Assembly (NCBI RefSeq): GCF_003459245.1
Contig: NZ_QRVG01000001.1
Coordinates: 1 to 64,000, forward strand
Reading direction: 5' to 3'
DNA length: 64,000 nucleotides
Source of the DNA: Collinsella sp. AF23-2
GTDB taxonomy: Bacteria > Actinomycetota > Coriobacteriia > Coriobacteriales > Coriobacteriaceae
Shown here: one piece after another, positions 1 to 64,000 of the stretch
Position numbering within the stretch: the first letter of the stretch is position 1
Layout: each line of letters starts with the position of its first letter
Notes under the pieces: generated by a model
What the model was told of the DNA's origin: nothing
Seen by the model: only the letters and a program-made list of their open reading frames with translations
The model's database searches: none
Program-made: the position numbers and the translations under genes

Positions 1-81
1 CTATCTTTTTAGTGCCCTCGGATTGGGTCATAGTGTCTGTCACCGTACACGGGCGAAGAGATCGTCAGCCGCCAATTCATC

Positions 82-1878
82 TTGGACGAAAACCCCGACG
101 CCATCATCGATATCATCGACGCCACCAACATCGAGCGTAACCTGTACCTGACGCTGCAGCTTATGGAGCTCGACCGCCCCATGGTCATCGCGCTCAACAT
201 GATGGACGAGGTGACGGCCAACGGCGGCGCCGTGGACGTCAACCTTCTCGAGAGCCTGTTGGGCGTGCCGGTTGTCCCCATTAGCGCTGCCCGTAACGAG
301 GGTATCGGCGAGCTGGTGGATCACGCCTTGCACGTGGCACGGTTCCGCGAGCGCCCCGGTCGCCTGGACTTCTGCGCGCCCGATGGCCCAGACGGCGGCG
401 CGCTGCATCGCTGCATTCACGGCATCGCCAACCTTATCGAGGACCATGCCGCGACGGCGCACATTCCCGTGCGTTTTGCGGCGACCAAGCTGGTTGAGGG
501 CGACGAGCTGGTAACCGAGGCGCTTCACCTGGACCGTAACGAGCTTGACGCCATCGAGCACATCATTACCCAGATGGAAGGCGAGGCCGGCACCGACCGT
601 CTATCTGCTCTGGCCGACATGCGCTTCGGCTTTATCGGCGACGTGTGTGGGCGCTGCGTCGTCAAGCCGCACGAGAGCCGCGAGCACGTGCGTTCCGTCA
701 AGATCGACCGCATCCTGACGGGTCGCTACACGGCCATTCCGGCGTTCCTGGTGATCATGGGTCTCGTCTTTTGGCTGACGTTTGGCGTGATCGGCGCGGC
801 GTTGCAGGGACTTATGGAGGACGGCATCGCTGCCATCATCGCCTCGGCTGATGCGGGCCTCAAGGCGTTCGGAACCAACGATGTGGTGCGCTCGCTGGCT
901 GTCGACGGCGTGCTTACGGGCGTGGGCAGCGTGCTGACCTTCCTGCCGATTATCGTCGTGCTCTTTTTGTTCCTCTCCATTCTGGAAGACTCGGGCTACA
1001 TGGCGCGCGTGGCCTTTGTCATGGATAAAGTGCTGCGTCGCTTTGGCCTGTCGGGCCGCAGCTTCGTGCCTATGCTCGTCGGTTTTGGCTGCACCGTGCC
1101 GGCTATCATGTCGACCCGTACGCTCCCATCCGAGCACGACCGCAAGATGACGGTCATGCTCACGCCGTTCATGAGCTGTTCGGCCAAGTTGCCGGTCTAC
1201 GGTCTGCTGTGCGGGGCGTTTTTCCCGCAGGCGACGGTTCCCGCCATGGTCTCGCTCTATCTGATTGGCATTGCGGTCGGTTGCATCGCGGCTTTGGTAC
1301 TCAACCGCACGGCATTTAAGGGCGACCCGGTGCCGTTTATCATGGAGCTTCCCAACTACCGCCTGCCGAGCATCAAGACGACGGTGATGCTGGCATGGGA
1401 TAAGGCCAAGGACTTCATCACCAAGGCCTTCACCATTATCTTTGCCGCTACGGTGGTCATTTGGTTCCTTCAGACGTTCGACATCCGCTTTAATGTGGTC
1501 GCCGATCAGTCGCAGAGTCTGCTTGCCGGTCTGGGCAGCATTATCGCTCCGCTGCTGGCGCCGCTCGGCTTCGGCGACTGGCGCGCCTCGACGGCGCTCG
1601 TCACCGGACTTATCGCCAAGGAGAGCGTCATTTCGACCCTCACGGTGCTTTTGGGCGCAACGTCGCCCGCGGTGCTGTCAACCATGTTTTCGCCGTTTAC
1701 CGCTTACGTGTTCCTGGTCTTTACGCTGCTGTACCCGCCCTGCGTAGCGGCAATCGGCGCCGTTAAGAGCGAGTTGGGCGCGCGCTATGCCGTGGCTGTA
1801 TTCGCGTTTCAGGTGACGGTCGCCTGGATCGTGGCGTTTGTCGTGCATTCGGCGGGCATATTGCTGGGGTTGGCTTAG
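82..1878 (+). CDS. feoB: FeoB ferrous iron transporter, N-terminally truncated
   Basis: C-terminal bulk of the ferrous-iron uptake GTPase of the cytoplasmic membrane. The G4 motif (ALNMMD) and a G5-like SAARNEG are present, followed by the helical spacer and the long hydrophobic transport domain with the Gate motif region (GFGCTVPAIMSTRTL). Recognisable FeoB sequence (LSPYTGEEIVSRQF) extends upstream of the TTG at 82 to about position 37. In-frame stops at 10-12 and 31-33 then end it, exactly where the G3 motif DxPG should be. The P-loop, G2 and G3 are therefore missing, and the GTPase should not function as it stands. No neighbouring feoA is visible. Either the gene is broken by a rearrangement, or the first 33 bases belong to another locus or contig join. 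Confidence 0.85.
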   Translation: MDENPDAIIDIIDATNIERNLYLTLQLMELDRPMVIALNMMDEVTANGGAVDVNLLESLLGVPVVPISAARNEGIGELVDHALHVARFRERPGRLDFCAPDGPDGGALHRCIHGIANLIEDHAATAHIPVRFAATKLVEGDELVTEALHLDRNELDAIEHIITQMEGEAGTDRLSALADMRFGFIGDVCGRCVVKPHESREHVRSVKIDRILTGRYTAIPAFLVIMGLVFWLTFGVIGAALQGLMEDGIAAIIASADAGLKAFGTNDVVRSLAVDGVLTGVGSVLTFLPIIVVLFLFLSILEDSGYMARVAFVMDKVLRRFGLSGRSFVPMLVGFGCTVPAIMSTRTLPSEHDRKMTVMLTPFMSCSAKLPVYGLLCGAFFPQATVPAMVSLYLIGIAVGCIAALVLNRTAFKGDPVPFIMELPNYRLPSIKTTVMLAWDKAKDFITKAFTIIFAATVVIWFLQTFDIRFNVVADQSQSLLAGLGSIIAPLLAPLGFGDWRASTALVTGLIAKESVISTLTVLLGATSPAVLSTMFSPFTAYVFLVFTLLYPPCVAAIGAVKSELGARYAVAVFAFQVTVAWIVAFVVHSAGILLGLA

Positions 1879-2192
1879 GGGCGCGTTGATGCTCCGCACT
1901 TTTGGGCGAGCAACAATTCAATAAATATGAGTCGAAATACCGACAATTGTTGAACTGCGGGGACTGTCCTACGCTGCAGATTGCCGTTCGCTGCCTATTT
2001 GCTGCCGTTTACGGATTCGTAAATACTTGCAATCGTCGGTCGATTTAACCGCATTACGCGATGCCGATGCGCATTTTGTGTGCCCCTTTCTACAATCACT
2101 TTGTGTCTATTGCCGAACATGTCTTCCGTTTCGCCTGTGTGGGGACGTGGGCTGCAATAGTCGTTTATAGAGGCTCATTGAGGAGGGAATTG
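1879..2192. other. Intergenic region upstream of the PTS gene, with palindromes
   Basis: No convincing gene. It holds an inverted repeat CAACAATT/AATTGTTG around 1910-1955, a GGGGACTGTCC motif at about 1960-1970, and a perfect palindrome TTTACG-GATT-CGTAAA at 2008-2023. The last could be an operator for the downstream PTS gene. No clear sigma-70 promoter was picked out. Confidence 0.4.
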
Positions 2193-3857
2193 ATGAAAGA
2201 AAAATTCCAATCGTTCGGAAAGGCAATGCTCGTTCCGATTACGCTCATTGCCATTTCCGGTCTCTTTTTGGGTATCGGTAGCGTTTTTACGACCGAACTG
2301 ACCCTTGTGTCCCTTGGCGTTAATTGGGACTGGTATGCCGCTTCGCCGCTCTTTACGTTCTTCTCGGTATTTAAGGGTCTCGGCGAGGTAATCATTGGAA
2401 ACCTCGGTGTTTTGTTTGCCGTCGGCTGCGCCTTCTCCTTGTCTCGCAAAGAGAAGGGCTGGGCTGCCTTTTCTGCCCTTGTCTGCTATCTCACCATGCT
2501 CAAGACGGTTGAGATTCTGCTTGGAGCAGCTGGCTTGGCTGCCGACAATACAACGGTGGAAGCTCTTCAGAAGGTTGGCCTTACGTCCATTCAGGCGAGT
2601 GAGCAGTCCGCACTCTACACTACCTCGCTCGGCTTTTTTGGCTACAGCTCTGGTGTCTTTGGCGGCATTATCGTGGGCTGCCTGGTCGCTTGGATCACCG
2701 GCCGTTTTTACAAGACCAAGCTTCCAACGGCGCTGGCGTTTTTTGCGGGCAGTCGAACGGTCCCCATTGTATCGTTGGTTGCCGGTGGCGTCCTGGGCGG
2801 CATCATGTACTTCGTCTGGCCCGTCATCGGTGGATGCTTTTCGGGTATTGCGACGTTCGTGAAAGGCTCCGGTCTGGTCGGTACGTTTGTCTATCGCTGG
2901 GTGCTCGAGAGCCTTGTGCCGTTTGGCTTGCATCCGCTGCTCGAGACGCCCATGTATTGGACTGAGCTTGGTGGCTCCATGGTCGTCGATGGAACGCGCG
3001 TGGTGGGCAATAGCGCTATTCAGCTTGCACAGCTCGCTTCTCCCAGCAGCGACAAGCTCTTGGTTAGGGCCTTCATGGCTGGCTATGGCATTAACGATTA
3101 CGCGTTGTTCCCGGGCATCGCCCTTGCTATGTGGTCTTGTGCCAAGCCCCAGAACCGCAAGAAGGTTGCTGGCCTTTTAATCCCCACAGTGATTTCGACT
3201 GTTTTCTTTGGCGTTACGGAGCCTATTCTCTTTACGTTCCTGTTTGCCGCTCCCTGGCTCTACTTTGGCGTTTACGCTCCGCTTTCCGGACTGGGTGAAG
3301 TTCTCTCGGAGGCAATGGGCGTTTCGGTGTACCAGGGAAATATCAAGGACCTGATCCCATTTTTATTCCGCCCCGAGAAGCTTAATCTGCTTCCGTACCT
3401 TATTCTGCTCCCCGCCTTTTTCCTGGCAGCTTTCTTCCTCTTCCGGTTCTTTATTACTAAGTTCGATATCAAGACGCCCGGTCGAGATGATGGTGACGAT
3501 ATTGAGTTGATCAACAGCAGAGCTGAGTTCGAGGCAAAGGCCGCTGAGGCAAAGGGCGAGTCTGGTAGCACTCCCGAGAAGGCAGTCCAGGGCCGTGCGA
3601 CCAAGGACAGCGCGCTTGCTGTTGGCATTGTCGAAGCGCTTGGTGGAGCCGACAACATTGATGATCTTGACAACTGCATCTCACGTCTTCGCGTGATTGT
3701 CAAGGATGGTTCTAAGGTTGCAGACGACGAGGTGTTCACCAAGAATCTTGAAGCTATGGGCGTTATCCGCCTGAGCGACAAGGCAATCCAGGTCATTTAC
3801 GGTCCTCGTGTCGGCGAAGTCGCTTCTGAGGTGCACGAAGTTCTCGGTGACGAGTAA
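2193..3857 (+). CDS. PTS EIICB, alpha-glucoside/glucose family
   Basis: Sugar phosphotransferase permease of 554 residues. An N-terminal EIIC membrane domain of the glucose/maltose type covers about residues 1-430 and contains the GVTEPI loop. A charged linker leads to a C-terminal EIIB domain (about 475-554) with the phosphorylated cysteine in DLDNCISRLR. There is no EIIA domain, so it must borrow one encoded elsewhere. Start chosen at ATG 2193 behind GAGGAGGG; the open frame upstream to 2061 is not conserved-looking. It converges on an RpiR regulator that is divergent from a GH4 phospho-glycosidase, so the likely substrate is an alpha-glucoside such as maltose or a sucrose isomer, delivered as the 6-phosphate. 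The exact sugar is inference. Confidence 0.88.
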   Translation: MKEKFQSFGKAMLVPITLIAISGLFLGIGSVFTTELTLVSLGVNWDWYAASPLFTFFSVFKGLGEVIIGNLGVLFAVGCAFSLSRKEKGWAAFSALVCYLTMLKTVEILLGAAGLAADNTTVEALQKVGLTSIQASEQSALYTTSLGFFGYSSGVFGGIIVGCLVAWITGRFYKTKLPTALAFFAGSRTVPIVSLVAGGVLGGIMYFVWPVIGGCFSGIATFVKGSGLVGTFVYRWVLESLVPFGLHPLLETPMYWTELGGSMVVDGTRVVGNSAIQLAQLASPSSDKLLVRAFMAGYGINDYALFPGIALAMWSCAKPQNRKKVAGLLIPTVISTVFFGVTEPILFTFLFAAPWLYFGVYAPLSGLGEVLSEAMGVSVYQGNIKDLIPFLFRPEKLNLLPYLILLPAFFLAAFFLFRFFITKFDIKTPGRDDGDDIELINSRAEFEAKAAEAKGESGSTPEKAVQGRATKDSALAVGIVEALGGADNIDDLDNCISRLRVIVKDGSKVADDEVFTKNLEAMGVIRLSDKAIQVIYGPRVGEVASEVHEVLGDE

Positions 3858-3895
3858 AACGCGCAAGTGGCTTTCAATTGCATAGCGCAATTCCA

Positions 3896-3937
3896 GGGCT
3901 TGGCTTCCTATCGCATGATTTAGGGGGCCAAGCCTTC
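3896..3937. terminator. Bidirectional terminator between the PTS gene and rpiR
   Basis: Inverted repeat AGGGCTTGGC/GCCAAGCCTT around a 22-base loop, followed by a T-rich run (TTCTTGTTTT). It lies between convergent genes and overlaps the last codons of rpiR. Confidence 0.55.
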
Positions 3938-4672
3938 TTGTTTTAGATTGTCAAGGCAGATACTCAATAGTTCTTCGAATGCAAGAATACAACTTCCGGT
4001 AAAGCAGTTAGGCTTAACGTTCTTAAGATCCATTGGGTGATCGTCATGTATCGTAAAGATCGCGTCTGCCGTCTTGGCGAGCTCGCTGTCTTCGTTGCCG
4101 GTAAACGCGAGGGTCGTAATGCCCGCGTCGTGGCATGCCCTTGCGGTTTCCAGGATGGCTTCTGTCTGACCCGATTTGGATATGAGCATCATGCAGCTGA
4201 GCGTATTTCGGTTGGATTCGACAAACTGATCGGTTTCTAGGAAGTCCTGTATGACGGCCAAAAAGCCAAGTCCAACGAGCTTGGTCGCCATGTACTGCGC
4301 AACGATGCGTGAGAAGCCCTCTCCGTTTACTCCGATCATTCTGTTGCGATGCAGGGCGGCGATGAATACGTCTACATCTCCGGTGTGGCATACGAAGTGG
4401 ACGCTACTGTCTTTGAGTGATTGATTCATTTCGCGGGAGACATGCTGAAGGTGCTTGAGGTCGTACATCATTTCGCGGTAGCCACGGTAGCCGAGCTTTT
4501 TCGAAAGCCTGATGACTGTCGTCATGCTGGTAAAGCATGCCATGGCGACGGGTTTTATGCCAATATCATCGAGGGTGTCGATATTGTTGAGTAGGTATTC
4601 GAGTACGCTTTGCTCGGTTTCGGATAGCTTTGCGGCTGAGTAGAGCTTGGAAATCTGCTTTTTATCAACCAT
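3920..4672 (-). CDS. RpiR-family transcriptional regulator
   Basis: 250-residue sugar-phosphate-sensing repressor/activator. The N-terminal RpiR helix-turn-helix (about residues 1-75) contains SMTTVIRLSKKLGYRGY. The C-terminal SIS domain (about 110-235) carries a sugar-phosphate loop ending in SKSGQTEAI. Start chosen at ATG 4672 with GGAAGGAAG upstream; longer frames upstream have no conserved sequence. It is divergent from the GH4 gene and convergent with the PTS gene, so it most likely controls both in response to the phosphorylated sugar. Confidence 0.85.
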   Translation of the reverse strand: MVDKKQISKLYSAAKLSETEQSVLEYLLNNIDTLDDIGIKPVAMACFTSMTTVIRLSKKLGYRGYREMMYDLKHLQHVSREMNQSLKDSSVHFVCHTGDVDVFIAALHRNRMIGVNGEGFSRIVAQYMATKLVGLGFLAVIQDFLETDQFVESNRNTLSCMMLISKSGQTEAILETARACHDAGITTLAFTGNEDSELAKTADAIFTIHDDHPMDLKNVKPNCFTGSCILAFEELLSICLDNLKQEGLAP

Positions 4673-4682
4673 CGGTGCTTCC

Positions 4683-4769
4683 TTCCCGCCGGACGTGTGT
4701 GGCCGCTTCCGTTGCGTAAATAATAACTCCTTGGGGAATTCCTTTCCCGCCTTGCAGCCGGGGCGGGAA
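4683..4769. promoter_or_regulatory. Putative RpiR operator region
   Basis: The divergent rpiR/GH4 intergenic region has three TTCCCGCC half-sites: one at 4683-4690 and an inverted pair TTCCCGCC/GGCGGGAA at 4744-4769 with a 10-base spacer. The position suits autoregulation plus GH4 control. Assignment to RpiR is inference from location only. Confidence 0.4.
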
Positions 4770-4847
4770 GCGGCCCTCCATGCTGGATACAATATCCATA
4801 CACAGGCGAACCATGCAATATTGAATGTGCTAATTGGGGGTTTCGAT

Positions 4848-6221
4848 ATGAAACTTACGGTCATAGGGGGCGGTGGCGTCCGCTCCATGTTTTTGGCAAA
4901 GAGCATAGCCCAGCAGGCGTCATCGCTTGGAATCGACGAGCTTGTGTTTATGGACAATGATCCCGAGAAGCTGCGCATCTACGGTGGCCTTGCCGCCCAT
5001 GTCTCGGGCATGCTTTGCCCCACGCTTAATTTTTCACTGACGGGCGATGCGGTCGAGGCCGTTAAGGACGCCGATTACGTGATCACGACGATTCGCGTCG
5101 GTGGGGACCATATGCGCGTTCGCGATGAGCGCATTGCTCTTTCACATGGGGTTCTTGGCCAAGAGACGACTGGCGCAGCCGGCGTGTCTTTTGCCATGCG
5201 CTCCGTCCCTGCGCTTGCTTCGTATTGCGAGTTAATCAAGAAGTACGCAAAGCCGGGCGTCAAGGTGTTTAACTTTACTAATCCCGCTGGCGTCGTATCT
5301 CAGGCCCTACGCGATATGGGCTATGATTTTACTTATGGCATTTGCGATGCCCCCTCGGGCATGTTGCATCAGTTTGCCGAGTATAAAGGCGTTGATCCCG
5401 CATCGGTTCAGGGCGAGTGCTATGGACTCAACCACCTCTCGTTCTTCCGCAATGTGACGGTTGACGGCGAGGACATCATGCCCGACTTGATCCACGACGA
5501 CGGGGCATATGCTCATACAGATCTTAGGTTCTTCGAGAAGGACCTCGTCCTAAATCGCGGATGCGTGCCAAATGAGTACCTATACTATTTCTACTATCGC
5601 GAGCGCGCCGTTGCCAACGTTCTCTCTTCGCCCCAGACGCGCGGCGAACTCATCGAAGAAATTAATCGAGAAATGACGAGCGAGCTTGCATCTATCGATA
5701 TTGAGAACGACTTCGAAAAAGGCCTCGCGTGCTTTGAGAAGTGGTACGGAATGCGCGAAAACAACTACATGGCGGCCGAGACGGGTATTCACCGCGACAA
5801 GCCGTGGACGTTTGACGTGTACGGCAAAGATGCTGGTGGATACGCGGGTGTCGCGCTCCGTTTCATGGATATTGCTCGCTCTGGCAAGACGCAGCAGATG
5901 ATCCTGTGCACCCCCAACAATGGTGCCATCCCCGGCCTTCTCGATACAGATGTCATTGAGTCAACGTGCGATATCTCCACCGATGGCTGCGTACCGCATC
6001 GCGTCGAAGCCGATTCTGTGCCTGCGGGAAACCTCGAATTGATTCGTCGCGTCAAGTACTACGAGCGCACCGTGGCGCGTGGCATCGTTAACCGATCGAA
6101 GCGCGACATTGTCGAGAGCCTCGCGATGCACCCGCTCGTTAATTCGTACTCCTTGGCGAAAGATATCGCCGCGCAGTACTTTGAGCTTAACCGCGACTAC
6201 ATCGACGGCTGGACAGACTAG
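4848..6221 (+). CDS. GH4 family 6-phospho-alpha-glucosidase
   Basis: 457-residue NAD- and metal-dependent glycosidase of family GH4, which cleaves phosphorylated disaccharides in the cytoplasm by a redox mechanism. The N-terminal dinucleotide fold starts MKLTVIGGGGVRS. The metal-binding cysteine lies in GICDAPSG and the metal histidine in GLNHLSFF; TTIRVGG and NFTNPAG are also typical. Start ATG 4848 follows GGGGG. An upstream in-frame extension to 4647 overlaps the divergent rpiR and is not used. Its partner is the PTS EIICB at 2193. Alpha versus beta or galactoside specificity cannot be settled by eye. Confidence 0.85.
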   Translation: MKLTVIGGGGVRSMFLAKSIAQQASSLGIDELVFMDNDPEKLRIYGGLAAHVSGMLCPTLNFSLTGDAVEAVKDADYVITTIRVGGDHMRVRDERIALSHGVLGQETTGAAGVSFAMRSVPALASYCELIKKYAKPGVKVFNFTNPAGVVSQALRDMGYDFTYGICDAPSGMLHQFAEYKGVDPASVQGECYGLNHLSFFRNVTVDGEDIMPDLIHDDGAYAHTDLRFFEKDLVLNRGCVPNEYLYYFYYRERAVANVLSSPQTRGELIEEINREMTSELASIDIENDFEKGLACFEKWYGMRENNYMAAETGIHRDKPWTFDVYGKDAGGYAGVALRFMDIARSGKTQQMILCTPNNGAIPGLLDTDVIESTCDISTDGCVPHRVEADSVPAGNLELIRRVKYYERTVARGIVNRSKRDIVESLAMHPLVNSYSLAKDIAAQYFELNRDYIDGWTD

Positions 6222-6250
6222 TCTGGACGTTAAAACTAGAAATTATGGAT

Positions 6251-6286
6251 GGGCGGACCGGCGTTTATATTGGCGCCCGTTCGCCC
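6251..6286 (+). terminator. Hairpin after the GH4 gene
   Basis: Thirteen-base stem beginning GGGCGGACCGGCG and closing CGCCCGTTCGCCC (11 of 13 paired), with a short A/T-rich loop. There is no U tract, so this may be a processing or Rho-related structure rather than a true intrinsic terminator. Confidence 0.35.
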
Positions 6287-6311
6287 TGCCTAGTAAGAAA
6301 ACGGGTATAGA

Positions 6312-7139
6312 GTGAACTTGCGAGAGAACTTCAATGTCTTTCTGGAATCGGGCGATCGGGCGAAGGGATGCCGGAGTGGCTGTACGATGGCGTTATATAT
6401 CCCCTTGTTTGTTATGAGCGCGCTTCAAATTGGTGTATCAAACGTTGCAACTGAGCTCGCCTATATCAATCCGTCCATTACGCTTATTTGCACTGTGGTC
6501 GCGGCCTTTTTAAACCTGCTTCTATCGAATGTGGCTTTTTCATTATTTGCCGTCGACCGGTCCAAAGAGACGGTGCAACCTGCTCGAACCCCTCCGGTTT
6601 ATCTCTTGGCCTCGACGGTTCCCCTCCAGATTTCTGGGGCGCTGCTAATTTATTTGGTTCACTTGATTTTATCGGCAATTGTAGTCTTTGCCTCGCTTGC
6701 GAGTAGCCAGCTCGGGGTGTTGTGCTCGCTTGTGGTGGCAGTAATCGTGACGCTTCTTTCCGCGTCGTTCGTATTCGTGTTAATTGAAGATGCGGACGTG
6801 GAGCAGAGGGGACTACGAGGCATTCGGTTTGCACCACGCTACATCATGCGTTCGGTCACGGTGCTTCGTTCCTCCTGCAGGGAAATCGCGCGTCCCGCAA
6901 CGCTGCTGGTGGCATGGAACCTGGTTGCAAGTTGCGCTATCCAGGTTCTTGTTGGATGGGTAGTTTCGAGTGCGGCGCTGCCGTCGGCACTTTCAGTGAC
7001 GGCGCTTGTACATGAGGGACTTTATTATGGGGCGTTTGCTTATATGCTGCTTTTGCTAGTTCATTGTGCGGTTGCGAGTTGGCTTGAAATTGACGTGCTC
7101 ATGGGGGTGTCCTTGTGCGTATCCGAGCAGGCGCGATAG
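6312..7139 (+). CDS. Hypothetical polytopic membrane protein
   Basis: 275 residues with about six hydrophobic segments (roughly residues 26-50, 55-78, 98-125, 130-155, 195-225, 230-260) and short charged loops. I do not recognise the family. The size and segment pattern resemble the small accessory membrane proteins found in sugar loci (DUF624-like), but no diagnostic motif was seen. The start is uncertain: GTG 6312 has a weak ribosome site, while ATG 6387 (MALYIPLF) has CCGGAG upstream and begins at the first membrane segment. It is the third gene downstream of the GH4 locus and could be co-expressed with it. Confidence 0.55.
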   Translation: MNLRENFNVFLESGDRAKGCRSGCTMALYIPLFVMSALQIGVSNVATELAYINPSITLICTVVAAFLNLLLSNVAFSLFAVDRSKETVQPARTPPVYLLASTVPLQISGALLIYLVHLILSAIVVFASLASSQLGVLCSLVVAVIVTLLSASFVFVLIEDADVEQRGLRGIRFAPRYIMRSVTVLRSSCREIARPATLLVAWNLVASCAIQVLVGWVVSSAALPSALSVTALVHEGLYYGAFAYMLLLLVHCAVASWLEIDVLMGVSLCVSEQAR

Positions 7140-7268
7140 CCCGAAGATGAAGCCGCGTTTTCGACACTGAGTTTCTGCGTACCTTGCTTTCTAAGCAGAA
7201 TTGGCACGCCATCTGTTAACGATCGTTTTCCAAGAATTCTTTTGTTGCTCATTTTATAGACTTCTCAT

Positions 7269-7277
7269 TGCTATAAT
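7269..7277 (+). promoter_or_regulatory. Extended -10 promoter of the MFS gene
   Basis: TGCTATAAT is a perfect extended -10 element (TGnTATAAT) about 38 bases before the MFS start codon. No good -35 is seen, which is usual for extended -10 promoters. Confidence 0.6.
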
Positions 7278-7314
7278 CGCCCACCGCTCTAGATGATCGG
7301 AGAGGTTTTCCTAT

Positions 7315-8511
7315 ATGGCTCAAACAAAGCAAGGTGGTATCACGCTCGGGCAGTGGCTCCCGCTTATCGGGCTCACCTGCTGCGCGTTCGTGTTCAACAC
7401 GTCGGAGTTTATGCCCATCGGCCTGCTAACCGACATCGCCACGTCGTTTTCGCTCACCGAGGCCCAGGCGGGCATCATGATCTCGGTTTATGCCTGGGGC
7501 GTCATGCTGCTGTCGCTGCCGCTCATGGTGTTTGCCTCGCGTTTTGAATTCAAACGGATGCTGCTCGGCGTGCTCGCCGTGTTTTCTCTGGGTCAGTTCC
7601 TGTCCGCTGTGGCACCGACATATCCCATCCTGGTCTGTGCGCGCCTGGTGGTCGCTTGCGCACATGCCGTGTTCTGGTCGGTCGCCTCGATTATGGCCTC
7701 GCGCCTGGTCGACAGTCGCCACGGGGCGCTCGCCATTAGCATGATCGCCACGGGCTCGTCCATCGCGCAGATCTTTGGCCTGCCGATCGGCCGCGCCATC
7801 GGACTGGCCGTGGGCTGGCGCATGACATTCGCCGCGGTCGGGGCCCTCTCGGCTGTCGCGGTTGTCTACCAGGCCGCGGTGTTCCCGGCCATGCCGGCGG
7901 GCGAGCGCTTTACCGTCAAACAGCTGCCCGAGCTGCTCAAGAACCCGTTCCTGATTGCGCTCTACGCGGTCACGGTCTTTATGGCGACCGGCTATTATGC
8001 GGGTTACAGCTATATCGAGCCGTTCCTGGCGCAGGTCGCGCACGTCGACGCAAGCGCTATTACCATGACGCTGACGGCGTTTGGCTGCTCTGGTCTGCTC
8101 GGAAGCTGGCTGTTTGGCCGCCTGTTCGATGGGCATCGCTTCCCGTTCTTGGCTATCACGCTCTCCGGCGTGCCGGTGGCTCTGCTGCTCGTGGGTCCGG
8201 TCGCATCGTCGCTCGTAGCAGTGCTTGCCGTCTGCGCGCTATGGGGCTGCTGCTCCACGGCCTTTAACGTTGCGTTCCAGGCCGAGCTCATCAAGTACAC
8301 GCCGGCGGATTCGTCGGCCGTCGCCATGTCGATCTTCTCGGGCCTGTTTAACCTCGGTATCGGCACGGGCACCGCAATCGGCGGCGCCGTGGTTTCGGGT
8401 CCCGGTATCGCTTGGATTGGCTTTGCGGGCGGGGCGATTACCGTCGTGGGCGTCATCCTTGCCATCACCGTACTGTTCCCAGCCATACGCCGCGCAAAGC
8501 CCGTCGCCTAA
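7315..8511 (+). CDS. MFS transporter, sugar-efflux (SotB/AraJ-like)
   Basis: 398-residue major facilitator of the DHA1 type with 12 predicted membrane spans. The N-terminal signature FVFNTSEFMPIGLLTDIA matches the SotB/YdeA sugar-efflux group, and the loop 2-3 region (SRFEFKRMLLG) is in place. ATG 7315 follows GGAGAGG. It probably exports sugars or small drugs from the cytoplasm; the actual substrate cannot be read from sequence. Transcribed alone from its own promoter. Confidence 0.8.
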   Translation: MAQTKQGGITLGQWLPLIGLTCCAFVFNTSEFMPIGLLTDIATSFSLTEAQAGIMISVYAWGVMLLSLPLMVFASRFEFKRMLLGVLAVFSLGQFLSAVAPTYPILVCARLVVACAHAVFWSVASIMASRLVDSRHGALAISMIATGSSIAQIFGLPIGRAIGLAVGWRMTFAAVGALSAVAVVYQAAVFPAMPAGERFTVKQLPELLKNPFLIALYAVTVFMATGYYAGYSYIEPFLAQVAHVDASAITMTLTAFGCSGLLGSWLFGRLFDGHRFPFLAITLSGVPVALLLVGPVASSLVAVLAVCALWGCCSTAFNVAFQAELIKYTPADSSAVAMSIFSGLFNLGIGTGTAIGGAVVSGPGIAWIGFAGGAITVVGVILAITVLFPAIRRAKPVA

Positions 8512-8529
8512 TCACGTCCCCTCATCAGC

Positions 8530-8590
8530 TGCGGTGGAATAGCTCCTGTTTAAGGCCTCTGAAGGCCCAAGCAGGAATTATTTCACCGCA
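8530..8590. repeat. Long imperfect inverted repeat
   Basis: Arms of about 28 bases run from TGCGGTGGAAT through AGGCCT and return through AGGCC to ATTTCACCGCA, with several mismatches. It lies between the MFS and GH13 genes. It may end transcription of the MFS gene or be a dispersed palindromic repeat; there is no T tract. Confidence 0.5.
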
Positions 8591-8664
8591 ACTTATTTTG
8601 GGGGAGAGGATACAAGCCGGGCATACAATGGATATCGTTGTGTTGAGCTTACCGGGAGGTTGCT

Positions 8665-10041
8665 ATGTGGGCATACGAGACGACGTTCTATCAGATCTAT
8701 CCGCTGGGCTTTTGCGGAGCTCCGCGCGAAAACGCCGCTCCCGTTGCCGAGGATGAACTCGCCCAGGCTGTCAACGCTGCGCCCAACCCCGATGCACCCA
8801 TCATGAAGATCGCCCAATGGGCTGACTACCTGCAAGAACTCGGCGTTGGCGCTGTGCTCATCAACCCGCCGCTCGAATCCGACAGCCACGGCTACGATAC
8901 GCGCAGCCTGCGCCATGTCGACCGCCGCCTGGGCGGGGATGCCGATTTTGCCGCCGTATGCGAGACGCTGCACGCCCATGGCATCCGTGTGGTGCTCGAT
9001 GCGGTCTTCAACCACGTCGGCCGCGGCTTCTGGGCCTTCCGTGATGTGCAGGAGCGTAAGTGGGACTCGCCGTACAAGGACTGGTTCCACATTAGCTTTG
9101 ACGGCGACTCCTGCTATGGCGACGGCTTTTGGTACGAGGGTTGGGAAGGCCATTTTGAGCTCGTGAAGCTCAACCTGCAAAATCCCGCTGTGGTCGATTA
9201 CCTGCTCGAGTCCGTGCGCCGTTGGGCTGACGTGTTTGGCGTCGACGGCCTGCGCCTGGACGTTGCCTATATGCTCGACCGCGACTTCATGCGTCGTCTG
9301 CATACCTTTACCCGCGAGCTCAAGCCCGATTTTGTGCTGATCGGCGAGACGCTCCACGGCGACTACAACCAGATCGTCAACGACGAGATGCTTGACTCCT
9401 GCACCAACTACGAGTGCTACAAGGGCCTGTACTCCAGCTTTAACTCGGTCAACATGTTCGAGATTGCCCATTCGCTGCATCGCCAGTTTGGCGGCGATCC
9501 GTGGTGCATCTACCGCGGCAAACACCTGCTGTCGTTTGTCGACAACCACGACGTGCCGCGCCTGGCGAGCATCCTCACCGACAAGTCGTGCCTGCGTCCC
9601 GCCTATGGCATGCTCTTTGGCATGCCGGGCATTCCGTGCGTCTACTATGGCAGCGAGTGGGGGATTGCCGGCGAAAAGGGCGGCCCCGATGGTGACTGGG
9701 CGCTGCGACCTGCGCTCGATGAGCCTGCGCCCAACGAGCTGACGGCGTTCATCACGCAGCTTGCGCACCTTCGCTCGGCCGATGACGCGGCGGCCTGTGC
9801 TCTCAACTACGGTGCCTATCGCAACGTGGTGATCCAGAACAAGCAGCTGCTGTTCGAGCGCGCCTGTGATGACGCGACGGTGCTCGTGGCGGTGAACGCC
9901 GTGGGCGAGCCTTACACCTTTGGCGCCGGCGAGCTCAACGGGTCCTTTGTCGACCTGCTTGCCGATGGCGTGCCCACGGTCGAGCTGGCTGGCTCCCTTG
10001 AGCTTGCGCCCTACGAGGTGCGCTATCTGTTGAGGGCCTAG
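8665..10041 (+). CDS. GH13 alpha-amylase family glycosidase (cyclomaltodextrinase-like)
   Basis: 458 residues, no signal peptide, so an intracellular maltodextrin-degrading enzyme. The conserved GH13 blocks are present in order: DAVFNHVG (region I), GLRLDVAY with the nucleophile Asp near residue 199, IGETLH with the acid/base Glu near 227, and FVDNHDVPR with the third Asp near 293. The start MWAYETTFYQIYPLGF is typical of neopullulanase/cyclomaltodextrinase proteins, but the usual N-terminal CBM34 domain is missing. GGGAGG precedes ATG 8665. The stop is followed 3 bases later by a DNA glycosylase gene, so the two are probably co-transcribed. Confidence 0.88.
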   Translation: MWAYETTFYQIYPLGFCGAPRENAAPVAEDELAQAVNAAPNPDAPIMKIAQWADYLQELGVGAVLINPPLESDSHGYDTRSLRHVDRRLGGDADFAAVCETLHAHGIRVVLDAVFNHVGRGFWAFRDVQERKWDSPYKDWFHISFDGDSCYGDGFWYEGWEGHFELVKLNLQNPAVVDYLLESVRRWADVFGVDGLRLDVAYMLDRDFMRRLHTFTRELKPDFVLIGETLHGDYNQIVNDEMLDSCTNYECYKGLYSSFNSVNMFEIAHSLHRQFGGDPWCIYRGKHLLSFVDNHDVPRLASILTDKSCLRPAYGMLFGMPGIPCVYYGSEWGIAGEKGGPDGDWALRPALDEPAPNELTAFITQLAHLRSADDAAACALNYGAYRNVVIQNKQLLFERACDDATVLVAVNAVGEPYTFGAGELNGSFVDLLADGVPTVELAGSLELAPYEVRYLLRA

Positions 10042-10044
10042 GCC

Positions 10045-10608
10045 ATGGCTGCGTCCGACGAGGGCTATCAACATATTGAGCATGGGTTTGAACCCGTGTT
10101 TGACGAGCGCTCGCGCGTTTTGGTGCTGGGGTCGTTTCCCTCGGTGCTCTCGCGTGCCAATGCCTTCTACTATGGCAATCCGCAGAACCGCTTTTGGCGG
10201 GTCACGGCGGCGTGTCTCGGTGTGCCTGTGCCGCCCAACGAGGGTGATCCTTTGGCAAACGGTGAGCCCGCGACGCTCGATGTCTCCATTGCCGCCAAGC
10301 GATCCATGCTGCTTAACGGCGGCGTAGCCCTGTGGGATGTGATCGAGAGTTGTGACATTAAGGGCTCGAGTGACGCGAGCATTCGCAACGTTGTACCGGC
10401 ACATATCGGGCGCATTACCGATGCAGCTCCCATTGAGCAGGTGATATGCAACGGTGGTACGGCTGGCCGGCTCTACAAGCGCTATCTACAAGAACGCACC
10501 GGGCTGCCCGCCATCGTCCTGCCCTCGACAAGTCCTGCCAATGCGGCTTGGCGTCTTGAGCGCCTTGTTGAGCGTTGGCACGAAGCCATTGACTGGGGCG
10601 CCCTGTAA
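10045..10608 (+). CDS. DNA-deoxyinosine glycosylase (UDG superfamily, HDG type)
   Basis: 187-residue repair enzyme that excises hypoxanthine (deaminated adenine) from DNA. The active-site block VLVLGSFPSVLS followed by YYGNPQNRFW matches family 6 uracil-DNA-glycosylase-like proteins, and the second motif LPSTSPANA is near residue 165. It begins 3 bases after the GH13 stop and may be translationally coupled. Exact base specificity is known only for the family. Confidence 0.8.
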   Translation: MAASDEGYQHIEHGFEPVFDERSRVLVLGSFPSVLSRANAFYYGNPQNRFWRVTAACLGVPVPPNEGDPLANGEPATLDVSIAAKRSMLLNGGVALWDVIESCDIKGSSDASIRNVVPAHIGRITDAAPIEQVICNGGTAGRLYKRYLQERTGLPAIVLPSTSPANAAWRLERLVERWHEAIDWGAL

Positions 10609-10609
10609 T

Positions 10610-11269
10610 TTAGATATCTGATTGAGTATGGGCGCCGAGGCGTTTGATGATGGCGCGCCAGATTAGCGCGGGCACAGCAGGCCTAGCGCGCACCATGCCG
10701 TCGGTATCGACGCTACCGGCATTGCCACCGCCCAGCAGCTGCGCATGCTCAATGGAGCAGCCTATGCGCACGGCGCCCACAAGCTTATCCATCGCTTCCG
10801 AAAATGGTCGGCGCAAGAGGCCCATGCGTGGGGAATGGCGAAGCGCCGCGATGCCGCTGCCGGTGCAGGCGATAACGCCGCCGCACCACGTTAGCCTACG
10901 GAGTTCGCAAGCTTGGCGCAGGCGCTCGATGAGCATGCGCGCCCCCTCGGTACGCTCGTAGATGGCCTGAACGACGACATAGACGCGCGTCCCCGTATCG
11001 CCAAAGCGATTGAGTGCCTTCTCGATGTCTGTCACTGCCTCGTCATCGGGCATATCCTCAACGGCGAGCACGATGCCATCGGCGGTATCGGCGCTATTCG
11101 CCTTCAAGTCGACTGGATGGGGGAGTGCGGTGCCGGAAAGCTGCGCATAGGCTGCGATGGCATCCTGAAGGTCCCAGAGCAAAAACTCAAGATCGGCGCT
11201 ATCGGGAATACTGATATACGCAATGGTGTGCAGTGTTTTTGGTACATCGCCGCGCGCGGTCGTCTCCAT
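10610..11269 (-). CDS. Hypothetical protein, possible flavodoxin-like fold
   Basis: 219 residues, soluble, transcribed towards the glycosylase gene. I do not recognise the family with confidence. Segments such as VYVVVQAIYERTEGARMLIERL and WCGGVIACTGSGIAAL look like the beta-alpha units of NADPH-dependent FMN reductase-type proteins, but a flavin-binding loop is not evident. ATG 11269 has AAGGAG upstream with 5-base spacing. Confidence 0.6.
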   Translation of the reverse strand: METTARGDVPKTLHTIAYISIPDSADLEFLLWDLQDAIAAYAQLSGTALPHPVDLKANSADTADGIVLAVEDMPDDEAVTDIEKALNRFGDTGTRVYVVVQAIYERTEGARMLIERLRQACELRRLTWCGGVIACTGSGIAALRHSPRMGLLRRPFSEAMDKLVGAVRIGCSIEHAQLLGGGNAGSVDTDGMVRARPAVPALIWRAIIKRLGAHTQSDI

Positions 11270-11361
11270 GCCATCTCCTTTCCGGCTCGTTTCCGTTTAG
11301 GTTACACCGTCTGGTGGCGCTGGGCGCGCTATCCTAGTGCAACCCTTACGAAAGGAACGCC

Positions 11362-12498
11362 ATGCGTCTGCCCATGAATACCTCGCTTGCCACGCTCAAG
11401 CCCTCCGGCATCCGTCGGATTAACGCGCTCGCCGCCCAGCACCCGGGGTGCATTGCGCTTGCGCTTGGCGAGCCCGATTTTCCCACGCCCGATGTGATTA
11501 GCGCCGAGGTAACCGCCTCGCTGGACCGTGGCGACACGCACTATCCGCCCAACAACGGCCGCCCCGCCCTGCGCGAGGCGCTGTCCGAATATATGGGTGA
11601 CGCGGGTCTGGAGCTTTCCGCCGATGAGGTCATCCTGACTGATGGCGCGACCGAGGCCCTGTCGGCAACATTCATGGCTATGCTCAACCCCGGCGACGAG
11701 GTCATTATTCCCACGCCGGCCTTTGGCCTGTACGAGAGCATCGTCGTAGCCAATCACGCCAAAGCGGTCTTTTTGGATACGGAGCCTGCGCAATTTCAGA
11801 TTGACGAGGATGCGCTTCGCGCCTGTGTGACCCCGGCGACCAAGGCCATCGTTATCTGCTCGCCCAACAATCCTACGGGCTGCATCCTCGACACGGCGTC
11901 GCTCGACGCCGTGGCGCGCGTGGCAGAGCAGGCGGGCATCTACGTAGTCTGCGACGACGTATACAACCGTCTGGTCTATGTGGATGGCTACGAGCGCTTT
12001 GCCCAGCGCCATCCGGAGCTGCGCGACCAGACGGTGGTCATCGAGAGCTTCTCCAAGCCCTGGGCCATGACCGGCTGGCGCTTGGGTTGGCTCGCAGCCG
12101 CAGCCCCCGTCATCGCTGAGATCGCAAAGGCTCACCAATACTTAGTATCGAGTGCTGTCTCCTTCGAAATGGACGCCGCAGCCCGAGCCCTGACCGTCGA
12201 CCCAACCCCCATGCTCAAAGTCTACCGAGCCCGCCGCGAACGCGTACTCGCAGCCTTAAACGCCATGGGCCTCGACGTAGTAGAGCCCGCAGGAGCCTTC
12301 TACACTTTCCCGAGCATCAAAAAGTTCGGCCTAACCAGCGAAGACTTCTGCATCAAAGCCATCGAAGAGGCAAACGTAGCCCTAGTCCCGGGCGACTGCT
12401 TCGGCACCGAAGGCCACATCCGCCTAAGCTACTGCGTCTCCGACAAAGACCTAGACGAAGGCCTCCGCCGCCTGTCCACCTTCCTTTCAACCCTGTAG
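11362..12498 (+). CDS. Class I/II pyridoxal-phosphate aminotransferase
   Basis: 378-residue aspartate/aromatic-type aminotransferase acting in the cytoplasm on an amino acid/2-oxoacid pair. Seen: the N-terminal substrate-gate region (LALGEPDFPTP), the cofactor-binding segment SPNNPTG, the PLP lysine in SFSKPWAMTGWRLG, and the C-terminal arginine in GHIRLSYC. The start at ATG 11362 follows GAAAGGAA. From about base 12090 onward its synonymous third positions shift towards A and C compared with the first half, just before a long inverted repeat. Substrate specificity is not assigned. Confidence 0.85.
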   Translation: MRLPMNTSLATLKPSGIRRINALAAQHPGCIALALGEPDFPTPDVISAEVTASLDRGDTHYPPNNGRPALREALSEYMGDAGLELSADEVILTDGATEALSATFMAMLNPGDEVIIPTPAFGLYESIVVANHAKAVFLDTEPAQFQIDEDALRACVTPATKAIVICSPNNPTGCILDTASLDAVARVAEQAGIYVVCDDVYNRLVYVDGYERFAQRHPELRDQTVVIESFSKPWAMTGWRLGWLAAAAPVIAEIAKAHQYLVSSAVSFEMDAAARALTVDPTPMLKVYRARRERVLAALNAMGLDVVEPAGAFYTFPSIKKFGLTSEDFCIKAIEEANVALVPGDCFGTEGHIRLSYCVSDKDLDEGLRRLSTFLSTL

Positions 12499-12558
12499 CC
12501 CAACGGGACCCAACCCATCAGCCCACCGACCTAAGGGTTATGCGTGGGGCGCGCCGGC

Positions 12559-12760
12559 CAACGGGCACGAGGATTCGCAACAAAGGCAACGTAGCTCCGG
12601 TCGGGAGGGGCAGGGCGAGTTTTCCGTAGATTCCGCACGAGCCGAAGGCCACTTAATGTGGCCTTCGTGCGAGCCCAGGACTTGACCGAGCGGAAAACTC
12701 GCCCTGCCCCTCCCGACCGGAGCGTATGCAGGGTTTGTGTGCGAATCCTCGTGCCCGTTG
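12559..12760. repeat. Long inverted-repeat element A with conserved core hairpin
   Basis: Two perfect arm blocks pair across the element: 33 bases (12594-12626 with 12691-12723) and 21 bases (12559-12579 with 12740-12760). Inside is a hairpin of 10-base stems at 12643-12667 with loop TTAAT. It is flanked by TTCCGCACG (12631-12639) and CAGGACT (12676-12682). The same core occurs in element B at 42547-42697 with different arms. The right end touches the -35 box of the rplJ promoter. Function unknown. Confidence 0.8.
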
Positions 12761-12786
12761 ACCGACGCCGGGGTCCCCGCCATAAT
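12758..12786 (+). promoter_or_regulatory. Promoter of the rplJ-rplL operon
   Basis: TTGACC, 17-base spacer, CATAAT. It sits about 25 bases before the start of the L10 leader fold, the expected position. Confidence 0.6.
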
Positions 12787-12804
12787 ACTTTCGGTTCACG
12801 CACG

Positions 12805-12890
12805 AATCCGCTGCCAGAGACAGCCGGTGCAAACGGGCATCGCCCGCGAGCTTAATGGGATATCCCGCCAGCCGAGGTGGTCGAGTAGAT
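12805..12890 (+). promoter_or_regulatory. L10 leader (autoregulatory rplJ leader RNA)
   Basis: The sequence contains the conserved L10-leader segments CTGCCAGAGACAGCCGGTG, ATGGGATATCCCGCC and AGCCGAGG in order. In the known family, excess L10(L12)4 complex binds this kink-turn fold and represses its own operon. Here an intrinsic terminator follows directly, which implies control by attenuation. Confidence 0.8.
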
Positions 12891-12899
12891 ATGTCTTCT

Positions 12900-12937
12900 C
12901 GCCCCCGTCGCTCATGCAGCGCGGGGGCTTTCTTTTT
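12900..12937 (+). terminator. Attenuator in the rplJ leader
   Basis: Hairpin GCCCCCG...CGGGGGC (12901-12928) with a T-rich tail TTTCTTTTT, 65 bases before the rplJ start and directly after the L10 leader. It should be formed or avoided depending on L10 binding upstream. Confidence 0.75.
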
Positions 12938-13002
12938 GGACATGCCCCCGTCACGTCCTTGTGGCGGACCGTGCCCGGAAAGAATTCGAGGAGGTGTAAT
13001 TT

Positions 13003-13524
13003 ATGCCCCAGCAGTACAAAATCGACAAGGTTGCAGAGATCGAGTCCCGTATCGCCGAGAACGCCGGTCTGTTTGTCGTCAACTACAACGGTCTGACGGT
13101 TAAGCAGGCTCAGGAGCTGCGTCATCAGCTTCGCGAGTGCGGCGCCGAGATGAAGGTCTACAAGAACAACCTGGTCAAGATCGCTCTCAAGAACCAGGAG
13201 CAGCCCGAGCTCGACGAGATCCTCGCCGGCCCCGTCGCTTATGTGTTCTACGAGTCCGAGCCGGTCGAGGCCGCTAAGGCCCTTAAGGACTTCTCTGCTA
13301 AGTCCAAGGGCGTCCTTGAGATCAAGGGCGGTATCTCCGACGGCAAGGCCGTTTCCGCTGATGATGTTAAGGCTATCGCCGAGCTGCCCACCAAGGATCA
13401 GCTTCTCGGCCAGATCGCCGGTCTCATCTCCGGTTTCGCTCGCGACATCGCTGTCTGCGTCAACGGCGTTTCCTCTGGTCTCGCTCGTTCGATCCAGCAG
13501 GTCTCCGAGCAGAAGGCAGCCTAG
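13003..13524 (+). CDS. rplJ: 50S ribosomal protein L10
   Basis: 173 residues. L10 forms the base of the ribosomal stalk, binding 23S rRNA and several L7/L12 dimers. Conserved segments include GLTVKQAQELRHQLR, VYKNNLVKIAL and GPVAYVFYE, and the C-terminal helix that carries L7/L12. ATG 13003 follows GAGGAGGTG. It is preceded by its leader and attenuator and followed by rplL about 100 bases downstream. Confidence 0.97.
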   Translation: MPQQYKIDKVAEIESRIAENAGLFVVNYNGLTVKQAQELRHQLRECGAEMKVYKNNLVKIALKNQEQPELDEILAGPVAYVFYESEPVEAAKALKDFSAKSKGVLEIKGGISDGKAVSADDVKAIAELPTKDQLLGQIAGLISGFARDIAVCVNGVSSGLARSIQQVSEQKAA

Positions 13525-13626
13525 TCGCTGTTTTCACCCGCGGCGGCAACGCCGCACCCCTGGCGCATTCGCGCCGTGTTTTAACTGATCTCCGTGCACA
13601 GACACGGAAACCGAAAGGACTTAGAA

Positions 13627-14004
13627 ATGGCTAAGCTTACCACCGATGAGATCATCGATGCTCTTAAGGAAATGACCCTTCTCGAGGCTTCCGAGCTCGT
13701 TAAGGCTATCGAGGACACCTTCGGCGTTTCCGCCGCTGCTCCTGCCGCTGTTGTCGCCGCTCCCGCTGCTGGCGCTGCTGAGGCCGAGGAGAAGACCGAG
13801 TTTGACGTCGTGCTCGAGGGCTTCGGCGACAACAAGATCCAGGTCATCAAGGCCGTCCGTGAGCTCACCAACCTTGGCCTGAAGGAGGCCAAGGAGGTCG
13901 TCGAGGGCGCTCCCAAGGCTGTTCTCGAGGGTGCCAAGAAGGAGGACGCCGAGGCTGCCAAGGAGAAGCTCGAGGCTGCTGGCGCTGCTGTCACCCTCAA
14001 GTAA
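13627..14004 (+). CDS. rplL: 50S ribosomal protein L7/L12
   Basis: 125 residues, acidic stalk protein that recruits translation factors. The N-terminal dimerisation domain is followed by an Ala-rich hinge (about residues 38-58) and the conserved C-terminal domain [21 protein letters not shown] 13627 follows GAAAGGAC; an in-frame ATG at 13594 is not used. The 102-base gap after rplJ contains small GC-rich hairpins. Confidence 0.97.
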
Positions 14005-14031
14005 TCAGGCTTTCTCGCCAGATTTCTTTGC

Positions 14032-14065
14032 AGACGGGGTTCGCATTGCGAGCCCCGTCTTTTTT
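14032..14065 (+). terminator. Terminator of rplJ-rplL
   Basis: AGACGGGG/CCCCGTCT stem-loop followed by TTTTTTGTTTT. It separates rplJL from galU. Confidence 0.85.
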
Positions 14066-14194
14066 GTTTTTCGGTTCCTCGACATCGGTTGCTCAAACTG
14101 CCATGTTCTGTGATTTGCGTCGTATCGCGTGCCCTGCCGTTGGGCAATAAAATTGCACCATTCGAGCAATAATTTGCGTTGACCTGCTGAAGAA

Positions 14195-14222
14195 TTGTCT
14201 CTGCCTTGTAGCGACATATAGT
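14195..14222 (+). promoter_or_regulatory. Putative galU promoter
   Basis: TTGTCT, 16-base spacer, TATAGT, about 95 bases upstream of the galU start. Confidence 0.5.
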
Positions 14223-14318
14223 TCCAGCGGTAAGATGCTTGGGTATCGCAATTTGGTCTGCGGCTGTGCGCCGCACGCACGGGGCGCTTTTGCGCCTGCG
14301 AAAGGATCTTTGAATAAC

Positions 14319-15227
14319 ATGAAGGCAATCATCCCCGCCGCCGGTCTTGGCACGCGTTTTCTGCCTGGCACCAAGTGCACGCCCAAAGAGATGCTGCCGG
14401 TGCTCGACAAGCCGGTCATCCAGTATGTCGTCGAGGAGGCACTCGACCCCGAGGAGGTCGACGATGCCATCATCGTTACTTCTCCCGGTAAGCCCGAGCT
14501 ACTGAACTACTTCCAGCCCGACCGTTCGCTCGAGAACCTGTTGCGCGAGCGCGGTAAGAACGCCTATGCCGATGCCGTCGCCCACGCTGGCGGTATGCCG
14601 GTCGACTTCCGTTATCAGTACGAGCCCAAGGGCCTCGGCCATGCTATTCGCTCTGCTGCCGACGCCGTGGCAGGGGAGAACTTCCTGGTTCTTCTGGGCG
14701 ACTACGTTGTGCCTAACCGCGATATCTGCGACAAGATGCTTGCCGTTTCCAAGGAGCACGGTGGCGCTTCGGTTATCGCCGTCGCTGCTTGCTCGCCCGA
14801 GGAAGTCAGCCGCTACGGCGTTATCGCTGGCGAGCGCGTCGGTTCGCTCGAGGGCGCCGAGGGCGTTGCCGATGTCGAGCCGGGCGCTGTCTGGCGCATC
14901 GGCGGTCTGGTCGAGAAGCCCGCTCCCGAGGCGGCTCCGTCCAACCTGTACATCGTCGGTCGCTACCTGCTGAGCCCGCTGGTCATGGACTTGCTGGCAG
15001 ATCAGCAGGCCGGCAAGGGCGGCGAGATCCAGCTCACCGACGCCATGGCCCGTTCGCTCGACCGCGAAGCCATGTACGCAGTCGTCATCGACCCGCTGTC
15101 GGGCTACGACACCGGCACTCCCTCTGGCTGGATGGCCACCAACGCCCTCATGGCTGCAAGCGACCCCCGCTTTGCCGATGCCTTCTGGGACGCCATCGAC
15201 GAGCGCGGCGGATTGATGCGCAAGTAA
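14319..15227 (+). CDS. galU: UTP-glucose-1-phosphate uridylyltransferase
   Basis: 302 residues. Makes UDP-glucose from UTP and glucose 1-phosphate in the cytoplasm for glycan synthesis and galactose metabolism. The nucleotidyltransferase signature AIIPAAGLGTRFLPGTK starts the protein, followed by EPKGLGHAI, LLGDYV and the sugar-binding VEKP. ATG 14319 with GAAAGGA upstream is preferred over the longer frame from 14235. Monocistronic, with its own promoter and terminator, between two essential operons. Confidence 0.93.
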   Translation: MKAIIPAAGLGTRFLPGTKCTPKEMLPVLDKPVIQYVVEEALDPEEVDDAIIVTSPGKPELLNYFQPDRSLENLLRERGKNAYADAVAHAGGMPVDFRYQYEPKGLGHAIRSAADAVAGENFLVLLGDYVVPNRDICDKMLAVSKEHGGASVIAVAACSPEEVSRYGVIAGERVGSLEGAEGVADVEPGAVWRIGGLVEKPAPEAAPSNLYIVGRYLLSPLVMDLLADQQAGKGGEIQLTDAMARSLDREAMYAVVIDPLSGYDTGTPSGWMATNALMAASDPRFADAFWDAIDERGGLMRK

Positions 15228-15247
15228 GCCTTCGGGCACCGACATTT

Positions 15248-15281
15248 ACGGGCGTGGACCTCGGTTCGCGCCCGTTTTTTA
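15248..15281 (+). terminator. Terminator after galU
   Basis: ACGGGCG/CGCCCGT stem with an interior loop, followed by TTTTTT. Confidence 0.8.
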
Positions 15282-15304
15282 TAAGAGCTGCGATTGCTAG
15301 CTCT

Positions 15305-15337
15305 CTGTTCACATAAAATATATGAACAGATGTTCGA
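15305..15337. promoter_or_regulatory. Overlapping palindromes upstream of rpoB
   Basis: CTGTTCA/TGAACAG inverted repeat (15305-15329) overlaps TGAACAGATGTTCGA (15323-15337). The latter resembles the Gram-positive LexA box (CGAAC-N4-GTTCG) with one mismatch. It lies about 80 bases before the proposed rpoBC promoter. LexA binding is speculative. Confidence 0.3.
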
Positions 15338-15413
15338 TACACATACATCTACCTGCGTGTTTTCTGTCGAAAAACTTTGCTACTCCAAAAACTCAATCGC
15401 GTCAAGGCTTTTC

Positions 15414-15441
15414 TTGCCCAACGGTCGGTACCTGATAAACT
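15414..15441 (+). promoter_or_regulatory. Putative rpoBC promoter
   Basis: TTGCCC, 16-base spacer, TAAACT, about 75 bases before the rpoB start. Confidence 0.45.
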
Positions 15442-15514
15442 ATTAGGTTGCGATAACTGGCGAAGCTATGCCTCGCCAACCCACCGAGCATTTCCGTGAA
15501 GGAGGAAAAACCTG

Positions 15515-19006
<3,492 letters not shown>

Positions 19007-19012
19007 TTGACT

Positions 19013-23488
<4,476 letters not shown>

Positions 23489-23494
23489 TTAGTT

Positions 23495-23516
23495 CCGCCG
23501 TTCTAACGAACGGCGG
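23495..23516 (+). repeat. Hairpin after rpoC
   Basis: Perfect 9-base stem CCGCCGTTC/GAACGGCGG with loop TAAC, 7 bases after the rpoC stop. Followed by the true terminator downstream. Confidence 0.6.
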
Positions 23517-23530
23517 CGACCTCCGTCGCT

Positions 23531-23633
23531 GCGCGGCCCCCAGAGCTACAATCTGTCATTCAAAAGGCAGGGCATGACCAAAAGGTCAATGCCCTGCCTT
23601 TTTCATGCCACCTTGTACGCTCTGGGGGCCGCT
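23531..23633 (+). terminator. rpoBC terminator nested in an outer inverted repeat
   Basis: Inner intrinsic terminator 23562-23605: stem AAAAGGCAGGGCA.../TGCCCTGCCTTTTT with loop AAAA. It is enclosed by an outer inverted repeat of about 20 bases (GCGGCCCCCAGAGC near 23533 and GCTCTGGGGGCCGC near 23619). The nested outer arms are unusual for a simple terminator. Confidence 0.8.
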
Positions 23634-23735
23634 CGCTTGCGTATGCTCAACTTGTTGCGTTCCGTTCTTGTTGCGTTCCGTTGATCACTTGCAAAAAAGG
23701 ACAGGTTTATTTTGGTAGTTTTTCCTGCTTGAATT

Positions 23736-23762
23736 TGAAACATTCCGTTTGGTCAAAGCGTA
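23736..23762 (+). promoter_or_regulatory. ECF-type autoregulatory promoter
   Basis: TGAAAC, 17 bases, CGTA, about 50 bases before the ECF sigma gene. This matches the GAAAC/CGT pattern used by ECF sigma factors of the SigW/SigV kind, suggesting the sigma factor drives its own operon. Confidence 0.6.
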
Positions 23763-23812
23763 TCTATGGTGAGGGCCCCATCAAGAACCATCAGTGTCAC
23801 CGGGAGGTGATT

Positions 23813-24331
23813 ATGGAAGAACAAGCTTTTAGACAGGCGGTCGAGGATCACCGAGATGTCGTGTTCCGAATCGCCTTGACGTATCTGCGTGATCGCGCTG
23901 ACGCCGACGATGTCGCTCAAGACGTCTTTCTAAAGTTACTCAAAAGCGATACGCATTTTGAAAGCTGGGAGCATCTTCGTCGATGGCTCATCCGGGTCAC
24001 GATCAATGAATGCAAATCTCTCTTTCGAAAGCCGTGGAGGCGCGTGGAGGATATTGAAAGTCTGACCGATTCGCTCTTGACGGCGCAGGACGAGACCAAG
24101 GCCGTCCTATTAGACGTCATGCGGCTTCCGGAACGATTCCGTATCTCCATCGTGCTCTATTACTATCTGGGCTTCTCGACTTCAGAAATTGCCGAGTTAC
24201 TGCATGTGCCAGCCGCGACCGTTCGAACGCGTTTAGCTCGCGGCAGATCGAAGCTCAAGTTCATCCTAGAGGAGGGCGACCGTGAAATCCAACCAGATCA
24301 AGCAGGCCTTCGAGTCCGTCCAAGCCGATAG
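23813..24331 (+). CDS. ECF RNA polymerase sigma factor
   Basis: 172 residues. Sigma region 2 (LTYLRDRADADDVAQDVFLK) and region 4 with its helix-turn-helix (YYLGFSTSEIAELLHVPAAT, then VRTRLARGR) are both present, with no region 1 or 3, as in extracytoplasmic-function sigma factors. ATG 23813 has GGGAGGTG upstream; the open frame back to 23681 is not homologous. The last 50 bases overlap the start of the next gene, so the two are translationally coupled. It is probably held at the membrane by the DUF4179 protein and activates its own promoter at 23736. Confidence 0.88.
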   Translation: MEEQAFRQAVEDHRDVVFRIALTYLRDRADADDVAQDVFLKLLKSDTHFESWEHLRRWLIRVTINECKSLFRKPWRRVEDIESLTDSLLTAQDETKAVLLDVMRLPERFRISIVLYYYLGFSTSEIAELLHVPAATVRTRLARGRSKLKFILEEGDREIQPDQAGLRVRPSR

Positions 24332-25358
24332 CGATCTTGCTGACCGTGTTCTTTATGCCGCTGCTGGCGAGCCGCTTCGCCGAAAGGGTCACGCGAAGCC
24401 TCTGTATGTTGCCGTAATCGGATGTCTTGCCGGAGTGCTGGCGACCGGAGGGGTCGCCTACGCTGTTGTCAATTCCAGTTATTTTGCCTCTGCCTGGGGA
24501 AACCATGGCAACGGAGAGTCCGTTACCTGGACAAATGGCGGCTCGTCGGGGACGAAATATACCTACACCAGAGAGTTTGGTGATGGTATCGCGCCCCAAA
24601 GCCTGGAGGGTGCAGTCCAGAAGGTCAATCTGTCCGTCGAGGGCAACGGCTATACGCTCGACATTCATGAGATGGCAATCGACGAGAACGGTTGCGGTGC
24701 TGTGACGTTTACATTGTCCAATCCGAATGGCGTTAGCTACTACAAGCCGGCGGCAGAGCTTGGCGAACTTGTTCTCTATGGTGAAGAAGAAGGGGGCGTC
24801 AGTACACCCAGCATGAACTTCGGCGAGGAATGGGCTGATACACGCTGCACCATTGATAAAGACACATCAAGCGACACGGTCATTAACGGCACGATGTACT
24901 TTGCATCTTGGAATCGCGATCGAGATTTACGACATGCGGTCACCTGGAATATCAGTTGGACGGAGGGCAAAGGTGAGGATGCGAAGGTGATCGAGGTATC
25001 GACGCCAGAGTTTAACGTCGGAGCGCACGTCGATACAAAGGAGCTCCGCTCCGACGACTCGCCTCTCGAGATCAGCCCGTTTTCCATCCAGACGCACATC
25101 GATGATCTGGGCTATGAAGCAGTTGATCATAAACTGACCGTCAGCTACAAGGATGGATCGGAGCAGATTATCGAAGATGACGACGCAGGGGCGTACAATT
25201 TCTATGTTTCGATGGCGCGCAATAGCGGAGAGAACATCTGGGTTCCGACAAAACTGATCAATGTCGATCAAGTGGTCTCGGTGACCCTCGAGGGCACGAG
25301 ATGCACATCAACAGGAGAGACCGAAACAGAAGTACCCTTTACCATCGTCTATTCGTAA
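24282..25358 (+). CDS. DUF4179-like membrane protein, probable anti-sigma factor
   Basis: 358 residues. A short N-terminal cytoplasmic segment (about 1-38) that could bind sigma is followed by one membrane helix (about 39-62, YVAVIGCLAGVLATGG) and a large extracytoplasmic beta-rich domain, as in DUF4179 proteins. GTG 24282 is preceded by GAGG and overlaps the sigma gene by 50 bases. The overlap and topology support an anti-sigma or signal-sensing role. The stimulus is unknown, and I see no zinc-binding ZAS motif. Confidence 0.75.
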   Translation: MKSNQIKQAFESVQADSDLADRVLYAAAGEPLRRKGHAKPLYVAVIGCLAGVLATGGVAYAVVNSSYFASAWGNHGNGESVTWTNGGSSGTKYTYTREFGDGIAPQSLEGAVQKVNLSVEGNGYTLDIHEMAIDENGCGAVTFTLSNPNGVSYYKPAAELGELVLYGEEEGGVSTPSMNFGEEWADTRCTIDKDTSSDTVINGTMYFASWNRDRDLRHAVTWNISWTEGKGEDAKVIEVSTPEFNVGAHVDTKELRSDDSPLEISPFSIQTHIDDLGYEAVDHKLTVSYKDGSEQIIEDDDAGAYNFYVSMARNSGENIWVPTKLINVDQVVSVTLEGTRCTSTGETETEVPFTIVYS

Positions 25359-25364
25359 GGTCTA

Positions 25365-25397
25365 GGCCGCTTCCTGCTAGAGGAAGCGGCCATTTTT
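25365..25397 (+). terminator. Terminator after the sigma/anti-sigma pair
   Basis: GGCCGCTTCCT/AGGAAGCGGCC perfect stem with a short loop, followed by ATTTTTG. Confidence 0.85.
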
Positions 25398-25505
25398 GCG
25401 TTACATGGAGGGCTGGAATGGGCACTTGCGCACAGGCGGGGATTCCTTTTATGGAGGCTTTGCGGAAATATGGCTATTTTGGGATACGCCCGGCGGCGTG
25501 GTCTG

Positions 25506-25534
25506 TTGACGGCACAGCTAACGGCACGTATCCT
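25506..25534 (+). promoter_or_regulatory. str operon promoter
   Basis: TTGACG, 17-base spacer, TATCCT, about 95 bases before rpsL. Confidence 0.6.
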
Positions 25535-25627
25535 ATCGAACTGCGTGTTTCGTAGGGGGATGCTGACCCCTCGATTCAAGCCGTTGCACTTTACAGAAAG
25601 CTGGAATCATTCGAGAAGGAGTACGCT

Positions 25628-26005
25628 TTGCCTACTATTAACCAGCTGGTTCGCCAGGGCCGTCGTTCCGTGCCCAAGAAGTCCAAGAACGCTGCTCTGC
25701 AGCACAACTCCCAGAAGCGCGGCGTGTGCACCCGCGTCTTCACCACGAGCCCCAAGAAGCCGAACTCGGCTCTTCGTAAGGTTGCCCGTGTTCGCCTTGT
25801 CAACGGCATCGAAGTTACTGCTTACATCCCGGGTGAGGGCCACAACCTGCAGGAGCACTCCATCGTGCTCGTCCGCGGCGGTCGTGTCCGTGACCTCCCT
25901 GGTGTCCGTTATCACGTCATCCGTGGCGCCTACGACGCTGCTCCGGTCCAGAACCGTATGCAGGCCCGTTCCAAGTACGGTGCTAAGCGCCCCAAGGCCA
26001 AATAA
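25628..26005 (+). CDS. rpsL: 30S ribosomal protein S12
   Basis: 125 residues, decoding-centre protein. TTG start at 25628 behind AAGGAG. The conserved [13 protein letters not shown] has Lys at 43. The second streptomycin-contact loop reads [13 protein letters not shown], so residue 88 is Arg rather than the usual Lys. Lys88Arg is a known streptomycin-resistance substitution in other bacteria; here it is encoded in the native gene (CGT). First gene of the rpsL-rpsG-fusA-rpsJ operon. Confidence 0.97.
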
Positions 26006-26078
26006 GCCAGATAACGTTTTGATACTTTCGCCGTGTGCCGCCTAAGGGCCGCACGGTAGACACTTAAGGAGATTTCAC

Positions 26079-26552
26079 ATGCCGCGTCGTGCAGCAGCTA
26101 ATCGTCGTGAGGTTCAGCCTGACGCCGTTTACAACAACCGCCTGGTGACTCAGCTCATCAACAAGGTCCTTCTTGACGGCAAGAAGGCCACCGCTGAGCG
26201 CATCGTTTACACCGCTTTCGAGATCGTTGCCGAGAAGTCCGAGGGTGGCGACGCTCTCGCTACCTTCAAGAAGGCTATGGACAACGTCAAGCCCACGCTC
26301 GAGGTTAAGCCCAAGCGTGTCGGTGGCGCTACCTATCAGGTCCCGATGGAGGTCAACTCCCGTCGTTCCACCGCTCTGGGTATCCGCTGGATCGTCAACT
26401 TCTCCCGCGCTCGCAAGGAGAAGACCATGGCCGAGCGTCTCGCCAACGAGATCCTCGACGCTTCCAACGGCCTGGGCGCTTCCGTCAAGAAGCGTGAGGA
26501 CGTCTTCAAGATGGCCGAGGCCAACCGCGCGTTCTCTCACTATCGTTGGTAA
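26079..26552 (+). CDS. rpsG: 30S ribosomal protein S7
   Basis: 157 residues, primary 16S rRNA-binding protein that nucleates the head of the 30S subunit. Starts [12 protein letters not shown] and includes the conserved [11 protein letters not shown] and [18 protein letters not shown] lies upstream. Second gene of the str operon, 20 bases before fusA. Confidence 0.97.
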
Positions 26553-26571
26553 GTTAAGGTAAGGAACTAAC

Positions 26572-28671
26572 ATGGCTAAGCCTAAGTACAAGCTTTCCGA
26601 TACCCGTAACATCGGCATCATGGCCCACATCGATGCCGGTAAGACCACCACGACCGAGCGTATTCTTTACTACACCGGTAAGACCCACAAGATCGGTGAG
26701 GTCCATGAGGGCGCTGCCACCATGGACTGGATGGTTCAGGAGCAGGAGCGCGGCGTAACCATTACCTCCGCTGCTACCACGTGCTTCTGGAACAAGGACG
26801 GCAAGGACTACCGCATCCAGATCATCGACACCCCGGGCCACGTTGACTTCACCGCCGAGGTCGAGCGCTGCCTGCGCGTCCTCGATGGCGCTGTCGCCGT
26901 CTTCGACGCCGTTGCCGGCGTTCAGCCCCAGTCTGAGACCGTTTGGCGTCAGGCTTCTACCTTCAACGTCCCCCGCATCGCCTTCATCAACAAGTATGAC
27001 CGCGTGGGCGCTGACTTCTTCAACGCTATCGAGACCATGAAGGATCGTCTCGACGCCAACGCCGTGGCCGCTCAGGTCCCGATGGGCGCCGAGGACAACT
27101 TCTGGGGCGTCATCGACCTGGTCACCATGACTGCATGGGACTTCAAGGCCGACGAGAAGGGTATGACCTACCCCGAGCCGATGGACGAGATCCCGGCTGA
27201 GTTCGCCGACATCGCTGCCACCAAGCGCGAGGAGCTCCTCGACGCTGCTGCCAGCTTTGACGACGAGCTCATGGAGAAGATCCTCATGGAGGAGGACTTC
27301 ACCGTCGAGGAGCTCAAGGCTGCTCTGCGCAAGGGCGTTCTGGCCAACGAGCTCAACCTCGTCTTCGTGGGTTCCGCCTACAAGAACAAGGGCGTTCAGG
27401 AGCTGCTCGACGCTGTCGTCGACTACCTGCCCAGCCCGCTTGACGTCGAGGCCGTCACCGGTACCGATCCGGACACCGGCGAGGAGATCCAGCGTCATCC
27501 TTCCTTCGACGAGCCCTTCTCCGGCCTGGTCTTCAAGATCATGACCGACCCGTTCGTCGGTAAACTCACCTACGTCCGCGTTTACTCCGGCCGCGCCGAG
27601 TCCGGCTCCTACGTTGTCAACGCTTCCAACGGTCAGCGCGAGCGCCTCGGCCGCATCCTCGAGATGAACGCCGCCGAGCGTATCGACCGTGACGACGCTG
27701 CCGCCGGCGACATCGTCGCTTGCGTCGGCTTCAAGAACTCCACCACCGGTGACACCCTGTGCGCCGAGGGCAAGGAGATCGTCCTCGAGAAGATCGAGTT
27801 CGCTAAGCCCGTTATTGACGTTGCCATCGAGCCCAAGACCAAGGCCGAGCAGGACAAGATGTCCCTGGCTCTGACCAAGCTCGCCGAGGAGGACCCGACC
27901 TTCCAGGTGTCCACCAACCACGAGACCGGCCAGACCATCATCGCCGGCATGGGCGAGCTGCACCTCGAGATCATCGTCGACCGTCTGCTCCGCGAGTTCA
28001 AGGTTGACGCTAACGTCGGTAAGCCCCAGGTTGCCTACCGCGAGACCGCCGGTCACGACGTCGAGAAGGCTGAGGGCAAGTTCGTCCGTCAGTCCGGCGG
28101 TCGCGGTCAGTACGGCCACGCCGTCATCAAGCTCGAGAAGATGGAGGAGGGCTTCGGCTACGAGTTCGTCAACGCTATCGTCGGCGGCGTCGTGCCCAAG
28201 GAGTACATCCCGTCCATCGACAAGGGCATCCAGGAGGCCCTGAACACCGGTGTTATCGCCGGCTTCCCGGTCCTCGACGTTAAGGTCACCCTGTTCGACG
28301 GTTCTTACCACGAGGTCGACTCCTCCGAGGCCGCCTTCAAGATCGCCGGTTCCATGGCTATCAAGGACGCTCTCAAGAAGTCCGATCCGCAGCTGCTCGA
28401 GCCGATCATGGCTGTCGAGGTCGAGACCCCCGAGCAGTACATGGGCGACGTTATGGGCAACCTCTCCGGTCGCCGCGGCAAGATCGAGGGCATGGAGGAT
28501 CGCAAGAACAGCAAGCTCATCCGTGCCAAGGTGCCGCTGGGCGAGATGTTCGGTTACGCTACCGACCTTCGCTCCCAGACCCAGGGCCGTGCATCCTACA
28601 CGATGCAGTTCGACTCTTATGAGCCCGCGCCCAAGTCCATCGTGGACGAGGTCATGAGCAAGAACGCCTAA
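26572..28671 (+). CDS. fusA: Elongation factor G
   Basis: 699 residues, the GTPase that drives ribosomal translocation. P-loop [13 protein letters not shown]2 RGVTITSA, G3 DTPGHVDF and G4 NKYD (usually NKMD) are all visible, followed by domains II-V with [18 protein letters not shown] precedes ATG 26572. The usual downstream tuf gene is absent; rpsJ follows instead. Confidence 0.97.
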
Positions 28672-28731
28672 GTTCGAGCTCCCTGTTACGTAATCCGCGA
28701 GAACATCTCTCGCACTCTTTGGAGGTTTAAG

Positions 28732-29040
28732 TTGGCTACCCAGAAGATCCGCATTCGCCTCAAGGGCTATGATCACGAGGTCGTCGATCAGTCCGCGAAG
28801 CTCATCGTCGAGACCGCTCAGAAGACCGGTGCTCGCGTTTCCGGTCCTGTCCCCCTGCCCACCGAGCGCAACCTGTACACGGTTATCCGCTCGCCGCACG
28901 TGAACAAGGACTCCCGTGAGCAGTTCGAGATGCGCACCCACAAGCGCCTCATCGACATCCTCGACCCCACCTCGGGCACCGTTGATTCGCTCATGCGTCT
29001 CGACCTCCCCGCTGGCGTCGACATCGACATCAAGCTCTAA
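28732..29040 (+). CDS. rpsJ: 30S ribosomal protein S10
   Basis: 102 residues; assembles in the 30S head and also acts as NusE in antitermination. Starts at TTG 28732 after TTGGAGG. Conserved [17 protein letters not shown] and [12 protein letters not shown]. It normally heads the S10 operon; here it closes the str operon and is followed by a terminator. Its usual partner rplC is 14 kb downstream. Confidence 0.97.
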
Positions 29041-29061
29041 GCGATATCGCTCATAGCTTAC

Positions 29062-29097
29062 AGAGCCCCGCTGCCATTACGGTAGCGGGGCTCTTTT
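29062..29097. terminator. Terminator after rpsJ
   Basis: AGAGCCCCGCT/AGCGGGGCTCT stem followed by TTTGTTTTG. Located between the convergent rpsJ and birA genes. Confidence 0.85.
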
Positions 29098-29156
29098 GTT
29101 TTGCATGATGGGTTTTGACCGCCTGGTAATGCTGCTGAGTAGGTGGCTGCGGCGCC

Positions 29157-29933
29157 CTATTCGCCCAAGGGGCGCAGCGACGCCTCCTCAAAATGGAAGG
29201 ATCGCAAGCCGTCTTCCGTTTCGATACACGCGCGTCCAAAGGTATCGACGGTTTTAAAGATGCCTCGCGCCAGCTCGTCACCGGCAGGGGAGCGGGCGAT
29301 AACGTGCTTTCCAATCCAATTGAGGTGAGCGACATATTCGCCGTGGACGGGCGCGAGCGGTCCGGCGTTTTCTTCCATGGCGTTGAGCAGATCTGCCCAC
29401 GCGTCTACAGCGTTTACGACGGTGTGATAGACCTCATCGAGGAGCATATCGACGGCGGGAACGTTCTCGTTGAGGTCCGAGAGACCGATTGCCGGCAGGC
29501 CACCATCGGGCACCTCCGCGGGCACATAGTTCACGTTGACGCCGATGCCACAGACCGCAAAGGGGTTGCCTTCGTTATCGCGTGCGGCTTCGACCAGAAT
29601 GCCGCCGAGTTTGCGTCCACGCGCGACCAGGTCGTTGGGCCATTTGAGGCCAATCTCGTTTGCAAGACCCTGTTTTTCGAGCGCCTCGAGCACCGCTAGG
29701 CCGCTGACGGCGGCAAGGCCAGAGTACTTGGCGGGATCAACACGAGGACGTAGGACAATCGAGAGTAACAGATTGCCGGCGGTTGAATCCCACTTGTGGC
29801 CGCGCCGGCCGCGTCCTGCTGTCTGAGCCCGGGCGGCAAGTCCTGTGCCGTGCGGCGCTCCCTGTTTTCCTGCTTCGAGCAGGTCATCGTTGGTCGATCC
29901 GGTTACGTCGACTATCGTTAATTTGGCATCCAT
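29157..29933 (-). CDS. birA: Biotin-[acetyl-CoA-carboxylase] ligase, catalytic form
   Basis: 258 residues. Attaches biotin to the AccB carrier. The protein begins directly with the ligase domain: GSTNDDLLEA, the biotinyl-AMP loop RAQTAGRGRRGHKW and KWPNDL. There is no N-terminal winged helix, so it should not be a DNA-binding repressor. ATG 29933 with AAGGAGG upstream is preferred over the longer frame. It is divergent from the fatty-acid operon containing its substrate gene accB; the shared intergenic region carries two similar palindromes. Confidence 0.9.
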   Translation of the reverse strand: MDAKLTIVDVTGSTNDDLLEAGKQGAPHGTGLAARAQTAGRGRRGHKWDSTAGNLLLSIVLRPRVDPAKYSGLAAVSGLAVLEALEKQGLANEIGLKWPNDLVARGRKLGGILVEAARDNEGNPFAVCGIGVNVNYVPAEVPDGGLPAIGLSDLNENVPAVDMLLDEVYHTVVNAVDAWADLLNAMEENAGPLAPVHGEYVAHLNWIGKHVIARSPAGDELARGIFKTVDTFGRACIETEDGLRSFHFEEASLRPLGE

Positions 29934-30025
29934 AACGGCTGCTACCTCCTTAATGAATAAGTGAATAACGCAATGGTGTCGAGAGAGACACAATGTGAAG
30001 CCTTTGTCGCATTTGGACAATTTAA

Positions 30026-30089
30026 TGTTAACACGTTAACAACGACTGAAATGCGCTATCCTCTCTTGGTCGATGTAAACACGTCAACA
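30026..30089. promoter_or_regulatory. Two-copy operator upstream of the fatty-acid operon
   Basis: Two 16-base near-palindromes, TGTTAACACGTTAACA (30026-30041) and TGTAAACACGTCAACA (30074-30089), 48 bases apart, in the birA/fabH divergent region. A TATCCT -10-like box lies between them (about 30057). They look like binding sites of a fatty-acid or biotin regulator not encoded in this window. They do not match the FapR or FabT consensus as I know them. Confidence 0.6.
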
Positions 30090-30107
30090 ACTCAAAGGAG
30101 GTTAGTG

Positions 30108-31067
30108 ATGGGTTTCACGATTCTTGGAACAGGCTCGGCGCTTCCTAAGCGCAGTGTTTCCAATGACGAGCTGTCCGAGTTCCTCGATACCTCGGATGAG
30201 TGGATTTTTACCCGCACAGGTATCAAGAGCCGCCATGTATGCACCACCGAGTCACTTGACGACCTTGCCGTAGCGGCGAGCGAGCGGGCACTCCAGGTGT
30301 CCGGAATCGACGCGAGCCAGCTGGATTTGATCGTCTGCTCGACGACGACGGGTGACCACCTTGTTCCCGCCGAGGCGTGTGCCGTTGCTGAGCGACTGGG
30401 CGCGACGTGCCCTGCCTTCGATGTCTCGGCTGCCTGCGCCGGCTTCGTATTTGCGCTCGATGTTGCCGAGGGCTATATCGCCCGAGGACGAGCCAAGCAT
30501 GTGCTTGTCGTTGCCGCCGAGCAGATGACGCGCGCGCTCGACTGGACCGACCGCGCCACCTGTGTGCTCTTTGGCGATGGGGCAGGCGCCGCGGTGATTG
30601 AGGCTGGGGGAGACAGCCCCCTTGCCGTTGAGCTTTCGACGGCGCCCGACGTCGAGACGTTGTGCGTTCCCGGTCTGGTCGGCACCTCGCCGTTTAAGGC
30701 CTCCGCAGATAGCGAGAGCGTGCTGTCCATGAATGGCCGCCGCGTGTTCAAGTTCGGCGTCAACGCGATTTGCGACACGGTCCATAAGCTTGCGAGCGAT
30801 GCGGGCATTTCGGTCGAGGACATCGACCATTTTGTATTCCATCAGGCTAACGAACGAATCCTGAGTCAGGCGGTCAAGCGCCTCGGTGTGCCAGACAAGC
30901 GCGTGGTTCGAACGCTGCGCGAGACCGGCAACATTTCGAGCGCATGCATTCCGCTTGCCCTCGACCGGCTGGCAAACGCCGGTGCACTTCACACGGGCGA
31001 CACCATCGCCCTCGTTGGATTTGGCGCCGGTCTGGATATAGGTGGCTATCTACTTCGTTGGAAGTAG
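30108..31067 (+). CDS. fabH: 3-oxoacyl-ACP synthase III (KAS III)
   Basis: 319 residues. Condenses acetyl-CoA (or a branched primer) with malonyl-ACP to start fatty-acid synthesis. The catalytic triad is visible: Cys in SAACAGF (about residue 109), His in HQANERI and Asn in GNISSACIP. ATG 30108 follows AAAGGAGG. First gene of a ten-gene fab/acc operon. Confidence 0.95.
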   Translation: MGFTILGTGSALPKRSVSNDELSEFLDTSDEWIFTRTGIKSRHVCTTESLDDLAVAASERALQVSGIDASQLDLIVCSTTTGDHLVPAEACAVAERLGATCPAFDVSAACAGFVFALDVAEGYIARGRAKHVLVVAAEQMTRALDWTDRATCVLFGDGAGAAVIEAGGDSPLAVELSTAPDVETLCVPGLVGTSPFKASADSESVLSMNGRRVFKFGVNAICDTVHKLASDAGISVEDIDHFVFHQANERILSQAVKRLGVPDKRVVRTLRETGNISSACIPLALDRLANAGALHTGDTIALVGFGAGLDIGGYLLRWK

Positions 31068-31119
31068 TCGCACATAGGAAATAAAAACGCCCCTAGGGCA
31101 CAAACAAAGGAGAACTACC

Positions 31120-31356
31120 ATGGCAGATCAGAAGACCTTCGAGCGCGTTTGCGATGTTATCCGCGAGACCGCCGGTCTTGACGACGTCGAGATGAAGCCC
31201 GAGTCCACGCTCGAGGAGATTGGTCTCGACAGTCTGGGCACCGTCGAGATCCTCGTCGCCGTTGAGGACGAGTTTGGCATCCAGCTCGATACCGAGGAGA
31301 ACCCCAAGACGGTCGGCGAGTTCGCCGATACGGTCGAGGCGGCATTGGAGAAGTAG
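31120..31356 (+). CDS. acpP: Acyl carrier protein
   Basis: 78 residues, acidic four-helix carrier of growing acyl chains. The phosphopantetheine serine is in GLDSLG. AAAGGAG lies upstream of ATG 31120. Followed 2 bases later by fabK. Confidence 0.95.
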   Translation: MADQKTFERVCDVIRETAGLDDVEMKPESTLEEIGLDSLGTVEILVAVEDEFGIQLDTEENPKTVGEFADTVEAALEK

Positions 31357-31358
31357 AG

Positions 31359-32303
31359 ATGCTCAAGACTCCTCTCTGCGATCTGCTCGGCATCGAAAAG
31401 CCCGTGTTCCAGGGCGGTATGGCCTGGATCGCCGACGCCTCGCTGGCGTCCGCAGTGTCCGAGGCGGGCGGCTTAGGGATTATCGCGGCCATGAACGCCG
31501 ACGCCAACTGGCTGCGCGACCAGATTCATGAGCTGCGCGCCAGGACGGATAAGCCCTTTGGCGTCAACGTCATGCTCATGAGCCCGTTTGCCGACGAGGT
31601 CGCGCGGGTCGTGATTGACGAGCGGGTGCCGGTCGTCGTGACGGGTGCCGGCAATCCCACCAAGTACATGAAGGCGTGGAACGAGGCGGGCATCAAGGTC
31701 ATCCCGGTCGTTGCCTCGGTGGCGCTGGCGCGTCTCGTGGCGCGTCGTGGAGCCACTGCCGTGGTTGCCGAGGGTACCGAATCAGGCGGCCATATTGGCG
31801 AGACCTCGACGATGGCACTGGTGCCACAGGTTGTCGATGCGGTCGATATTCCCGTGGTTGCGGCTGGCGGTATCGCCGATGGCCGCGGCGTGGCGGCCGC
31901 CTTTATGCTGGGCGCCGCCGGCGTGCAGGTGGGTACGCGCTTTCTGATCGCAGATGAGTGCACCGTATCGGAGCAGTACAAGGAGATGGTCCTGAAGGCC
32001 AACGACACCTCGACGCGTGCGACCGGCCGCTCGACGGGACACCCGGTGCGTGCCCTCAAGAGCCCCTTCACTAACGCCTACGCCAAGAGCGAGGCGGCGG
32101 GCGTAAGCGTCGAGGAGCTCGGGGCCATGGGCACGGGCGCCCTTCGCAAGGCCGCCAAGGACGGCAATTACGAAGAGGGCTCGTTTTTGTGTGGACAGAT
32201 TGCCGGCATGGTCAACGAGCGCCAAAGCGCACGTGAAATCGTTGACGACCTGGTCGATGGCGCCGAGCACGTCCTGAAGGGTGCGTGCGCATGGGTGGCG
32301 TAG
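31359..32303 (+). CDS. fabK: Enoyl-ACP reductase II (FMN-dependent)
   Basis: 314 residues. Reduces trans-2-enoyl-ACP in the elongation cycle using NAD(P)H and FMN. The TIM-barrel flavin family is clear: FQGGMAWIADASLASAVSEA, the active-site region EGTESGGHIGE, and AAGGIADGRGVAAA. FabK enzymes are insensitive to triclosan. No FabI is seen in this operon. It overlaps the start of fabD. Confidence 0.93.
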   Translation: MLKTPLCDLLGIEKPVFQGGMAWIADASLASAVSEAGGLGIIAAMNADANWLRDQIHELRARTDKPFGVNVMLMSPFADEVARVVIDERVPVVVTGAGNPTKYMKAWNEAGIKVIPVVASVALARLVARRGATAVVAEGTESGGHIGETSTMALVPQVVDAVDIPVVAAGGIADGRGVAAAFMLGAAGVQVGTRFLIADECTVSEQYKEMVLKANDTSTRATGRSTGHPVRALKSPFTNAYAKSEAAGVSVEELGAMGTGALRKAAKDGNYEEGSFLCGQIAGMVNERQSAREIVDDLVDGAEHVLKGACAWVA

Positions 32304-33217
32304 CGTTTCTGTTTGCCGGCCAGGGCGCCCAGCACCCCGCGATGGGCGTCGACCTGATCGAGGCATCGCCGGCGGCCGCCGAGGTGTTCGCCATTGCCGA
32401 CGAGGTGCGCCCGGGGACCAGTGAGCAGTGCCGAAGCGCCTCCAAGGAGGAACTCTCGCAGACCGAGAACACGCAGCCGTGCGTGTTCGTTCACGATTTG
32501 GCAGCGGCTGCCGCCCTGCGTGAGCGCGGCGTGGTACCTACCGCCTGTGCGGGTTTTTCGCTTGGCGAGGTCGCCGCGCTCACCTTTGCGGGGGCGTTCG
32601 ATACGCGAGCGGGTTTTGAGCTCGTATGTGAGCGTGCGGCATTGATGGCCACGGCGGCCGAGCGTCACCCCGGCGGCATGCGCGCCGTCATCAAACTCGA
32701 TGCGGCGCAGGTCGAGGGCTTGGCAAAACAGGCCGGCGAGGACTGCTGGCCGGTCAACTACAACAGCCCCCAGCAGACGGTTGTGGCCGGAGCGCCCGAG
32801 GCGCTGCAGGAGCTCGACGTTCTAGTGAAAGAGGCTGGCGGTCGCGCCATGAAGGTCGCGGTGTCGGGTGCATTCCATAGCCCCTATATGGCCGAGGCGA
32901 CCTGTGGCCTTGCTGCATATATCGAGGCCGGTCACGCGCCGTCCCCGCTGCTGATTCCTGTTATGGCAAATATGACAGCGGCGCCCTATCCGGCCGACCC
33001 GCAGGCGGCAGCGGAGATGCTGGCCAACCAGGTGAGTCATGCCGTGCGCTGGGTCGACACGCTGCATGCTCTGCAGGATCAAGGCATCGACACGTTTATT
33101 GAGGTCGGCCCTGGCAAAACGCTGTCGGGCCTGGCCAAGCGTACGCTGAGCGACGTTCGCGTGTATTCGTGCGAAACGGCCGAGCAGGTCGCAGCTATTG
33201 CCGACGAGCTCGCATAG
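32291..33217 (+). CDS. fabD: Malonyl-CoA:ACP transacylase
   Basis: About 308 residues. Loads malonyl groups on ACP. Nucleophile Ser in GFSLGEVAAL (usual GHSxGE), catalytic His in AFHSPYM, and the N-terminal FAGQGAQ. Start: ATG 32291 or GTG 32285, both inside the end of fabK; ATG is preferred for spacing from GAAGG. Overlap implies coupling. Confidence 0.93.
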   Translation: MGGVAFLFAGQGAQHPAMGVDLIEASPAAAEVFAIADEVRPGTSEQCRSASKEELSQTENTQPCVFVHDLAAAAALRERGVVPTACAGFSLGEVAALTFAGAFDTRAGFELVCERAALMATAAERHPGGMRAVIKLDAAQVEGLAKQAGEDCWPVNYNSPQQTVVAGAPEALQELDVLVKEAGGRAMKVAVSGAFHSPYMAEATCGLAAYIEAGHAPSPLLIPVMANMTAAPYPADPQAAAEMLANQVSHAVRWVDTLHALQDQGIDTFIEVGPGKTLSGLAKRTLSDVRVYSCETAEQVAAIADELA

Positions 33218-33247
33218 TCCACAGGGCTGTAACCCGAAAGGAATGAC

Positions 33248-34021
33248 ATGGGCAACTTGAACAACGGCGCGCTCGAGCGCAACGACTCACGTCGTGTGGC
33301 ACTGGTCACGGGCGGCTCGCGGGGTATCGGCCGCGCCTGCGCTGTCGGTCTGGCGGAGGACGGCTTTGATATCGCCGTCGTCTATGCCGGCAGCGTCGAT
33401 GCGGCGCGCGAGACGTGCGAAGCCTGTGAGGCGGTTGGCGCCACGGCACGCGCATATCAATGCGACGTGGCCGATCCCGCTGCCGTCAACGCGTGTGTGG
33501 AAGCGGTCCTCAACGACTTTGGTTCCATTTGGGCGCTCGTCAACAATGCCGGCATCACCCGCGATGGCCTGCTCATGCGCATGGGCGATGACGCATTCGA
33601 TCGCGTGCTCGATGTCAATCTCAAGGGAACATTCAATATGACGCGCGCGCTCACCAAGACCTTTATGCGCCAGCGCGGCGGTTGCGTCGTCAACATGAGC
33701 TCGGTCGTGGGCCTGATGGGCAATGCCGGGCAAGCCAACTACGCTGCTTCCAAGGCGGGCGTGATAGGGCTTACCAAGGCGGTGGCGCGCGAGCTTGCGC
33801 CTCGTGGCGTACGAGCGAACGCGGTCGCCCCCGGGTTTGTCGAGACAGATATGACGGCAAAGCTCTCGGAGAAGGTGCGTACGGCAACCGAGGAACAGAT
33901 TCCCCTTAAGCGCATGGCACGCCCCGAGGAAGTGGCCGGCGTGGTGCGCTTTTTAGCGAGCGATGCGGCTGCTTACATTACGGGCGAGGTCGTGCGCGTC
34001 GACGGCGGAATGGCGATGTAG
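33248..34021 (+). CDS. fabG: 3-oxoacyl-ACP reductase
   Basis: 257 residues, short-chain dehydrogenase. NADPH-binding GGSRGIG, NNAG, and the catalytic Ser and YAASK are present. It catalyses the first reduction in elongation. GAAAGGAA precedes ATG 33248. The first 15 or so residues before VALVTGG are an extra N-terminal stretch. Confidence 0.95.
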   Translation: MGNLNNGALERNDSRRVALVTGGSRGIGRACAVGLAEDGFDIAVVYAGSVDAARETCEACEAVGATARAYQCDVADPAAVNACVEAVLNDFGSIWALVNNAGITRDGLLMRMGDDAFDRVLDVNLKGTFNMTRALTKTFMRQRGGCVVNMSSVVGLMGNAGQANYAASKAGVIGLTKAVARELAPRGVRANAVAPGFVETDMTAKLSEKVRTATEEQIPLKRMARPEEVAGVVRFLASDAAAYITGEVVRVDGGMAM

Positions 34022-34060
34022 AAACCAGGGCCGAAGAACGGCTTGGATGAGGAGACCATG

Positions 34061-35308
34061 ATGGAACAGAGAGTTGCAATCACCGGCATCGGTGCCGTAT
34101 CGCCGCTCGGCAACACCGCGCTTGCCACCTGGGCGGCCATGTGCGCCGGGACCTGTGGCATCGGCCCGATCACGCACTTCGATACCGATGCGTTTACCGT
34201 CAAGGTGGCGGCCGAAGTCAAGGGCTTTGACGGCAACGAGTACTTTGGCAAGCGTGACGCCAAGCATCTCGACCCCTGCGTTCAGTTTGCGATGGCGGCT
34301 TCGGACGAGGCAATGCACGATGCGGGCTTTGATGTCGAAGGCGCCATCGATCGTGAGCGCCTGGGCGTCTACGTGGGCTCGGGCGTGGGCGGCATGACGA
34401 CGCTCGTCGACAACGTCCACACGATCGCCGATCGTGGACCTCGCCGCGCATCGCCCTATATGATTGCGATGATGATCCCCAACATGGCATCGGGCAATAT
34501 CGCAATCCGTCACAAGGCAAAGGGACCGACCCTGCCAGTCGTGACTGCGTGCGCGACCTCGGCCCATGCGGTGGGCGAGGCGTTCCGTGCTATTAAGCAC
34601 GGCTATGCCGACGCGATCCTCGCGGGCGGTGCCGAGGCGGCCATTATCCCCGATGCTGTTGCAGGCTTTACGTCCTGCCGCGCATTGACCACCAACCCCG
34701 ATCCCGCGACGGCCTGCCGCCCGTTCGACGCAGACCGCGATGGCTTTGTGATGGGTGAGGGCGCCTGCGTGCTGGTACTCGAGAGCATGGAGCATGCGCA
34801 GGCGCGCGGTGCGCACATTTATGCCGAGGTCGTGGGCTACGGCAACACCGATGATGCCTATCACATTACGAGTCCCGACCCCGATGCCGCCGGCATTGCC
34901 CGTGCGATATCGCTGGCGGTAGCCGAGGGCGACGTCAAGCCTTCCGAGGGTCTCTACATCAACGCCCACGGCACCTCGACCAAGCTCAACGATTCGTCCG
35001 AGACGACAGGCATTAAGCGGGCGCTCGGCGAGGACGCGGCACGCGCCGCACACGTCTCGTCGACCAAGTCGATGACCGGGCACATGATCGGTGCCACGGG
35101 TGCCATCGAGGTCATGGCCTGTGCCATGGCGCTCGAGCAGGGCGTGGTGCCCCCGACCATTAACTACCACACGCCCGATCCCGCCTGCGATCTTGATTAC
35201 ACGCCTAATCGAGCGGTTCGCGCCGACCTTACCTGGGCGCTTTCGACCAACCTGGGCTTTGGCGGGCACAACGCCGCCATCGCGCTGCGTAGATATACGA
35301 GGAGCTAG
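34061..35308 (+). CDS. fabF: 3-oxoacyl-ACP synthase II (KAS II)
   Basis: 415 residues. Main elongation condensing enzyme. Cys-His-His triad: VTACATSAHA, HGTSTKLND and GHMIGATG. The start is chosen at ATG 34061, 6 bases from GAGGAG; the adjacent ATG 34058 and the TTG at 34043 are less well spaced. accB follows after 3 bases. Confidence 0.95.
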   Translation: MEQRVAITGIGAVSPLGNTALATWAAMCAGTCGIGPITHFDTDAFTVKVAAEVKGFDGNEYFGKRDAKHLDPCVQFAMAASDEAMHDAGFDVEGAIDRERLGVYVGSGVGGMTTLVDNVHTIADRGPRRASPYMIAMMIPNMASGNIAIRHKAKGPTLPVVTACATSAHAVGEAFRAIKHGYADAILAGGAEAAIIPDAVAGFTSCRALTTNPDPATACRPFDADRDGFVMGEGACVLVLESMEHAQARGAHIYAEVVGYGNTDDAYHITSPDPDAAGIARAISLAVAEGDVKPSEGLYINAHGTSTKLNDSSETTGIKRALGEDAARAAHVSSTKSMTGHMIGATGAIEVMACAMALEQGVVPPTINYHTPDPACDLDYTPNRAVRADLTWALSTNLGFGGHNAAIALRRYTRS

Positions 35309-35311
35309 AGC

Positions 35312-35785
35312 ATGGATTCCAAAAGACTTGCCGAGATAGCCGATGTGATGGAGGACCGCGGCCTTACGCGCGTACGTGTTGAGGAGCCCGATGGCACCGC
35401 GGTCGAACTCGAGCGCGCGAGTGCCGCGCAGCCGGTTGCCGTGCCCATGCCTATGCCGAGCGCCATGGCCGCTCAAGTTGCAGCTCCCACAGTCGCGCCT
35501 GCCGCACCGGAGCCCGCCACGCAGACACCTGCCGCCGCGCCGGAGCCCAAGGGCACCGAGGTGACTGCTCCCATGGTGGGCGTCTTCTATGCTGCCCCTG
35601 CGCCGGGCGACGAGCCGTTTGTGCGCGTGGGCTCCAAGGTCAAGGCCGGCGAGACCCTCTGCATCATCGAGGCCATGAAGGTTCTCAACGAGGTGACGGC
35701 CGAGGCAGACGGTGAGGTGCTCGAGATCTGCGTGGCCGACGGCGACCTCGTGGAGTTTGGCAGCTGCCTCATGAGGATCGGATAG
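35312..35785 (+). CDS. accB: Biotin carboxyl carrier protein of acetyl-CoA carboxylase
   Basis: 157 residues. The C-terminal biotinyl domain carries the biotinylated lysine in EAMKV (about residue 123). An Ala/Pro-rich flexible linker lies at about residues 37-88, and the N-terminal dimerisation segment is MDSKRLAEIADVME. It is the substrate of the divergent birA product. Sits between fabF and fabZ. Confidence 0.95.
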   Translation: MDSKRLAEIADVMEDRGLTRVRVEEPDGTAVELERASAAQPVAVPMPMPSAMAAQVAAPTVAPAAPEPATQTPAAAPEPKGTEVTAPMVGVFYAAPAPGDEPFVRVGSKVKAGETLCIIEAMKVLNEVTAEADGEVLEICVADGDLVEFGSCLMRIG

Positions 35786-35794
35786 GTGATATCC

Positions 35795-36217
35795 ATGAAC
35801 AAAGAAGAGCTCAAGAAGCTGTTGCCGCATCGCGAGCCGATGCTTTTGCTCGACGAAGCCGAGCTGGTGGGCGACGAGGCCCACGGCAAGATCACGATTA
35901 CAGGCGACGAGTACTTTTTGCAGGGACATTTTCCGGGAAACCCGGTCGTTCCCGGCGTGATTCAGTGCGAGATGCTCGCCCAGAACTGCTGCGTGCTGCT
36001 GATGGGCGATGAGGAGGCGCGCGGCGCGACGCCGTTCTACACGAGTCTGGACAAGGTGCGCTTTAAGCGTCCGGTGCGCCCGGGCGACACGGTGGATCTA
36101 GTGTGCTCCATCACGCGTGCGCGCGGGCCGTTCCGCTTTGCGACGGGTACTGCGAGCGTCAACGGTGAGGTTTGCTGCCGCGCCGATATGTCTTTTGCAC
36201 TCATGCACGAAAGTTAA
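35795..36217 (+). CDS. fabZ: 3-hydroxyacyl-ACP dehydratase
   Basis: 140 residues, hot-dog fold. Catalytic His in GHFPGNPVVPG and Glu in VIQCEMLAQ. ATG 35795 follows AGGTGA; a GTG at 35786, immediately after the accB stop, is also in frame. Confidence 0.93.
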   Translation: MNKEELKKLLPHREPMLLLDEAELVGDEAHGKITITGDEYFLQGHFPGNPVVPGVIQCEMLAQNCCVLLMGDEEARGATPFYTSLDKVRFKRPVRPGDTVDLVCSITRARGPFRFATGTASVNGEVCCRADMSFALMHES

Positions 36218-36227
36218 GGAAGGCTCC

Positions 36228-37571
36228 ATGTTCGACAAAGTGCTCATCGCCAACCGCGGCGAAGTCGCGGTCCGTGTTATCCGCGCGTGCCGCGATATGG
36301 GCATCAAGACCGTCGCCGTTTATTCCACGGCCGATGCGGACGCGCTACACGTGCAACTTGCCGACGAGGCGTATTGCATCGGCGGCCCGCGTCTTGCCGA
36401 GAGCTACCTCAACGACGATGCCGTGCTCACCTGTGCCGTAAAGTCGGGAGCTAAGGCAATTCATCCCGGCTATGGCTTCTTTTCCGAGAAGGCGAGCTTC
36501 GTGCGCGACTGCGACAAGTTCGGTCTGGCGTTTGTCGGTCCTTCGGCCGAGGTGATCGACAGCATGGGCGACAAGGACGCCGCACGCCGAACGGCCGCTG
36601 CTGCGGGCGTGCCCATCGTGCCGGGCTGCGATTTGCTCAAAAGCCCCGAGGAAGCAACGGCCGAGGCCGAGCGCATCGGCTGCCCCGTGCTTATTAAGGC
36701 GCGCGCGGGCGGCGGCGGTCGCGGTATTCGCAAGGTCGAGCGCGTGGAAGATGCGGCAAAGGCGTTCATCGAGGCGCGTGCCGAGGGTGAGGCCGTTTTT
36801 GGCGACGGCGAGTGCTACATGGAGAAGTTCGTTGCGCCGGCGCATCACGTTGAGGTACAGATTATGGCCGATAAGCAGGGCCATGTGTTTTCGCTCGGCG
36901 AGCGCGAGTGCTCGGTGCAGCGCCGCAACCAAAAGCTGATCGAGGAGAGCCCCGCGCCGTGCCTCGACGGACGCGATGATATTCGTGCCCGTATGCACAA
37001 GGCCGCGCGCGACCTGGCTCGTGCCGTTGGCTATGAGGGCGCTGGCACCATCGAGTTTTTGTACTCAGATGACGGCAATTTCTACTTTATGGAAATGAAC
37101 ACGCGCTTGCAGGTGGAGCATCCGGTTACGGAGTTTGTGACCGATACCGACCTGGTTAAGTGGCAGCTGCGCGTGGCTGCCGGCCAGCCTCTGCCCTTTG
37201 AGCAGGAGGACGTACCGGTCCGCAACCACGCCATGGAGTGCCGCATCAATGCCGAAACGCCGGACTTTCTACCGTCATGTGGAACGGTCACCGCGTTGCG
37301 TGTGCCGGGTGGTCCGCGCGTGCGCTGGGATTCCGCCATGTTTACCGGAGCGAAAGTTCCGCCGTACTACGACTCCATGCTCGGCAAGCTCATCGTGTGC
37401 GCGCCCACGCGTGACGGTGCCATTCGCAAGATGCGCTCGGCCCTGGGCGAGCTCGTGATTGAGGGCGTGAGCGAAAATAGCGAGCTTCAGCTCGACGTGC
37501 TGGCAAACGACGAGTTTTTGTCGGGCATGTATCACACCGATCTGATGGGGCATCTCTATGCTGATGAATAG
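36228..37571 (+). CDS. accC: Acetyl-CoA carboxylase, biotin carboxylase subunit
   Basis: 447 residues. ATP-grasp enzyme that carboxylates biotin on AccB. MFDKVLIANRGEVAVRVIRA at the N-terminus, the glycine-rich ATP loop KARAGGGGRGIRKV, and EMNTRLQVEHPVTE are conserved. ATG 36228 follows AAGGAAGG. The 3' end overlaps accDA by 14 bases. Confidence 0.95.
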   Translation: MFDKVLIANRGEVAVRVIRACRDMGIKTVAVYSTADADALHVQLADEAYCIGGPRLAESYLNDDAVLTCAVKSGAKAIHPGYGFFSEKASFVRDCDKFGLAFVGPSAEVIDSMGDKDAARRTAAAAGVPIVPGCDLLKSPEEATAEAERIGCPVLIKARAGGGGRGIRKVERVEDAAKAFIEARAEGEAVFGDGECYMEKFVAPAHHVEVQIMADKQGHVFSLGERECSVQRRNQKLIEESPAPCLDGRDDIRARMHKAARDLARAVGYEGAGTIEFLYSDDGNFYFMEMNTRLQVEHPVTEFVTDTDLVKWQLRVAAGQPLPFEQEDVPVRNHAMECRINAETPDFLPSCGTVTALRVPGGPRVRWDSAMFTGAKVPPYYDSMLGKLIVCAPTRDGAIRKMRSALGELVIEGVSENSELQLDVLANDEFLSGMYHTDLMGHLYADE

Positions 37572-39282
37572 AAAAGCGAAGACGGTCAATGTCCTTGAGG
37601 GGCCGATAACCGAGTCGTGCGCCGAGTTCCCCGCGCGCCACGTGTTTGTCAAATGCCCGGAGTGCCGCCGTGTGATCGATGAGGCGCGCCTGCACGACAA
37701 CCTCGAGGTCTGCCCTCGTTGCGGCAAACACTTTCGCGTGAGCGGTCGCGCGCGCATGCGCATGACGGTCGACGCGGGTACCTTTGAGGAATGGGATGCC
37801 AATCTGGCGTCGAAGGACTTCCTCTCGTTTCCCGGTTATGCCAACAAGCTTAAGAGCGTGAGCGAGCGTTCGGGCGAGCGCGATGCCGTTGTGTGCGGCA
37901 GGGGCAAAATCTGCGGCTGCGATACCGCGCTCTTCTTTATGGATGCCAACTTTATGATGGGCTCAATGGGCTCCGTGGTGGGCGAGAAGATCTGTCATGT
38001 CTTTGAGCGCGCGGCCGAGTTGGGGCTGCCGGTCGTTGGCTTTACCGTATCGGGCGGCGCCCGCATGCAGGAGGGCGTGACCTCGCTCATGCAGATGGCC
38101 AAGATTTCTGCGGCGGTTAGGCGCCACAGCGAGGCGGGCGGCCTGTATATCACGGTGCTCACCGATCCCACGACCGGAGGTGTAACCGCGAGCTTTGCCA
38201 TGGAGGGCGACATTATCCTGGCCGAGCCCGATGCCCTGACGGCATTTGCCGGCCCGCGCGTGATCGAGCAGAACATGCACAAGCGTCTGCCCAAGGGATT
38301 CCAGCGTTCCGAGTTTTTGCTGGAGCACGGCTTTTGCGATGCCGTTGTTCCGCGTGGTGAGATTGCGCTCACGGTAGGCGAGCTGCTGGCGCTGCACGAA
38401 GGGCACGCGCCTGGTCTGGGGGCTCCGCATGAGATCGTGCATACGGGTCGTCGCGACAAAAAGCTGGGACACTTGTTTAAGCGCTCGGCCGCACCAAAAA
38501 GCGCGCTCGAAATCGTCAAACAGACTCGCTCGGCGAACCGCGCCACGGCAGGCGAGATGATCTCGTTGGGTCTCGACGGATTCGTAGAGCTGCACGGCGA
38601 CCGCTACTTTGGCGACGATGCTGCCGTGGTGGGCGGCATCGGCTGGAAAGACGGGCGACCCGTGACGGTTATCGCCATCGAGCGCGGTACCACGACCAAA
38701 GAGCGCATGCGTCGCAACTTTGGTATGGCACATCCCGAGGGCTACCGCAAGGCACGTCGCCTGATGCACCAAGCCGAGAAATTTGGTCGGCCGGTTCTGT
38801 GCCTGGTTGATACTTCGGGCGCGTTTTGCGGCATCGGTGCCGAGGAGCGCGGCCAGGGCGAGGCGATTGCCCAGAATCTCATGGAGATGAGCGGCCTTAA
38901 GACGCCGATTGTCTCGGTGGTGACAGGCGAGGGCGGCTCTGGTGGCGCGCTGGCGCTGTCCGTGGCCGACCGCATCCTGATGCTCTCGAGCTCGGCCTAT
39001 TCGGTCGTGAGCCCCGAGGCCTGTGCGTCGATCCTGTGGAAGGATACCGAGCGCGCGAATGAGGCCGCTGAGGCGCTTAAGCTCACGGCCCCCGATCTGT
39101 TGGCGCTCGGCATCATCGACGGCATTGTTGACGATAGGGGCCTGTCGCATGAGGAGATCGCCGGTGTCGTCATGTCCTCGGCATTTGATGCCTTCGATAC
39201 GCTTGGGCAGCTCGACGACGCGACCCTCACAAACCTCCGCTACGAAAAGTACCGCGCAATCGGTCAGTACCGCACGATGTGA
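37558..39282 (+). CDS. accDA: Fused acetyl-CoA carboxylase carboxyltransferase (AccD-AccA)
   Basis: 574 residues combining both carboxyltransferase subunits, which are separate proteins in E. coli. Residues about 1-285 are AccD-like (beta): a zinc ribbon CPEC...CPRC near 34-57, then SGGARMQEG. Residues about 300-574 are AccA-like (alpha): GDRYFGDD, NFGMAHPEGYRKA, DTSGAFCGIGAEERGQ and GEGGSGGALAL. It transfers CO2 from carboxybiotin to acetyl-CoA. ATG 37558 overlaps the accC end. Last gene of the fatty-acid operon; a palindromic repeat overlaps its stop codon. Confidence 0.93.
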   Translation: MLMNRKAKTVNVLEGPITESCAEFPARHVFVKCPECRRVIDEARLHDNLEVCPRCGKHFRVSGRARMRMTVDAGTFEEWDANLASKDFLSFPGYANKLKSVSERSGERDAVVCGRGKICGCDTALFFMDANFMMGSMGSVVGEKICHVFERAAELGLPVVGFTVSGGARMQEGVTSLMQMAKISAAVRRHSEAGGLYITVLTDPTTGGVTASFAMEGDIILAEPDALTAFAGPRVIEQNMHKRLPKGFQRSEFLLEHGFCDAVVPRGEIALTVGELLALHEGHAPGLGAPHEIVHTGRRDKKLGHLFKRSAAPKSALEIVKQTRSANRATAGEMISLGLDGFVELHGDRYFGDDAAVVGGIGWKDGRPVTVIAIERGTTTKERMRRNFGMAHPEGYRKARRLMHQAEKFGRPVLCLVDTSGAFCGIGAEERGQGEAIAQNLMEMSGLKTPIVSVVTGEGGSGGALALSVADRILMLSSSAYSVVSPEACASILWKDTERANEAAEALKLTAPDLLALGIIDGIVDDRGLSHEEIAGVVMSSAFDAFDTLGQLDDATLTNLRYEKYRAIGQYRTM

Positions 39283-39307
39283 CAAAGGGACAGTCCGCAT
39301 GTCACAT
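39277..39307. repeat. GGGACAG-loop palindromic repeat
   Basis: ATGTGAC/GTCACAT arms around AAAGGGACAGTCCGCAT, overlapping the accDA stop codon. It belongs to a family of hairpins in this window with different stems but a common GGGAC(A)G loop. Confidence 0.6.
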
Positions 39308-39322
39308 TGGGAAAGGCGTTCC

Positions 39323-40537
39323 ATGTCACAAGTTTCTAACACCTCGTTTACAACGACGGTTTCATCAAACGCCATGGCCGTGGTGGACTATCTGTCCAAA
39401 AGCATGATGTCGGCGTTGCCGTTTATTGTCTGCGCGGCGCTGTTCCGCACCGTTGCCGTCATTATGGGCGAAGGCATGTTTGGTCTATGGCCTGCCGATT
39501 CCGAAATCTATCGCCTGTTTTACAGCTGGCTGTATAACGCTGGCTATTACTTTTTGCCCATCTATCTTGGTTGGGCCGCTGCCCGCCAGCTCGGTTGCTC
39601 GGAGCAGCTGGGCATGATGCTGGGCGGCGTATTGATTGTGCCCGATCTGCTTAAGCTCGTTGATGCCGCATCGACGACGGGGGCATCGATGACTTTCGTG
39701 TATGGTCTACTTCCCGCGCCGGTCAACGATTACACGACGACTGTTATTCCGGTTCTCATCTCGGTGCCCGTGCTATGGCAGGTGGAGCGTTTCTTTAAGC
39801 GCACTATCCCTCAGGCTGTGGCGTTTTCTTTTGTACCGTTTGCAACCATGCTTGTCATGGTTCCGGTGTCGCTGTGTGTTACGGCGCCGGCAGGCAGCTA
39901 TCTGGGCATGCTGTTGGGACAGCTTATGTTTATGCTTGGCAATTCCGGTGGCATCGTGTCGCTGCTCACGCTCATGGGGCTTGCCGCGGGCTGGGAGTTT
40001 CTTAAGATCGCGGGTGTCAGCAACGTTGTCCTATCGCTCGCCTATGCGCAGTTTATGGGTGTGGGAACGGATTCGTGCATCCTGATCGCCGCGACGATGG
40101 CAACGTTCGCCGTTTGGGGTATGCCCTTTGGCGCGTCGCTCCGCGTTGCGGATAAGGACGAGAAGGCGCTCATGTTGGGCTATTCAATCTCGGGTATTCT
40201 TGGCGGCGTAAGCGAGCCAGCGCTGTACGGATGCGGCTTTAAATATGGCAGGTGTCTGACGTGCATGGCCGTTGGCGGCGCCGTCGGAGGCCTTGTTGCG
40301 GCCGTAGGCCACGTTACGGCTTATACCATCGGTATGACGAATGTTCTTATGGTCATTGGCTTTGCCACGGGCGGCATCTCGAATCTGCTGTGGTGCTGCG
40401 CTGCCGGCGGCGCAGCATTTGCGGTGTCTGCGGCGCTGAGCTGCTGTTTTGGCGTGGTGCCGACAAAGATGCAGGCGGCAGAAGACGCAGCTGATTCGCT
40501 CGAAACAGTGGCGAGCGCTGCTGAAGCAAGCGCATAA
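39323..40537 (+). CDS. Orphan PTS EIIC-like permease
   Basis: 404 residues, about ten membrane segments. The EIIC domain of the beta-glucoside/glucose family is indicated by SYLGMLLGQL and the conserved loop GGVSEPALYGCGFKYG. No EIIB or EIIA domain is fused or encoded nearby, so phosphoryl transfer would need partners encoded elsewhere, or the protein works as a facilitator. ATG 39323 follows GGGAAAGG; longer frames overlap accDA. A poorly conserved tail of about 20 residues ends the protein. Confidence 0.75.
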   Translation: MSQVSNTSFTTTVSSNAMAVVDYLSKSMMSALPFIVCAALFRTVAVIMGEGMFGLWPADSEIYRLFYSWLYNAGYYFLPIYLGWAAARQLGCSEQLGMMLGGVLIVPDLLKLVDAASTTGASMTFVYGLLPAPVNDYTTTVIPVLISVPVLWQVERFFKRTIPQAVAFSFVPFATMLVMVPVSLCVTAPAGSYLGMLLGQLMFMLGNSGGIVSLLTLMGLAAGWEFLKIAGVSNVVLSLAYAQFMGVGTDSCILIAATMATFAVWGMPFGASLRVADKDEKALMLGYSISGILGGVSEPALYGCGFKYGRCLTCMAVGGAVGGLVAAVGHVTAYTIGMTNVLMVIGFATGGISNLLWCCAAGGAAFAVSAALSCCFGVVPTKMQAAEDAADSLETVASAAEASA

Positions 40538-40545
40538 ATCTGTGC

Positions 40546-40608
40546 GACAAAAGGACGATTCCTTTGTCATATTCCAAGGCTGCGGCCCGTGTGGGCTGCG
40601 GCCATTTT
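40546..40608 (+). terminator. Palindromic repeat plus terminator-like hairpin
   Basis: First hairpin: GACAAA/TTTGTC around AGGACGATTCC (40546-40568), similar to the GGGAC-loop repeats. Second: GCTGCGGCCC pairing with GGGCTGCGGC through G-U pairs, followed by CATTTTG (40578-40608), a likely terminator of the EIIC gene. Confidence 0.5.
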
Positions 40609-40681
40609 GTATCTGGAGGACAAAGTGGCTACACTACAATCCGTTTGAGCAATAGATATATAGGTAGTACCGTGGGGACTG

Positions 40682-41842
40682 ATGAGGATGGTCGAGTGGA
40701 TTGTTCGTCGTGCGCAGGGCGACCGTGCGCGCGTGGGAACGTTGACGGGCATAGTGTGTATTCTCGCCAATGTTGCGCTTTGCGCTGCGAAGGGTGCAAT
40801 TGGCGTGCTGTCGGGATCGGTTGCGATTGTGGCGGACGCCATGAACAACCTGTCCGATGCCAGCTCGAACATCGTGAGCGTGCTTGGCTTTAAGCTGGCG
40901 GGCAAGCCGGCCGACCCCGAGCATCCTTACGGACATGGCCGCTACGAGTATCTCTCGGGTCTGGTCGTGGCGGCGCTCGTGCTGCTGATTGGCGTTGAGC
41001 TGGTGAAGTCCTCGGTTGAGCGCATCATCCACCCCGAACCTGTCGAGTTCTCGCTTGCCCTGGTGGCAGTCTTGGTGCTTTCGATGATTGTTAAGCTCTG
41101 GATGGCGGCCCTCAACCAAAAGCTCGGCGATCGCATTGAGTCCGAGACGCTGCATGCGACCGCTCAGGACTCAAAGAACGATGTCCTAGCTACGGGTGCC
41201 GTGCTGGCGTGCGCAATTGTTTCGCAGGTGACGCACATCAATCTTGACGCATGGGTCGGCCTTGCCGTTGGCGCCTATATCGGCTGGAGCGGCTTTGAGC
41301 TCATCCAGGATACGGTGAGCCCGCTTTTGGGCCAGGCACCCGATCCAAAGCTGGTCAAGCACATTCGAGACAAGATCATGAGCTACCCCGGCGTTTTGGG
41401 CGTTCACGATTTGATGGTTCACGACTACGGCCCGGGCAGGAAGTTCGCAAGCGCTCACGCCGAGATGGCAGCCGAGGCCAGCCCGCTGGAAAGTCACGAC
41501 ACGCTCGATAACATCGAGCAGTCGTTTAGGGTCGAAGACGGCATGATCGTCACGCTCCATTACGATCCCATCGTGACCGATGACCCCAAGGTGGCGAGCA
41601 TGCGTCTGCGCATCAACGCTATGGCTCAAGAGATTGATAGCCGCCTCTCGATCCACGACCTACGCTGTGTTCCGGGCCCCACGCATACCAACGTGATCTT
41701 TGACTGCGTACGTCCCTCGGATTTGGCGATGAGCGCCGAGGACCTGAAGCGCGCGCTGGCGAAACGGGTCGAATCGGAATATCCCAAGTCGGTCGCCAAG
41801 ATCACGATCGACGAAGACTACGTAGGCCATACCCACGAGTAG
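40682..41842 (+). CDS. Cation diffusion facilitator (CDF) efflux protein
   Basis: 386 residues. Proton-coupled exporter of Zn, Fe, Mn or similar divalent metals in the cytoplasmic membrane. N-terminal membrane domain with the metal-site motifs DAMNNLSDASSN and HATAQDSKND, the HPYGHGRYEY loop, then a cytoplasmic domain with two tandem regulatory portions (about 210-386). Longer than the classic FieF (about 300 residues) by a C-terminal extension ending DEDYVGHTHE. ATG 40682 has GGGGAC upstream. Metal specificity not assigned. Confidence 0.85.
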   Translation: MRMVEWIVRRAQGDRARVGTLTGIVCILANVALCAAKGAIGVLSGSVAIVADAMNNLSDASSNIVSVLGFKLAGKPADPEHPYGHGRYEYLSGLVVAALVLLIGVELVKSSVERIIHPEPVEFSLALVAVLVLSMIVKLWMAALNQKLGDRIESETLHATAQDSKNDVLATGAVLACAIVSQVTHINLDAWVGLAVGAYIGWSGFELIQDTVSPLLGQAPDPKLVKHIRDKIMSYPGVLGVHDLMVHDYGPGRKFASAHAEMAAEASPLESHDTLDNIEQSFRVEDGMIVTLHYDPIVTDDPKVASMRLRINAMAQEIDSRLSIHDLRCVPGPTHTNVIFDCVRPSDLAMSAEDLKRALAKRVESEYPKSVAKITIDEDYVGHTHE

Positions 41843-41881
41843 GGCTGTGCCAGCAAAGCAAGTTATACAGAAGGGGAGAGC

Positions 41882-42508
41882 ATGAAGCGTCTATATCTAC
41901 TCCGCCACGGTCAGACAGAATTCAACGTTAAAAAGCTCGTCCAGGGCCGCTGCGATTCACCGCTGACCGACCTGGGTCGTCAGCAAGCCGGGATGGCAGC
42001 CGCGTGGCTCAAAGCCCACAACGTCGTTCCCGACAAAGTGGTCTCTTCGCCCTTAGGCCGAGCCATGGACACGGCAAGTCTCGTCGCAACCGAACTCCTC
42101 GGCCGGGATGCAGCAGTCGAGCCCTGCGAAGGCATCATCGAGCGCAGCTACGGCACCTTCGAAGAAGGCCCCCACGACGCCCTACCCACCGACGTCTGGG
42201 ACCCCGGCGAGGACCTGATCCCATTTGGCGGAGAAGGAAGCCATGCCCTGCAGGAGCGCATGGTGGGCACCCTCACCAATCTCATGGACGCCGAGGGCAT
42301 CGAAACCCTCCTAGCAGTAAGCCACGGCAGCGCCAGCCGCCAATTCATCAAAGCTGCAGCCCCAGAGGGCTTCGAGCTCCCAACAAAACTCCCCAACTGC
42401 GCCATTATGATTTTCGATTTTGATGAGGCGGAGCCACAAGTAGAGGGCGAGCCAATGCAATGCAAGTTCACCCTCCAGCAAATAGTGGACCCCCAACAAA
42501 GTCATTAG
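41882..42508 (+). CDS. Histidine phosphatase (phosphoglycerate mutase) family protein
   Basis: 208 residues. Catalytic His in LRHGQTEFN, second conserved His in VSHGSA, and the proton-donor Glu region GIIERSYGTFEEGP. A small cytoplasmic phosphatase or cofactor-dependent mutase homologue; substrate unknown. GGGAGAG precedes ATG 41882. Third codon positions are unusually rich in A and C over most of the gene, a shift also seen in the aminotransferase that precedes the other long inverted repeat. Confidence 0.82.
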   Translation: MKRLYLLRHGQTEFNVKKLVQGRCDSPLTDLGRQQAGMAAAWLKAHNVVPDKVVSSPLGRAMDTASLVATELLGRDAAVEPCEGIIERSYGTFEEGPHDALPTDVWDPGEDLIPFGGEGSHALQERMVGTLTNLMDAEGIETLLAVSHGSASRQFIKAAAPEGFELPTKLPNCAIMIFDFDEAEPQVEGEPMQCKFTLQQIVDPQQSH

Positions 42509-42546
42509 CCTGAGCGAGCAGAGTTAAGCAGACATCAACGTGTCGT

Positions 42547-42697
42547 CTCCCGAGCACGGCGGAGGGCCGGAGAAATATATTAAGGTCATCGCGAGTTCCG
42601 CACGCAAAGGAGAGCACTTAATGTGCTCTCCGTCTTGCGCAGGACTGTAGAGCAGGGACCTTAATATATTTCTCCGGCCCTCCGCCGTGCTCGGGAG
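42547..42697. repeat. Long inverted-repeat element B with conserved core hairpin
   Basis: Perfect 41-base arms (42547-42587 and 42657-42697) enclose a 69-base centre. The centre has the hairpin GGAGAGCAC-TTAAT-GTGCTCTCC (42609-42631), flanked by TTCCGCACG (42596-42604) and CAGGACT (42640-42646). Core spacing matches element A to within one base, while the arm sequences are unrelated. It lies between the phosphatase gene and the S10 operon leader. Confidence 0.85.
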
Positions 42698-42748
42698 CCA
42701 TCCACGCACTTTACCTGCGTAAACAATGTGAGTGAAATATGAATCTCG

Positions 42749-42775
42749 ATGGATACGCCCGCAGCCGTGTATACT
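42749..42775 (+). promoter_or_regulatory. S10 operon promoter/leader motif, copy 1
   Basis: A 27-base segment containing ATACG-CCCGCAGC-CGTGT and ending in TATACT, a good -10-like box. It matches 23 of 27 bases with a copy at 44614-44640 upstream of rplB. Either a shared promoter element or a protein-binding hairpin in the leader. Confidence 0.45.
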
Positions 42776-42886
42776 AAACAGCTGTGTGAAACCAGGGGAG
42801 TATTCTGGCTGGACAAAATGCCTGCTTAATAGGGTTGTCAGGTAGTCCGGGCGAAATACAAGGCTGGGGAGCACGTCGTGTAAGTA

Positions 42887-42938
42887 GTGGTCCTCTAGGG
42901 GCGTACGCTCGGTGGTGTACGCATTGTCCCAAGACCAC
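42887..42938 (+). promoter_or_regulatory. Structured leader upstream of rplC
   Basis: Outer stem GTGGTC/GACCAC and inner stem GCGTAC/GTACGC (42901-42922) form a nested fold 30 bases before rplC. A candidate autoregulatory site for an S10-operon protein; no match to a named leader family is claimed. Confidence 0.4.
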
Positions 42939-42967
42939 GCGAGAGTTGGGATCATATCTTGATCAGC

Positions 42968-43579
42968 ATGATTCTCGGCCGCAAGATTGGCATGACCCAG
43001 GTTTGGGACGAGGACGATAACGTCGTTCCCGTCACGGTCATCCAGGCTGGCCCCTGCGCTGTCTCGCAGGTTAAAACTCAGGCAACCGACGGCTATGACG
43101 CCGTCCAGATCGGTTTCGGCGACATCAAGGCCAAGAACGTGAACAAGCCCATGGCTGGTCACTTCGCCAAGGCTGGCGTCGAGCCTGTCCGCTTCCTTCG
43201 TGAGGTCCGCGTCGAGAACGGCGAGGAGCACAAGGTCGGCGAGGTCGTCACCGTCGCTGATTTCGCTGATGTCGAGAAGGTCGACGTCATCGGTACCTCC
43301 AAGGGTAAGGGCTTCCAGGGTCGCATCAAGCGCTGGGGTCAGCGCCGCGGTCCTATGACGCATGGTTCTCACTTCCAGCGTCACCCCGGTTCTATCGGTC
43401 AGTGCGCCTATCCTGCGCGCGTCCTCAAGGGCGTCAAGATGGCCGGTCACATGGGTAACGAGCGCGTTACCGTCAAGAACCTTTCCGTTGTCCGCATCGA
43501 TGCCGAGCAGAACCTCATCTTGGTCAAGGGCGCTGTCCCGGGTGCCAAGAATGGTCTCGTCGCCATCCGTATGGCCTAA
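42968..43579 (+). CDS. rplC: 50S ribosomal protein L3
   Basis: 203 residues. Starts [19 protein letters not shown] 42968 is preferred, with an in-frame TTG at 42959. Conserved [20 protein letters not shown] and the peptidyl-transferase-proximal loop GHMGNERVT. The ribosome-binding site is weak. It heads the S10 operon here because rpsJ lies elsewhere. Confidence 0.97.
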
Positions 43580-43625
43580 GGGCCCAGCCCATATAGCCCA
43601 GCGTCATACCAAGGAGAACACTTAA

Positions 43626-44252
43626 ATGGCAAAGTTTGAAGTAAAGAACAGCGAGGGCAAGAAGGTCGCCGAGGCCGAGCTCGCCGCTGAGGTGTACGGC
43701 ATCGAGCCGAACATCCACGTTATGCACCACATCGTCAAGTGCCAGATGGCCTCTTGGCGTCAGGGCACCCAGTCTGCTAAGGGTCGCTCTGAGGTTTCCG
43801 GTGGCGGCAAGAAGCCTTGGCGTCAGAAGGGCACCGGCCGTGCCCGCCAGGGTTCCATCCGTGCTGCCCAGTGGCGTCACGGTGGCGTCGTCTTCGCCCC
43901 CAAGCCCCGTTCTTACGCTAAGCGTATGAACAACAAGGAGGTCAAGCTGGCTATGCGCTCCGCGCTGTCCGCCAAGCTGGCCGATGGCGAGCTCGTGCTC
44001 GTCGACGACTACGGCTTCGAGAAGCCTTCCACCAAGGCTGCCGTCGCCATGCTCAAGGCTCTCGGCCTTGAGGGCAAGCGTCTGACCATCATCGTTCGCG
44101 ATGAGGACGTCAACGCCTACCTGTCGTTCCGCAACATTCCCAAGACGTTCATCATCACTGCCGACGAGGCCAACACCTACGATCTCGTCAACAACAACGC
44201 CGTGCTGATGCCCGCCGACATCGCCGCTCACTTCGGGGAGGTGCTTGCATAA
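43626..44252 (+). CDS. rplD: 50S ribosomal protein L4
   Basis: 208 residues. The loop that lines the exit tunnel contains GGGKKPWRQKGTGRARQGS. In other bacteria L4 represses its own S10 operon. AAGGAG lies upstream of ATG 43626. The stop is immediately followed by rplW. Confidence 0.97.
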   Translation: MAKFEVKNSEGKKVAEAELAAEVYGIEPNIHVMHHIVKCQMASWRQGTQSAKGRSEVSGGGKKPWRQKGTGRARQGSIRAAQWRHGGVVFAPKPRSYAKRMNNKEVKLAMRSALSAKLADGELVLVDDYGFEKPSTKAAVAMLKALGLEGKRLTIIVRDEDVNAYLSFRNIPKTFIITADEANTYDLVNNNAVLMPADIAAHFGEVLA

Positions 44253-44540
44253 ATGACCGCCCACGAGATCATCATCCGTCCGATCGTGTCCGAGCGTTCC
44301 TTCTCCGGCATGGAGCTGAACAAGTACACGTTCGAGGTCGCCAAGGATGCTAACAAGTATCAGATCAAGGACGCTGTCGAGGAGATCTTCGGCGTCAAGG
44401 TCGTTCGCGTGAACACCCTGACGGTCAAGCCCAAGACCAAGCGCGTGCGCTATGTCGCCGGCAAGACCCGTTCTTGGAAGAAGGCCATCGTCACGCTGGC
44501 CGAGGGCGACACCATCGAGGTCTTTGGCAACCAGGCCTAA
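44253..44540 (+). CDS. rplW: 50S ribosomal protein L23
   Basis: 95 residues, at the tunnel exit where trigger factor and SRP dock. Conserved IIRPIVSERSF, KYTFEVAKDANK and the RVRYVAGKTRSWKKA basic segment. GGGGAGG of the rplD tail serves as ribosome site. An unusually long 179-base gap to rplB follows. Confidence 0.96.
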   Translation: MTAHEIIIRPIVSERSFSGMELNKYTFEVAKDANKYQIKDAVEEIFGVKVVRVNTLTVKPKTKRVRYVAGKTRSWKKAIVTLAEGDTIEVFGNQA

Positions 44541-44558
44541 GACTCGCTGCTGTTGAGT

Positions 44559-44602
44559 GAGCTCATGCCTCCCAAATAGGGGAGGCGGGAGCTCAAGGTT
44601 TT
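44559..44602 (+). terminator. Intra-operon hairpin between rplW and rplB
   Basis: GAGCTC and GCCTCCC pair with GGGAGGC and GAGCTC in a strong stem, followed by AAGGTTTT. It is placed like a partial terminator or attenuator inside the S10 operon, just before the rplB leader motif. Confidence 0.55.
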
Positions 44603-44613
44603 GGGCGTATAAA

Positions 44614-44640
44614 ATGGACACGCCCGGAACCGTGTATACG
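44614..44640 (+). promoter_or_regulatory. rplB leader motif, copy 2
   Basis: Perfect small hairpin ACACG-CCCGGAAC-CGTGT followed by TATACG, 23 of 27 bases identical to the segment upstream of rplC (42749-42775). Suggests an internal promoter or a shared regulatory protein site before rplB. Confidence 0.45.
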
Positions 44641-44719
44641 TCCGGTGTCATCGCACCCGAGGCAGAACCTCGAATCCCTGTCTGCGATGGCTAACGGATT
44701 CCTATTGAAAGGGATTGTA

Positions 44720-45550
44720 ATGGCTGTAAAGCACCTTAAGCCGACCTCCGCTGGTAGGCGTTGGCAGACGATCTCCGACTTCTCCGAGATCACCTGCACC
44801 AAGCCCGAGAAGTCTCTTCTCGAGCCCCTGCCCAAGAAGGCCGGTCGTAACAACAACGGCCGCATCACCACCCGCCACCAGGGCGGCGGCGTGAAGCGTC
44901 GTTACCGCGTGATCGACTTCAAGCGCAACAAGGACGGCGTGCCCGCCAAGGTTGCCACGATCGAGTACGATCCGAACCGTTCCGCTCGCATCGCTCTGCT
45001 GCACTACGCTGACGGTGAGAAGCGCTACATCCTGGCCCCCAAGGGCCTCGAGGTCGGTCAGACCATCATGTCCGGTTCTGACGCCGACATCAAGCCGGGC
45101 AATGCTCTGCCCCTCGCCGACATCCCCGTCGGTACGCTCATCCACGCCGTTGAGTTCCAGCCGGGTAAGGGCGCCGCTATCGCCCGTTCCGCCGGTAACT
45201 CCTGCCAGCTGATGGGTAAGGAGGGCAAGTACGCTATCGTCCGTATGCCTTCCTCCGAGATGCGCCGCATCCTCGTTACCTGCCGCGCCACCGTCGGTGA
45301 GGTCGGCAACGCCGATCACGCCAACATCGTCATCGGCAAGGCCGGCCGTAAGCGTCACATGAACGTGCGCCCGACCGTCCGCGGTACCGTCATGAACCCT
45401 GTCGACCACCCGCACGGCGGTGGCGAGGGCAAGAACCACACCTCTGGTCGTCCCTCTGTTACCCCCTGGGGTAAGCCGACGAAGGGCCTTCGTACGCGCA
45501 AGAAGAAGAAGGTCTCGAACCAGCACATCATTCGTCGCCGTAAGAAGTAA
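44720..45550 (+). CDS. rplB: 50S ribosomal protein L2
   Basis: 276 residues. ATG 44720 with AAAGGGAT upstream; the longer frame from 44645 is the leader. Conserved RNA-binding [16 protein letters not shown], and the C-terminal [15 protein letters not shown] with the histidine near the peptidyl-transferase centre. Confidence 0.97.
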
Positions 45551-45582
45551 TTTCGGATACCGAGTTTTAGGAGAAAGCACTT

Positions 45583-45843
45583 ATGAGCAGAAGTCTCAAA
45601 AAGGGCCCGTTCGTGGAGACTCGCCTTCTCTCGCGTATCACCGCGATGAACGAGGCTGGCAAGAAGGACGTCGTGAAGACCTGGTCCCGCGCGTCCACCA
45701 TCTTCCCCGAGATGGTTGGTCACACCATCGCCGTCCACGACGGCCGCAAGCATGTGCCCGTGTATGTTACCGAGTCCATGGTTGGTCACAAGCTCGGCGA
45801 GTTCGCGCCGACTCGTACGTTCCGTGGCCACAAGGCCAAATAG
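45583..45843 (+). CDS. rpsS: 30S ribosomal protein S19
   Basis: 86 residues. [16 protein letters not shown] start and the C-terminal [16 protein letters not shown] are diagnostic. AGGAGAAAG precedes ATG 45583. Confidence 0.97.
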
Positions 45844-45857
45844 GGGGTTAACCGTAA

Positions 45858-46229
45858 ATGGCAACTAAGTCTATTGAAACTGAGGCCACCGAGGTTCGCG
45901 CCGTCGCTAAGTACGTGCGTGTTTCCCCCAGCAAGGCCCGCCTGGTGGTCGATCTGATCCGCCGCAAGCCTGTCGCTCAGGCCTTCGACATCCTCCACTT
46001 CTGCGACCGCGCCGTCGCCGTGGATGTCGAGAAGGTTCTCCGTTCCGCCGTTGCGAACGCCGAGAACAACAACGGTCTGCGTGCCGACAACCTGGTTGTC
46101 GCCGCTGCCTATGTTGACGAGGGTCCGACGCTTAAGCGCATCCGTCCCCGCGCCAAGGGTTCCGCTTCTCGCATTCTGAAGCGTACTTCCCACATCACCG
46201 TCGTCGTTGCTCCTCGAAAGGAGGCGTAA
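45858..46229 (+). CDS. rplV: 50S ribosomal protein L22
   Basis: 123 residues. Conserved [18 protein letters not shown] and the tunnel hairpin region ending [19 protein letters not shown]-terminal extension of about 12 residues relative to E. coli. GGGGGTTA upstream. Confidence 0.97.
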
Positions 46230-46235
46230 AGCTGT

Positions 46236-46945
46236 ATGGGTCAGAAAGTCTACCCCACCGGCTTCCGTCTTGGCATTACCGAGAACTGGCGCTCCCGCTG
46301 GTTCGCAGAGAAGGATTACGCTAAGACCCTCGGTAACGATCTCGAGATCCGCAAGTACCTCGAGAAGCGTCTTTCCCGCGCAGCTGTCTCCCGCGTCGAG
46401 ATCGAGCGCGCTGGCGACAAGGTGAAGGTCATCATCCTCACCGCTCGCCCCGGCGTTGTCATCGGTAAGAAGGGTGCCGAGATCGATACCCTCCGCACCG
46501 AGCTCGAGAAGGTCGCTGGCGTCTCCAAGGGCCAGCTCTCCGTCGACGTTGTCGAGATCAAGCGCCCCGAGCTCGACGCCAACCTCGTTGCTCAGTCTAT
46601 CGCCGAGCAGCTCGAGGGCCGCGTTGCCTTCCGTCGCGCTATGCGCAAGGCTGTCCAGTCCGCCCGGAAGGCCGGCGCTAAGGGCATCCGTATCCAGTGC
46701 TCCGGTCGTCTCGGCGGTGCCGAGATGGGCCGTCGTGAGTGGTACCGCGAGGGTCGCGTGCCTCTGCACACCCTCCGTGCCAAGATCGACTACGGCACGG
46801 CTGTCGCCAGCACCACCATGGGCGCTTGCGGCGTGAAGGTCTGGATCTACCTGGGCGAGAAGCTCCCGGGCCAGCCTGTTCCCAACCCTGCACTCGAGGG
46901 CTCTTCCCGTCCTCGTCGTCGTAACTCCGAGAGGAGGGGTCAGTA

Positions 46946-46946
<1 letters not shown>
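46236..46946 (+). CDS. rpsC: 30S ribosomal protein S3
   Basis: 236 residues. [14 protein letters not shown] start, KH domain with [10 protein letters not shown], and C-terminal [12 protein letters not shown]. The final Arg-rich tail overlaps the rplP start by one base. GAAAGGAGG at the rplV end is its ribosome site. Confidence 0.97.
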
Positions 46947-47448
<502 letters not shown>

Positions 47449-47449
<1 letters not shown>

Positions 47450-47664
47450 TGAAGCCCGCAGAGATTCGTGAGCTCTCGGACGCTCAGCTCGTTGAGAAGC
47501 TGAAGGAAATGCGCGCCGAGCTCTTTAACCTTCGTTTCCAGATGGCCACCAGCCAGCTGGACAACACCGCTCGCGTCAACACCGTGAAGAAGGACATCGC
47601 TCGCGTCCTCACGGAGCAGCGCGCCCGCGAGATCGCAGCGGAGAAGTCCGCTGTCGCCGAGTAG
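47449..47664 (+). CDS. rpmC: 50S ribosomal protein L29
   Basis: 71 residues, coiled helical pair: ELSDAQLVEKLKEMRAELFN and the conserved LRFQMATSQLDN. Starts at the ATG overlapping the rplP stop (TAATG). Confidence 0.96.
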
Positions 47665-47680
47665 GACCTAAGGAGAGAAC

Positions 47681-47941
47681 ATGACTGATTCGCGTAACTC
47701 GCGTAAGGTCCGTACGGGTGTCGTTACCTCCGTCTCCGGTGCCAAGACCATTGTTGTCACCATCACCGAGCGCAAGCGTCACCCCAAGTACGGCAAGATG
47801 ATGACCAGCTCCAAGAAGCTGCACGCTCACGACGAGGAGTGCACGGCTGGCGTGGGCGACACCGTCCGCGTTATGGAGACCCGTCCTATGTCCAAGATGA
47901 AGCGTTGGCGCCTCATCGAGGTCGTCGAGCGCGCTAAATAA
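47681..47941 (+). CDS. rpsQ: 30S ribosomal protein S17
   Basis: 86 residues, OB fold. RKVRTGVVTSVSGAKTIVV, HPKYGKMM and HDEECTAGVGD, and ETRPMSKMKRWRLIEV at the end. AAGGAGAG upstream. Confidence 0.97.
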   Translation: MTDSRNSRKVRTGVVTSVSGAKTIVVTITERKRHPKYGKMMTSSKKLHAHDEECTAGVGDTVRVMETRPMSKMKRWRLIEVVERAK

Positions 47942-47976
47942 GCAGTCGCTCTTACGACTTGTACGTTTCCGAAGAT

Positions 47977-48024
47977 GTGCGTATGCCTGGCTTGCATACC
48001 ACGGGCCGTATAAAGGCCGCGCAC
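47977..48024 (+). promoter_or_regulatory. Structured leader upstream of rplN
   Basis: The 118-base rpsQ-rplN gap holds a three-way-junction-like fold: outer GTGCG/CGCAC, with inner hairpins GTATGC/GCATAC and GGCC/GGCC. A candidate regulatory or RNA-processing site within the operon. Confidence 0.4.
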
Positions 48025-48059
48025 CTCTCTTCGGTTCTTAGTTCGGAGGAACATCTACC

Positions 48060-48428
48060 ATGATTCAGATGCAAACCATGCTGAACGTCGCCGACAACTC
48101 CGGCGCTCGCAAGATTCGCTGCATCAAGGTGCTTGGCGGTTCCAAGCGTCGTTATGCAGGCATCGGCGATGTGTTCATCGGTGCTGTCCAGGAGGCTACC
48201 CCTGGCGCCAACGTCAAGAAGAAGGACGTTGTCCGTTGCGTCGTCGTTCGCACCGTTAAGGAGATCCGCCGCAAGGATGGCTCCTACATTCGCTTTGATG
48301 AGAACGCCTGCGTTGTCATCAACAACGATGGTTCGCCCGTCGGCACCCGTATCTTCGGGCCCGTCGCTCGCGAGCTTCGTGACAAGAAGTACATGAAGAT
48401 CGTCTCGCTCGCTCCCGAGACCCTGTAG
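48060..48428 (+). CDS. rplN: 50S ribosomal protein L14
   Basis: 122 residues. [19 protein letters not shown] start, [20 protein letters not shown] and the C-terminal [26 protein letters not shown] upstream of ATG 48060. Confidence 0.97.
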
Positions 48429-48441
48429 TTAGGGGAGATAT

Positions 48442-48747
48442 ATGTATATCAAGAAGGGCGATAAGGTCCAGGTTCTCTCTGGTAAGGATCGCGGCAAGCA
48501 GGGCGTTATCCTGCGTGCTCTCCCCGCCGAGAACAAGGTCGTTGTCGAGGGCGTTTCGGTCGTCAAGAAGGCCGTCAAGCCCAACGCTGCCAACCAGCAG
48601 GGCGGCATCGTCTCGCAGGAGGCTCCCATCGACGCCTCCAACGTCAATCTCGTCTGCCCCGAGTGCGGTAAGGTTACCCGCGTCGGTCACGAGAAGGACG
48701 GCAAGAACAAGCTGCGCGTCTGCAAGAAGTGCGGCCACAAGTTCTAA
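48442..48747 (+). CDS. rplX: 50S ribosomal protein L24
   Basis: 101 residues. KOW motif [17 protein letters not shown], then [14 protein letters not shown] and CKKCGHKF, a four-cysteine zinc-binding C-terminus. Last gene of the S10 cluster here: a terminator follows, and rplE-rpsN-rpsH are not present. Confidence 0.96.
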
Positions 48748-48773
48748 GCTGCCCGCAACATCAAGTTGCTAGC

Positions 48774-48807
48774 AAAGGCCCGGATGCCACGGCACCCGGG
48801 CCTTTTT
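48774..48807 (+). terminator. Terminator after rplX
   Basis: AAAGGCCCGG/CCGGGCCTTTTT stem-loop. It ends the S10 cluster at a point where the spc genes normally continue. Confidence 0.85.
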
Positions 48808-48809
48808 CT

Positions 48810-49514
48810 ATCCCCACTCGATGACTTCGGTTCTGCCGTCCCGTCATTCCGGTTGCATCCAGTTTTCGGTGCCGTCTCGAATCGAGTGCCGCCAGGTGAC
48901 ACCCTGTCGCGTTTCGTCGGCTTCGGGGACAAAAGTCGGGACAACTCCAAAAACTATTTTCGAACTCAGGGCTTTGAGTTTTTGTTTTTGTCCCAAAGGG
49001 CGCGGCGGGATGCCTTTGGAGGCTCGATAGCGCCGAAAACGCCCGTTTTGAAACTTAAATGCCTTTTCGCGTGCAAGCCGCCAGCTGCAATAGGAAGTGA
49101 ATCAACGCAGGTGGCTTTCAAGCAGTTTGCAAAACTGCAGGTCGCAGGTCTTCATTGCCAGTAGGAGAAATGAGTAGTCTCAGGTGGCTTGCCCATGAGT
49201 TGACGAACGGGATTTGAGATTACGCTGACGTCCGGAAACGCTTCGAGCACGGCGTTACGTTTTTGGGGTTTGGGCGTAGCCCCTGCACCCGCGAGCGCGG
49301 GCCTTAAGCCCGCCGAGAGGGTGACGCGTCGAAAACGAAGGGGAAAGAGAGAAGGGGCCGTCCCTATCATTCAGGTTGCGACCGAAGAAGACAAGGAGAC
49401 CCCCTGAGCCTGAATGATGCCCCACAGACCGCGTCCGACCGAGCTCAAGCCGAGCTTTTCCTGACGTCCTCCTTCGCGGAGATGATGGCTGGATTGGCTA
49501 TGGATTGGCAACAC
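48810..49514. other. Non-coding or decayed DNA between rplX and the IS3 remnant
   Basis: No convincing gene on either strand. Contains a large inverted repeat with GGGACAAAA/TTTTTGTCCC arms (48926-48994), the palindrome GCAGTTTGCAAAACTGC near 49121-49137, and an inverted pair ATCATTCAGG (49366-49375)/CCTGAATGAT (49409-49418) that might mark an element end. It looks like a landing zone for mobile DNA. Confidence 0.45.
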
Positions 49515-49990
49515 TTATTTGGACGATTCCGGGAGGGACGGCCCCGCCTCCCTGAACTCGACCGGCGACATGAAGACCAGCGTCGAGTGGATCCTGAAGT
49601 TGTTGTACCAGTGCACGTAATCCAAGAGCTTGGCTCGGAGCTCGCGCGTCCCTCCTCGATCCTTCGGAGTGGCCGACGATTTCCCCGTTGCAGAGGTCGA
49701 CGAGCAGGCAGACGTAGTTCCACGACGCCCCGACGCGCACGCAGGCCAAGTCGCTGCATATATGGGTGTACGGCGCCCTGCCGCCGAAGCCGCGCGCGAC
49801 GACGTTCGACACGTCGGCCTCGTTGATCGCCCCGGGGTGCACCTTGAACCTTTTCCTGCCGTATGCGCCGGCCAGGCCGTTCTCCCTCATGATGCGGCAG
49901 ACGCGGCGCCGGCTGACGGTAACGCCCGACCTCCCGGGCGACGCCTTGATCTTGCGCGATCCGTTCCGGCCCTTGCTGGCGGCGTGCGCC
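49515..49990 (-). pseudogene. IS3-family transposase (orfB) remnant with internal deletion
   Basis: On the minus strand the N-terminal part reads SKGRNGSRKIKASPGRSG, VSRRRVCRIMRENGLAGAYG and DLACVRVGASWNYVCLLVDL, the IS3 orfB HTH_21/rve region with the first catalytic Asp. After NGEIVGHS the frame breaks, and the C-terminus resumes in another frame as ELRAKLLDYVHWYNNFRIHS and MSPVEFREAG. The middle, including the second Asp and the Glu of the DDE triad, is deleted, so the transposase is dead. No orfA is seen. The upstream end abuts an mtnN fragment. Confidence 0.8.
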
Positions 49991-50290
49991 GCCGCGGCCG
50001 CCGTCGCCCCCGACATTAAGGTCCTCAAGGGCCGCGTCGTCTCCGGCGACCAGTTTGTCTCGCCCGCGGAACAGAAGGAGCGAATCCTCGCGATCTTCGG
50101 CGACCTGTGCTGCGAGATGGAGGGCTGCACCATCGCGCAGGCCGCCTATCTCAACGGCGTGCCCCTCGTCGTCGTGCGCGCCATCAGCGACAAGCCCTGC
50201 GCCGAGGGCCGGGTCGTCGACTACAACACCTTCGAGAAGAAGGCCGCCTGCGACTGCGCCCGCATCGCCGCGCGCATGGTTAAGCTTTAG
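49991..50290 (+). pseudogene. mtnN: 3' fragment of 5'-methylthioadenosine/S-adenosylhomocysteine nucleosidase
   Basis: About 100 codons corresponding to the C-terminal half of MTA/SAH nucleosidase: LKGRVVSGDQFV, EMEGCTIAQAAYLNGVP, and VVRAISDKPC with the catalytic Asp. The N-terminal half is absent; the sequence runs directly into the IS3 remnant, so insertion or recombination has truncated it. The larger open frame starting at 49766 is a chance fusion through the antisense of the transposase. Confidence 0.8.
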
Positions 50291-50296
50291 GCCCTG

Positions 50297-50337
50297 CGCG
50301 CCGGGGCCCTTCTTTATGTTGGGACCCCGGCGCGCCG
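50297..50337. terminator. GC-rich hairpin after the mtnN fragment
   Basis: GCGCGCCGGGG/CCCCGGCGCGC arms with an 11-base-plus loop. Very strong stem, no T tract on the plus strand. Confidence 0.5.
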
Positions 50338-50517
50338 GGGCCCTTTCCAAAGCGAAGTGTCGAGCCGAAGTGTTGAGCGTCGGCCCTGAATGTTCAATGG
50401 CCGTTGTTTTCTGCCCCTCAAGTGGTGCACTTTTCCTCGGAGCTGTTGATTCCCCCACGCGCCCCCTTCCGTTCTCTGTTCTCCCCTTATACTCCTTGTA
50501 CGAGGAGGTAAGAAGTC

Positions 50518-53259
50518 ATGGACAAGACCACACAGGACAGCTTGGCAAAGAAACCCGTCGACATGAGGGACAGGATTCTCGAGCATCTCGAGGCCCTCAC
50601 CTCTGCCGTCTCGCTCGACGACCTTGCCCGTCTGTCCACCTCCGACATCGCCGAGACACTCATCATCTCCAGGAGCCTGGCGAGCCAGTACCTCAACGAC
50701 CTTGTTCGCGCCGGTCTTGTGGTTAAGGTGGCGGGCAGGCCTGTCCGTTATTTTCATCGCCGCGCGTTCCAGAAGCGTTTTCAGGTAAAGCTCTCTGCAA
50801 GCGAGTACGCCTCGCTCGCCGACCTCATCCAGGCGACGGGAATCGCCGATCACCGCGACTTCGCGCGTGCCGTGGGCTTCGACATGAGCCTCAGCTCCGT
50901 TGTCGAGCAGTGCAAGGCTGCGGTTCAGTACCCTCCGTTTGGCCTGCCCATCCTCTTGAGCGGCGGCGTGGGTGTCGGTAAGTCTTTCCTTTCTCGCCTT
51001 GTGTACGAGTACGGCAAGAACCAGGGCTTGCTGTCCCGCGACTCCTCCTATGTGCGCATCGACTGCGCCGGGGTCCCGGACGCCGCCTCGTTCAACGGGC
51101 TTCTTGACGAGTCGATCGCGAATGCGCGCGGGGGTGTGGTCTTTGTCAACGGCATCGAGGCACTCTCTCCCTCTGCGATGGAGCACTGCCTTGCGACGGC
51201 CCTCGGGCTCGATGCCTCCCAGGATGCGCCGCGCGCTCGCCTCGTTCTTTCGACGACGCTATCCGCCGATGACCTGAAGGTTTCCTCGGCCTACAGCAAA
51301 ATGCCCATCTGTGCCCGCGTCCCCTCGCTCAAGGAGCGGACCCCCGAGGAGCGCGAGGATCTCATCTTGAGCTTCCTGCGCAGCGAGGGGTGCCGAATCG
51401 GTTCTGATGTGAAGATCAGCCGCGGCGCATACCGTTGCCTCGTGAACGCGGACTTTTCCGATAACATCGCCGGCTTGCGCGCCTGCGTGACGAACTGCTG
51501 CGCCAAAGCGTTCCTCAATCGCGAGGGCGACTACGTCGTCGTTCGCCCGTATCTTCTTCCCAGCGGGCTCCTCTCCTCCGCGCAGATCGATCAACAGCCC
51601 GACGATGGCGTTCTGATCGACGCGTCTCTGGATGCCGCCGAGAGCACAGGGCCGGTCGAGCAGGCGCTCGATGCCCTGTGCTCCCTCGATGAGCGATTCT
51701 GCGCCGGGGAGCTCTCTGTCTCCGAGCTTGTCTCGCAAGCTGTCTCCGCTGTGCGCGGCGTTGAGGATCACTTGATCTTCGACCACGGCGTCGCCTCCTC
51801 GAGGTCGCGCGCCTTCGAGCGCGTCGTGGGCGCGGTCCTTGCCGACGCAGGCTCTTCTTATGGCATCGAGCTTTCGAGGAAGGTCGCTTTTCTACTGGCC
51901 CAGGAGATTTGCCTGCAGTTGTGGCCGGGTATCGGCCTGGCTAAGCGAAAGTCTGCCTGTGCGGAGCAAATCTCCCATCTCCTCGGTGCCGTGACCTCCG
52001 AATTGCCGTTTGCCTCGAGTGTCTCCGATCAGGTCGCCGCAGACGTGGAAGGGGCGCTGGGAATCTCGCTCGATCACTTCACGAAGACGCTTCTGACGCT
52101 GTGCGTCGCATCGGAGTCTCGCGATGCGAAGGCCCTTCGGACGCTCTGCGTCATCCTGTCCCACGGCTACTCAACGGCGACGAGCATCGCCGACGCGGCG
52201 AACCGTATGCTCGGCATGCATGTGTACGAGGCTGTCGACATGCCCTACGACCAGCAGCTGAAGGACATCGTCGGTCCGCTCCAGCGCCTCGTCGACCGCC
52301 ATTCCTACTGCACCGGGGTCGTGTTCCTCGTCGACATGGGCTCCTTGGAGGAGGCCTATAAGGCCCTCGAGAACGTTACCGACTCCACTATCGGCGTGGT
52401 GAACAACGTCTCTACCGGTCTTGCGCTCGAGATCGGGGTCGGGCTGCTCGGCGGCAAGTCCATCGCCGAGGTTCTTGGCGATGCGACCGCCGCGTGCGTG
52501 ACGCACTGCAAGGTGATCGAGCGCGTCAACCGTGAGGACGCCATCGTCTTCTGCTCCGAGTCCGGGGTCGACGCCGCGGAGAGGATACGCCAGCTCGTCT
52601 CGCAGAGCCTCCCGCGCACCATAGGCGCGCGCCTGCTCACGAGGCCCTTCAAGCAGCTCGTCGCGAACGGGTCGAACGACGCCGTTTTCTCCGAGCACCG
52701 CGTCTGCGCCGTCATCGGCACGGGAGACCCCGGGGTCGCCTCCGTCCCCTTCGTCGCCCTCGAGGACATCATGTCGACGGCGTCCGCCTCTAAGGTTGAT
52801 GCCGTGTTCGGCAGGTGGCTTGACGCTTCCGAGCTCTCTTCTTTCCACGAGAAGCTGCTCTCGAACATGACGCTGCAGAACGTCATCCGCTCCATCACCA
52901 TCCTCGACCCGGAGCGGCTATTCCATGAGATCGAGAGCGCCGTGCACGAGCTTCAGCGCAGGACAGGCGAGAAGATCGGCAGCAACGCCATCATTGGGCT
53001 CTACGTTCACCTCTGCTGTCTCGTCGAGCGCCTTGTTACCAGAAACCCCATTGAGACCTACGTTGGCCAGGACCGCTTCGAGGAGGAACGCGCCGATTTC
53101 ATCGAGTCCTTCAGGCAGAGCTTCTCGAGCATCTCGACGCGCTATCGCGTAGAGGTTCCCGTAAGCGAGATCGCATATGTCTTCGACTACATAAGCGTGA
53201 GCGCCGCCCCGGCGCGAGAAGAGCGCCTCGGCTCCTCGGACCTCCTGCTCGACGAGTGA
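50518..53259 (+). CDS. LevR/ManR-type PTS regulator with degenerate AAA+ domain
   Basis: 913 residues. Order: N-terminal winged helix (about 40-90), AAA+ domain with Walker A GGVGVGKS (149-156), PRD1, a ManEIIA-like domain (ILSHGYSTATSIADAANRML with its His), an EIIB-like segment (VIGTGDPGVASVPFVALEDI), and PRD2 with His in YVHLCCLVERL. Compared with LevR, the roughly 30 residues that carry the GAFTGA loop are missing (replaced by VPDAASFNGLLDESIANA). Walker B reads VVFVNGIEAL instead of the hydrophobic-DE form. It therefore should not activate sigma-54 polymerase. ATG 50518 follows GAGGAGG. It precedes the PTS genes it probably controls through PTS phosphorylation. Confidence 0.85.
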   Translation: MDKTTQDSLAKKPVDMRDRILEHLEALTSAVSLDDLARLSTSDIAETLIISRSLASQYLNDLVRAGLVVKVAGRPVRYFHRRAFQKRFQVKLSASEYASLADLIQATGIADHRDFARAVGFDMSLSSVVEQCKAAVQYPPFGLPILLSGGVGVGKSFLSRLVYEYGKNQGLLSRDSSYVRIDCAGVPDAASFNGLLDESIANARGGVVFVNGIEALSPSAMEHCLATALGLDASQDAPRARLVLSTTLSADDLKVSSAYSKMPICARVPSLKERTPEEREDLILSFLRSEGCRIGSDVKISRGAYRCLVNADFSDNIAGLRACVTNCCAKAFLNREGDYVVVRPYLLPSGLLSSAQIDQQPDDGVLIDASLDAAESTGPVEQALDALCSLDERFCAGELSVSELVSQAVSAVRGVEDHLIFDHGVASSRSRAFERVVGAVLADAGSSYGIELSRKVAFLLAQEICLQLWPGIGLAKRKSACAEQISHLLGAVTSELPFASSVSDQVAADVEGALGISLDHFTKTLLTLCVASESRDAKALRTLCVILSHGYSTATSIADAANRMLGMHVYEAVDMPYDQQLKDIVGPLQRLVDRHSYCTGVVFLVDMGSLEEAYKALENVTDSTIGVVNNVSTGLALEIGVGLLGGKSIAEVLGDATAACVTHCKVIERVNREDAIVFCSESGVDAAERIRQLVSQSLPRTIGARLLTRPFKQLVANGSNDAVFSEHRVCAVIGTGDPGVASVPFVALEDIMSTASASKVDAVFGRWLDASELSSFHEKLLSNMTLQNVIRSITILDPERLFHEIESAVHELQRRTGEKIGSNAIIGLYVHLCCLVERLVTRNPIETYVGQDRFEEERADFIESFRQSFSSISTRYRVEVPVSEIAYVFDYISVSAAPAREERLGSSDLLLDE

Positions 53260-53297
53260 CCTTCCCCGCGCCGCCGCAAGCTGACCGCGCGTCCTCA

Positions 53298-53340
53298 ATA
53301 ATCCGATAACCCCTTGCCCGGCGCGAATCCGGATAGCGCC
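53298..53340 (+). promoter_or_regulatory. Candidate operator/leader upstream of the mannose-family PTS
   Basis: Direct repeats AATCCGATA and AATCCGGATA about 25 bases apart, the second inside a hairpin GGCGC/GCGCC (53320-53340). No sigma-54 -24/-12 (GG-N10-GC with TGGCAC/TTGC) was found in the 123-base gap. Confidence 0.35.
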
Positions 53341-53382
53341 GAGGCAGTACCGAACGTAAAACTTCATTTGATAGGAGCAAAC

Positions 53383-53856
53383 ATGAGTGTTGTTATGGCA
53401 CGAATCGACAATCGCCTGCTTCACGGCATCATCGTGACGCAGTGGGCCCCGGTGTCGGGCGCGACCCGAGTCATGGTCATCGACGACAAGGTCGCCGGCG
53501 ACGAGGTCCTGAAGTCCACCATGAGGATGGCGCGCCCCGCGGGCATGGCCGTTTCGATCATCTCCGAGCAGACCGCGCTCAAGAACTTCGCCGCGGGCAA
53601 GTACGACCGCGAGAAGGTCTTCGTCATCGCCAAGGAGCCCGAGACGATGCTTCGCCTGGTCGAGTCGGGCGTCGAGCTCCCGTCGCTGGTCGTCGGCGGC
53701 TCGCTCGTCAAGGAGGACGGCATCCAGCTCACCCAGCGCGCCTACGCCTCCGCCGAGAACGTCCAGAGCTACAAGGCGCTCATCGCCCGTGGCGTCAAGG
53801 TGACGGCCCAGTTCGTGCCCGCCGACAAGCCCGTCTCCGTCGCAGACCTCATCTAA
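53383..53856 (+). CDS. PTS mannose/fructose/sorbose-family EIIB
   Basis: 157 residues, cytoplasmic. Phosphorylated His14 in RIDNRLLHGIIVTQW, the signature of ManX/LevE-type IIB. It transfers phosphate from EIIA to the incoming sugar. ATG 53383 with AGGAG upstream; the frame upstream to 53314 is non-homologous. First gene of the IIB-IIC-IID-IIA-GH172-ROK operon. Confidence 0.93.
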   Translation: MSVVMARIDNRLLHGIIVTQWAPVSGATRVMVIDDKVAGDEVLKSTMRMARPAGMAVSIISEQTALKNFAAGKYDREKVFVIAKEPETMLRLVESGVELPSLVVGGSLVKEDGIQLTQRAYASAENVQSYKALIARGVKVTAQFVPADKPVSVADLI

Positions 53857-53865
53857 GGGGGAAAT

Positions 53866-54651
53866 ATGGTCAACTTCACTATCCTGCAGGTCGTCCTTTT
53901 GACCCTGCTGGCCTTCATCAAGCACGTGGACTACTACGGCATCCCGATGATCTTCGTCAATTACGCCGTTTTCTGGGGCCTCATCACCGGAGTCGTCATG
54001 GGCGACTGGAAGACCGGCCTTGTCATCGGCGGCACCATTCAGCTCATGCAGCTCGGCGTCGCGGGCTTCGGCGGCTCCTCCATTCCCGACTACGGCACGA
54101 TGGCCATCATCGCCACCGCCTACGGCGTGACCCTGGGCTCCGACACGGGCCTCGCCATCGGCCTGCCGGTCGGCATGCTCGGCATCCAGCTCGACGTCGT
54201 CGCCAAGATCCTCAACGGCTTTGTCGTCGAGAAGTCCCAGAAGTTCTGCAACGAGGGTAAGTTCAATCAGATGAACGCCATCCTGTGGGTCTGCCCCGCG
54301 CTCTTCGGCCTGTGCGCCGCCCTGCCCGTCTTTGTCTCCGTGACGCTCGGCCAGCCCGCCGTCAACTGGCTCCTCGAGGTCATGCCCCAGTGGTTCCTCT
54401 CCGGCCTCACCCTCGCCGGCAAGATGCTCCCGGCCGTCGGTATCGCCATGCTGCTCCGCTACATGCCAACCGCCAAGTACTTCCAGTACCTGCTCGCCGG
54501 CTTCTTCCTCTCGGCCTTCCTGAACGTGCCCATCATCGGCGCCGCCATCGTCGGCGTTGCCCTCGCGATTGCGTTCTACCAGCGTGCCGAGAGGGACACC
54601 GAGCTCGCCGCCCACGCTTCCGCAGACGCCTTCATCGGAGAGGATGAGTAA
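53866..54651 (+). CDS. PTS mannose-family EIIC
   Basis: 261 residues, polytopic. Conserved GLITGVVMGDWKTGLVIGG, QLMQLGVAGFGGSSIPD and the glycine-rich loop GSDTGLAIGLPVG. Forms the sugar channel together with EIID. AGGGGGAAA precedes ATG 53866; 2 bases separate it from EIID. Confidence 0.93.
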   Translation: MVNFTILQVVLLTLLAFIKHVDYYGIPMIFVNYAVFWGLITGVVMGDWKTGLVIGGTIQLMQLGVAGFGGSSIPDYGTMAIIATAYGVTLGSDTGLAIGLPVGMLGIQLDVVAKILNGFVVEKSQKFCNEGKFNQMNAILWVCPALFGLCAALPVFVSVTLGQPAVNWLLEVMPQWFLSGLTLAGKMLPAVGIAMLLRYMPTAKYFQYLLAGFFLSAFLNVPIIGAAIVGVALAIAFYQRAERDTELAAHASADAFIGEDE

Positions 54652-54653
54652 CC

Positions 54654-55487
54654 ATGGAAAACGAGAACATCACCGCCGTCGCCGAGGGCAAGCCCTCCGG
54701 CTACAAGGTCACCAAGAAGGACCTGCGCAACGCGAACTGGCGCTGGCTCATGAGCGTGTGCACCTTCAACTACCAGACCCAGCAGGGCGCCTCAGTCGCC
54801 TACGCCCTCTCGCCGGTCCTGAGGAAGATCTACACGAACGACGAGGACTATAAGCAAGCGCTCAACAACCACTTCCGCTACTACAACACCCAGCCTTGGC
54901 TCGCCGCCATCATCCTTGGCGCCTGCGTGGCCATGGAGGAGCGCGACGGCCTAGCGGCGGCGGACGCCGTCCAAGACCTGAAGATCGGCACCATGGGACC
55001 GCTCGCCGGCGTCGGCGACTCCCTGCTCATGACCATGATCCCGACCATCATGGGCTCCATCGCCGCCTACATGGCCATCGAGGGCAACCCCGTGGGAGCC
55101 GGCATCTGGTTCGCGCTCATCCTGGCCATCTTCTGGGTCCGCATGCACGCCCTCGAGTTCGGCTACAAGCAGGGCGTGAAGCTCGTCACCGACTTCAGCG
55201 AGAAGCTTCCCAACCTCACTGCCGCCGCCTCCGTGCTCGGCCTCACCGTGGTCGGCTGCCTCATCGCCTCGGTCATCGGCGTCACCTGCCCGATTAGCTT
55301 CAGCTTCGGCGACGTCGCGATGGAGATTCAGCCGCTGCTCGACAAGATCCTGCCTGCCATGATCCCCGCCGCCATCACGGGAAGCGCGTATTACCTTCTT
55401 ACCAAGAAGAACGCGAGCATGACGGCCCTCATCCTCGTGGTGATCGTCCTCGCGATGGTCGCCTCCGCCGCCGGCATCCTCGCCTAG
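54654..55487 (+). CDS. PTS mannose-family EIID
   Basis: 277 residues. The N-terminal VTKKDLRNANWRWLMSVCTF and FNTQPW-like YYNTQPWLAAIILG are typical, as is GPLAGVGDSL. The C-terminus is membrane-embedded. Present only in mannose-family PTS permeases. ATG 54654 follows GATGAGTA. Confidence 0.93.
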   Translation: MENENITAVAEGKPSGYKVTKKDLRNANWRWLMSVCTFNYQTQQGASVAYALSPVLRKIYTNDEDYKQALNNHFRYYNTQPWLAAIILGACVAMEERDGLAAADAVQDLKIGTMGPLAGVGDSLLMTMIPTIMGSIAAYMAIEGNPVGAGIWFALILAIFWVRMHALEFGYKQGVKLVTDFSEKLPNLTAAASVLGLTVVGCLIASVIGVTCPISFSFGDVAMEIQPLLDKILPAMIPAAITGSAYYLLTKKNASMTALILVVIVLAMVASAAGILA

Positions 55488-55513
55488 CTTCGACCCAAGA
55501 GATTGGTGAATCA

Positions 55514-55912
55514 ATGAGAAAGATAGTTGTGGCGAGCCATTCCCTTCTCGCCCAGGGCTTCAAGGATACCCTCGAGTTCCTTACGGGTAAGGGCGACGCC
55601 GTCAACGCCGTGTGCGCCTACGTGAACGACAACGGCGAGGGGCTCGACGCGGCGGTCGAGGCGGCTCTTTCGGGCACTGACGAGGTCGTCGTCCTCACCG
55701 ACGCGTACGGCGGCAGCGTGAACCAGCGCTTTTCCCGCTTCGCCTCCGACCGGATCCACGTGATCGCGGGTGTCAACCTCCCGCTCGCCATGACGGTCGC
55801 GCTCGCGCGCCCCGACGAGAAACTCGACTTCGACGCCCTCGTCAACGAGGCGCGCCAGCAGATCATCTACGTGAACGGTGCCAGTTCCGCCGAGTGCGAC
55901 GACGACGAATAG
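55514..55912 (+). CDS. PTS mannose-family EIIA
   Basis: 132 residues. His9 in VVASHSLLAQG is the expected phosphorylation site; the usual Gly after His is Ser here. The second conserved loop VVVLTDAYGGSVNQRF corresponds to the vDxxGGSPfN segment. Separate EIIA placed after EIID, as in some levan and sorbose operons. ATG 55514 follows GATTGG (weak). An acidic tail AECDDDE closes the protein. Confidence 0.88.
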   Translation: MRKIVVASHSLLAQGFKDTLEFLTGKGDAVNAVCAYVNDNGEGLDAAVEAALSGTDEVVVLTDAYGGSVNQRFSRFASDRIHVIAGVNLPLAMTVALARPDEKLDFDALVNEARQQIIYVNGASSAECDDDE

Positions 55913-55924
55913 AGGAGGTCGACG

Positions 55925-57049
55925 ATGAGAGAGTTCCTTAAGGACGTGTGGATGCACGGCGGTGAGGAAAGCCGCGCCATCACCCCCGAGAACATCACGG
56001 GCGAGAAGGGCCGCGCCGCCATGTCGGCCAGCCACCTCGGCGTCGGCCGCAAGGGCTCGTGCTGCGTGCCCCTTGAGTCCGGCGAGACCATCACGCTCGC
56101 GGACATCGAGGGCCCCGGCATCATCCGCCACATCTGGATGACCGTCCCCGACAAGACCGCCGCCGGCAGCTTCGTCATGCGTGACCTCGTGCTGCGCTTC
56201 TACTGGGACGACGAGGAGACCCCCTCGGTCGAGTGCCCTGTCGGCGACTTCTTCTGCAACGGCTTCGGTGAGCGCGCCATCGTCAACTCGATGCCCATCT
56301 GCGTGAACCCGACGGGCGGCATGAACTGCTACTTCGAGATGCCCTTCAGGAAGCACGCCAAGGTCACGCTTACGAGCGAGCACCCCGGGTTCATTAAGTA
56401 CATCTTCTACACGTTCAACTACGCGCTCACCGACGTGCCGGACGACGCCATGTACTTCCACGCCCGCTTTAACCGCGAGCGCAGCACCCGCAGGGGCGTC
56501 GACTACACCGTGCTCGACGGCGTGCGCGGCAAGGGCTACTACGTCGGCACCTACATGGCCCTGTGCGCCCTGGAGCGCTATTGGTGGGGCGAGGGCGAGA
56601 TGAAGTTCTTCCTCGACGGCGACGAGGAGTTCCCCACGGTCACCTCGACGGGAGCCGAGGACTACTTCGGCGGTGCCTGGGCCTTCCTCGACAGGCCGCC
56701 CCACGCGCTGCCCGAGGCGCAGTGCTTCAACACGCTGTTCGCCGGCTACCCGTACCGCTCGACGCGCGACGCCACGCGCGACCGCTTCAGCGCGGGCAAG
56801 CCGAACCCGAATCCGATGCTCGCGACTAACGACGACGCGCTGCCCAGGCACGGCCTCTACAGGTGGCACCTTCCCGACCCGATCTCGTTCAAGGAGGACC
56901 TGCGCGTGACGTTCCAGGACCTCGGCAACGATGACATCAAGCTCTACGAGCGCGAGGACGACATCTCCACCGTCGCCTACTGGTACCAAAGCGAGCCGCA
57001 CGCCGTGCTCGCCCCGTTTGCCGCAAGGCAGGACCGCGTGCCCAGGTAG
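55925..57049 (+). CDS. GH172 (DUF2961) glycoside hydrolase
   Basis: 374 residues, no signal peptide, so cytoplasmic. DUF2961 fold: GPGIIRHIWMTV, DFFCNGFG, PFRKHAKVTL and TGAEDYFGGAW. GH172 members with known activity act on alpha-fructofuranosides and difructose dianhydrides or on D-arabinofuranosides. Glu224 (WWGEGE) and Glu245 (GAEDYF) are 21 residues apart, the spacing I recall for the catalytic pair of the Bifidobacterium enzyme. GAGGAGG precedes ATG 55925. It sits between a complete mannose-family PTS and a fructokinase, arguing for an intracellular fructoside, possibly phosphorylated, as substrate. Confidence 0.82.
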   Translation: MREFLKDVWMHGGEESRAITPENITGEKGRAAMSASHLGVGRKGSCCVPLESGETITLADIEGPGIIRHIWMTVPDKTAAGSFVMRDLVLRFYWDDEETPSVECPVGDFFCNGFGERAIVNSMPICVNPTGGMNCYFEMPFRKHAKVTLTSEHPGFIKYIFYTFNYALTDVPDDAMYFHARFNRERSTRRGVDYTVLDGVRGKGYYVGTYMALCALERYWWGEGEMKFFLDGDEEFPTVTSTGAEDYFGGAWAFLDRPPHALPEAQCFNTLFAGYPYRSTRDATRDRFSAGKPNPNPMLATNDDALPRHGLYRWHLPDPISFKEDLRVTFQDLGNDDIKLYEREDDISTVAYWYQSEPHAVLAPFAARQDRVPR

Positions 57050-57076
57050 GGTCGCCTCGAAACAAGCCAACGTTAT

Positions 57077-57113
57077 GGGCGCCCGCGGTTGACCATGACT
57101 GCGGGCGTCCCTT
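57077..57113 (+). terminator. Hairpin between GH172 and the fructokinase gene
   Basis: GGGCGCCCGC/GCGGGCGTCC stem with loop TTGACCATGA, followed by CTTTG. Probably a weak terminator or mRNA-stability hairpin that lowers expression of the kinase. Confidence 0.5.
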
Positions 57114-57128
57114 TGTAAGGAGGATCAC

Positions 57129-58013
57129 ATGAGCGAAAAGCAAATGAGGCTCGGCGCCCTCGAAGCCGGCGGGACCAAGATGGTCTGTGCCGTGGTGTCC
57201 GGCGACGGCGAGGTCCTCGACCGTATGGAGACCCCGACGCTTACGCCCGCCAAGACCGTCCCGCAGATGATCGAGTGGTTCACCGCCCGCGATGTGGACG
57301 CGTTGGGCATCGGCGCCTTCGGCCCGACCTGCGTCGACCCCAACGACGAGCGCTACGGCTCCATCCTCCAGACGCCCAAGCTCGCGTGGCGAGGCCATGG
57401 TCTTCGCGCCGCGTTCGCCGACGCCCTCGGGATTCCGGTGGCCTACGACACGGACGTGAACGTTGCCTGCCTCGGCGAAGTGGTCTTCGGCTGCTGCAAG
57501 GGGCTCGAGGACGCCGTCTACGTGACCATCGGCACCGGCGTGGGCGCGGGCGTCATGTGCGCGGGCAGACTCCTTCACGGCATGCTGCACCCCGAGGCCG
57601 GTCACATGCTGGTAAGGACCCGTCCCACCGAGGAGGGACGCTGCGTCTGCCCGAGCCACGCGAGCTGTCTCGAGGGGCTCGCCTCCGGCCCCGCCATCGC
57701 CGCGCGCTGGGGAAAGCCCGCGGCCGAGCTCGCGGACAACGATGAGGTGTGGGCGCTCGAGGGGGATTATCTGGGGCAGATGTGCGCGAACCTCGTGCTC
57801 ATGTACTCGCCTCGCCGCATCGTCCTCGGCGGCGGCGTGATGCACCAGGAGCAGCTCTACGGCATCGTCCGCAAGAAGACCCTCGAATATCTGGGTGGCT
57901 ACATCCAGACCGCCGAGCTTAAGGACATGGAGAGCTACATCTGCGCCCCGGGCTGCGGCGGCGACCAAGGAATCCTCGGCGCGGCCGAGCTGGCAAGAAG
58001 GGCGCTCGCGTAA
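57129..58013 (+). CDS. ROK-family fructokinase
   Basis: 294 residues. ATP-dependent hexokinase of the ScrK/GmuE fructokinase group: N-terminal LGALEAGGTKMVCAV, IGAFGP, catalytic Asp in YDTDVNVA, and the zinc site GHMLVRT with CVCPSHASCLEGLASGPA. It would turn free fructose into fructose 6-phosphate. AAGGAGGA precedes ATG 57129. Last gene of the island operon, closed by a strong terminator. It supports fructose as a product of the GH172 enzyme. Confidence 0.88.
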   Translation: MSEKQMRLGALEAGGTKMVCAVVSGDGEVLDRMETPTLTPAKTVPQMIEWFTARDVDALGIGAFGPTCVDPNDERYGSILQTPKLAWRGHGLRAAFADALGIPVAYDTDVNVACLGEVVFGCCKGLEDAVYVTIGTGVGAGVMCAGRLLHGMLHPEAGHMLVRTRPTEEGRCVCPSHASCLEGLASGPAIAARWGKPAAELADNDEVWALEGDYLGQMCANLVLMYSPRRIVLGGGVMHQEQLYGIVRKKTLEYLGGYIQTAELKDMESYICAPGCGGDQGILGAAELARRALA

Positions 58014-58045
58014 CTTGCGCTCTCTCCGCCATACGACGCGTTAAG

Positions 58046-58095
58046 AAAAGACGAGCGCTTCTTGCCAATTGAGCGGCAAGAAGTGCTCGTCTTTT
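58046..58095. terminator. Strong bidirectional terminator after the fructokinase gene
   Basis: AAAAGACGAGCGCTTCTTGCC pairs almost perfectly with GGCAAGAAGTGCTCGTCTTTT around a short loop. Works for both the island operon and the DegV-like remnant on the other strand. Confidence 0.85.
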
Positions 58096-58128
58096 GCATT
58101 TGTTTTTGGGCAGGACGCCCCGCCTCCA

Positions 58129-58371
58129 CTAGAGTCCCTGGACCGCCACACCCACGAGGTTTGGACCGGTGTGGACAAGAAGCGCGGGGCTGATGTCGGA
58201 GCGGACGACCTCCACCGCGTTGGCCACGCGCTCGCACAGGGCCTGCTCCATGCGGTCGTAGAGGTCGGCGTGGGCCGAGGTGCGGCTCGCGGCAAAGCGC
58301 ACCTCGGGGTGCTTCTCGACGATGGCGGCGATGAGCTTGACCTCGGTGCGATGCGGTACTTGCACAGCCAT
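58129..58371 (-). pseudogene. 3' fragment of a DegV-family fatty-acid-binding protein
   Basis: The minus-strand frame gives VKLIAAIVEKHPEVRFAASR followed, near its end, by ISPALLVHTGPNLVGVAVQGL, the C-terminal domain of DegV/FakB-type lipid-binding proteins (HTGP loop). Only about 70 codons are present; the N-terminal two thirds are gone and no start site with a ribosome-binding site is seen. Probably a scar of the right-hand island junction. Family assignment rests mainly on the last 25 residues. Confidence 0.55.
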
Positions 58372-58413
58372 TTCGTGTGCGCGAGGCTGTTGGCTTTCTG
58401 GGCCACAGCAATC

Positions 58414-58468
58414 ACCTTCCCCCTAGTATGATGACCTGAACAATCCTCATGCTAGGGGGAAGGTTTTT
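58414..58468 (+). terminator. Hairpin with T tract
   Basis: ACCTTCCCCCTAG/CTAGGGGGAAGGT arms, extended imperfectly, followed by TTTTTG. May be an orphan terminator from the deleted part of the island. Confidence 0.6.
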
Positions 58469-58490
58469 GTCGCGTAGCGGAAATTGGCCT

Positions 58491-58550
58491 CCACCCGCTG
58501 AGCGGGTGGCTTTCTATGCCGCGCGTGCCGCGCGGCACGGACTAAAGTCC
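58491..58550. mobile_element. Hairpin cluster resembling an IS200/IS605 end
   Basis: Three consecutive hairpins: CCACCCGCTGAGCGGGTGG (58491-58509), GCCGCGCG/CGCGCGGC (58518-58536) and GGACTAAAGTCC (58539-58550). Such hairpin ladders occur at ends of IS200/IS605 elements next to tnpB guide RNAs, but no tnpA or tnpB is present here. Weak assignment. Confidence 0.3.
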
Positions 58551-58610
58551 ATGAATAAAAACGAGGAAGGCCACGTCCGGCCTCCCTCGCAAAGGGTCTC
58601 TGATTACTCC

Positions 58611-58716
58611 CACTCATTGGGGACAGACTTAAATGAGTGCTCTTGAAATGCCGGCGCCTGGGGACGTTCTTTTTCTGTCTGCAGTTTGGAACGTTCCTTT
58701 TCTGTCGGCAGTTTGG
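58611..58716. repeat. GGGACAG palindrome and 27-bp tandem repeat
   Basis: CACTCATT/AATGAGTG arms around GGGGACAGACTTA (58611-58639). Then two head-to-tail 27-base copies at 58663-58689 and 58690-58716 (core ACGTTC, TTTTCTGTC and GCAGTTTGG, with 3 differences). A third copy begins with GACGGTCC and stops. Confidence 0.6.
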
Positions 58717-58821
58717 GACGGTCCTTAGAGCTGCAGCGCGCCATGAGCGACGAGGCGAAGCGGATCATCCTGTCTTTTGAGTTCTAAGCATAAGCCCCTG
58801 TCTCTGAGCAATGACCGGTTC

Positions 58822-58955
58822 GCATTTGTGCGTATTTGCGTGCGTGGGATTGCGTGAATATGCGTATAGATGCGCCGTTTACGGGATAAAAATGACCGTT
58901 TAGCGGTGAGATACGCAAAAACGCGCACAGAAGCGCGTGTTTGTGCGAATATAGA
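58822..58955. promoter_or_regulatory. TGCG-rich region upstream of the oxidoreductase gene
   Basis: Numerous TGCGTAT, TGCGTG and GTGCG half-sites in both orientations (about 58828-58872 and 58910-58950), plus two related ATGACCGKTT segments at about 58811 and 58892. The density and position suggest an operator cluster for the downstream oxidoreductase/DeoR genes. The rest of 58717-58821 shows only a 14-codon open segment ending at the TAA of about 58788 that could be a gene-end scar. Confidence 0.35.
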
Positions 58956-58997
58956 GCTGTCAGAAAGCAAGGCGTTCTATGACACAGGAGGCACATA

Positions 58998-60077
58998 ATG
59001 GCAGATTCCAAGCAGGCTCCGCTCGACGCCGCGGCAGCCGCCAAAGCAGCGTTCGCTTCGGTCCAGGACAAGCCGTTCCCCGACGATATTTTTACGGCTC
59101 CCGAGCTCCATTGGGCCGTCATCGGTTGCGGCGTTATCGCCAACCAGATGGCTCAGTCCCTTGCTCTTGCCGGTCGCAAGCTTGCGGGCGTCGCCAACCG
59201 TACGCTGTCCAAGGCTCAGGCTTTTGCCGAGCAGTATGGCATCGAGAAGGTCTACGACACGGTTGAGGACCTCTACGCCGATCCTGGCATCGACGCCGTC
59301 TACATCACTACCCCGCACAACACTCATATCACCTATCTGCGCGCTGCCCTGGCAGCCGGCAAGCACGTGCTCTGCGAGAAGGCCATTACCCTCAATTCCG
59401 CTGAACTCGATGAGGCCCGTGCCATTGCCGCCGAGCACAACGTGGTCCTTATGGACGCTACCACGGTGCTCCACATGCCCTTGTATCAAGAGCTGCGTCG
59501 CCGCATGGATGCCGGCGAGTTCGGCCGCATGAACCTCGCTCAGCTCAACTTTGGTAGCTACAAGGAGTACGGCGACCTGACCAACCGTTTCTACAATCGC
59601 AACCTTGCCGGCGGTGCCATGCTCGATATTGGTGTGTATGCCCTGTCCGTCATGCGCCTGTTTATGGCGAGCCAGCCCGCCGAGGTCGTGTCTCTAGGCA
59701 ACACCTGCGAGACTGGCGTCGATGTTGCGGGCGGCATCGTCTGCCGCAATGCCGAGCAGCAGCTGGGCGTCGTGAGCCTTACGCTTCACTCCAAGCAGCC
59801 CAAGCGCTCGGTCATTAGCTTCGACAAGTGCTATATCGAGGTCAACGATTATCCGCGTGCCGATCACGCGACCATCGTGTGGACTGCAGACGGTCACCGT
59901 GAGGAGGTCCACGCTGGCACCGAGGCATACGCTCTGTGCTACGAGATGGCCGACCTGGAGAGGGCCGTTGCCGGCGATGATTCGAAGCGTGAGCTGCTGG
60001 ATTATGCTTCTGATGTTATGGAGCTGATGACCAAGCTACGCGCCGACTGGGGAGTCGTGTACCCCGAGGAGGAGTAA
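58998..60077 (+). CDS. Gfo/Idh/MocA-family oxidoreductase
   Basis: 359 residues. NAD(P)-dependent sugar or cyclitol dehydrogenase family. The Rossmann motif AVIGCGVIANQMA begins near residue 41 after an N-terminal extension of about 38 residues. The catalytic EK motif appears as CEKAIT, and the C-terminal domain has GGAMLDIGVYALS. AGGAGGCA precedes ATG 58998. A DeoR regulator follows after 3 bases, so they form an operon. Substrate unknown. Confidence 0.85.
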   Translation: MADSKQAPLDAAAAAKAAFASVQDKPFPDDIFTAPELHWAVIGCGVIANQMAQSLALAGRKLAGVANRTLSKAQAFAEQYGIEKVYDTVEDLYADPGIDAVYITTPHNTHITYLRAALAAGKHVLCEKAITLNSAELDEARAIAAEHNVVLMDATTVLHMPLYQELRRRMDAGEFGRMNLAQLNFGSYKEYGDLTNRFYNRNLAGGAMLDIGVYALSVMRLFMASQPAEVVSLGNTCETGVDVAGGIVCRNAEQQLGVVSLTLHSKQPKRSVISFDKCYIEVNDYPRADHATIVWTADGHREEVHAGTEAYALCYEMADLERAVAGDDSKRELLDYASDVMELMTKLRADWGVVYPEEE

Positions 60078-60080
60078 GCG

Positions 60081-60827
60081 ATGCTAGCGGAAGATAGGCT
60101 CAACGCGATCGTGTCGATGGTTCAGCAGACCGGCTCGGTTACCGTGTCGGAGCTTGCCGAAGCCCTGGGCGTGACGGCGTCTACCATTCGGCGCGACCTG
60201 CAGACGCTCGACCGAGCACACCGTATCGCCAAGGTGCACGGAGGCGCGACAAGTCTGGAGCGCGCGCACGTAACGCGCGACCTAACGCTTAATGAGCGCA
60301 GCGACCTCCATAACGATGACAAGGAGCGTATCTGCGCCCGTGCGGCGGCGCTTGTGGAGCCTGAGAGCTTTGTATACATCGACTCGGGCTCGACGACGCT
60401 CAGGCTCATCGAGCATCTTCCCCACCTTGAAGATGTCACCTACGTGACCGATTCCGTGCTCCATGCTCAGCGCCTTGCTTTGCGGGGTATGCGTACCGTG
60501 GTGCTGGGCGGCGAGCTCAAACCCGAGACCGAGGCGCTCGTTGGCCCCGATGCCTTGGCAACCTTAGATCGCTACAACTTCAACTGTGGCTTTTGGGGCT
60601 CTAATGGCATCGCCGCCGAGCAGGGCTTCACGGCGCCCGATATCGAGGAGGCCCAAGTAAAGCGCATCTCGATGCGTCATACGGCCAAACGCTTCGTAAT
60701 CTCGGACGCCAGCAAATTTGGCATGGTGGCGCCCGTCAAGTTTGCGGACTTCCGCGACGCAACGATTATTACCGCAGGCGAGGTCCCCGCCAAGTACCGG
60801 ACAATGGACAACGTCGTCACGGTCTAG
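60081..60827 (+). CDS. DeoR-family transcriptional regulator
   Basis: 248 residues. N-terminal DeoR helix-turn-helix (VTVSELAEALGVTASTIRRD) and HGGA at the domain junction, then the sugar-phosphate isomerase-like sensor domain with DSGSTT and FWGSNGI. GAGGAGTAAG at the oxidoreductase stop is its ribosome site. It likely represses its own operon and responds to a phosphorylated sugar. Confidence 0.9.
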   Translation: MLAEDRLNAIVSMVQQTGSVTVSELAEALGVTASTIRRDLQTLDRAHRIAKVHGGATSLERAHVTRDLTLNERSDLHNDDKERICARAAALVEPESFVYIDSGSTTLRLIEHLPHLEDVTYVTDSVLHAQRLALRGMRTVVLGGELKPETEALVGPDALATLDRYNFNCGFWGSNGIAAEQGFTAPDIEEAQVKRISMRHTAKRFVISDASKFGMVAPVKFADFRDATIITAGEVPAKYRTMDNVVTV

Positions 60828-60844
60828 CGACGGGAAGGCCAAAA

Positions 60845-60877
60845 CCACCACAAAGGGGACAGGCACCTTTGTGGTGG
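60845..60877. repeat. Mirror hairpin, left copy
   Basis: Perfect 12-base arms CCACCACAAAGG/CCTTTGTGGTGG with loop GGACAGGCA. The right copy at 61189-61221 is its exact reverse complement. Confidence 0.8.
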
Positions 60878-60885
60878 GTCAATGG

Positions 60886-60924
60886 AAAAGCGGCAACGAC
60901 CATCCCGGGCGCTGCCACTTTTGT
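60886..60924 (+). terminator. Terminator-like hairpin after the DeoR gene
   Basis: AAAAGCGGCA/TGCCACTTTT arms with one mismatch around a GC-rich loop, ending in TTTTGTTG. Probable terminator of the oxidoreductase-DeoR operon. Confidence 0.55.
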
Positions 60925-60939
60925 TGTCTACCGGTTTAT

Positions 60940-61155
60940 CTAAATCTGTAACAACCAGACCGTTAAAAGCAGGCTAGATGTTACAGATCGAGATACTTAC
61001 GAACCGCGCCGTCCCTTTGTCTCAATCTGTAACATCTGGGACTGATTTTGCCGAGTTACTGTTACAGATTGAGATTATTCCCTTGAGGGGATTCGAATGT
61101 CTCGATCTGTAACAGATGGACCGCAAAATGGGCTTTAGCTGTTACAGATCGAGAT
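60940..61155. repeat. Three-unit array of alternating inverted repeats with 24-25-base spacing
   Basis: A 9-base core TCTGTAACA (60945, 61026, 61106) faces its reverse complement TGTTACAGA (60979, 61060, 61140), each pair enclosing a loop of exactly 25 bases. The outer flank of the repeat is TCTCRA in most copies. The stretches between successive hairpins are 25 and 24 bases. Loops share a GAC(C/T)G...AAA-like core. Period about 80 bases. Confidence 0.8.
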
Positions 61156-61188
61156 GTTTGGGAATCCGGCAGAGCCATCGCGGCAAAA

Positions 61189-61221
61189 CCACCACAAAGG
61201 TGCCTGTCCCCTTTGTGGTGG
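61189..61221. repeat. Mirror hairpin, right copy
   Basis: Arms CCACCACAAAGG/CCTTTGTGGTGG with loop TGCCTGTCC, reverse complement of the left copy at 60845-60877. The pair frames the array and touches the end of rluA. Confidence 0.8.
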
Positions 61222-61222
61222 T

Positions 61223-61882
61223 TTAGGGCTCCCAGGGGCAGGGGGCTTCGATGTGAATGTGCTCGCCGGTTACGGGGTGCGTAAAGGACACGCTGTGGGC
61301 GTGGAGCATCAGGCCGCAGGGGCGCGGCGTTCCGTACAGGTCGTCGCCTACCAGGGGATGACGCTCGCTGGCCAGATGCACGCGGATCTGGTGCTTGCGG
61401 CCGGTGAGAAGCTCGACATCGATATACGAGCGCGTGGGCAGGCCTCGGCGGCTCTTGAGGCGCTTGAGCACCTTCACGCGCGTTTGAGACGGCTTGCCGC
61501 TGGCGCCGACGCGCATCTTTCGACTGTCGTGTCGGTCGCGGGCGATGGGCTTGTCGATGAGCTTTTCGTTCCAGTCGATCTTGCCCTCGGCGAGCGCCAG
61601 GTAGTGCTTTTCGAAAGCGTGGTCGATGACCATCTGGTCAAAGGCGGGCTGCGTCTGCTTGTCGAGCGAGAACAGCACCACGCCGGTGGTGTTGCGGTCC
61701 AGGCGGTTAAGCGGCTGCATGTCGGTTGCGGCAAAGCCGTCGCCCATGGCAAGCAGCAAGTCGCTGGCGTAGTCGGTAAGCGTGCGCTCGCCGGTGCCGT
61801 CGCCGTGGACGATCATGCCGGCGGGCTTGTCGATGGCCATGAGCCAGGCGTCGCAGTAGAGGACTTGAGGTTCTTCGTTCAC
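61223..61882 (-). CDS. RluA-family pseudouridine synthase
   Basis: 219 residues. Converts uridine to pseudouridine in rRNA or tRNA. The catalytic Asp is in LNRLDRNTTGVVLF, with PAGMIVHGD near the N-terminus and the C-terminal LLTGRKHQIRVHLA. No S4 domain, so a short RluA type; its RNA target is unknown. Convergent with the DeoR gene across the palindrome cluster, 15 bases downstream of the U32 gene and probably in its operon. Confidence 0.9.
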   Translation of the reverse strand: MNEEPQVLYCDAWLMAIDKPAGMIVHGDGTGERTLTDYASDLLLAMGDGFAATDMQPLNRLDRNTTGVVLFSLDKQTQPAFDQMVIDHAFEKHYLALAEGKIDWNEKLIDKPIARDRHDSRKMRVGASGKPSQTRVKVLKRLKSRRGLPTRSYIDVELLTGRKHQIRVHLASERHPLVGDDLYGTPRPCGLMLHAHSVSFTHPVTGEHIHIEAPCPWEP

Positions 61883-61897
61883 GTGTAAGCCTTTCGG

Positions 61898-64000
61898 TTA
61901 GCTAATTCCCACAAACATGCAGCCCGAGGTGGCCCCGCGCAGGCGGGCGGCGGGCTTACGGCCGGCCTGCGCGGCCTCGACGGCGCGACGGACGCGTGCG
62001 ACGGCGCGGCCCAACTCATCCGTCTCGAGCAGCGTGCCGTCCACCATAAGACGACGGACGCCGGCGTCGAGCAGCTGTGGCACCTGCGGCGTGAGGTCGA
62101 TAGGGTAGGCGTCGTACAAGCGAGAGCGGCCATGGATGTCGGTGCGCACGGGCATGACCTTGCCGTCGATATTCTTGAGCGACAGCTTGCGGGCGCGCAG
62201 ACGGCAGTTGGCGCAATCGTGGATGCAGCCATTGGCCACCTGCAGGATGCAGTGCTCGCTCGTCATAACGCGCGGGCGGCCGAACACGGTGATGCCCAGG
62301 GCTGCGGGCGCGGAGGTGCCAAGCGAGACGATCTCGTCGAGCGTGATCTCGGGCGAGAGCCAAAACGCGCCGGCTCCGCGCTCGGCAAGTGCCTCCATGC
62401 AAGGGGTGTTGTGCACGGGCAGGCAAGAGCGGATCTCCGCCGTGGCGCCAACCTGGGCGGCCAGGGCAAGCTCAGAGATGTTGCCAATAGCGACCGTGGC
62501 GCTGGCAACAACCCACGGGTCGACGCGTACGTGGTCAACGGCGCGGCAGACCTCGTCGAGTACGGGTACGATGCCCTGCTCAAGCGCATCGGCGGGGGAG
62601 AGCTCGGCCGCATCGAGCGCGTCGGTGGTCATGTAGATGCGCGTTGCACCCTCGGCGCGAGCGGCCTCGGCGGCCTCGAGCGAGGTGACGGTGGCGCAGA
62701 TCTGCGGCTCATCGCGGTAGTGCTCGGGCGCGGGGCGGGAATCACTGGTGACAATCGCCGGCAGCTCGAGCGTGCGGGCACGCTCCTCGTACGGCGCCAG
62801 AATGGCCTTTTCCAGCGCCTTGCAAGCGGCGGTGCGTACCTTGTGCACAGCGGAGAAGCCCATGCCGCAGCCTTCATCGAGCGCCACATCAAAGCTCGCG
62901 GCCTCAAAGGGAGAGGAGCCCATGCGGCCCACATGCTCAACCAGATCGGATGCCTCGACGGCGCGGGTCTTGGCAGCCTCGACGGTAAAGCCCGTGGCCG
63001 TGGCCGTAAGCGATGGGGCGTCGCAGCAGGTGAGCGTGACGACAAACGGTTCGCCCAAACGCGCCACAACGGTTACATCAACGGCGCGGCGGCGCAGCAC
63101 GTCGCGCTTGAGCGCGGCGCCGGCGGCGTCGATGGCGCGCTGGCTGCGGATGATGCGCACGCGGCAGCCCTCGGGCATGCTGCGGGGCACGCGACATTCG
63201 ATGATGTCACCGGCGGCGGCATCATCGGTAGCGATAGTGGTTAGGAACTGATCGAACTCGTCGTCGTGGCGAAGTTCCAACAAGTCGCCCTTGCCCACGG
63301 GCTCAAACAGCTCAATGCGGGCGATGGCGGCGCGGCGACGACGATCGTCGGGTTTGAGCCCGCGCACGTCGCGGTTGGCCAGGCGGCTGCCCAGTACCGT
63401 GCCCACAATCTGGCCGCGGTTGTTGGAGCGCTCGTAACTCATCATCTCGTCGCCCGAGGTGCCGTCCTGATAGGCGTGCGTAAAGTCGCGGTTAAAGCAG
63501 CGCTTGAGTTGGCGCTGGCGAGCGGCGTCCTCGTGCTTATCTACGGCGACCCCGGCCAGCATGTCATCGATTTGATGACGATACACATCGACGATGGAGT
63601 ACACGTAATCGGGCGCCTTCATGCGGCCCTCGAGCTTGAGCGATGCGGCGCCGGCGTCATACAGACGGCGAACGAGCTGCGAAGTGTTGGTGTCGCGCGG
63701 GCATAGAGCGCGCTCGCGTCCGGCAGGGGAGAGCGCGCGGCCGTTCTCGTCGATCAGCTCGTAAGGCAGGCGACAGGGCTGAGCGCACATGCCGCGGTTG
63801 GCCGAGCGGCCCGCCATGGCAAAGCTCGATAGCAGGCACAGGCCCGAGTAGCAAAAGCAGATGGCGCCATGGCTAAAGACCTCAAGGTCCACATCGGGCG
63901 CGGCATGGTGAATGGCGGCGATCTCGTCGATGGAAAGCTCGCGCGAGAGGGTCACGCGGTCAGCGCCCTGCTCGCGGCACCAGATGGTTCCACGGTCATC
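61898..64000 (-). CDS. U32-family peptidase/RNA hydroxylation protein, 5' end outside window
   Basis: At least 700 residues; the frame is open to the window edge, so the start is not seen. The U32 signature FAMAGRSANRGMCAQPCR lies behind FSHGAICFCYSGLC. A further C-terminal region includes CILQVANGCIHDCANCRLRA. The cysteine clusters suggest a 4Fe-4S centre, as in the U32 relatives RlhA and TrhP, which make 5-hydroxycytidine in 23S rRNA and 5-hydroxyuridine in tRNA. Neighbouring rluA also fits an RNA-modification role. A protease function is less likely. Confidence 0.85.
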   Translation of the reverse strand, partial: DDRGTIWCREQGADRVTLSRELSIDEIAAIHHAAPDVDLEVFSHGAICFCYSGLCLLSSFAMAGRSANRGMCAQPCRLPYELIDENGRALSPAGRERALCPRDTNTSQLVRRLYDAGAASLKLEGRMKAPDYVYSIVDVYRHQIDDMLAGVAVDKHEDAARQRQLKRCFNRDFTHAYQDGTSGDEMMSYERSNNRGQIVGTVLGSRLANRDVRGLKPDDRRRRAAIARIELFEPVGKGDLLELRHDDEFDQFLTTIATDDAAAGDIIECRVPRSMPEGCRVRIIRSQRAIDAAGAALKRDVLRRRAVDVTVVARLGEPFVVTLTCCDAPSLTATATGFTVEAAKTRAVEASDLVEHVGRMGSSPFEAASFDVALDEGCGMGFSAVHKVRTAACKALEKAILAPYEERARTLELPAIVTSDSRPAPEHYRDEPQICATVTSLEAAEAARAEGATRIYMTTDALDAAELSPADALEQGIVPVLDEVCRAVDHVRVDPWVVASATVAIGNISELALAAQVGATAEIRSCLPVHNTPCMEALAERGAGAFWLSPEITLDEIVSLGTSAPAALGITVFGRPRVMTSEHCILQVANGCIHDCANCRLRARKLSLKNIDGKVMPVRTDIHGRSRLYDAYPIDLTPQVPQLLDAGVRRLMVDGTLLETDELGRAVARVRRAVEAAQAGRKPAARLRGATSGCMFVGIS

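Follow-up and report, generated by a model that had tools for sequence, protein, structure and literature searches.

The window, by which we mean the whole 64,000-nucleotide stretch of Collinsella aerofaciens-type DNA that was analysed, contains a single operon composed of a regulator gene, the EIIB, EIIC, EIID and EIIA genes of a mannose-family PTS, a GH172 gene and a ROK kinase gene, and it ends in a strong terminator (Table 1). The six genes from EIIB to the kinase were verified at 53383-58013, all on the + strand, by a Pfam profile scan, and the PTS is complete, with EIIA, EIIB, EIIC and EIID each scoring above the Pfam cut-off (the EIIB scan began at the second codon).

Table 1. Position of the operon genes, the terminator and selected GH172 codons in the window
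Feature	Position	Strand	Basis
Regulator, LevR/DagR-family, PTS-controlled, degenerate AAA+ domain	50518..53259	+	profiles and alignment
EIIB, mannose/sorbose-family PTS	53383..53856	+	PF03830, E 9e-43; start codon read
EIIC, mannose/sorbose-family PTS	53866..54651	+	PF03609, 9e-64
EIID, mannose/sorbose-family PTS	54654..55487	+	PF03613, 1e-84
EIIA, mannose-family PTS	55514..55912	+	PF03610, 2e-15
GH172 (DUF2961), 374 aa	55925..57049	+	PF11175, 1e-83
Ala253 codon of GH172	56681..56683	+	aligns with alphaFFase1 Gly299 and ExoMA1 Asn253
GH172 codons 285-297, RDRFSAGKPNPNP	56777..56815	+	
K292 codon of GH172	56798-56800	+	
ROK sugar kinase, ScrK-like	57129..58013	+	PF00480, 2e-55
Intrinsic operon terminator, 20-pair stem, 3' of the ROK gene	58047..58094	+	

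The gene set that the initial annotation had read here, behind a regulator, is thus present, and because the EIIBCDA-GH172 order recurs in eight non-Collinsella loci (L009-L013, L015, L090 and L135) the operon is more than a chance arrangement. In these loci, GH172 is 64-76% identical to the window protein, and the same range applies to EIIC and EIID. The PTS-GH172 unit was found in Enterococcus, Vagococcus, Trichococcus, Lactobacillaceae and one Clostridia MAG; the nearest carriers were assigned to Collinsella based on the same DNA in named Collinsella records. In a second lineage, a different mannose-type PTS occurs together with a related GH172, a GH125-like protein and, in most cases, ScrK; the PTS subunits of this lineage, as represented by L091, are 24-32% identical to those of the window. 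The initial annotation had considered a GH172 dedicated to PTS products to be new; the arrangement is real and conserved, and we found no paper on a PTS-coupled GH172 in the open-access literature searched. A scan of viral contigs for further contexts gave no relative. In phage records, the relatives of GH172 are distant (25-44%), and E. coli genomes yielded no near match to the GH172-LacY DNA carried by a Klebsiella plasmid.

The regulator had been called LevR-like. Its PRD and EIIA-man domains score over the cut-off, its winged-HTH matches lie about at the cut-off, and its top NCBIfam model is DagR, with a score far below the cut-off. The AAA+ domain has retained Walker A and has lost the GAFTGA loop, which contacts sigma54, and the Walker B acidic residues. 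The GA[FY]TGA motif is found in 13/13 Bacillota operon regulators compared and is deleted in the window regulator. The best match to a -24/-12 promoter in the promoter scan was 6 of 11 (random comparison with single-base shuffles, L170 and L186 included), and a sigma54 gene (PF04552) was detected in none of the seven Collinsella carrier genomes. As a separate observation, LevR regulators of Coriobacteriia lack the sigma54 loop: GA[FY]TGA is absent in 28/28 that were read, a set of 31 rows minus L205, L206 and L216 (wrong frames or region missing), of which seven are Collinsella copies of the operon besides the one in the window.

The GH172 protein matches PF11175 with 280.6 bits (cut-off 27), and its N-terminus, MREFLKDVWMHGGEESR, judged by eye, is without a signal peptide, as had been claimed. 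Two characterised members served as references, alphaFFase1, the DFA I synthase/hydrolase of Bifidobacterium dentium (PMC8605356), and ExoMA1, an exo-alpha-D-arabinofuranosidase (PMC10509167, 8ic8). Residues E270, E291, D292, W267 and W298 of alphaFFase1 align with E223, E245, D246, W220 and W252, which makes E223 the predicted acid/base and E245 the predicted nucleophile. These five residues and Ala253 are invariant in 19/19 sequences of the PTS lineages (L029 lies outside this set). At the position equivalent to 253, Asn253 makes ExoMA1 arabinose-specific by excluding fructose (PMC10509167), and Gly299 of alphaFFase1 admits fructose; the window enzyme carries Ala253 instead of the ExoMA1-type Asn253. 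A mapping of alphaFFase1 Tyr187' onto Y159 was dropped, since the PTS set varies in this column (H, S or Y).

The family tree that the initial annotation had asked for did not group the window GH172 with the characterised D-arabinofuranosidases, nor with alphaFFase1. Both PTS lineages and their symporter-linked relatives fall into one clade, inside a subfamily of which no member is characterised; the PTS lineages lie near one another and apart from alphaFFase1, BACUNI/DgGH172c and ExoMA1 (six locus prefixes, fragments or duplicates, were left out of this tree). The window GH172 is most likely a phospho-alpha-fructofuranosidase whose substrate would be an alpha-fructoside or dianhydride imported by the PTS, and the kinase would capture the fructose.

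For the pathway as a whole, the balance of probability tips narrowly towards PTS import, GH172 cleavage of an alpha-fructoside with the Lys292 loop reading the phosphate, and capture of fructose by the ROK kinase. As follows from the transporter class, the mannose-family PTS would import a fructose-containing disaccharide and phosphorylate it on entry. The cytosolic GH172 would then hydrolyse the alpha-D-fructofuranosyl bond, as its family, catalytic residues and Ala253 suggest, and the added loop with Lys292, in view of its association with PTS linkage, would help to recognise the phosphate. One product would be a hexose phosphate that enters glycolysis, and the other free fructose, which the ROK kinase would phosphorylate, as the recurrent linkage to ScrK suggests.

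The loop comprises residues 288-296, an insertion when set against each of the 54 subfamily members compared that belong to neither PTS lineage. Among 73 GH172s surveyed (loci of 6 kb or longer, frames > 330 aa, identity > 45%), the insertion with Lys292 was present in 19/20 PTS-linked, 0/33 ABC-linked and 0/18 proteins without an assigned transporter, and both symporter-linked GH172s, the only two such contexts known, have the loop with Asp instead of Lys. This survey left out nine Collinsella loci, L015 and 12 others (longer antisense frame overlapping GH172). Read outside it, the PTS-linked L015 has the loop with Lys, and of another 12 loci that span at least 6 kb and belong to neither PTS lineage, the 10 that were read are all without the loop (L077 and L078 were unreadable). 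A separate reading of L068, one of the 18 unassigned rows, likewise gave no loop. The lone exception among the PTS-linked proteins, L029, has its PTS within 5 kb with other genes between, and possesses neither the loop nor Ala253. Nine loop-bearing GH172s of unknown context have Lys (P0012, P0014, P0018, P0022, P0026, P0038, P0049, P0055 and P0060), and in P0028, also of unknown context, the loop is shortened; in the residue comparison, the ten proteins that have the loop but no assigned context were chosen for their absence of Lys. Asp292 is found in loop-bearing GH172s of Frischella, Virgibacillus, Oceanobacillus and Sporolactobacillus.

The Lys292 loop is a candidate for the phosphate pocket that the initial annotation had suggested looking for, and it may recognise phosphate. 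The Lys/Asp switch may reflect just one or two evolutionary events, in which case the association does not amount to many independent cases. It is also conceivable, although somewhat doubtful, that the pathway runs as proposed while Lys292 and its loop form a salt bridge or mediate contacts within the oligomer, with no recognition of the phosphate by GH172. Loops are known to vary the quaternary structure of GH172 members (PMC10509167), the loop extends beyond PTS-linked enzymes to the Asp version of the symporter-linked relatives, and Lys292 could belong to a structural charge arrangement since position 138 differs too, being E in 18/19 PTS-lineage sequences, R in one symporter-linked protein and P in the other. 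However, Lys292 is kept in 19/19 sequences across two lineages whose PTS subunits have diverged as far as those of the window and L091, and it persists in L090 although position 138 is K there.

The kinase, a ScrK-type ROK in the initial annotation, is ScrK-like, but its score against the ScrK equivalog NF045550 is 224.3 bits, below the cut-off of 400. The solved structures nearest to it, 1xc3 and 3ohr, are (putative) fructokinases. The linkage itself proved recurrent: a ROK/ScrK gene accompanies 14/20 loci of the two PTS lineages (L015 counted, L029 not), including L012, where it lies ~6 kb off, and L091, where it is split over two frames, and a complete gene is missing nearby in the other 6/20; L169, with a ROK fragment only, was left out of the 14. 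The partners in L. hordei (421.7) and E. raffinosus (402.4) pass the ScrK cut-off, and the Vagococcus partner falls narrowly below it (397.5). For sorbose, amino sugars and Amadori products, too, bacteria use mannose-family PTSs and LevR-type regulators, and the window EIIC has the GalNAc-type AgaW as best NCBIfam match, below its cut-off. Together with the low ScrK score, this would fit a substrate that contains another ketose or an amino sugar, for instance a furanoside of the sorbose, tagatose or fructosamine type, but we consider this improbable, as ScrK and GH32 recur around the subfamily and the structures nearest the kinase carry the fructokinase name.

In a reading built on the difructose anhydride or inulobiose-like substrate of the initial annotation, the PTS would import DFA I or inulobiose; GH172 would open the phosphate of DFA I to that of inulobiose, which a GH32 encoded elsewhere would then split. 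In the same family, alphaFFase1 opens unphosphorylated DFA I (PMC8605356), GH32 genes are present in 4/7 Collinsella carriers, and one report credits C. aerofaciens ATCC 25986 with three GH32 genes and the use of levan (PMC9905522). This route is nevertheless quite unlikely, and the earlier suggestion is weakened. The difructose +1-site residues E85 and K147 of alphaFFase1 lie in stretches that are absent from the window GH172 in the alignment, and the identity between the two proteins is 30%. GH32 had no match in 3/7 Collinsella carriers (completeness 96-99%), and because of these the substrate should need no beta-fructosidase. No GH32 was found in loci L009-L013, L015 and L090, the only one in the searched loci of the window lineage being a divergent gene in L135, ~8 kb from GH172. 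In Enterococcus, it is with ABC, GH32 and ScrK genes that GH172 of the true DFA I type occurs. In the wider subfamily, GH32-like genes occur near 10/54 loci examined (54 of the 66 loci L016-L081; in the rest a longer antisense frame hid GH172), 7 of them with a match of at least 300 residues, 33-42% identity and the same strand.

Equally improbable is an ExoMA1-like alpha-D-arabinofuranosidase that acts on a PTS-imported D-arabinofuranosyl disaccharide, with the ROK kinase serving another sugar, for although ExoMA1 is the closest characterised protein (38%, E 4.5e-63) and is not separated from the window enzyme by a branch with support 98 (its own branch is long, so that its placement is unsure), its specificity residue is replaced by Ala in all 19 PTS-lineage sequences, the genes nearby encode ScrK and, across the wider subfamily, GH32, and neither an isomerase nor a kinase for D-arabinose was recognised at the 54 loci, where neighbours were mostly clustered and few annotated.

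For the phospho-alpha-fructofuranosidase pathway, the substrate would rather be an open alpha-fructofuranosyl disaccharide, or a dianhydride of which GH172 can open both bonds, and the best-known candidates are caramel-type dianhydrides containing alpha-fructofuranose. We tentatively extend this, with less than even confidence, to a GH172 subfamily of phospho-alpha-fructofuranosidases, in which two lineages with different mannose-family PTSs would use caramel-type cyclic or alpha-linked fructose disaccharides and the loop lysine would read the phosphate; the GH125-like enzyme of the second lineage could cleave mixed dianhydrides at their pyranosyl bond, e.g., alpha-fructofuranose-alpha-glucopyranose dianhydride. 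If true, a glycosidase family defined only recently would gain a PTS-coupled, phosphate-specific branch, and gut and fermented-food bacteria would have a new route to heat-formed or alpha-linked fructose sugars. The same catabolic idea would exist with a PTS, with an ABC transporter and with a symporter, in some cases on conjugative plasmids, and a single residue, Lys292 versus Asp, would separate phosphorylated from free substrate.

In the sucrose PTS route, ScrB, a GH32 sucrose-6-phosphate hydrolase, releases fructose inside the cell and ScrK captures it. The proposed pathway shares this logic of a disaccharide phosphorylated by a PTS, an intracellular glycosidase and a kinase that takes the fructose, but GH32 acts there on a beta bond behind a sucrose-type PTS, whereas here GH172 would act on an alpha bond behind a mannose-family PTS. 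LevR/LevDEFG of Bacillus subtilis, a fructose-levan system for monosaccharide import with a sigma54-dependent LevR, likewise places a mannose-family PTS under a LevR-family regulator; in contrast to the window operon, no glycosidase acts on its PTS product, and it is the window regulator that has lost the sigma54-contact loop. With alphaFFase1, the window GH172 has in common the family, both catalytic glutamates, the intracellular location and a small residue beside the anomeric carbon (Gly299/Ala253), but the alphaFFase1 gene is found with an ABC transporter and GH32, and the protein, besides its low identity and its E85/K147, has no Lys292 loop. ExoMA1 resembles the window enzyme in its short GH172 form, its 38% identity and the same catalytic residues, and differs from it by Asn253 in place of Ala, by its ABC-linked D-arabinan pathway and by its position outside the PTS clade.

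The initial annotation proposed an operon in which the mannose-family PTS genes for EIIB, EIIC, EIID and EIIA are joined to a GH172 enzyme and a ROK kinase behind a LevR-like regulator. This gene set is indeed present in the window, and its arrangement is conserved elsewhere. The EIIB-EIIC-EIID-EIIA-GH172 order was found in Trichococcus (locus L009), Enterococcus canintestini (L010), E. raffinosus (L011), Vagococcus vulneris (L012), Lactobacillus apis (L015), a Lactobacillaceae genome (L135), a Clostridia metagenome-assembled genome (MAG) without an adjacent regulator (L013), and Liquorilactobacillus hordei (L090), there on a conjugative plasmid of water-kefir origin. Across these non-Collinsella loci, identity to the window is 64-76% for GH172 and likewise 64-76% for EIIC and EIID, 56-70% for EIIB, and 40-55% for EIIA. 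A second PTS lineage (L014, L091, L136, L137, L168-L172, L180, L186, and L187, with L171 repeating L170) is hosted by E. raffinosus megaplasmids, other Enterococcaceae, Lactobacillaceae, Bacilli, and a Lachnospiraceae MAG. Its mannose-family PTS has the order A-B-C-D, with subunits in L091 that are 24-32% identical to those of the window, and is followed by a protein of ~700-770 residues and a GH172 that is 57-61% identical to that of the window. A ScrK/ROK gene is found in 9 of the 11 distinct loci and is broken in L091.

The GH172 proteins of both PTS lineages share an insertion, residues 288-296 in the window (within RDRFSAGKPNPN) and shortened by two residues in the second lineage, which is a gap in all 54 compared subfamily sequences outside these lineages. 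An automated survey covered 73 distinct GH172s (>45% identity) and scored transporter genes within 5 kb; it gave 20 PTS contexts, 33 with ABC permeases, 2 with a symporter, and 18 with none of these. The loop with Lys292 was present in 19 of the 20 PTS-linked proteins and in none of the remaining ones; the one PTS-linked protein without it is that of L029, where the PTS is distant and separated from the GH172 by unrelated genes. Both symporter-linked GH172s carry the loop with Asp (L092, with a LacY-type permease on a Klebsiella plasmid, and L138, with an MFS_2 transporter). Among loci missed by the survey script, the PTS locus L015 has Lys, consistent with this pattern, and 12 further ones lie outside the PTS lineages, 10 of them readable and all 10 loop-less. 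Ten loop-bearing GH172s without known context, chosen for a non-Lys residue, have D (8), Q or E, and nine others have Lys. Only at position 292 do all 19 PTS-lineage sequences agree while both symporter-linked proteins differ from them; of the positions conserved in 18 or more of the 19, 138 is the one other that changes charge, without being strictly coupled to 292. We read Lys292 as a putative phosphate-sensing lysine, although the switch may represent only one or two events on the tree.

In this tree (94 sequences, quick maximum likelihood, SH-aLRT support), each PTS lineage contributes 8 labelled rows to a 10-row set, with a support of 97 for the window's lineage and 99 for the second. Together with three Klebsiella/Frischella-type rows they form one 23-row set (support 95), the inner branching order of which has no resolution, nested in a 79-row set (support 93) of mostly ~370-residue GH172s without a characterised member. 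AlphaFFase1, BACUNI_00161/DgGH172c, and ExoMA1 all fall outside the latter set. The proposed family-tree check thus separates the window protein from the D-arabinofuranosidase ExoMA1, yet the placement of this long branch is unsure, and ExoMA1 is the nearest characterised GH172 by identity (38%). In the wider subfamily (54 loci examined of 66 fetched), ABC permeases are near 32 loci and GH32-like genes near 10, and the neighbour genes therefore point to fructosides as substrates. As a separate observation, GH172s of the L092 kind occur on plasmids, in 42 records from Klebsiella and 1 from Raoultella; in L092, IS elements flank the cluster.

Alignment to alphaFFase1, the active site of which is described in PMC8605356, identifies E223 of the window GH172 as the acid/base and E245 as the nucleophile; W220, D246, and W252 are also conserved. 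Beside the anomeric carbon, alphaFFase1 has Gly299 and ExoMA1 has Asn253, which is said to exclude fructose there (PMC10509167), whereas all 19 PTS-lineage sequences have Ala; Ser occupies this position in 80% of the 54 subfamily members outside these lineages, which include L029 with its nearby PTS (Ser). Ala253 would allow fructose in the active site, without proving it. If inulobiose phosphate were the GH172 product, carriers would need a beta-fructosidase. The GH32 profile PF00251 matched in 4 of the 7 Collinsella carriers, in line with this product, and gave no match in the other three (G001, G101, and G205; 99, 99, and 96% complete), which speaks against it, although a gene missed by this single profile is possible. 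In honey and coffee, dianhydrides have served as markers. Lactobacillus, Frischella, and Weissella bombi are among the organisms named in the GH172 protein search, and several of these are bee associates; for the substrate, this is no more than suggestive. The operon is best read as encoding a phosphate-handling GH172, with about an even chance of this being correct.

The GH172 copies compared within Collinsella are 99.7-100% identical, including those in C. aerofaciens records L002, L004-L006, and L008 (the last over 342 aligned residues), and sequence comparison places the window genome in the C. aerofaciens group. GH172 is carried by 7 of 43 genomes of the genus to which the nearest genome belongs, taken to be Collinsella, and PF11175 matched in 8 of 296 Coriobacteriia genomes. 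The Gfo/Idh/MocA and DeoR genes downstream in the window were not counted in the operon, because neither L002 nor L004, both with complete flanks, has them next to it. The operon occupies at least two genomic places: it adjoins rplX of a split ribosomal operon in the window, L003, L005, L007, L142, and L143, and lies elsewhere in L002, L004, L006, L008, and L144, where homology with the window upstream of the regulator extends for about half a kilobase or less. The operon has thus moved within the genus. In the window, the ribosomal protein operon stops after rplX and is followed by transposase-like and nucleosidase-like remnants, recognised by eye, and then the regulator; the other five rplX-adjoining loci share this junction. 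Two metagenomic GH172s (P0005 and P0008) have a first part equal or nearly equal to the Collinsella protein and a second part of the loop-less kind, and are either chimeric assemblies or recombinants.

In Bacillota, all 13 compared operon regulators keep the sigma54 loop, and the sigma54 profile PF04552 matched in the three carriers tested. Of the Bacillota loci, 17 of 18 (all but L013) have a -24/-12 promoter ahead of the first PTS gene, with 9 or more of the 11 consensus letters. In four Lactobacillaceae loci, rpoN itself lies beside the operon, as if it travels with its own sigma factor. PF04552 had no match in the 7 Collinsella carriers tested, and the promoter scan found no -24/-12 promoter ahead of the Collinsella operon. 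Its regulator does belong to the LevR/DagR family, as suggested, but has lost the sigma54 loop and the Walker B acids, and is closer to further LevR proteins of Coriobacteriia (up to 47% identity) than to the Bacillota operon regulators (22-29%). In Collinsella, a regulator of a native, sigma54-free type thus seems to have taken control of the PTS-GH172 genes. Actinobacteria lack sigma54 according to PMC3162934. LevR-family regulators occur in 28 of 296 Coriobacteriia genomes; among 31 aligned sequences (the window and L189-L218), the GAFTGA sigma54-contact loop is missing in all 28 readable ones, and the Walker B acids in most. One branch of enhancer-binding proteins seems to have turned sigma54-independent in Coriobacteriia.

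Coordinates of the operon and of related features in the fetched loci
Feature	Locus	Coordinates	Strand
LevR/DagR-family regulator, EIIB, EIIC, EIID, EIIA, GH172 (DUF2961), ROK kinase, 20-pair terminator	window	50518 to 58094	+
Regulator	window	50518-53259	
End of ribosomal protein operon and remnants	window	48442-50518	
AlphaFFase1-type cluster	L177	1300-9177	
AlphaFFase1-type cluster	L178	5029-12909	
AlphaFFase1-type cluster	L179	6496-11799	
Third-type cluster	L012	11231-17929	
Third-type cluster	L175	4837-11635	
rpoN	L135	7583-8866	
rpoN	L136	6054-7358	
rpoN	L137	2891-4153	
rpoN	L180	10144-11424	
Weakly GH125-like protein	L091	6911-8998	
Weakly GH125-like protein	L014	7692-9998	
Weakly GH125-like protein	L188	10601-12907	
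LacI regulator, LacY-type permease, GH172 with Asp292	L092 (Klebsiella pneumoniae plasmid)	5343-11110	

The ~700-770-residue protein of the second lineage gave no confident Pfam or PDB match, and a weak GH125 match in 7 of 12 aligned members (best 2e-5). This family, with its relatives, is coupled to GH172 and usually ScrK under PTS or ABC transporters, and possibly represents a new glycosidase family. One genome (L188) combines an ABC transporter and ScrK with the GH125-like protein and a GH172 that has no loop. In Enterococcaceae and Lactobacillaceae (L177-L179), alphaFFase1-type GH172s of 448-450 aa, that of L178 matching 7v1v (E 1e-201), occur beside GH32 and a transporter of the ABC or LacY type, joined by ScrK in L177 and L178; these clusters are likely complete DFA I pathways. 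In a third type (L012 and L175), ScrK is found with LacI, an ABC transporter, and a GH172-like protein of 536-552 aa that has a long N-terminal portion; the Vagococcus copy lies directly downstream of the PTS-GH172 operon. Linkage to a fructokinase thus recurs around GH172 across several transporter kinds. The difructose-type substrate put forward for the window enzyme fared less well: in alphaFFase1, E85 and K147 form the difructose +1 site, and neither has a counterpart in the window GH172. Searches of open-access papers turned up none that could be recognised as dealing with PTS-linked GH172; this arrangement is conserved and appears to be undescribed, next to the ABC-linked DFA III and D-arabinan systems described in PMC11538131 and PMC10115798.
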